Below, one piece after another: positions 1 to 27,503 of a DNA stretch of 27,503 nucleotides (positions are counted from its first letter, which is position 1; each line of letters begins with the position of its first letter). Both the position numbers and the translations under genes were made by a program. Below the pieces are notes generated by a model that did no database searches, had not been told where the DNA came from, and saw only the letters and a list, made by a program, of their open reading frames with translations. This DNA is from a virus, in IMG/VR virus record IMGVR_UViG_3300025168_015645, positions 1 to 27,503 of that record; one strand, 5' to 3'.

Positions 1-885
1 TGCCGAAGTAACTGCACCGAAGGCGTTGGAAATTGCGATTAAACCAAAATTGACGGTATTACTATTCTGTGTGTTTTTTATACCGTCTGCTACACTATAG
101 AGAATATTACCATAGAATATACTAGGGGTTGAAACGCGGCTTGCTACAGTTCCCTCGACCAGTTCTATTCCAATATCCATGTTAGTAACCGTATTGTTTG
201 CTATTAACGAAGCACCAGGCGAGTTCCCAGTTATTCTTATGCCAACGTGACTTTGCGGTCCATCACTGTCTTCATTTATTACCAAGCATCCCACAACTTT
301 ATTAATTCTGAATCCCGACCCAATTTGAATCGCCGATCCAGCAGCACCAGAATCAGATGATATGACTACAGTACAATTGATAACTTGGGCTCTATTAGAG
401 TAGAGAACCGTATCACCCGCCTGGGTAACCTTACCCTTAACGTAACACTCCACGGCAGAGCCGTCAACGAGTTCCATTACCTGACCGAAAGCATAGGAGT
501 TGACGGCTATGCATCTATACGCCATACATCCATCCCCACTCAGTTTTATCGCATCAGATGCGTCCCCGTCTGAATCCACATCCATGTATCTAATCTCTAT
601 GCCATCACCCGCAAAAGCAATTGGACTGTGTGTTTGATACATTCCTCCGTCGCCAGGAGTGGTTATATAACCTTCAACAATAGTATTACCCGCAGTCGCT
701 TCTGAATCAGTAGTACATGTTAAGTTTGTAGTCTTCACACCTTCACGGGAACTATGTCTCTTGCAATACAAGTGATCACCGCCACTGAGGGAGTTCAGTG
801 CTGTCTGGAGATCTTCGAAGGCGTTTGCTTCACTGGTGCCATCGTTATCGCCACTTGCTTGACTATAGTAATATACTGTTGCCAT
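1..885 (-). CDS. Beta-helix-like structural protein, partial (C-terminus outside window)
   Basis: An open frame runs without a stop from an ATG at 885 to the window edge, giving at least 295 residues. The N-terminus (MATVYYYSQASGDNDGTSEA, then a short segment ending in GGDHLYCKR) has the look of right-handed parallel beta-helix proteins of the pectate-lyase-like class: a DGTSxxNAF start, then short repeating strands rich in Gly, Asn, Val and Thr such as NNTVTNMDIGI and GNILYSVADGI. Phage fibres, spikes and host-surface depolymerases often use this fold. No catalytic residues can be named, so an enzyme activity is not claimed. The ATG shares one base with the stop codon of the upstream 105-aa gene (TAATG), so the two are probably translated together from the late promoter at 1221-1228. 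It could equally be a plain adhesin. The coding reading is firm because of the length, the composition and the coupling; the fold call is moderate. Confidence 0.75.
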   Translation of the reverse strand, partial: MATVYYYSQASGDNDGTSEANAFEDLQTALNSLSGGDHLYCKRHSSREGVKTTNLTCTTDSEATAGNTIVEGYITTPGDGGMYQTHSPIAFAGDGIEIRYMDVDSDGDASDAIKLSGDGCMAYRCIAVNSYAFGQVMELVDGSAVECYVKGKVTQAGDTVLYSNRAQVINCTVVISSDSGAAGSAIQIGSGFRINKVVGCLVINEDSDGPQSHVGIRITGNSPGASLIANNTVTNMDIGIELVEGTVASRVSTPSIFYGNILYSVADGIKNTQNSNTVNFGLIAISNAFGAVTSA

Positions 886-1202
886 TATTGACCCGAAGAG
901 TAAAGAAGAGGTCTCACACAAGGCTTCGCAATAACTGATGTCGCTGTTGCGTCAATATCCCCAAGAAGAGCAGCGAACACAGCAGCAACTGCTTGAACGT
1001 CTGCACCAGTCAAACGACTAATACCCTCTGCGTCTCTACCGTCTGCGACTGGTGAAGTGTCGTTAGGAAAATCAGTGCTTACTTGTGCCCACTTAAGTGC
1101 AAAATCATCTCCTCGTGCTTTCATGTAGCGAATGTTCTCGCACATGGGTCTAATATATTCGTTTACGAACTTGATCGCTTCTGCGTCTGTAATGTCTGCC
1201 AT
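885..1202 (-). CDS. Small conserved phage protein, 105 aa, function unknown
   Basis: The protein starts MADITDAEAIKFVNEYIRPM and has no signal peptide or membrane segment. It is acidic and helix-prone in the first half, with an Ala-rich stretch (ADVQAVAAVFAALLGDI) near residues 68-85. I recall similar small proteins beginning MADITD beside tail-fibre genes of marine T4-like phages, but I cannot assign a function. The start is well supported: a strong ribosome-binding site AGGAG lies at 1211-1215, and a T4-type late promoter TATAAATA lies at 1221-1228 just upstream, so the gene opens a late transcription unit. Its stop overlaps the start of the beta-helix-like gene by one base. The position between a tail-fibre-like gene and a beta-helix protein suggests a virion or assembly role, which is inference only. 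Confidence 0.75.
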   Translation of the reverse strand: MADITDAEAIKFVNEYIRPMCENIRYMKARGDDFALKWAQVSTDFPNDTSPVADGRDAEGISRLTGADVQAVAAVFAALLGDIDATATSVIAKPCVRPLLYSSGQ

Positions 1203-1220
1203 TTAATTATCTCCTGTTAT

Positions 1221-1228
1221 TATTTATA
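1221..1228 (-). promoter_or_regulatory. T4-type late promoter TATAAATA
   Basis: The minus strand reads TATAAATA, the T4 late-promoter consensus recognised by gp55 with the sliding clamp. It sits 19 bases before the ATG at 1202. Transcription starting about six bases downstream would begin at the ribosome-binding site AGGAG (1211-1215). The position, orientation and neighbouring late structural genes all agree. In AT-rich DNA a few such octamers are expected by chance, so the support comes from its placement. Confidence 0.6.
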
Positions 1229-3169
1229 TTACGCTACTGGACTAACTGTCAAGAATACTTGTAACTTTGTTACATCGCCCGAATTGCCTACCACATGGGG
1301 GAATATCCATTCATCTGCATTCAGTGTTGAACCTTCACTGCTAGAAACACCAGTTAATTCCGAAAAGTATTTTTTAAATCCAACAGATCCTTCAAACGTA
1401 ATTCCTGTCTGATCTGCCCCACCGGTTCTACCTATCTCTAAGGTACTACCACCCGTTCCAATAGCGGAAGAAAATAAAGCTAGACTAGGTGCCCTTTTAA
1501 ACTCAACTCTAATTTGTTTATCGGATCCGGATATACCATCGTTAACATAAGCAGACGCTTTAAAAATATGACAATCTGATGGAACTTGCTTCAACGCATC
1601 TAATTTATCACCAGTGGTGATGGGTGAACCATTACCATCTATTATAAATCCAATCGAGGATGTTACACCACCTCCACCACCAGAAGCAGCAGTTCTCATA
1701 TTAGTACCATCAGAGAATGTAAGTCCACCCGGTCCGAGGGTCATTCCTAATGCTCTCATAACTCCAGCATCAAATGTAACACCATCAATAGTTGTGTTGG
1801 TGGCATTCATAGCAAGGCCTATATTACCACCGGCGGATAACTGAAGGTTGTCATTTGCAGGGAACCTTAAGAAAGTATCAGAATCTCCACTGTGGGATAC
1901 CTCTCGGGAAGTCTGGAACGAATAAATGATTGCTCGCATAACACCGTTAGGTGCATCCAAGAAAAGCACATTTGATCCATTATGACTTATATTTTTAGAA
2001 ACAGATCCTCTAAAGTTAAGGTGTTCTTGAATATCCAGATAATCAAGCGTTGAACCCCCGTCAGCAGATATCCCCAAAGGTAAATGTACTTTTGTAGAAG
2101 TTCCGTGAGCAAACGTATTTCCACCCGCCAGCATAACGACATTATTGGCCGCGGCGAAATCAATATAAGTATCAGTATCAGCATTATGTGACAACTTAGA
2201 ATTAATCTTAACATCAGGAGCATTTAAAGATATGCTAGTAGCAGCAGTTTGAGTAATTACATTGTGACTATCCCTGATCAGTATTTTAGTGCCGTTATTT
2301 ACACCATCCGCGTCACCTATTTGTACGTTCACGTTACTAACATCTAAAAACGCTTCCCCGTCTGGGTTACGCATGTGGAAAGCGGCTGGAGTGTGCATGT
2401 CGCCGCCGATGGTAATTCCTCCAGACGAAGAAATACCAGCAACGGGTAACGTAAGTCCATTCGTTGTCACATCACCGGTTAATCCATTGAATGATGTTAC
2501 AATAGTCTCGGCGGAAGTTCCATCGGGGAATCTGAACGCCTTAGCTCTTATCCTTTGCTCTCCCTGATCAACAAATATACTGACTACCTTACCTGATCCA
2601 CCAGTGCTTCCCTGAAGGAAAGAACTCGTAACATCAAGGTTGGGATCAGAATACGTTGAGTGATCGGAATCTACCTCAAAGATTTTTGTTCTGTCTTCAG
2701 ATCCCACAATCACATTAATTTTTGAACTGGTTCCGTTATTTGCTATACCACTCAATTCTGTACGAAAATCTCCACCGGCGTTATCAAACTTATGGATTGA
2801 TAATGCACCAGTAGTATCATTGTATATAAATTGACCATTAGATGTTGCGTTTGGAATATTCAATACACCAGTTACAACGGTATATGTGTATTTCGCCCTA
2901 CCAGAAGAACTCTTAAGTGCATCATAATCAAATTTTACATTTGCGGTATTACCAGATTTCGTAACTGTAAGAGTTAATCCAGAAGTTCCACTGTCAAACT
3001 GCAAACCACTAGAACCAGAGACTGATCCGGCACCAGTAATTCCAATCTCTCGTATACCATCACCGCTGAATGTTTTTTCCCATGCAGAGCCGTTAAACTC
3101 CCACGTTTTTTCTGCAATCGCATGGGTTAAGCCGGTACTGGGATTATTTGGAAAATCGTAATCAGGCAT
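1229..3169 (-). CDS. Tail-fibre-like structural protein, 646 aa
   Basis: The N-terminus (MPDYDFPNNPSTG, then WEFNGSAWEKTF) matches the short opening of many marine phage tail-fibre and appendage proteins (a DFPxxPxxG start followed by W-x-FNGxAW). The body is rich in Gly, Ser, Thr, Asn and Asp. It contains SFNGLTGDVT, a common fibre motif, and two related segments, HNADTDTYIDF (about residues 328-338) and HSGDSDTFLRF (about 425-436), each followed by an AGG turn; this motif recurs in cyanophage fibres. A Gly-rich linker (GGGGGV, near residue 495) precedes a C-terminal domain starting IGFIIDGNGSPITTGDK, which resembles beta-sandwich domains on phage structural proteins. No enzyme motif was seen. 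It starts 9 bases after the stop of the collagen-like gene, so both probably share one late transcript. The virion-appendage role is likely; whether it is a long fibre or an accessory fibre cannot be told. Confidence 0.82.
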   Translation of the reverse strand: MPDYDFPNNPSTGLTHAIAEKTWEFNGSAWEKTFSGDGIREIGITGAGSVSGSSGLQFDSGTSGLTLTVTKSGNTANVKFDYDALKSSSGRAKYTYTVVTGVLNIPNATSNGQFIYNDTTGALSIHKFDNAGGDFRTELSGIANNGTSSKINVIVGSEDRTKIFEVDSDHSTYSDPNLDVTSSFLQGSTGGSGKVVSIFVDQGEQRIRAKAFRFPDGTSAETIVTSFNGLTGDVTTNGLTLPVAGISSSGGITIGGDMHTPAAFHMRNPDGEAFLDVSNVNVQIGDADGVNNGTKILIRDSHNVITQTAATSISLNAPDVKINSKLSHNADTDTYIDFAAANNVVMLAGGNTFAHGTSTKVHLPLGISADGGSTLDYLDIQEHLNFRGSVSKNISHNGSNVLFLDAPNGVMRAIIYSFQTSREVSHSGDSDTFLRFPANDNLQLSAGGNIGLAMNATNTTIDGVTFDAGVMRALGMTLGPGGLTFSDGTNMRTAASGGGGGVTSSIGFIIDGNGSPITTGDKLDALKQVPSDCHIFKASAYVNDGISGSDKQIRVEFKRAPSLALFSSAIGTGGSTLEIGRTGGADQTGITFEGSVGFKKYFSELTGVSSSEGSTLNADEWIFPHVVGNSGDVTKLQVFLTVSPVA

Positions 3170-3178
3170 TTATTTCTC

Positions 3179-5823
<2,645 letters not shown>

Positions 5824-5841
5824 AATGACTCCATTTAGTAG

Positions 5842-5849
5842 TATTTATA
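5842..5849 (-). promoter_or_regulatory. T4-type late promoter TATAAATA overlapping a stop codon
   Basis: The minus strand reads TATAAATA. The TAA inside it (5845-5847) is the stop codon of the GT32-like gene. Downstream, a start about six bases on leaves a leader of roughly 13 bases containing GGAG before the ATG at 5823. This is good promoter geometry and it marks the boundary between the early/middle operon and the late fibre genes. Confidence 0.65.
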
Positions 5850-6768
5850 GGATTCCGCGGTCCGTCAAAAGATTATTAGTTCTTTCTCTAAGAAGATCAA
5901 ACTTCGATCCAACTTCAATTGGTTTATCTTTATTAGAAGTGTTGTGCCAATGCCAAGCAAACGAGTCTAAGAAAAGATTATTCTTTGCACTATTATTTTT
6001 GTTAGTAAACCAATTTTCCTCAGTTTCAACACTAAGGTTTTCATCAGTTTTACTAATCAACCATTCAGTATTGAAAAATGTGGAAGGGAAAATGGTAAAG
6101 TTAGGATATACTTTCCACAATTCTGCAAAGGTATCCTTACCCCATATCGTACCACCGGTAGTAGGCATAGTTTTTAGAACTTCCAGCATCTTGTATGAAA
6201 ATTCACTTTGCTTCTTCATTGATAAAATAGTTGCACATGCACCTTGATTTGCATAATCAGTTTCGGATCCCCATTGGTACATGTATTCTTGATCTAAAAT
6301 TGGTTTGAAGTCACGAAGAAAAACAATGTCCATATCTGCCCACACACCACCGTACTTGTGAAGAATCAACAAACGAAAAAGATCTGACTGAAGATAGTGC
6401 TTTGAATCCGCAGCGGCCAATTTTTCATGCTCATTTTCCATAGGCGTTCCTTTCGCCTCTTCGATTGGATCATAAACTTGAAATTCTATATAATCTTTAT
6501 ACGGACCTTCCAGCGGGGCGAGTAATTCGTTATCTGTTATATCGTAGTCAGACCATAATTTAAGTTTAGTCTTCTCTAGATTCTGAGTTGCTAAAAATGA
6601 TTTAACACACTCTAACTCTTTAACAGTTTTAATTTCGGTGTAGATATGAAAAGTGGTTACCTCATCAGGGTAATCGTAATTCTTATCATCTATTGTACTT
6701 AAATAATCAAGTCCGGCTTTATAATCAAAATAAAGTTCCGGATTTGTTTCTTTTGAAATGTCTATCAT
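5845..6768 (-). CDS. GT32-like (DXD) glycosyltransferase, 307 aa
   Basis: The hallmark is SDLFRLLILHKYGG followed by VWADMDIVFLRDF at residues 128-153. This is the sugar-binding DXD region of the Gly_transf_sug (GT32-like) family, with DMD at 145-147 binding the metal and the nucleotide-sugar. An aromatic, histidine-containing C-terminus (AFAWHWHN-like segment near residues 265-275) is usual for the family. These enzymes commonly transfer hexoses onto oligosaccharide chains from UDP- or GDP-sugars. There is no signal peptide or membrane helix, so it would act in the cytoplasm or at the inner face of the membrane. The ATG overlaps the stop of the preceding methyltransferase gene (ATGA). It is the last gene before the late promoter. 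Donor and acceptor cannot be told. Confidence 0.88.
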   Translation of the reverse strand: MIDISKETNPELYFDYKAGLDYLSTIDDKNYDYPDEVTTFHIYTEIKTVKELECVKSFLATQNLEKTKLKLWSDYDITDNELLAPLEGPYKDYIEFQVYDPIEEAKGTPMENEHEKLAAADSKHYLQSDLFRLLILHKYGGVWADMDIVFLRDFKPILDQEYMYQWGSETDYANQGACATILSMKKQSEFSYKMLEVLKTMPTTGGTIWGKDTFAELWKVYPNFTIFPSTFFNTEWLISKTDENLSVETEENWFTNKNNSAKNNLFLDSFAWHWHNTSNKDKPIEVGSKFDLLRERTNNLLTDRGIL

Positions 6769-7256
6769 TTTATAACTCCATAGTTTTTAAAATCTTGAAA
6801 TTCTCTGTCTTCTCTAATCGCATTAAAAAAATGTCTATCATCCGATCTTTCTATGTCATCAACAAAAATAACAACATTATCCGTAGGAAGGAAAGAAAAA
6901 AGTTCTATCAGGTTACGCCTGGATCCGCCTGCTGGACCATCAACTAAAATCGCATCATAATCTATGTTGGATGCAAAGACTAAAACCTCGTCTATGGGGT
7001 AGCACATATTTTCATACGAGTCGCCTACCAATGGACAGTGTAAGTAATTATTGTGATAACGATCCGAGTAGTCTTTGTTTTCCTCGATAGAAAAGACTTT
7101 ATACCCCAGATCAATTAAGGCTTTCGTTCCTTTTCCACTTCCAAATTCTAAAATAGTTTTTCCTTTTTCGAGTTCAGAAATTATTTTTTCTATCATAGGT
7201 TCTCTTAAACTACCGTAAGGGAGTCTGCGCCATTCTGGCATTTCTGGTATATCCAT
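6765..7256 (-). CDS. Small class I SAM-dependent methyltransferase-like protein, 163 aa
   Basis: Motif I, TILEFGSGKGTKALIDLG, lies near residues 34-51. It is followed by an acidic strand end (VFSIEENKDY) and by the motif IV-like segment DYDAILVDGPAGGSRR near 118-133, then VVIFVDDIER. This order fits a compact class I SAM methyltransferase. At 163 residues it is shorter than usual and lacks a clear extra substrate domain. Its place between an aminotransferase and a glycosyltransferase suggests it methylates a sugar or other small group made by the cassette, which is inference. The start codon shares one base with the upstream aminotransferase stop (TAATG). The fold call is fairly secure; the substrate is unknown. 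Confidence 0.72.
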   Translation of the reverse strand: MDIPEMPEWRRLPYGSLREPMIEKIISELEKGKTILEFGSGKGTKALIDLGYKVFSIEENKDYSDRYHNNYLHCPLVGDSYENMCYPIDEVLVFASNIDYDAILVDGPAGGSRRNLIELFSFLPTDNVVIFVDDIERSDDRHFFNAIREDREFQDFKNYGVIK

Positions 7257-8410
7257 TACTTACTTATTCCATAGTATGATTTTATTTTGTTTATTATGTA
7301 TTTCTGATCTTTCCACTTCAATTTAAACGATGATGGTAATGAAATACCTCTCTTGTAAAAATACTCACTTACTGGGTAATTGGCAACAGTACTTCTATAT
7401 TTTTTGTAGCAAGGTTGCATATGTAAAGGCATAAAAAACATTCGGGTTTGTATGTTACTATCCCGTAGAGTTGACATTAAATCATCTCTATCATCAGTTA
7501 GGAATGAAGTAAACCAATGTACAGGTGTACTTCTGGGATCGAAATATGTAGGATTAAACTTACCGTATAAGCAAGACAATCCATCCACGTATCTGTCATG
7601 TACTTTTTTCTTCTTACTAATTATTTTTTCTAACTTACCCATCTGTGCTATTCCTATTGCAGCCTGCATATCAGTGAATGCAAAATTGTAGCCAACATGT
7701 TCATGTTCAAAAATACCCTTTGTATCACGACCATGATTTTTAAGTCGATAACATTGAGTCTTTAAGTCATCATTATTTGTCACAACAACTCCGCCTTCTC
7801 CACATGTTATTGTTTTGTTGCCGTAATAGGAAAAAACACCAATATCACCAAAAGTCCCAACATGCTGTCCATTGAATTTGACACCAACACCCTGAGCAGC
7901 ATCCTCTATACACTTTAGTCCATTCTTTCTACAAAACCTCATGATGAGATCCATATCTGCTGCCTGACCATAAAGATGGACAGGCATAATTGCAGCAGTT
8001 CTATCCGAAAGATATATCGGTAGTTTATTAGGACATATCTGCATTGTCCGTTCGTCGATCTCACAGAAAATTGGTTTTGCACCCGCTAATGTTACAGCGT
8101 TTGCACTGGCAACAAAAGTTAGATTGGGTACAAGAACTTCATCACCTGCACCTATACCGAGAGATTTAAGGGCGCAAAATAAAGCAGCAGTGCCATTTGT
8201 CATGGCAACTGCATGCTTTGCTCCTGCAAGATTAGCAACTATATTCTCAAACTCTGCTGTCAACTTATTTTCAACAACATAAGTTGACTTGATAACTCGT
8301 TTAAGTTGTTTTAATTCTTTACCATCAATCCAAGGTTCAATCTGTGGAATAAATGGTCTTGTGTGCTTTTTGTTCCCGAACCAATGAATCATATTTTTCA
8401 TTAACCTCAT
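7256..8410 (-). CDS. DegT/DnrJ/EryC1/StrS aminotransferase, perosamine-synthase-like
   Basis: A PLP-dependent sugar aminotransferase of about 384 residues, normal for the family. TNGTAAL (71-77) forms the phosphate-binding loop, CIEDAAQGVG includes the pyridine-binding Asp at 170, and GNKTITCGEGG contains the Schiff-base Lys at 199. The text around these (LVPNLTFVASANAV, PVHLYGQAADMD, GYNFAFTDMQAAIGIAQ) closely matches my memory of Vibrio RfbE/Per, which turns GDP-4-keto-6-deoxy-D-mannose and glutamate into GDP-perosamine. Other 4-aminosugar products are possible. It overlaps the DUF6165-like gene by 74 bases. In-frame ATGs at 8401 and 8392 are alternative starts, and GAGG sits just before the 8401 ATG, so the first codons are uncertain. 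Its product would supply an amino sugar to the adjacent glycosyltransferases. Confidence 0.92.
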   Translation of the reverse strand: MRLMKNMIHWFGNKKHTRPFIPQIEPWIDGKELKQLKRVIKSTYVVENKLTAEFENIVANLAGAKHAVAMTNGTAALFCALKSLGIGAGDEVLVPNLTFVASANAVTLAGAKPIFCEIDERTMQICPNKLPIYLSDRTAAIMPVHLYGQAADMDLIMRFCRKNGLKCIEDAAQGVGVKFNGQHVGTFGDIGVFSYYGNKTITCGEGGVVVTNNDDLKTQCYRLKNHGRDTKGIFEHEHVGYNFAFTDMQAAIGIAQMGKLEKIISKKKKVHDRYVDGLSCLYGKFNPTYFDPRSTPVHWFTSFLTDDRDDLMSTLRDSNIQTRMFFMPLHMQPCYKKYRSTVANYPVSEYFYKRGISLPSSFKLKWKDQKYIINKIKSYYGISK

Positions 8411-8714
8411 TTTTTACAATAAATCTGTCATCATTATACTTTGCATTGTCTCTGGCAGCAAGAATAAAATCACCAACTGCAAGATCATCCTTTCGCAATT
8501 TATCCTCGGTGTCCCATATAGTTTCATTTATTTTTTTAAGTCTATCATAAAAAATATCATCTACATGAATACCGTTATTTTTCAGAGCCTTTTCTAGGAT
8601 ACTCAACTCCATTATAACATGATCCAATCGATTTGGATCTTTTATTCTTTCTATTTTGATTTGAAGTATTGTAATCTTATCAACAACTTCACCTATTGCA
8701 ACTTCAACTAGCAT
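8337..8714 (-). CDS. DUF6165-like small protein, 125 aa
   Basis: The protein begins MLVEVAIGEVVDKITILQIK and continues as a predicted helical coil with many Lys, Glu and Leu residues (IERIKDPNRLDHVIMELSIL). From memory this matches the DUF6165 family, small proteins that often sit among glycosyltransferase genes; their function is not established. No catalytic motif, signal peptide or membrane segment is visible. The gene overlaps both neighbours: 11 bases with the upstream glycosyltransferase-like gene and 74 bases with the downstream aminotransferase. The start is an ATG. A helper or adaptor role in glycan assembly is a guess from context only. Confidence 0.72.
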   Translation of the reverse strand: MLVEVAIGEVVDKITILQIKIERIKDPNRLDHVIMELSILEKALKNNGIHVDDIFYDRLKKINETIWDTEDKLRKDDLAVGDFILAARDNAKYNDDRFIVKNEVNEKYDSLVREQKAHKTIYSTD

Positions 8715-9393
8715 ATTCTATAACCTTCCATTCTTTAGTGTGACGACCTAATGGATGTTCACGAAAATCATGGAAATATAAATCCCCACCAACATCAAAA
8801 TGCTCTACCATAGATTTAAAAGAACTCTCCATTACATGTATCTCTTTCGCCTTCTCCAAAATCATAGGGAAATGAAAAATATTCTCTGTTATATCATTTC
8901 TGATGATCTTCAAATCATTATCAATATCTATCTTAAAACCTCTAGCCTCATCATCGTGTACAAATATATATTCTTCATCCGAGGGATTTAATTTGTTATA
9001 AACTCTTCTCTCTTCATCCATATCTCTACTGACATTGAAGTAGTCATACTTAACATCATAATCAAACTCTAGTTGTTCATAGAAATACTCCCAACAATTT
9101 TTATCGTTGGATGGATTTTGGGGATAGTGTTGGTGTCCAACGCTGAAAAAATCATCTATTGTTGACTCATTTTCGACCGTGAATGTCTTAACATCTTGAT
9201 ACTCATTCTTTACTAGATTAACATTTATACTTTCACTATCTCTATACATGTATTCTACCATATCAAAGTATTGAGGTTTAGAGAATACTTGAATTATATT
9301 TTCGTCGTATAGTTCAGAAAAATATCTAACCATACCGTTACAATCAATGTGATCACCCAAGCCTAAGTGGTGATGTATTACTATGCTATTCAC
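8704..9393 (-). CDS. Putative GT-B type glycosyltransferase-like protein, 229 aa
   Basis: The N-terminus IVIHHHLGLGDHIDCNGMVR resembles the first strand and GLGD loop of GT-B glycosyltransferases of the heptosyltransferase or fucosyltransferase kind, and EYIFVHDDEARG is like the start of their second Rossmann domain. Near the C-terminus IHVMESSFKSMVEHF fits the nucleotide-binding SSF-type segment. At 229 residues it is short for two full GT-B domains, so it may be minimal or divergent. The start is GTG at 9393, overlapping the upstream gene by 8 bases; no ATG lies nearby. Being inside an uninterrupted glycosyltransferase cluster supports the call, but sequence evidence alone is modest. Confidence 0.65.
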   Translation of the reverse strand: MNSIVIHHHLGLGDHIDCNGMVRYFSELYDENIIQVFSKPQYFDMVEYMYRDSESINVNLVKNEYQDVKTFTVENESTIDDFFSVGHQHYPQNPSNDKNCWEYFYEQLEFDYDVKYDYFNVSRDMDEERRVYNKLNPSDEEYIFVHDDEARGFKIDIDNDLKIIRNDITENIFHFPMILEKAKEIHVMESSFKSMVEHFDVGGDLYFHDFREHPLGRHTKEWKVIEYAS

Positions 9394-10240
9394 GTATTTT
9401 CTCCATATGTGTATTGATCATTAAAAAAGTACTGCAATTAGAAAAATCATAATTATCATTTGATATGTTGGTAAAGAAAGATTGATTTACATCTTCCCAA
9501 TTGTCCAAAAAGATAGAGGGTAAATTCCAATCATCATAAATGAACTTGACATTACTTTTTTTCATTATAGGAACAGACCCCACAAGAAGACACTCGTAAT
9601 TTCTATGAGTGTCATAACCAGCACCTTCCAAACAAATGCAGTATTTGTATTTGGAAAGTAGTTTTAAATATTCATGAAAAGATAACTTTTCCTCCTGAAC
9701 ATCCACAAAGTCTAGTGTCTTCAAATATTCTATTGATTTTTGACGAATCGGATTTGTAGATGCTGTATGATAAGGCAGTAATATTTTATTGATCATATCA
9801 TCAGACTTAGAATTTAAAAATTTCCTGAGTGTGATCTGATTACCACCATCTCTTTCCTTCTCTTCAAAACCTATGGGTAACCCCGTAACTTTTTCATGTT
9901 TGATCGGAGGATTTGTGCAAAACCATCTCGTAACAAAAGGATTGTCCAGAATAGGTTGATAATCATCAGTAGTATATGATGATATACCGCTAACCAAAGT
10001 AAAAGGATTTTGTATCTTTGGTAAAATTTCTTGTTGAAAGTAACTGTTCTTTAGATAGTCTGTTTTCACGAAAACAATATCACCTTTCGCCACAGAAGGT
10101 GCAGTTTCCTCATTCAGTTCAGGAGGGGAGCATTGTTTAGAAACTTGATTGCTAATATAAAATTCCTCAGAATGATCTAATGACCAATCAGCAAAACAAG
10201 GCATCCAATTATAATTAATTATGTCATTTTTATTATACAT
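9386..10240 (-). CDS. Exostosin-like (GT47-type) glycosyltransferase, 284 aa
   Basis: The C-terminal half carries LSKYKYCICLEGAGYDTHR and then NYECLLVGSVPIMKKS (about residues 195-229). This is the nucleotide-sugar-binding signature of exostosin-like GT-B enzymes: an acidic Gly turn, a D-THR motif, and a Glu followed by GxVPI. The first 120 residues (VFVKTDYLKNSYFQ, SGISSYTTDD, LPIGFEEKER) fit the acceptor-side domain. I chose the ATG at 10240; the reading frame opens one codon earlier at a TTG. The gene overlaps both neighbours, by 8 bases each side. Donor and acceptor are unknown. No membrane segment is seen, so it would act on a cytoplasmic or membrane-facing acceptor. Confidence 0.83.
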   Translation of the reverse strand: MYNKNDIINYNWMPCFADWSLDHSEEFYISNQVSKQCSPPELNEETAPSVAKGDIVFVKTDYLKNSYFQQEILPKIQNPFTLVSGISSYTTDDYQPILDNPFVTRWFCTNPPIKHEKVTGLPIGFEEKERDGGNQITLRKFLNSKSDDMINKILLPYHTASTNPIRQKSIEYLKTLDFVDVQEEKLSFHEYLKLLSKYKYCICLEGAGYDTHRNYECLLVGSVPIMKKSNVKFIYDDWNLPSIFLDNWEDVNQSFFTNISNDNYDFSNCSTFLMINTHMEKIRE

Positions 10241-10910
10241 CAATTCCCAATTCTTTCAAATCATTTTCCCAATCACCCGCGTAGTTGTCATTTTCATCAA
10301 ACACCTGTCCTATAAACTTCACCAAAGGATCATCGTCTCTACTCATAGGAAATGGTTTGTTCTCAAAAAATTCATCATGGACATGCACATCTTCTGATGA
10401 CAACTTCTCATATACATGTCTTAGAAATTCTTGATCACTGCCCTTTTTATCGGGCTGTATTTCTAACCATTTGTATGAAAGATTTTTAACATCGTCACTC
10501 AGAACTGGTTTGCACCCCCACATACCGCCCATTATAGGCATTCCATGATAAGGATGATCTCTCATGATATGAAATTTCTTTCCGCTTTCAACCCAGTCAT
10601 CAATGGCAGACTTTTCCCTTATACCCAAACGGGAATCTGTATCACGAGATATCATATAATCAACAGAAGGATCAAACGCAGGTTCAAATCTCCAAAACAT
10701 TGAATGGGGAGTTCCGGGAGAACTTCTTCTCACAACTTGACAATTTTCCATAGATTCTAGTCGAGTGCTCACTAATGTAGGAACTGTATTAGCGATATAG
10801 AATCTACAAATCCAATCTGGAAATAATTCTTTTGCGATTTCAGCATTCCTCATAGCACCCGCAGTATAAAGTGGATTATTGCCCCACAAAGAAAAACAGA
10901 TTAGTTTCAT
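10233..10910 (-). CDS. DXD-containing GT-A-like glycosyltransferase, 225 aa
   Basis: The protein begins MKLICFSLWGNNPLYTAGAM and has VDYMISRDTDSRLGIREK at about residues 83-100, where DTD (90-92) is a DXD metal and sugar-nucleotide motif. It is followed by HIMRDHPYHGMPIMGGMWG, a conserved-looking acceptor loop with His, Asp and Gly-Gly. This arrangement recurs in small bacterial and phage glycosyltransferases near capsule loci, but I cannot place it in a numbered GT family. The start ATG overlaps the stop of the GT2 gene (ATGA) and the end overlaps the exostosin-like gene. There is no signal peptide. Confidence 0.75.
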   Translation of the reverse strand: MKLICFSLWGNNPLYTAGAMRNAEIAKELFPDWICRFYIANTVPTLVSTRLESMENCQVVRRSSPGTPHSMFWRFEPAFDPSVDYMISRDTDSRLGIREKSAIDDWVESGKKFHIMRDHPYHGMPIMGGMWGCKPVLSDDVKNLSYKWLEIQPDKKGSDQEFLRHVYEKLSSEDVHVHDEFFENKPFPMSRDDDPLVKFIGQVFDENDNYAGDWENDLKELGIDV

Positions 10911-11530
10911 TTTAGTATAGACTCCGTTTTTTCTGAACTATAATTATAATGATGTAAAATTTTATCTAAGACCATCTCACTTTTTACCTTCGGGTATAAA
11001 CGAAGCAACCAATCTGCATCTTCGCAGGACTGGCCTCTCTCATCATATTTTTTCATAAATCTTTCCGACTTAGAAATCTCTGATCGAAAAGGACACATAT
11101 GAAACGGAGGTCGATAAATGTCACTATAAGACTCTGTTTTTACGTTATACTTTAATGGATCCATAGGAGTCCATTGATGATTGATAGAAAAGTGAACATC
11201 AAAAGGCTTGTTATTGTAATTACAATGTTGCTTGAATGATATTACATCTGGCTTATCATCCATAACACTAAGAACCGCTGGAACATAATCATGTGAAACT
11301 AAATCATCGTCGTCAATAAAAGCAGTATATTCACCTCTAGCCATATCCAATAATTCATTTCGTTTTTCGTAGATATGAAAAGATTTATTATCAACTAATG
11401 TCAAAACCTCAACATTATCTCCAGTTATCTGAGCAGATAACTGTTCATATAATATTTTTAGTTTTTCAATTCGTTGGGGAATTGATAATATAAGTATACT
11501 TAATTTTATATCAGACGCTTGCTTTGGCAT
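10907..11530 (-). CDS. GT2 family glycosyltransferase, 207 aa
   Basis: A short inverting GT-A enzyme. The strand LSILILSIPQR opens the fold, LLDMARGEYTAFIDDDDLVS (residues 61-79) carries the metal-binding DDDD at 73-76 after the usual ARGEY helix, and GQSCEDADWLLRLYP near residues 170-184 holds the ED pair typical of the GT2 catalytic-base region. All core elements are present although the protein is smaller than many GT2 enzymes. It starts with ATG at 11530, overlapping the preceding GT10-like gene by 20 bases, and overlaps the next gene by 4. Sugar specificity cannot be read from the sequence. Confidence 0.88.
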   Translation of the reverse strand: MPKQASDIKLSILILSIPQRIEKLKILYEQLSAQITGDNVEVLTLVDNKSFHIYEKRNELLDMARGEYTAFIDDDDLVSHDYVPAVLSVMDDKPDVISFKQHCNYNNKPFDVHFSINHQWTPMDPLKYNVKTESYSDIYRPPFHMCPFRSEISKSERFMKKYDERGQSCEDADWLLRLYPKVKSEMVLDKILHHYNYSSEKTESILK

Positions 11531-12347
11531 AATAATTACTCACAATAGTATGGACTCGGTCAGAAAAATTCGCGTACAGTTTTGCTCTTCGTTTATTATC
11601 TTCAATAACACTTTTTAGATTACTGTAGTATTCTGGTGTCAAAGAATTCACTTTATGTATTAACTCATCCGTAGAGTCAAATGATATTATACCTGTATTA
11701 TCAAAAAAATCATTTATATTAGGACAGCCCCAATAAACCGGAATGGTTTCACTTAAAAAACAATCTACAATTTTTTCAGTAAAGTAGTTATGCACCGATT
11801 GATTTTCCGTGCATATATGAAACATAGAGTTAAACAAACAATCCTTTTCCCCGTCGATCAATGGTTTAGGAGAAATATCAAAAGCCTTAGTGCTAGTGAA
11901 GAAATTAGTAGGAATACCAATCTCTTGCTGCCTTCTCCATATTTCTCGTCTATGATAATATCCAGGTCTATCGATAGGATACCAAGATGCCAGAAAAGAA
12001 ACATCATAATTAGACTCGTAGTTCTTTTCCTCATATTCGCCGAGTCCATCGGGATGCTCAATAGAACCACGATTCAACCACGTAGATCCATAAGGAAAAA
12101 ATACTGCATTGCTAAACTCATCAACGATATCAGAATCATGAGTTAGTATTAGATCGTGATCATTTTTAATCCTGAGATCATCAATGGTAACTCGATTGGG
12201 AGATAAATTGGACTCTGTAGTTAATATCAAAACCCTATAATTTGAACAAACAATAGTTGATGGTCTACAAACATCTATTTGACATGGAAAATCTAAAGAA
12301 AAATCTTCGGGAAAAAGATAACTCCCATGATTAATGATTGGTTTCAT
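11511..12347 (-). CDS. GT10 (alpha-1,3/1,4-fucosyltransferase-like) glycosyltransferase, 278 aa
   Basis: The segment FHICTENQSVHNYFTEKIVD then CFLSETIPVYWGCPNINDFFD (about residues 176-216) is the GDP-sugar-binding motif of GT10 fucosyltransferases (ENS/NYxTEKL-D-F-GTIPVYWG-P). A basic segment (YHRREIWRRQQE, 131-142) lies before it. GT10 enzymes transfer L-fucose, and in some bacteria related sugars, from GDP donors. The donor may be made by the fucose/colitose synthase-like and ColD-like genes immediately upstream, which is a coherent local pathway. Its ATG overlaps the ColD-like stop (ATGA). Length is in the range of bacterial GT10 proteins. A second GT10-like gene lies at 14384-15259. Confidence 0.88.
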   Translation of the reverse strand: MKPIINHGSYLFPEDFSLDFPCQIDVCRPSTIVCSNYRVLILTTESNLSPNRVTIDDLRIKNDHDLILTHDSDIVDEFSNAVFFPYGSTWLNRGSIEHPDGLGEYEEKNYESNYDVSFLASWYPIDRPGYYHRREIWRRQQEIGIPTNFFTSTKAFDISPKPLIDGEKDCLFNSMFHICTENQSVHNYFTEKIVDCFLSETIPVYWGCPNINDFFDNTGIISFDSTDELIHKVNSLTPEYYSNLKSVIEDNKRRAKLYANFSDRVHTIVSNYYAKASV

Positions 12348-13495
12348 ACCTCATCCAGTAACGTTACAAGATCCAGAACCATATCCTCATTTACTTTATG
12401 ATTGTTCCCAACATACAAACCATTATGATGAATATAATTTGAATTTGTATCGTATTGAAACATATTTACATTCTTCATAAAGGGATGTTCATATAAACTC
12501 CCAGCAATAATAGGTCTGATATGAATATTATTATCGATCAACTTACTCTTTACTTCTGATACCCTATCATCTTTACGAATAATAGGAAAACAGAAGTTCG
12601 AACATCCCTCATAATCAAAGTCCGTGATATACTTCTCGGGATTTAGGCGAGAGATAAAGGTAGAAAAGTTTTTATTTCTTATGGCAATCTTTTCGTCCAA
12701 ATCTTTAATCTGTTCCATGCCAAGAATTGCATTAAGTTCAGTGGATCTCATGTTGAAACCCGGAATCATGAAAGTAAAACTAGGATCAACCTCTTGATCC
12801 TTATACTTCTTCTGATTACTTTCTGGTAACTCCCTCAGTAGTCCATGAGAACGAAGTAGAAGTAACCTCTCGTACACTTCTTCATCATCAGTACAAACCA
12901 TACCACCCTCTATAGTTGTCATGTGGTGACCATAGTAGAAAGAGAATGTTGAGACATCACCGAAGTTTCCAACCTTCACTCCATTGTGATTTGCACCATG
13001 AGCCTCACAACAATCTTCCATAATTCTAACATCATAGTTTTCACATAGACGTTTTAGTTCTTCTGAATAACAATCAAATCCTAGAAGATGTACAAGAATT
13101 AGATACTTTGGTTTTTGGGTTTTAAATATATGTTCTAGATTATCCAAATCCGGTCCAAAGTTCTGAAGATTAACATCACATAGTTGTAGATTATCACCCC
13201 GTAATAGTATAGGAGAAACTGTGGTAGACCATGTACAAGCTTGCGATACCCATAAAGCAGAACCATGTCCTTCTTCCAAAGCATTCACCGCAAGAAAATT
13301 TGCAGAAGATCCAGAATTGCAAAAAACAGAGTACTTACAACCCTGCCATTCAGACCACATCTTTTCGAACTTCTTTATGTTTTCACCATATGTCAGTTTA
13401 CTTCCAGACATGATAAAATCTGACATCTTTTTAAGATGTTCATTGGGTATTGCTTCGTCCATCAATTTCCATACATCAAAACTTTTAGTCATCAT
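12344..13495 (-). CDS. colD-like: ColD-like GDP-4-keto-6-deoxy-D-mannose 3-dehydratase (PLP enzyme)
   Basis: An aminotransferase-fold PLP protein of 383 residues. SGSSAN (61-66) binds the cofactor phosphate and EDCCEAHGA holds the ring-binding Asp161. Where the family has its Schiff-base Lys this protein reads FYYGHHMTTIEGG, with His190-His191. His in place of Lys is the hallmark of ColD (and of E1/RfbH) sugar 3-dehydratases. Further matches to E. coli ColD as I remember it are DDEEVYERLLLLRSHG, PGFNMRSTELNA, HIRPIIAG and NGLYVGN. ColD removes the C3 hydroxyl of GDP-4-keto-6-deoxy-D-mannose, with glutamate as amino donor, on the way to GDP-L-colitose. No Fe-S cysteine cluster of the E1 kind stands out. 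ATG overlaps the fcl-like stop. Confidence 0.9.
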   Translation of the reverse strand: MMTKSFDVWKLMDEAIPNEHLKKMSDFIMSGSKLTYGENIKKFEKMWSEWQGCKYSVFCNSGSSANFLAVNALEEGHGSALWVSQACTWSTTVSPILLRGDNLQLCDVNLQNFGPDLDNLEHIFKTQKPKYLILVHLLGFDCYSEELKRLCENYDVRIMEDCCEAHGANHNGVKVGNFGDVSTFSFYYGHHMTTIEGGMVCTDDEEVYERLLLLRSHGLLRELPESNQKKYKDQEVDPSFTFMIPGFNMRSTELNAILGMEQIKDLDEKIAIRNKNFSTFISRLNPEKYITDFDYEGCSNFCFPIIRKDDRVSEVKSKLIDNNIHIRPIIAGSLYEHPFMKNVNMFQYDTNSNYIHHNGLYVGNNHKVNEDMVLDLVTLLDEV

Positions 13496-14418
13496 ATTCT
13501 AGCTTTCTTATAGTTTTGCACAAACCACTTGATTGTCTTTCTTATACCAACATCAATTGGTGTCAAGTTCGGTGCTCCAATCTCATAAAATTTATTAGAG
13601 TCGGAAGGTTTTCTTAATTGTCCAGACATCTCTCCGTTATAAAATACAGTACCAGAAAAATCAAATTCTTCTTTTATAATTTGTACCACATCTCGTATTT
13701 CGTATTCCTCTTCTGGAGATATAATCAAAGGTATAGATTCGTTATAGTCATCTAATGCCCAATTAACTATCTGGTTTAGATCCTGACTGAACAAAAATTC
13801 TCTCTTCTCTTTACCAGTTCCCCAAATTTCAACATCATCACCATTATTATGAGCCAAATAAAACTTATGAATTAAAGCAGGTAATACATGAGAGGTTTCG
13901 AGATTAAAATTATCATCGGGTCCATATATGTTGCATGGTATAAGAGATATGATATTCATACCATACTCTTCTCTGTACGCCATAGATTGTATATGAAGCA
14001 TCCTCTTTGCGTATGCGTACCCATAATTACTTTCATGGGGAGGACCGGAAGTTATTTGTTCTGGTGTTAGAGGGTACGTTGCTTCATCAGGAAAAATACA
14101 CGTAGATAAAAAAGATACAACCTTCTGTACTTTATAGACTCTACAGGCCTCAAACAAGTTAAGACCCATTAACATATTTTCCCGGAAGAAGGTAGCCTTC
14201 TTCTCCATATTTGCTTTAATACCACCAACTCTACCCGCACAATGAACAACTCGGTGAGGTAAATTATCCTCAAACCATTCTATTGTTGAGGTAGGAGACA
14301 GTAGATTTAATTTTTTACTCGATGGTTTCATACCACCGCCCAAGGCAGATCCAACTAAACCAGATCCACCCGTTATCAAATCTTTACTCTGAAAATATTT
14401 CTCTTGCAATTGCATCAT
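13492..14418 (-). CDS. fcl-like: GDP-L-fucose synthase / GDP-L-colitose synthase-like SDR epimerase-reductase
   Basis: An extended short-chain dehydrogenase of 308 residues. ITGGSGLVGSAL (15-26) is the NADP-binding turn and AGRVGGIKAN follows the second strand. STCIFPD carries catalytic Ser105 and Cys107, YAYAK gives Tyr134 and Lys138, and SHVLPALIHK gives His177, so the full epimerase-reductase set is present. WGTGKEKREFL and GPDDNFN are also typical. The text is very close to animal GDP-fucose synthase (TSTA3). Fcl makes GDP-L-fucose from GDP-4-keto-6-deoxy-D-mannose; the homologous ColC makes GDP-L-colitose from the ColD product, and with a ColD-like gene next door either is possible. Start uncertain: ATGs at 14418 and 14415 give a 13-residue leader overlapping the previous gene, while a TTG at 14379 would begin right at the Rossmann strand. 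Confidence 0.93.
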   Translation of the reverse strand: MMQLQEKYFQSKDLITGGSGLVGSALGGGMKPSSKKLNLLSPTSTIEWFEDNLPHRVVHCAGRVGGIKANMEKKATFFRENMLMGLNLFEACRVYKVQKVVSFLSTCIFPDEATYPLTPEQITSGPPHESNYGYAYAKRMLHIQSMAYREEYGMNIISLIPCNIYGPDDNFNLETSHVLPALIHKFYLAHNNGDDVEIWGTGKEKREFLFSQDLNQIVNWALDDYNESIPLIISPEEEYEIRDVVQIIKEEFDFSGTVFYNGEMSGQLRKPSDSNKFYEIGAPNLTPIDVGIRKTIKWFVQNYKKARI

Positions 14419-15259
14419 CAACCATTTCTAATGTTTTCACAATTTCTAAATTGCTTTCAATATAGGGTATCATATCACGATAAAGATCATCTGTCAACAT
14501 ATTTAGATCCATATCATCATCATACTTAATGATTCCCCTCTCATCAAAATAGTCTCCGATGTTTGGACAACCCTTGTACACTGGAATTGTTCCTGTTGCA
14601 AAACAATCTGTTATTTTCTCTGTGTAAAAATTATTCTCAAATTCATTTTCTACTACCAAATGAAATCGGTAATCAGCAATACCATCTCTTTTGTCATTCC
14701 ACTTCTGTTCTAGATTTTCAGATATTCCAATCCGAGAAGATCCAAATGCTCCCCCGTAAAGATCTAATTTATCTTTATGCTTCTGGGCAACAGTATGTCT
14801 ATACTTATGCCCTTCACACATTTGTTTAGGAGAACAGAACATTGAAATATCTTTTGTTTTATCATAGAGTCTCCAGTCATCTTCCGATATCCAAGGTAGA
14901 TTACTGACAGGAGGGCATGCAATAAACTTATCACTCAGAGATAATAATTTTTCACTGCAAGTAAAGATACCCTCAAAGGATCCAAACTCAAATATAACAT
15001 CCTTGAACTCTAGTAGGTTCTGTACAACTTCAGGGATAATCGACAAAGATTCACAAACCCAACCATACCTATCGGTACCATCAGAGATAGGTAATCTATC
15101 GGCAAACATTATTGATCGATCAACTAAAACCTGTTTATCAGAATCTTCTGTTGTCCACTCAAAAGTCTTTGGTTTTTTATTTGAACATGAAGACATACTG
15201 GGATCAAATCCCGCACCGAACACTTGTACCTTTTTCATAATATTCCCGTTGTTTGCCAT
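14384..15259 (-). CDS. Second GT10 (fucosyltransferase-like) glycosyltransferase, 291 aa
   Basis: Residues about 199-238 read FHLVVENEFENNFYTEKITD then CFATGTIPVYKGCPNIGDYF, the GDP-sugar-binding signature of GT10 enzymes with ENxxxxxxYTEKI and GTIPVYxG intact. SMFCSPKQMCEGHKYRH near residues 139-155 resembles the CS-K-x-x-x-GH-x-R segment that contacts GDP. It shares only the signature with the other GT10-like protein at 11511-12347, so the pair is not a recent duplicate. Two starts are possible: ATG at 15259, with GAGGA nine bases upstream, and ATG at 15238, which makes an ATGA overlap with the previous stop and gives MKKVQVFGAG. I kept the first for its better ribosome-binding site. Confidence 0.86.
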   Translation of the reverse strand: MANNGNIMKKVQVFGAGFDPSMSSCSNKKPKTFEWTTEDSDKQVLVDRSIMFADRLPISDGTDRYGWVCESLSIIPEVVQNLLEFKDVIFEFGSFEGIFTCSEKLLSLSDKFIACPPVSNLPWISEDDWRLYDKTKDISMFCSPKQMCEGHKYRHTVAQKHKDKLDLYGGAFGSSRIGISENLEQKWNDKRDGIADYRFHLVVENEFENNFYTEKITDCFATGTIPVYKGCPNIGDYFDERGIIKYDDDMDLNMLTDDLYRDMIPYIESNLEIVKTLEMVDDAIAREIFSE

Positions 15260-15867
15260 TTTATAAGTTCCTCATCAACTCCCATTTTCCGTAATCCATC
15301 TATTTTTGAATCAACGTCAGACAGTCCCATTTCAATCACAGTTTGTTCATCAGTATAACCAGGCCAAACACAATAAATACCATCGAATAAACCATACTCG
15401 ATAGTATCTGATTTTTCATGAATTACTTTGAATAAAGTTTCGTGATCAAAATACCTATCCTCTAAAGCAGAAACCTTTGCAGATTCATTAATCCAAGACT
15501 TTAGAAAGTAAACAGATTTTTCGTTATAGTTAAAAACTATAGGTGATGCTTTTATTCCAGCAAAGCTTTGATTCGCACTTGCAAATACAACATCAACCCT
15601 ATCCAATGGACAATTGAAAAATGCATCCGGTCTTTTCTTAAAGACTGTATCCACATCAATCCAGCAAACAGGTTCTCGGTATTCCGATAATTTTTCAAGA
15701 ATGAATTTAGGTTTTGATAAACAGTTATCTCTGTAACTGCCAAGAGATTCTTTTTCTACCATATCAACCTCAATGTCGAAGGTAGAGCACATTTGTTCTA
15801 GATTTTTAGAACAACGGCTATAATAATCTTTACCGTCAACATCACAATAAAAAGTAATAATTTTCAT
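15235..15867 (-). CDS. DXD glycosyltransferase-like protein, about 210 aa
   Basis: From ATG at 15867 the protein reads MKIITFYCDVDGKDYYSRCS, a usual first strand for a nucleotide-diphospho-sugar transferase. EPVCWIDVDTVFKKRP contains the DXD motif DVD at 71-73. KPKFILEKL before it and the acidic segment DRYFDHETLFKVI after it fit GT-A enzymes of the DUF273/GT77-like sort, though I do not assign a family. The reading frame also opens at a GTG at 15885 that overlaps the regA stop (GTGA) and would add six residues; neither start has a strong ribosome-binding site. It is the first gene after regA, so it marks the junction between replication genes and the glycan cassette. Confidence 0.78.
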   Translation of the reverse strand: MKIITFYCDVDGKDYYSRCSKNLEQMCSTFDIEVDMVEKESLGSYRDNCLSKPKFILEKLSEYREPVCWIDVDTVFKKRPDAFFNCPLDRVDVVFASANQSFAGIKASPIVFNYNEKSVYFLKSWINESAKVSALEDRYFDHETLFKVIHEKSDTIEYGLFDGIYCVWPGYTDEQTVIEMGLSDVDSKIDGLRKMGVDEELIKWQTTGIL

Positions 15868-15881
15868 AATGTAGTATAATC

Positions 15882-16283
15882 TCACTTTCCTATATGGTAT
15901 TTAGGAACTAATTCCCATTCATTTTTATTCTTGTGCGAAATAATTTTTATCTGGCCCATATTGGCAAGCGGATCGATAATATCATTAGGATTTATTATAT
16001 CACATAAATCCCATTCTTCCAGTAATTTTGCAATTAAATTTCTTCTACCAACATCACTTTCGGAAATGCTACTTTCAAGACCATCTAGTATAAAAAGTTC
16101 TTTAAAGTGGAGTATAGAATATCTACCCCTCTTATGCAGAATGTGACATGATTGAAATAATTTGTTTTCTTTTCTGGAAGAAACACCAATTCGGGTGAGT
16201 GTCTCTTTGATAACTAAAAAGTCTTCTTCTTGATCAATCTTAATTTCCACCCCAAGACCCATAAATATGTCTTCTGTGTCCAT
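15882..16283 (-). CDS. regA: RegA translational repressor
   Basis: The 133-residue protein matches T4 RegA (122 aa) along its length as I recall it: EEDFLVIKETLTRIG, QSCHILHKRGRY, LHFKELFILDG, RRNLIAKLLEEWDLCDI, and the C-terminal NEWELVPKYHIGK. RegA binds the start regions of many early phage mRNAs and blocks their translation, including its own and clamp-loader messages in T4. The gene follows gp62 as in T4. Its ATG lies directly after a 13-bp RNA stem that contains its own ribosome-binding site GGGG and the gp62 stop codon, so expression is probably coupled to gp62 translation. Downstream, where T4 has DNA polymerase gene 43, this phage has the glycosyltransferase cassette. Confidence 0.96.
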   Translation of the reverse strand: MDTEDIFMGLGVEIKIDQEEDFLVIKETLTRIGVSSRKENKLFQSCHILHKRGRYSILHFKELFILDGLESSISESDVGRRNLIAKLLEEWDLCDIINPNDIIDPLANMGQIKIISHKNKNEWELVPKYHIGK

Positions 16284-16321
16284 AATAAAACCCCATGTTT
16301 TTAAATATATAGGGTTTTATT
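16284..16321 (-). promoter_or_regulatory. RNA hairpin hiding the regA ribosome-binding site
   Basis: In the transcript the gp62 end and regA leader can fold into a 13-bp stem (AAUAAAACCCUAU with AUGGGGUUUUAUU, one G-U pair) closed by a 12-base loop (16297-16308). The 5' arm contains the gp62 stop UAA (16317-16319). The 3' arm contains GGGG (16291-16294), the only ribosome-binding site for regA, seven bases before its AUG. A ribosome finishing gp62 would open the stem. Confidence 0.65.
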
Positions 16322-16712
16322 CACTTTCATCAGACCTTTGATCAACCCCCGCCGAATATATCCTTCTCAGTTCTTCTAAGTAATCTTCAGATAATAGACT
16401 AATCATGTCACCTGCTCTCTTAGAAGAAACTGAGAAATGCTTACTTATCAATTTACAGTCATCCGTCGCACTGAATTTGTGCCATTTTGAGTATCGTTTG
16501 TTCTTTCTGATAGCAGAAAAATAATAATCATACTGAATATCTTTATCCAGAAAATTCATTTGATTCATTATATTTGCATGCATAATAGAATCAATGAAGA
16601 ATGAAAAGTATTTGTTTCCCATGTAAGGAATATACCCAGTTTTTACACTGGGATCTTCTGGATATTCTTTTTTCGAGTAAGAGAGATTATTAAATATATC
16701 AAATAGTTTCAT
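16317..16712 (-). CDS. 62: Clamp loader small subunit gp62
   Basis: From ATG at 16712 the protein is 131 residues, beginning MKLFDIFNNLSYSKKEY. It contains YFSFFIDSIMHANIMNQMN, then DIQYDYYFSAIRKNKRYSKW and a C-terminal helix LLSEDYLEELRRIYSA. This matches the gp62 pattern of marine T4-like phages and the RGKRYGKW region of T4 gp62. It is clearly shorter than T4 gp62 (187 aa), as is usual in the marine relatives I recall. With gp44 it would form the clamp loader that places gp45 on DNA. The frame also opens at a GTG at 16757, but the ATG start fits the family better and overlaps the sulfotransferase gene by only 14 bases. In T4 gene 62 lies next to gene 44; here the sulfotransferase separates them. 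Confidence 0.86.
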   Translation of the reverse strand: MKLFDIFNNLSYSKKEYPEDPSVKTGYIPYMGNKYFSFFIDSIMHANIMNQMNFLDKDIQYDYYFSAIRKNKRYSKWHKFSATDDCKLISKHFSVSSKRAGDMISLLSEDYLEELRRIYSAGVDQRSDESE

Positions 16713-17322
16713 TCTTGAGATCACTTTCTCTTTTTGCGATAAGACTTCTAAGTTCACCTATTGAGTTTGAATGTGGAAAATCAACATATTTCGGAACATT
16801 AAGATTTAAGAATTCACAAAGTTCATTCCAGCCATGACCATGCTCCCAGCAAACCTCAAGAAAATTATTAGGCTTGTCTACAAAAAACTCTCTAACTTCC
16901 GAATTGTGAGATTCGTATCTTTCAATAAAAAGTTTAGCATCTGGATAATCCCTTGATTCCGGATCAATTTGATCTACTCTCTGGTGAGCCTTCCAGAAAT
17001 TTATTTCACTGTTAGCAACCTTCTGGGAAGAAGATCTGGTAGTCAAAATAAATTTAGCATCTGGATATAAATTGTAACACTGCTTATAGGACCATATCCA
17101 AGGATGATCCGAGAAGGCATTATACATCGAAGTTATTTCTTTGATTGCATTAAGTTCGTTTGAAGTAAATGTATGATTGATAAAATCATAATCTATATCG
17201 GGAAGATTAGTGAAAGCATCAAAATACTTTATAGGGGGAACATGTTTAAAATTTAGAAGAGTCAGGGCATGTTCCAAAGAAGTCGTACCCGTCTTGAACA
17301 TTCCTACACCAAAAACTTTCAT
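16699..17322 (-). CDS. Sulfotransferase family protein, 207 aa
   Basis: The N-terminus MKVFGVGMFKTGTTSLEHAL is the PAPS 5'-phosphosulfate-binding loop of sulfotransferases (K10 and the TGTTSL turn). DAKFILTTRSSSQKVANSEI near residues 88-107 fits the 3'-phosphate-binding strand with its Arg and Ser. The later part (NFLEVCWEHGHGWNELCEFL) fits the C-terminal region of the short bacterial and phage sulfotransferase proteins. Such enzymes move sulfate from PAPS to hydroxyls on sugars, lipids or proteins. The gene sits between gp44 and gp62, which are normally adjacent, with ATGA overlap to gp44 and 14 bases overlap to gp62. It is therefore an accessory insertion that kept translational coupling. 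Sulfation of a glycan made by the cassette downstream is a reasonable idea, not shown. Confidence 0.88.
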   Translation of the reverse strand: MKVFGVGMFKTGTTSLEHALTLLNFKHVPPIKYFDAFTNLPDIDYDFINHTFTSNELNAIKEITSMYNAFSDHPWIWSYKQCYNLYPDAKFILTTRSSSQKVANSEINFWKAHQRVDQIDPESRDYPDAKLFIERYESHNSEVREFFVDKPNNFLEVCWEHGHGWNELCEFLNLNVPKYVDFPHSNSIGELRSLIAKRESDLKNETI

Positions 17323-18266
17323 TTGAAATCACACTCCATCATAAGTTCAACCATACATGCAGTTATATTTATCTCGTGATCAGCAACAAATGCTGCTTTG
17401 TGTTGATATTCACCAATAATAACAATGGCTCGGGGAATAGATTGTGGATTTAAATATGACGATAGTCCATCATAAATTGATCGGAAGATATCAGAAAATG
17501 AATTATCCATATTATCGACAACCCATTTACGTACGTCACTAAACCGCTTGGACTTCATATGATCCATCAAATCCTTAACTGTCACCTCTTCCAAATTGGA
17601 CAAGATTCCAACATCGATTTTACCAGAATACGAATATCTTTGCAATTCATTAAGTATTCTTCGAATATCAGGAAAGAACTTCATGATCAACTTCACGAGA
17701 ACTTCCTTGTCATAAGGAATTCCCTCTTGATTTAGAATATGTTCCACCCGATCCAGAACTTTGAATGCAAGAGTAGGCTTCTCTTCATTAGGAATCGTAA
17801 AATCTAGATTAGTAAACCTAGAGTGTATGGGTGCAATAATTCTGTTCTTGTAGTTGCAAGTTATAATAAACCTACAATTTCTAGAAAACTCCTCAATAGC
17901 ACCACGCAAAGCAGGCTGAATACTTTGTGCGTTACTATAATCAAACTCATCTAAGATGACGACTTTGCTAGCACCACTCAAAGATATAGTGCTAGCAAAG
18001 CCTCGAATCTTAGTTCTTAGTGTGTCAATATTACCATCTTCCGAACAGTTGATAATTATATTGTCTGCTTCTAGATCATTACAAATTGATCTAGCAACCG
18101 ATGTTTTTCCACAACCAGCACCCCCATAGAAGAGCATGTTGTGAGATTCTCCCGACTCCACCATTTTTTCAATTGTAGTTTTTAACTCAACCGGAAGTAT
18201 ACAATCAGATACCGTCGAAGGACGATATTTTTCCACAAAAAGTCCATGTTCAATCAATTCTATCAA
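17319..18266 (-). CDS. 44: Clamp loader large subunit gp44 (AAA+ ATPase)
   Basis: An AAA+ clamp-loader ATPase of 315 residues (T4 gp44 is 319). LFVEKYRPSTVSD opens as in all clamp loaders. Walker A GGAGCGKTS is at 48-56, Walker B VVILDEFD at 102-109, sensor 1 ITCNY near 135-139 and the arginine-finger SRF at 149-151; the C-terminal collar helices follow. DEFD replaces the usual DEAD/DEYD, a conservative change. The frame opens with TTG at 18266, which overlaps the gp45 stop (TTGA). No ATG precedes the LFVEKYRP motif, so a non-ATG start is needed. A 17-bp RNA hairpin lies within the coding sequence at 17961-18002. The next gene downstream is the sulfotransferase instead of gp62. Confidence 0.97.
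   Translation of the reverse strand: MIELIEHGLFVEKYRPSTVSDCILPVELKTTIEKMVESGESHNMLFYGGAGCGKTSVARSICNDLEADNIIINCSEDGNIDTLRTKIRGFASTISLSGASKVVILDEFDYSNAQSIQPALRGAIEEFSRNCRFIITCNYKNRIIAPIHSRFTNLDFTIPNEEKPTLAFKVLDRVEHILNQEGIPYDKEVLVKLIMKFFPDIRRILNELQRYSYSGKIDVGILSNLEEVTVKDLMDHMKSKRFSDVRKWVVDNMDNSFSDIFRSIYDGLSSYLNPQSIPRAIVIIGEYQHKAAFVADHEINITACMVELMMECDFK
17961..18002 (-). other. Strong RNA hairpin inside the gp44 coding region
   Basis: The transcript can form a perfect 12-bp stem (CUUUGCUAGCAC with GUGCUAGCAAAG, 17989-18000 and 17963-17974). It extends to 17 bp with three G-U pairs and closes with an 8-base loop (17978-17985). It lies between the Walker A and Walker B codons and codes for two ALA-SER pairs. 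No slippery heptamer typical of frameshifting sits just before it. Confidence 0.55.
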
Positions 18267-18955
18267 TCTCCATACTTACTAGTAGTTTCTAGAGCAACCC
18301 AATACGTAAGATCTAAATCTTCGTGGGTGAATTTACTAATTACAGTTTCGGTAAAATCAACAATATAATTACCCGGAACAAATCTGATAAGATTCATCTT
18401 AAAATCAAATTTGTAATTTGTTTCGATAGGATTTTCACCCAAAGAAATATAGTACTTATTGTTAGTAGAGTCTGAAGCATCATGCAACTTAGCAATAATT
18501 TCATTTCCGTCATCACTTGGACAGATTCTGAGATCCATCAATTGCAAAACAGATGATGCTTTCATAAGTTCATTGAAAATAGAATCTGTTAAGTTAATAC
18601 TTAGAGCAGAGTCTGGCATCTTAATGTCCTTTGTAGGAACAGTAAGAAGACTAGGCTCACAATAATAGTATTTAACACTACTCTTTCTACCATCATTAAT
18701 CATCACATACTTATCTTCGAATATAAATTCTGGATCACTAAACAAACTAATCACAGATAAGAACTTATTCAAATCCCAGATACCAAAATCGGGAAAAGAC
18801 TCTTCCACAACTGCTTGAGCCATCACGTTTTTCTGAGGACTCATAGTCTTAATAACATTCCCCTCTTTGATAAGAATATTTGAGTTTAGAGTCGAGAAGT
18901 TTTTAAGAATAGATTGAGTATTCTTTGTCAACTTCACATTATTTACCTTAGTCAT
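18263..18955 (-). CDS. 45: Sliding clamp gp45
   Basis: From ATG at 18955 the protein is 230 residues; T4 gp45 has 228. It begins MTKVNNVKLTKNTQSILKNF, then NILIKEGNVIKTMSPQKNVM, and follows the usual gp45 course: an early strand and helix, the first-domain strands FPDFGIWDLNKFLSVISLF, a central connection, and the second-domain segment NYKFDFKMNLIRFVPGNY. The trimeric clamp tethers the DNA polymerase and, in T4, activates late transcription together with gp55 and gp33. The frame opens earlier at a TTG (18961), but the ATG is preferred. It lies two bases after the stop of the 57-aa gene and its stop overlaps the TTG start of gp44. Confidence 0.94.
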   Translation of the reverse strand: MTKVNNVKLTKNTQSILKNFSTLNSNILIKEGNVIKTMSPQKNVMAQAVVEESFPDFGIWDLNKFLSVISLFSDPEFIFEDKYVMINDGRKSSVKYYYCEPSLLTVPTKDIKMPDSALSINLTDSIFNELMKASSVLQLMDLRICPSDDGNEIIAKLHDASDSTNNKYYISLGENPIETNYKFDFKMNLIRFVPGNYIVDFTETVISKFTHEDLDLTYWVALETTSKYGD

Positions 18956-18957
18956 TG

Positions 18958-19131
18958 TCAATTTCCTTCCTCCACTTCATCAATATAATCATAGTAATCT
19001 ACATTTCCTTTTGCAAGATCTTTTAGCATAGTTTTATTCTTTTTTCTCTTTTTGTTTTTCACAGATTTATCTTTAGGAATATCTTCTTCGTAGGGCTTCT
19101 TTCCCCTAAAATTATTTTTCTTTTTCTTCAT
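18958..19131 (-). CDS. Lysine-rich 57-aa protein
   Basis: An ATG directly follows the RNase H stop codon (TAAATG) and opens a frame of 57 residues ending TGA two bases before gp45. The first 33 residues are very basic (MKKKKNNFRGKK, then DKSVKNKKRKKNK) and the last 20 acidic and aromatic (NVDYYDYIDEVEEGN). Small basic-then-acidic proteins are common at this spot, next to gp45, in T4-like phages (T4 has 45.2 and rpbA upstream of 45), but I cannot claim homology. The end of the frame carries GAGGAAGGA (18963-18971), a strong ribosome-binding site for gp45. That gives the frame a second role, and also means part of the conservation may reflect the site and not the protein. Confidence 0.6.
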   Translation of the reverse strand: MKKKKNNFRGKKPYEEDIPKDKSVKNKKRKKNKTMLKDLAKGNVDYYDYIDEVEEGN

Positions 19132-19977
19132 TTAAAAATCTTCTATATGCTCCGTTAAATTCTTTAATTTATTCTTAATCATATAATCTAAAATTTTACT
19201 TCGGTTACCCGAAGATTCAGAAGAAAAGGTTGAAAGTATTTCTTCTTTCTTGTCATCGGGAATCTGATTTAAGTCAATCATTTGCTTATTTCTATTCCAA
19301 TTTTTTGTGTGTTCTTCTTGAACAGCACCAGTTTTCTCTAGACTGTCATACATACTTTCTTTAATTTTCTGTGTCAGTCTTTTTTGTCTCTTGTCTGTAA
19401 CGAAAACATCATTATCTGATAGGATATTTGGAATACCATCAGAAGAATCTCCCGTAAGAATATGCTCCGTAAGAAAATTACTTGGATTTTCACATTCCAA
19501 GAATGTCTTCTTGAGAGGGCTAAATTGTTTGATTCCCGGATAGATTTGTAACTGTTGAAAATCTTTATCATTAGAAATGATTACAATTTTTTCAACCGGA
19601 TGAAATTCCTTGCATAAGATTGCAATGACATCATCGGCTTCAGTTCTGTCTACCTGAATGTTTCTGTAGGGAAATACCTCTCGGATTTCTTTTCTGATCA
19701 TAGACAAGCAATCAAAAATTTCATTCCAATTAATCTTGTCTGATGCCTGCTTTGCTTTTCTATTGGCTTTATATTCCTTGAAGAAATCTTTCCTCCAGCA
19801 ATTTGAGGAATCATGACATATTACTAATTCACCGTATTCTTTCTCGAACTGTGTCTTATACATTCTGTATGTGTTTAAAACGATGTGTCGAAGAATAGAT
19901 TCGTTTATGACGGAATCCTTACCGATTGATTGAAATATGCTAGCCAAGATGATTTGATTGTTATCTAATAGTATCAA
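19132..19977 (-). CDS. rnh: RNase H (T4-type 5'-3' FEN-like nuclease)
   Basis: About 281 residues from TTG at 19977, reading MILLDNNQIILASIF, the usual opening of this family in marine T4-like phages. Acidic metal ligands follow in order: the first Asp in LLDNN, CHDSSNCWRKDFFKEYKANR, EADDVIAILCKEF, ISNDKDFQQLQ, and TGDSSDGIPN. The pattern matches T4 RNase H (305 aa), which removes RNA primers and acts as a 5' nuclease during lagging-strand synthesis. The frame opens 12 bases earlier at another TTG. I chose the second because it overlaps the previous stop as TTGA, like gp44, and starts exactly at the first strand. The 57-aa gene begins immediately after its stop. Confidence 0.94.
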   Translation of the reverse strand: MILLDNNQIILASIFQSIGKDSVINESILRHIVLNTYRMYKTQFEKEYGELVICHDSSNCWRKDFFKEYKANRKAKQASDKINWNEIFDCLSMIRKEIREVFPYRNIQVDRTEADDVIAILCKEFHPVEKIVIISNDKDFQQLQIYPGIKQFSPLKKTFLECENPSNFLTEHILTGDSSDGIPNILSDNDVFVTDKRQKRLTQKIKESMYDSLEKTGAVQEEHTKNWNRNKQMIDLNQIPDDKKEEILSTFSSESSGNRSKILDYMIKNKLKNLTEHIEDF

Positions 19978-20282
19978 AGTTCTACCCAATTATAGTAACC
20001 ATTTGTTTGTACAACCATAGTATACAGTGTTCCCGTGGTTTTGTCAAACCACTTATCACCTTCTTTTGTGAATTTGGGCTTTTCTGTTTGATTGAAGAAA
20101 GTAACTCCAGGTCCAATTAAATACCAGCCACTTTCATCTGAGTAAGGATGACCTAGAGGCGTTTCATATGCCAAATATGTTTTTTTATTAAACGTCACGA
20201 TATCCCCAACAGAGTATGTAACCGGTTCGCCATTTGAATCAAATGGCAGGTATTGCCCTCTGACGTTTAGAGACTTTATCAT
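19974..20282 (-). CDS. Small protein with carbohydrate-binding-like and fibre-end-like domains, 102 aa
   Basis: Residues about 21-56 (VTYSVGDIVTFNKKTYLAYE, then HPYSDESGWYLI) resemble CBM5/12-type carbohydrate-binding modules: Y-x-x-GDxV, a Y-x-A strand and a closing Trp. Residues about 66-102 (KFTKEGDKWFDKTTGTLYTM then YNWVEL) match the small end domain of the collagen-like protein here, which reads [13 protein letters not shown] and WIEF. Both features are typical of fibre or appendage proteins, yet the gene sits between replication genes, with 4-base overlaps on both sides. Function is unknown. A short inverted repeat (20229-20247) falls early in the gene. Confidence 0.75.
   Translation of the reverse strand: MIKSLNVRGQYLPFDSNGEPVTYSVGDIVTFNKKTYLAYETPLGHPYSDESGWYLIGPGVTFFNQTEKPKFTKEGDKWFDKTTGTLYTMVVQTNGYYNWVEL
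20229..20247 (-). repeat. Short perfect inverted repeat in coding sequence
   Basis: GCCATTTG and CAAATGGC form a perfect 8-bp stem with a 3-base loop, about 35 bases into the 102-aa gene. It could fold in the transcript near the translation start. No U-run follows, so it is not a terminator. Chance is a fair explanation. Confidence 0.35.
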
Positions 20283-20971
20283 TTACCAACTCTTAGAATA
20301 ATAGTTTGATCATTAGTTCTACCCATAGGAGGAAGTTCCTTGCAGTTTATTTTTAGTATTGCATTCTTGCAAGAAAGAGAAGGTCCGGTCAAGATTTGAT
20401 TTAAAACTGTCGTGTTATTTCGAAGAGACTTCATGAAAGAAGTATCATCAAAGTTTTTAATTGTTGTTCCTTTGACTGTCATTCCATCTTTACTTTCCAA
20501 GTAAACAATTTTATTCGTCTTTGGATGATATAGAACACAATGCTTACACCCAATTATATTTATTGGATTCACCGACTCAATTTTTAACTTTGTATTCTCA
20601 GAAGAAAACTTAAGATTCTTCACCAATTTTGCAGGATCGATAGTTTTTTTCCTGCGAGTAATTTTACTGGTTTCTTCTAATACATCTACCAGCATAGTAA
20701 GATATTCGTCTATCTTCTTCAACTTAGTAATTGTCAAGAAAGACCAACCTTCTGCACATTGAGGATCTGTTCCTTCAATCGCACACCTAATCTCTTCTCT
20801 ATTTTTAGAAAAAATTTCTAACAGTTCTTTCTTGGTTTTTTTTGGCGTTTTATAAGAATTTATGATAGCCGTAAATCTAGGTTTTCTACTAGATTGATTG
20901 TTCTGGACTTTCATCAAATACTCATCAAACATACATTCTAAACGATATCCTAGTTCTTCTTCAATGTTCAT
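20279..20971 (-). CDS. Conserved phage protein of unknown function, 230 aa
   Basis: Starts at ATG 20971 (MNIEEELGYRLECMFDEYLM), overlapping the methyltransferase stop (ATGA); the frame opens earlier at a TTG. The N-terminal 100 residues are helical and charged. A basic linker (RRKKTIDPAKLVKNLKF, about 107-123) leads to a beta-rich C-terminal part with NIIGCKHCVLYHPKTNKIVY then GMTVKGTTIKNFDDTSFMKS. I recall a family in marine T4-like phages with the same layout (a KKxxxPxKLVKxLK linker, then PxxIIG and VKGTTIxNFD), always without an assigned function. Its place among recombination and replication genes suggests DNA metabolism, but no catalytic motif is visible. Confidence 0.8.
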   Translation of the reverse strand: MNIEEELGYRLECMFDEYLMKVQNNQSSRKPRFTAIINSYKTPKKTKKELLEIFSKNREEIRCAIEGTDPQCAEGWSFLTITKLKKIDEYLTMLVDVLEETSKITRRKKTIDPAKLVKNLKFSSENTKLKIESVNPINIIGCKHCVLYHPKTNKIVYLESKDGMTVKGTTIKNFDDTSFMKSLRNNTTVLNQILTGPSLSCKNAILKINCKELPPMGRTNDQTIILRVGK

Positions 20972-22554
20972 TTTGGTTTCCAAAAAACATAAACTGGTTC
21001 ATATTTCAGATACTTACCATTTACTTTACAATAGTTTTTACATAGGGGCTTTCCATCTTCCCCCACTCTATTCTGTCCGGGCATTCCTTCTAATGCCATT
21101 TTCAATTTATATTTATACTCAAGACCCATCTCTTCTAGAATTTTTTGTGAATCTTCCTCTAGGGGTAGATATTCACCCTTCACCAGAATATCTGCTATGT
21201 TCCATAAAAGATATCGTCCGGACTTCAACCACTCCGCACAGGTCTCCAGCGTGGGACGCAGGAACCCGTCTCTCCACGATTCATAGGTAGAACCATACTT
21301 CTTGTATGACTGGTTCCCATCTTCGCTGTACGCTTCTCTGTTGAAGTATGGTGGGGAGGTGAAGATCAAATCTACCTTTCCTCTATGCCTCTGAAAGTCG
21401 GGATCATTGCGAATCTCTTCTGATCCTAGTTGATATACTTCGTATTCATTTGTGTCGGAGAAGAAAGAATTGGATCTAGTGGTTTTTTTGTTGTAAAAAT
21501 CAGCGACCATAGAGTACTTAGAAGTCCCATCATCGAAGAAATTATCAGGATTGGGATCAGTGCCAACGTAAAGAATATGGCTAGTGTCGCGGACAGACAT
21601 AGCGCCAAGGATACGACCACCCCAGCCAGAACTCGGATCATAGATTCGCAAATCTGTTTTGTCGGAAATGTGTTGAGTAAATCTTTCATACAAGTATTTA
21701 GCCGTCATAGGAGGAAAATTAACTGCTGGTTGAATATATCCAATTCTAAAAGCCTTGAAGCAAGCAGGGAACAGTTTCTTTCCCTTTGTGTAGAGGCGAA
21801 TAGAATACACACGATCATCGGGCATATTCTCAATATCGAACGTAGAATGATGACGATACTGTAACCACCCGCAATCCTTGAATTTCTGAACTTGATCATT
21901 TGTCAGTTGTAGAATTTCTGATTGTTCCAGTTGAAAGTAACCAGAATTAAGTCCGTCACGAAGTTTCACCTGCTCCAATATAAAGTCATGATCCCCGAAT
22001 AAAGATGGCTGTTCGAAAAACACACGAATCCATTCTTCACCAGAGTCCACAGATACGACTGAATACTTTTTACTGTTCTTGATAGCAGATAGTGCGTAGT
22101 TGTAAAAAGAATCCCGTCTGAAGTGTCTGAGGGAACCCTTGTACACCTGATCAAGTCTATCAGGATCTGCAACCAAATCGTAGATCGAATACCCATTATC
22201 TTTATCGGTATAATTGATTCGAGTTCTAAACATATTCTCGAAAAATTGATCGACCTCGGAACCACCACGAGACTTGTTGATGATCACATCTTTTGGTGTC
22301 TCACTCAGTTCGTCATCATATTCAAATTCATGGACCGGATAAGTTTCAAGTTTATTCCAGTTTTCAATAATCTTGGACTCTGGTTTACCAGTCCGAGGAG
22401 GACAGCCATAAGTATCCCAAGAATCTTTCAGTACTTCTCTCATTTTACCAACCCATACCCTAAAATCATCAGGTGTCATTTCAAGCAAGTCTTCAAAACA
22501 TACATTTGCTTCATGGTTGATCACATATTCATTTGTTGGGTATGGTATCTTCAT
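20968..22554 (-). CDS. DNA methyltransferase (N4-cytosine/N6-adenine type), 528 aa
   Basis: The C-terminal half carries methyltransferase motif I, IYDPSSGWGGRILGAM (304-319), then the acidic VGTDPNPDN, and catalytic motif IV TSPPYFNREAY (399-409). TSPPY is typical of exocyclic amino methyltransferases acting on cytosine N4 or adenine N6. The motif I before IV order and the W-GGR variant match a group of phage DNA methyltransferases. Residues 1-290 are a long N-terminal region of unknown role, possibly target recognition. The start at ATG 22554 overlaps the PLP-enzyme stop (ATGA); an upstream in-frame start at 22611 would add 19 residues read from within that gene. Base composition is richer in GC than the flanking core genes (33 of 60 bases at 21241-21300). 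No restriction enzyme gene is adjacent. Confidence 0.88.
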   Translation of the reverse strand: MKIPYPTNEYVINHEANVCFEDLLEMTPDDFRVWVGKMREVLKDSWDTYGCPPRTGKPESKIIENWNKLETYPVHEFEYDDELSETPKDVIINKSRGGSEVDQFFENMFRTRINYTDKDNGYSIYDLVADPDRLDQVYKGSLRHFRRDSFYNYALSAIKNSKKYSVVSVDSGEEWIRVFFEQPSLFGDHDFILEQVKLRDGLNSGYFQLEQSEILQLTNDQVQKFKDCGWLQYRHHSTFDIENMPDDRVYSIRLYTKGKKLFPACFKAFRIGYIQPAVNFPPMTAKYLYERFTQHISDKTDLRIYDPSSGWGGRILGAMSVRDTSHILYVGTDPNPDNFFDDGTSKYSMVADFYNKKTTRSNSFFSDTNEYEVYQLGSEEIRNDPDFQRHRGKVDLIFTSPPYFNREAYSEDGNQSYKKYGSTYESWRDGFLRPTLETCAEWLKSGRYLLWNIADILVKGEYLPLEEDSQKILEEMGLEYKYKLKMALEGMPGQNRVGEDGKPLCKNYCKVNGKYLKYEPVYVFWKPK

Positions 22555-23321
22555 GATCCTACATTCCAAAAAAGTGCGCCAGGTGACGCATGATCTTTGA
22601 TAAACTCCCACGCTTTCGCATCGTAGGTTGGGGCTGACGGAAATGGGGGCAAGACTTTGGTTGCTTTGTTGAAGGCATACTTTGATTTGTACAACTTCGC
22701 CTTTCCGTATTCGCCGCTATGTCCCACACGCACACAGTGAAACTCGGCGTTGGGCCAAGCGAGTTGTAATCCTCTGGTAAGAGTTCCTGAAGAACCAACC
22801 GTCCAAACCTCAGTGGGTGTAACATCCATAGATTGTGCAACACGAATGACTGACGCGAGGACCGTGGGGTGATCAAAACCAATAGGTAACAGTCTGCGAG
22901 ATGTAGGGCTATCTGATACATAATCTCTTGCTCGTTTTTCTGTTACACTAAGCATTCCGTTTGGAACCCAGTGCATTATACCACCTGCTGCTATTGCTTG
23001 CAACTGATAATTATGTCGTTTTTCAACAGCACGATCTGCCATGAAGATCACTGCCTTCTTGTCGTACCTGCCACAGAGATGTGCAAGTGAGATCTGAGCA
23101 TAACCAGTGGCAGGTGAACTGCCATACACCCACTCCTCGATCTCAGGCTGCGACTGTATCAGATAGTCGGCGAATCGCATCTTCGATCCACCACCTATAA
23201 GATCGTCACGGACGACGAGGATCCCCTCATGCTCCTCTACAACGGGAGGAGGGAGAGAGTCCGTCCAATCACCAATCATATCTAAGTAATCTTCTGCTGT
23301 TAATTGAAAAAGATCAGACAT
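22551..23321 (-). CDS. PLP-dependent fold type II enzyme (ACC deaminase / cysteine desulfhydrase-like), 256 aa
   Basis: ILVVRDDLIGGGSKMRFADY (34-53) is the opening motif of the ACC-deaminase/D-cysteine-desulfhydrase group, with Lys47 as the PLP Schiff-base residue. SSPATGYAQISLAHLCG (68-84) is the substrate/cofactor loop and VGSSGTLTRGL (175-185) the phosphate-binding loop. At 256 residues it is shorter than cellular homologues (about 330) and probably lacks the last part. The reaction is unknown: these enzymes break small amino acids such as cysteine, ACC or serine. Composition is markedly GC-rich for this window (32 of 60 bases at 23161-23220), so it was probably acquired together with the methyltransferase, to which it is coupled by a 4-base overlap. 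ATG at 23321 has no clear ribosome-binding site. Confidence 0.83.
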   Translation of the reverse strand: MSDLFQLTAEDYLDMIGDWTDSLPPPVVEEHEGILVVRDDLIGGGSKMRFADYLIQSQPEIEEWVYGSSPATGYAQISLAHLCGRYDKKAVIFMADRAVEKRHNYQLQAIAAGGIMHWVPNGMLSVTEKRARDYVSDSPTSRRLLPIGFDHPTVLASVIRVAQSMDVTPTEVWTVGSSGTLTRGLQLAWPNAEFHCVRVGHSGEYGKAKLYKSKYAFNKATKVLPPFPSAPTYDAKAWEFIKDHASPGALFWNVGS

Positions 23322-23334
23322 TATTTATATACTT

Positions 23335-25050
23335 CTATTCTATCCGACTGAAACTGTTCTTCTTTTTTACTATGACAGTCTTGTCAAATTTATCAGCCAT
23401 TTGGTCTAGTTTATGGGATATAACAAACACATTACTATTCTTCTTGAGATGATTCAAGTTTTTCATTAGTTCATCAGTACCAACAGAATCTAAACTAGAA
23501 TCGAATATCTCATCCAAAATCAAGATATTACAGTGAGCACTATTTTTTGCTTTAGCAACTTCTCTCCAGGCAAAAAGTAATGCTAAATCTATTCTCAACT
23601 TCTCACCTTCACTGAAACTCATATAACTAAACTTATCCCTAAATCTACTCTTAATAATCTCATTAAATTCTTCGTCCAATTCAAACTTGGTAAAGAAGTT
23701 CATGTTAGTTAAAAATGTGTTTATGACTTTATTAATTAGAGGAAGATAAGATTTTACGATCTTAGACTTAATTCCGGAATCCTTTAATAAGGATATACAC
23801 ACATCATAAACATCCCGTGTAGTCTGTAACTCATTGATTCTACTTTGATGTTCTTGTTTTTGGACGTTCAACACCTTCAAAGAATCCTCTTCTCCAAAAA
23901 CTTCCTCTGTTACAGTTTTTGCAGAAAGTAGATCAGTCTTTAGTCTTTCTATCTTTTCCTGATGACTTTTGATTAGAATTTTTTTACTGTCTATAGACTT
24001 CTCAACAGAATTGTTTTCAAATTTAGAAGATGACAGTGACTTTAAATCATTCTCCATATTCTCTATGTTAGAATTTATTTCGATAAGAGCATCTTCTAAT
24101 TCAGAAACCTTTTGTGTATTTTCTTCTATTTGTATTAGCCTAAAAGATTCTTCAATACTCTGCTTGCATGTTGGACAAGAAGAATTTTCTTCATAGAAAT
24201 CAACTTTCTCCTGACAAGAAAAAGTCTTATTAGTCATTTGACCTTTTATTGTTGAATATTTTGATTTCTTGGATCGTAGAGTTTCTTCTTTATCTTCCAG
24301 TAAAGAAACATCAATAACAGAATCAACCAGTTTTGATACATCAGAAGTCAACTCATGTATATGGTTCGTATACTCTTTCACTTCCGAGTTGATTTTAGTT
24401 TCGGATACTTCTTTCTGCTCATACAACTTAGAGATGTATTTTTCTTGCATTTTAATTTTTTCTTCAACAACAGTAATTTTCTTCTGAATATCATTGATAT
24501 TTTCCTTGATAAATGAATGCTTTGCCTTTGCATTCTGATGCATCACAGAAAAAATATTTATACTCAAAATATTTTCAATAACCACTCTTCTATCAGAAGG
24601 TGTCAATTGCATGAAGGGAACAAAAGATGATCTACCAAGAATTACAACTTGGGTGAATGTTTTGTAATTCATCTTAAGTATTTGTTCTTCAAGTAAAGAC
24701 TGATAGTCTCTACTCTTTGCATTTTGATCTATCAGTTCTCCGTTTCGGTAGATCTCAAAAAACTTAGGATTAAGACCTCTTTTTATTTGATATTCCACCT
24801 TTCCGATGGTGAAGTATACCTCAACCATACTATCCTTTTTATTGATAGAATTGCATAGTTGAGATAGATTCACCTTTCGGAATGGCTTACCAAACAAAGC
24901 GAAAGTTATAGCATCAAGAAATGCAAACGACTTCCCGTGTCCATTCAATCCCGAGACCAAAACCAATTCGTTTTTAGTGAATTTTATTTCGGTAACAGAA
25001 TTGCCAAAAGAACCGAAGTTCTTGAATCGCAATCTGGTGAAATTAATCAC
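23335..25050 (-). CDS. 46: Recombination endonuclease subunit gp46 (Rad50/SbcC-like ATPase)
   Basis: An SMC-type ATPase of 571 residues (T4 gp46 is 560). Walker A GLNGHGKS lies at 34-41. A long coiled coil, rich in Lys, Glu and Ile, runs about 170-425, broken by the zinc-hook CPTC at 292-295. The ABC signature FSEGEKLRI is at 479-487, Walker B ILILDEIFDSSLD at 509-521 and a final switch His in VISHKL near 544-548. With gp47 it forms the nuclease that resects DNA ends for recombination-dependent replication and host DNA breakdown. The start is GTG at 25050, overlapping the SET-protein stop (GTGA). In T4 genes 47 and 46 are separated by a tiny ORF; here the SET-like gene fills the gap. Confidence 0.97.
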   Translation of the reverse strand: MINFTRLRFKNFGSFGNSVTEIKFTKNELVLVSGLNGHGKSFAFLDAITFALFGKPFRKVNLSQLCNSINKKDSMVEVYFTIGKVEYQIKRGLNPKFFEIYRNGELIDQNAKSRDYQSLLEEQILKMNYKTFTQVVILGRSSFVPFMQLTPSDRRVVIENILSINIFSVMHQNAKAKHSFIKENINDIQKKITVVEEKIKMQEKYISKLYEQKEVSETKINSEVKEYTNHIHELTSDVSKLVDSVIDVSLLEDKEETLRSKKSKYSTIKGQMTNKTFSCQEKVDFYEENSSCPTCKQSIEESFRLIQIEENTQKVSELEDALIEINSNIENMENDLKSLSSSKFENNSVEKSIDSKKILIKSHQEKIERLKTDLLSAKTVTEEVFGEEDSLKVLNVQKQEHQSRINELQTTRDVYDVCISLLKDSGIKSKIVKSYLPLINKVINTFLTNMNFFTKFELDEEFNEIIKSRFRDKFSYMSFSEGEKLRIDLALLFAWREVAKAKNSAHCNILILDEIFDSSLDSVGTDELMKNLNHLKKNSNVFVISHKLDQMADKFDKTVIVKKKNSFSRIE

Positions 25051-25748
25051 TTAGCATCCCGAAACTTTTTCTTTTGACCACAAGACTTACAACCACCAGT
25101 TTTTCTCTTTTCAGACTCACCCTCAACACCTTCTCGACCAGGCATAACACCCATATTTCCAACTCCAGTTGCTTCCTCAAAATTTTTCTTGGTAAGCCCA
25201 CTCTGTCCAAAAGTTTCTGGAATGTGAACAATAGAAATTTCATCACCAGTCTTGATTGGTTTGAGAGCATAGAATCGAATGGTTCGTGTCACATCGTCAA
25301 ACTCATAATATGCATTAGGAGTATTTGATGGTTGATACGCCATACAATTTCCCATCGGAAGGATTAGGTGGGAACCAAACTCATCACACATAAAAGATTG
25401 GTTTTCGTCGCAGGGTAAGGTCCATATAAATCTTGCTGCAACCTTATCCTTTGTTGCTTTGATAAAATCATTGAGGCGTGTCTCTAGAACAACGTAGAAA
25501 CACTCTTCGATTAGTTCGCCCCCATCAATATTTTCTGATGCAACTACAGAATGAACTCCCCGATCACTAACGTGAAGTTTAGAACTACAGACAAAGTTAG
25601 ACTTAACAGGAACGGCAAAACCTTCCTTGTTACTAATTAACAGTTTTCTTTTGTATGCACCAATAACTTTACGCGGATCTTCAGAAAAATCCTGAATATC
25701 CTCTAAAACATCTTCACTTTCAATTTCTACATTATCAGTCTGACTCAT
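25047..25748 (-). CDS. SET-domain-like protein, 233 aa
   Basis: Residues about 55-175 follow the SET-domain order: HVSDRGVHSVVASENIDGGE (59-78) like the GxGvfA-x-x-I-x-x-GE opening with LIEECFYVVLE after it; GNCMAYQPSNTPNAYYEF (133-150) in place of the N-H-S-x-x-PN segment; and IRFYALKPIKTGDEISIVH (157-175) like the closing strand. SET proteins methylate protein lysines from SAM. The last motif lacks the usual Tyr (GDEISIVH where GEE-x-x-Y-x-Y is common) and NHS is not intact, so activity is uncertain. The C-terminus is basic with CKSCGQKKKF (220-229), half a zinc-ribbon. It lies between gp47 and gp46 with overlaps on both sides, so it is co-expressed with them. Confidence 0.8.
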   Translation of the reverse strand: MSQTDNVEIESEDVLEDIQDFSEDPRKVIGAYKRKLLISNKEGFAVPVKSNFVCSSKLHVSDRGVHSVVASENIDGGELIEECFYVVLETRLNDFIKATKDKVAARFIWTLPCDENQSFMCDEFGSHLILPMGNCMAYQPSNTPNAYYEFDDVTRTIRFYALKPIKTGDEISIVHIPETFGQSGLTKKNFEEATGVGNMGVMPGREGVEGESEKRKTGGCKSCGQKKKFRDAK

Positions 25749-26778
25749 TTTTTAAAGCCTCCATATAAAGGGATTTTAATTTTGTTTTCAATTCATTTCG
25801 GTTCACGGAAGTCTCTAGTAAATCAACAGATTCTAAGACTAGATCTAATGTATTTTTTTCTAGATCAATATCAGACTCATCATTATCCAATACACTATAG
25901 TCTTCGACTATACTTAAATCTGCTACTTCAATATCATACAACTTTTCTATGAAGTTTTCAAACTTATTATTGTCTTTTTTATTGTTTACTATAACTCGTA
26001 TAAACTTATTCTTATATTTATCGTCTACGAACATATCTTTATCATCATCATATTCTACTGAATAGAACATCTTATCTTCATTTTCTACAAATTCTATTTC
26101 TCTTGTATCGGTATCTAATACATGAAAGCCTTTAGAATCATTTAAATCACTAAAGGTTATTTGATATTGTGTACCTAAGTACACCACATTATTTTTGGAA
26201 TTTTTATTATGAAAGTGACCACTCAGTACCAGTTCGAATCGTTTAAGAAACGAATCACTCATTCCTCCATGAAACTGGACCCCTCGCATAACTTCATATC
26301 CATTCAATTCAAAATGACCACACACTATAGGAGATTTGCTATTCTTAACGTACTTTAATGTATCTTCCCTATTTTCAGAATTTATCCAAGGTACTAAACA
26401 TATATTCAAATCATCAAAAGAAACATCCTGTGGTTCTTCGTATATTTTCATATTAGAGTAAGAAGCCAACAATTCTTTCGGTGAATTTATCTTATTAGTA
26501 TTCTTATAGAAAGTATCGTGATTGCCAAGAAGCAAATGTACGTTTATATCTAAAGATTCTAATTGGTTAAGAATCTTTGTCCTAACTTCTGACAAGGTAT
26601 TGAAATTCACATACTTTCTTCGATCGAAGAAATCACCGAGGTGTATAACGTCTTCAATTTTATTATTTTTACAATAAGGAAAAAATGTGTTTTCATAAAA
26701 ATTTACGAAGTGATTCAAGAATATAGAAGAATCATTTCTTGCTCCGAAATGACTATCATTAATTAACGCTATTTTCAT
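25735..26778 (-). CDS. 47: Recombination endonuclease subunit gp47 (Mre11/SbcD-like nuclease)
   Basis: A calcineurin-like phosphoesterase of 347 residues (T4 gp47 is 339). All metal-binding motifs are present in order: DSH at 8-10, GDFFDRR at 48-54, GNHD at 85-88, GHF at 154-156 and GHFH at 187-190. The C-terminal part (about 230-347) is variable and acidic, as usual, and would hold the gp46-binding region. It pairs with gp46 for DNA end resection. The ATG at 26778 overlaps the gp55 stop (ATGA), and the gene's end overlaps the SET-like gene by 14 bases. Confidence 0.97.
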   Translation of the reverse strand: MKIALINDSHFGARNDSSIFLNHFVNFYENTFFPYCKNNKIEDVIHLGDFFDRRKYVNFNTLSEVRTKILNQLESLDINVHLLLGNHDTFYKNTNKINSPKELLASYSNMKIYEEPQDVSFDDLNICLVPWINSENREDTLKYVKNSKSPIVCGHFELNGYEVMRGVQFHGGMSDSFLKRFELVLSGHFHNKNSKNNVVYLGTQYQITFSDLNDSKGFHVLDTDTREIEFVENEDKMFYSVEYDDDKDMFVDDKYKNKFIRVIVNNKKDNNKFENFIEKLYDIEVADLSIVEDYSVLDNDESDIDLEKNTLDLVLESVDLLETSVNRNELKTKLKSLYMEALKNESD

Positions 26779-27338
26779 GTTTTCTTTTTCTTACTAGAAA
26801 ATTTAGTTATATCCCCATCCGTCAGATCGAACACATCCTTTATGTCAATATCATCAACGTTATCTTCAGTACTTTCTACCACTTCTACACTTTTCTTTTC
26901 AGTTTTATCTTTGTCTTTTTCGAAGTAGTTTTGTTTGTACCATTTATGAAGAGTCCCGTCAACATCATTTTCTTCCATTAACTTATACTTAATGTACATC
27001 TGTTTCTTTTCCTTTTCTATTCTTCGTAGAAAGGCAAAGTATATTATTTGCGTAAAGTATGAAAACGGATTTTTTGATTTTTCTGGGTTGAAATTGTGTG
27101 CGTACATTAGGCAATTTTCAACAGCGTCACTTACCATTTCTTCTGTGTATGGATACTTTGCAAAATTACCTTTTTTGCAAAGATTTGATGCTATGTCTAA
27201 AAAACATTTACCTATGTAATTATTAATAGGAGGTCTAGGTTCTTCTGAAGCCTCCGCCTCCTTTACCAACACTACCCACTCACACATTTCTTCGTAAAAC
27301 TTTTCATTGTCAATATAGTGATTTTTGCTTTTGCTCAT
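26775..27338 (-). CDS. 55: Late transcription sigma factor gp55
   Basis: The 187-residue protein (T4 gp55: 185) begins MSKSKNHYIDNEKFYEEMCE and has the gp55 core: PPINNYIGKCFLDIASNLCK, EEMVSDAVENCLMYAHNFNP, then KSKNPFSYFTQIIYFAFLRR and IEKEKKQMYIKY, which line up with the sigma region 2-like part of T4 gp55 (HNFDExxYKNPHAYITQAC-x-x-AFVQRI). gp55 directs host RNA polymerase to TATAAATA late promoters; two well-placed copies are in this window. The C-terminus (ITKFSSKKKKT) is Lys-rich and lacks the SLDFLYE-like clamp-binding tail of T4 gp55. No ribosome-binding site precedes the ATG, and a promoter at 27345-27372 would start transcription close to it. Confidence 0.9.
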   Translation of the reverse strand: MSKSKNHYIDNEKFYEEMCEWVVLVKEAEASEEPRPPINNYIGKCFLDIASNLCKKGNFAKYPYTEEMVSDAVENCLMYAHNFNPEKSKNPFSYFTQIIYFAFLRRIEKEKKQMYIKYKLMEENDVDGTLHKWYKQNYFEKDKDKTEKKSVEVVESTEDNVDDIDIKDVFDLTDGDITKFSSKKKKT

Positions 27339-27344
27339 GATTAT

Positions 27345-27372
27345 ATTATATTTCCATTTCTAAATAAGTCAA
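27345..27372 (-). promoter_or_regulatory. Sigma-70-like promoter upstream of gp55
   Basis: On the minus strand TTGACT (27372-27367) and TATAAT (27350-27345) are separated by 16 bases, five of six and six of six matches to consensus. Expected transcription start is around 27338, the first base of the gp55 ATG, so the message would be leaderless or nearly so. It could drive the whole replication and glycan operon. Confidence 0.45.
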
Positions 27373-27380
27373 TTTTATTC

Positions 27381-27408
27381 TTGACAACTTTTCATATGCG
27401 ATTATAAT
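27381..27408 (+). promoter_or_regulatory. Sigma-70 consensus promoter pointing away from gp55
   Basis: On the plus strand TTGACA (27381-27386) and TATAAT (27403-27408), both perfect, are 16 bases apart. Transcription would run rightward, antisense to the gene that ends at 27455, with no plus-strand coding region in view. It may make an antisense or small RNA, or serve genes beyond the window. Confidence 0.45.
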
Positions 27409-27454
27409 CTTCTGTGTAGCCGGTTAAAAGGGATAGAAAGATAATAGTTATAGA

Positions 27455-27503
27455 TTACCTTAAGTAATCAAATGGATTATTATCCCAATCTGTCCAACGA
27501 TTA
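27455..27503 (-). CDS. C-terminal end of an upstream protein (partial)
   Basis: The minus strand reads NRWTDWDNNPFDYLR followed by a TAA stop at 27455-27457; the rest lies beyond the window. The acidic, aromatic WDNNPFDYL ending looks like the tail of small proteins next to gp55 in marine T4-like phages, but 15 residues cannot identify it. About 116 bases separate it from gp55, the largest gap in the window, which holds the two promoter-like sites. A weak 6-bp stem (GATTAC/GTAATC, 27453-27469) spans the stop. Confidence 0.5.
   Translation of the reverse strand, partial: NRWTDWDNNPFDYLR

Follow-up and report, generated by a model that had tools for sequence, protein, structure and literature searches.

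Gene content and borders of the island

The window, a 27.5-kb IMG/VR fragment (27,503 nt) analyzed over its whole length, carries all of its main genes on the minus strand. Their order is T4-like: gp55, gp47, a SET protein, gp46, a PALP-like protein, a DNA methylase, RNase H, gp45, gp44, a sulfotransferase, gp62, and regA, preserving the T4-like replication module order gp55-gp47-gp46-RNase H-gp45-gp44-gp62-regA. The gp55, RNase H, gp45, gp44, gp62, and regA genes were identified by profile matches, and gp47 and gp46 via homology and gene order in relatives. regA is followed by 13 cassette genes, a GT2-TPR gene, a collagen-like gene, and fibre-like genes (Table 1). Each cassette ORF (5845-15885, minus strand) shares 1-74 nt with its successor, and the first shares 4 nt with regA, such that the reading frames overlap at all junctions from regA to GT32.

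An initial sequence-only reading had described a 13-gene overlapping cassette directly behind regA, and all of these ORFs were confirmed. Its tally was also correct: eight glycosyltransferases (GTs), three nucleotide-sugar enzymes (two from the DegT family and one fucose-synthase-type epimerase/reductase), a DUF6165 protein, and a methyltransferase with a weak match (E 0.03). It stopped one gene early, however: the island module also takes in the GT2-TPR gene, and the link to the adjacent GT2-TPR and collagen-like genes was absent from that account. The sulfotransferase gene, a possible glycan sulfation enzyme located between gp44 and gp62, probably belongs to the module too.

Table 1. Coordinates of the island, its neighbours, and associated features in the window.
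Feature	Position	Strand	Evidence
Fibre-like structural protein, alternative acceptor	1229..3169	-	no confident family
Collagen-like tail-fibre protein, proposed acceptor	3179..4588	-	PF01391 4e-27; PHROG tail-fibre matches
GT2-TPR protein, proposed initiating protein glycosyltransferase	4585..5823	-	PF00535 5e-8
TATAAATA, T4-type late-promoter motif, 26 nt before GT2-TPR start	5842..5849	-	exact match
GT32-like glycosyltransferase (DXD)	5845..6768	-	PF04488 3e-10, PF05704 6e-7
Small methyltransferase-like protein	6765..7256	-	PF13489 E 0.03 only; PDB methyltransferase E 0.03
DegT aminotransferase, perosamine-synthase-like	7256..8410	-	PF01041 5e-107; best PDB perosamine synthetase 3dr7, 240 bits
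DUF6165	8337..8714	-	PF19662 3e-9
Small GT-B, GT9/heptosyltransferase-like	8704..9393	-	AlphaFold pLDDT 84; Foldseek 3tov GT9 2.7e-5, WaaC, TibC
GT47/RXYLT1-like glycosyltransferase	9386..10243	-	PF03016 2e-5 + PF24785 3e-5, below cut-off
GT-A fold glycosyltransferase, no Pfam family	10233..10910	-	AlphaFold pLDDT 77; Foldseek AvpGT 1.7e-7, glycogenins ~1e-6
GT2 glycosyltransferase	10907..11530	-	PF00535 2e-8, phrog_14775
Second GT10 fucosyltransferase-like (FucTb)	11511..12347	-	PF00852 2e-5, over cut-off
ColD-like PLP 3-dehydratase	12344..13495	-	PDB ColD 199 bits vs 112 for next family
GDP-fucose-synthase-type epimerase/reductase (GMER/Fcl or ColC-like)	13492..14421	-	PF01370 3e-45; PDB human GFS 1e-74
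GT10 fucosyltransferase-like (FucTa)	14384..15259	-	PF00852 1e-7; PDB Helicobacter FucT 4e-6
GT77-like glycosyltransferase, conserved first island gene	15235..15885	-	PF03407 E 0.0056, below cut-off
regA, left island border	15882..16283	-	Pfam PF01818 4e-40, phrog_242
Sulfotransferase (Sulfotransfer_4), between gp44 and gp62	16699..17322	-	Pfam PF17784 E 5e-32

Within the replication module, the sulfotransferase gene sits between two clamp-loader genes, and homologues ~50% identical occupy the same place in four relatives (L007, L012, L015, and L021). Between relatives L111 and L127 its dS is 0.085 and that of gp44 is 0.68, so the sulfotransferase gene was exchanged recently. The SET-domain protein (25047-25748; PF00856 1.7e-5) between gp47 and gp46 is found in the same place in many relatives. 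The PALP-fold protein (22551-23321; phrog_7093, threonine dehydratase-like) overlaps the DNA methylase gene, and this pair is likewise conserved.

Glycosyltransferases and nucleotide-sugar enzymes

Six of the cassette glycosyltransferases were recognized by Pfam and two more by predicted fold. Matches exceeded the Pfam cut-off for GT32 (2.8e-10), GT2 (1.8e-8), and two GT10 proteins (1.1e-7 and 2.1e-5), as well as for both DegT proteins, Epimerase, and DUF6165, and fell below it for the GT47/RXYLT1-like (2e-5) and Nucleotid_trans (0.0056) matches. The GT-A fold and small GT-B proteins were modelled with AlphaFold from alignments of relatives and then searched with Foldseek; the moderate TM-scores (0.5-0.6) support their fold class rather than an exact family. 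An RDxDS motif is invariant in the GT-A fold protein. The assignments of the methyltransferase and of three GTs are weak. In 45 of 53 relatives, a homologue of the GT77-like protein follows regA; phage isolates have none.

Among the nucleotide-sugar enzymes, the epimerase/reductase matches NF047922 at 7e-57, although its 193 bits fall short of the 500-bit cut-off for this model. Its catalytic S-C, YxxxK, and H motifs are intact, and its GMER-type fold and motifs do not separate ColC from fucose synthase. In the ColD-like protein, the catalytic PLP Lys is replaced by His (FYYGHHMTTIEGG), as is typical of ColD, and this His motif is kept in relatives, while the perosamine-synthase-like DegT aminotransferase retains its catalytic Lys (YGNKTITCGEGG). 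The ColD, perosamine-synthase, and GDP-fucose-synthase families all use GDP-4-keto-6-deoxymannose; the cassette could yield GDP-fucose, GDP-colitose, and/or GDP-perosamine. No gmd gene was found in the window, which is a fragment, and true gmd genes occur in the islands of three relatives (G011, G012, and G013). An IMG/VR search with ColD alone returned nothing. The proposal that the phage builds its own oligosaccharide is supported by a cassette in which a GDP-fucose-synthase homologue is joined by two enzymes of the GDP-4-keto-6-deoxymannose type, and by the selection acting on these genes (see below).

Conservation, selection, and exchange of the island

A gp44 scan yielded 80 contigs, of which 53 extend at least 1.5 kb past regA and were used to compare the regA-downstream region, a comparison that the sequence-only reading had proposed. 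GT10 or GT77-like homologues lie within 3.5 kb after regA in 47 of these 53, and gp43 within that distance in none. The same junctions recur in many independent contigs, which rules out a host or assembly chimera. The suggestion that gp43 had been lost or replaced by the cassette did not hold: in six relatives the gene is displaced ~17-28 kb downstream of regA, beyond the fibre genes, and the window ends before that point. Complete islands follow the order regA, GTs, GT2-TPR, (collagen) fibre, gp43, and uvsX, and members of this family of uncultured T4-like phages carry swappable sets of 10-20 sugar-building genes. In ten islands, with 149 ORFs between them, the Pfam families encountered most often were Epimerase (15), GT2 (15), GT10 (12), DegT (8), and FkbM methyltransferase (7).

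Purifying selection on the island genes is strong, with dN/dS of 0.02-0.16 between two related islands, comparable to gp44. In the same pair, some cassette genes have a dS far below that of gp44 (FucTb 0.13 and GT2b 0.19 versus 1.32), showing that cassette genes recombine between diverged backbones. Transmembrane segments were absent from 187 of 191 island ORFs, and the other four have one marginal segment each; no ORF has several, and no flippase, polymerase, exporter, or ligase was seen among them. The islands are therefore not complete O-antigen or capsule loci.

A megablast of the window against phage isolates gave no match, and the regA-gp43 interval of isolates is either short or filled with other inserts. 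A cyanophage origin was rejected on the absence of psbA from eight long relatives, and the marine SAG virus AG-345-O18 was rejected as a carrier of the regA-gp43 island, its GT10 gene lying far from regA-gp43. In two relatives, gp43 is split into two ORFs (~500 and 370 aa) with several kb of other genes between them: 5017-6531 and 11009-12124 in L116 (G002), and 15098-16612 and 19354 onwards in L120 (G010). The break falls at the same residue (~475-480) in both, with no intein ends seen, and L122 (G012) has the N-terminal half alone before its contig ends.

A GT2-TPR gene paired with a collagen-like gene

The GT2-TPR gene is the last gene in all complete islands examined and is usually followed by a collagen-like fibre ORF. 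Its product, 48-61% identical across relatives, combines a GT2 catalytic domain bearing a DXD motif (IDADD, invariant in 12 sequences) with a C-terminal TPR region. In profile comparisons with the PDB, its closest solved relatives are GmaR (1.7e-12) and SunS (2e-8), both of which are polypeptide glycosyltransferases. In the window, the collagen-like OR​F starts within the GT2-TPR stop (4-nt overlap) and encodes 56 uninterrupted GXY triplets. Homologues of the fibre-like protein encoded beyond it adjoin collagen or GT2-TPR genes in relatives.

For the neighbourhood counts, 80 phage loci with a GT2-TPR protein were found. In 35 of 58 loci, a collagen ORF begins no more than 2 kb downstream of GT2-TPR, compared with 0 of 69 upstream and 1 of 39 at 4-6 kb. 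With the glycine-rich GGX proteins of high-GC bacteria left out of the collagen counts, a collagen-like ORF lies within 2 kb upstream of bacterial GT2-TPR homologues in 28 of 73 cases and at 2-4 kb in 0 of 65. No collagen ORF separates GT2-TPR from gp43 in 13 of the 28 phage loci with gp43 visible downstream. Phage collagens fall into two groups by their Thr content: Thr fills at least 40% of Y positions in 13 of 49 and at most 9% in the rest. The window protein, with Thr at 1 of 56 Y positions, belongs to the Thr-poor group, as do most of its close relatives. A lysyl-hydroxylase route (2OG oxygenase, as in animal or mimivirus collagen) was rejected, the single match lying outside the island in G002. 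A similar GDxWxDxxxGTLxT...W-E motif closes both the window ORF at 19974-20282 and the C-terminus of the collagen-like protein, looking like a small shared domain of the fibre-tip or carbohydrate-binding type.

Late-promoter motifs

The sequence-only reading had expected the cassette to be made with the replication proteins, with contiguity as its sole basis. The 80 nt upstream of regA contain the T4-type late-promoter core NATAAATA in 43 of 64 unique relatives, as do those upstream of GT2-TPR in 26 of 77. The core is nearly absent before gp44 (1/65), gp62 (0/67), GT77 (2/43), and gp43 (0/21). General AT-richness was rejected as the source of the regA-upstream motif, other genes of similar composition being without it. 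Over the whole window, 6 late motifs were found versus 2.9 expected, not clearly above chance, and the late-promoter argument therefore rests on motif position in relatives. No exact TATAAATA precedes regA in the window. Given the motifs before regA in relatives and before GT2-TPR in the window, late expression alongside virion proteins is no less likely than expression with the replication genes. regA itself may be a late gene in this lineage, given that two thirds of relatives (L003-L082) have the motif immediately upstream of it.

Proposed function and alternatives

The analysis shows that the phage glycan island is real and conserved, that it is under selection and recombines, and that a protein-glycosyltransferase/collagen-fibre pair is coupled to it. 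The favoured reading, given a probability of roughly one half, is that the island is a virion-fibre glycosylation system using sugars derived from GDP-4-keto-6-deoxymannose, the presence of sugars on the virion and the role of the fibre as acceptor being inferred. The island, inserted between regA and gp43, would serve fibre glycosylation. GT2-TPR would place the first sugar onto Ser/Thr of the collagen-like and/or the neighbouring fibre protein, as Clostridioides difficile SgtA does on BclA3, and the soluble cassette transferases (two GT10, GT2, GT32, GT47-like, GT77-like, GT-A, and GT9-like) would then lengthen the chain in the cytosol. The donors would be GDP-deoxysugars made from GDP-4-keto-6-deoxymannose: fucose or colitose via the GMER-like and ColD-like enzymes, and a perosamine-type amino sugar via the DegT aminotransferase, with the precursor supplied by the host or by a gmd gene outside the window fragment. 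A sulfate or methyl cap may come last. Swaps of cassette genes would change the sugar coat of the fibre and, with it, adsorption, specificity, or exposure to surface-glycan binders. Somewhat more tentatively, this would be a widespread uncultured T4-like lineage whose collagen-like tail fibres are glycosylated by phage-encoded, recombining oligosaccharide cassettes, the chain being started by a GT2-TPR initiator of the type that also accompanies bacterial collagen-like proteins, in a manner resembling antigen variation on the phage's own adhesion fibres.

Fibre glycosylation is suggested by the island architecture, the kinship to GmaR and SunS, the collagen adjacency, the SgtA precedent, the Thr-rich collagens of some relatives, the scarcity of transmembrane ORFs, and the late motifs. 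Counted against it are the Thr-poor window collagen, the collagen-less loci, the lack of gmd in the window, and the weak methyltransferase and three GT assignments, as well as the ability of cytosolic GTs of the cassette families to act on LPS core. Its main rival, though less likely, is remodelling of the host surface, with the cassette making or capping a host LPS or capsule sugar late in infection and so blocking superinfection or re-adsorption of progeny to debris; the fibre gene linkage would then only reflect a shared host-recognition module. GTs in pelagimyophage host-recognition clusters have been interpreted in this way (PMC7029224), and LPS loci typically hold GT10, GT9-like, ColD, and perosamine enzymes. 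The relatives lacking collagen next to GT2-TPR also fit it, as would LPS-core capping. Nevertheless, the island ORFs include no flippase, polymerase, or ligase and essentially no membrane protein, and host-surface remodelling leaves unexplained both the invariant GT2-TPR, whose characterized relatives modify proteins, and the GT2-TPR/collagen linkage in bacteria.

A single GDP-sugar pool and set of GTs might also decorate phage fibres and a host glycan alike, for example by mimicking a host surface sugar. Terminal caps, such as GT10 and sulfotransferase chemistry gives, and an island diversity like that of O-antigens would suit this quite improbable arrangement. Glycosylation of phage DNA bases, as in T4, is suggested by the adjoining replication operon, and phages with diverse DNA glycans exist (cited in PMC12619734). 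It is nonetheless highly improbable: the thymidylate-synthase/dCMP-hydroxymethylase family is found in none of eight long relatives, including contigs of 142 and 157 kb, the T4 DNA-GT family is unmatched, and the motifs are of late type. Non-functional stuffer or passing host DNA, a possibility raised for cyanophage LPS clusters (PMC3037559), is the least credible account, being strongly disfavoured by the low dN/dS and by a position fixed in 47 of 53 contigs.

Relation to known systems

By profile, GT2-TPR matches the GT2 protein glycosyltransferases GmaR and SunS, whose acceptors, flagellin and a bacteriocin peptide, differ from a phage fibre. Mycobacteriophage GTs, few in number, reportedly decorate virion proteins of the capsid and tail tube (Freeman, 2023, cited in PMC12619734), a system with no collagen and no island. 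The ColD-type His dehydratase beside a GMER-type epimerase/reductase recalls the GDP-L-colitose pathway, although the window lacks gmd and GDP-mannose genes. In C. difficile, SgtA, a GT with TPR encoded immediately upstream of bclA3, transfers beta-O-GlcNAc onto Thr, and also Ser, of the collagen repeats in vitro (PMC7157674). The phage pair shares the domain order (GT, then TPR), the position directly upstream of a collagen-like gene, and, as proposed, the initiating polypeptide glycosyltransferase role. In contrast, it is encoded by a phage and backed by a 13-gene cassette of its own for extension and sugars; moreover, BclA3 is an exosporium protein and the window collagen is Thr-poor. Because Thr-rich GXT acceptor repeats are missing in the window, the phage pair is considered to work like SgtA/BclA and is not classified as a member of that system.

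Among aquatic T4-like phages, the pelagimyophage host-recognition cluster is also a hypervariable island combining tail fibres and GTs, but it lies between vrlC and gp14 (PMC7029224), whereas the window island lies between regA and gp43, consists mostly of glycan genes, and ends with GT2-TPR and collagen. The cyanophage LPS clusters of P-SSM2, S-SM2, and S-SSM7 are similarly large groups of nucleotide-sugar enzymes and GTs, with a GT10 homologue in S-SM2, and are located near hli03/phoH and tRNAs (PMC3037559). In S-SM2, regA and gp43 are ~1.3 kb apart, and no T4-like isolate has a GT2-TPR homologue. No description of a regA-gp43 island or of phage GT2-TPR/collagen pairs was found in the open-access literature.

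The usual interpretation of GTs in aquatic T4-like phages is host LPS modification or DNA protection. The fixed GT2-TPR/collagen pair ending the complete islands examined offers a concrete alternative, glycosylated tail fibres, with both enzyme and acceptor named. If true, it would connect phage fibres with the collagen glycosylation of spore coats, and virion glycosylation would come to include multi-enzyme systems that also synthesize sugars. The recurrence of this pairing across bacterial phyla points to a general class of glycosyltransferases for collagen-like proteins, and the bacterial GT2-TPR and collagen-like genes possibly form a general collagen-glycosylation pair. In the bacterial loci (L132-L211), GT2-TPR adjoins collagen-like genes, many of them dense in GXT repeats, in Actinobacteria, Proteobacteria, Firmicutes, and others.
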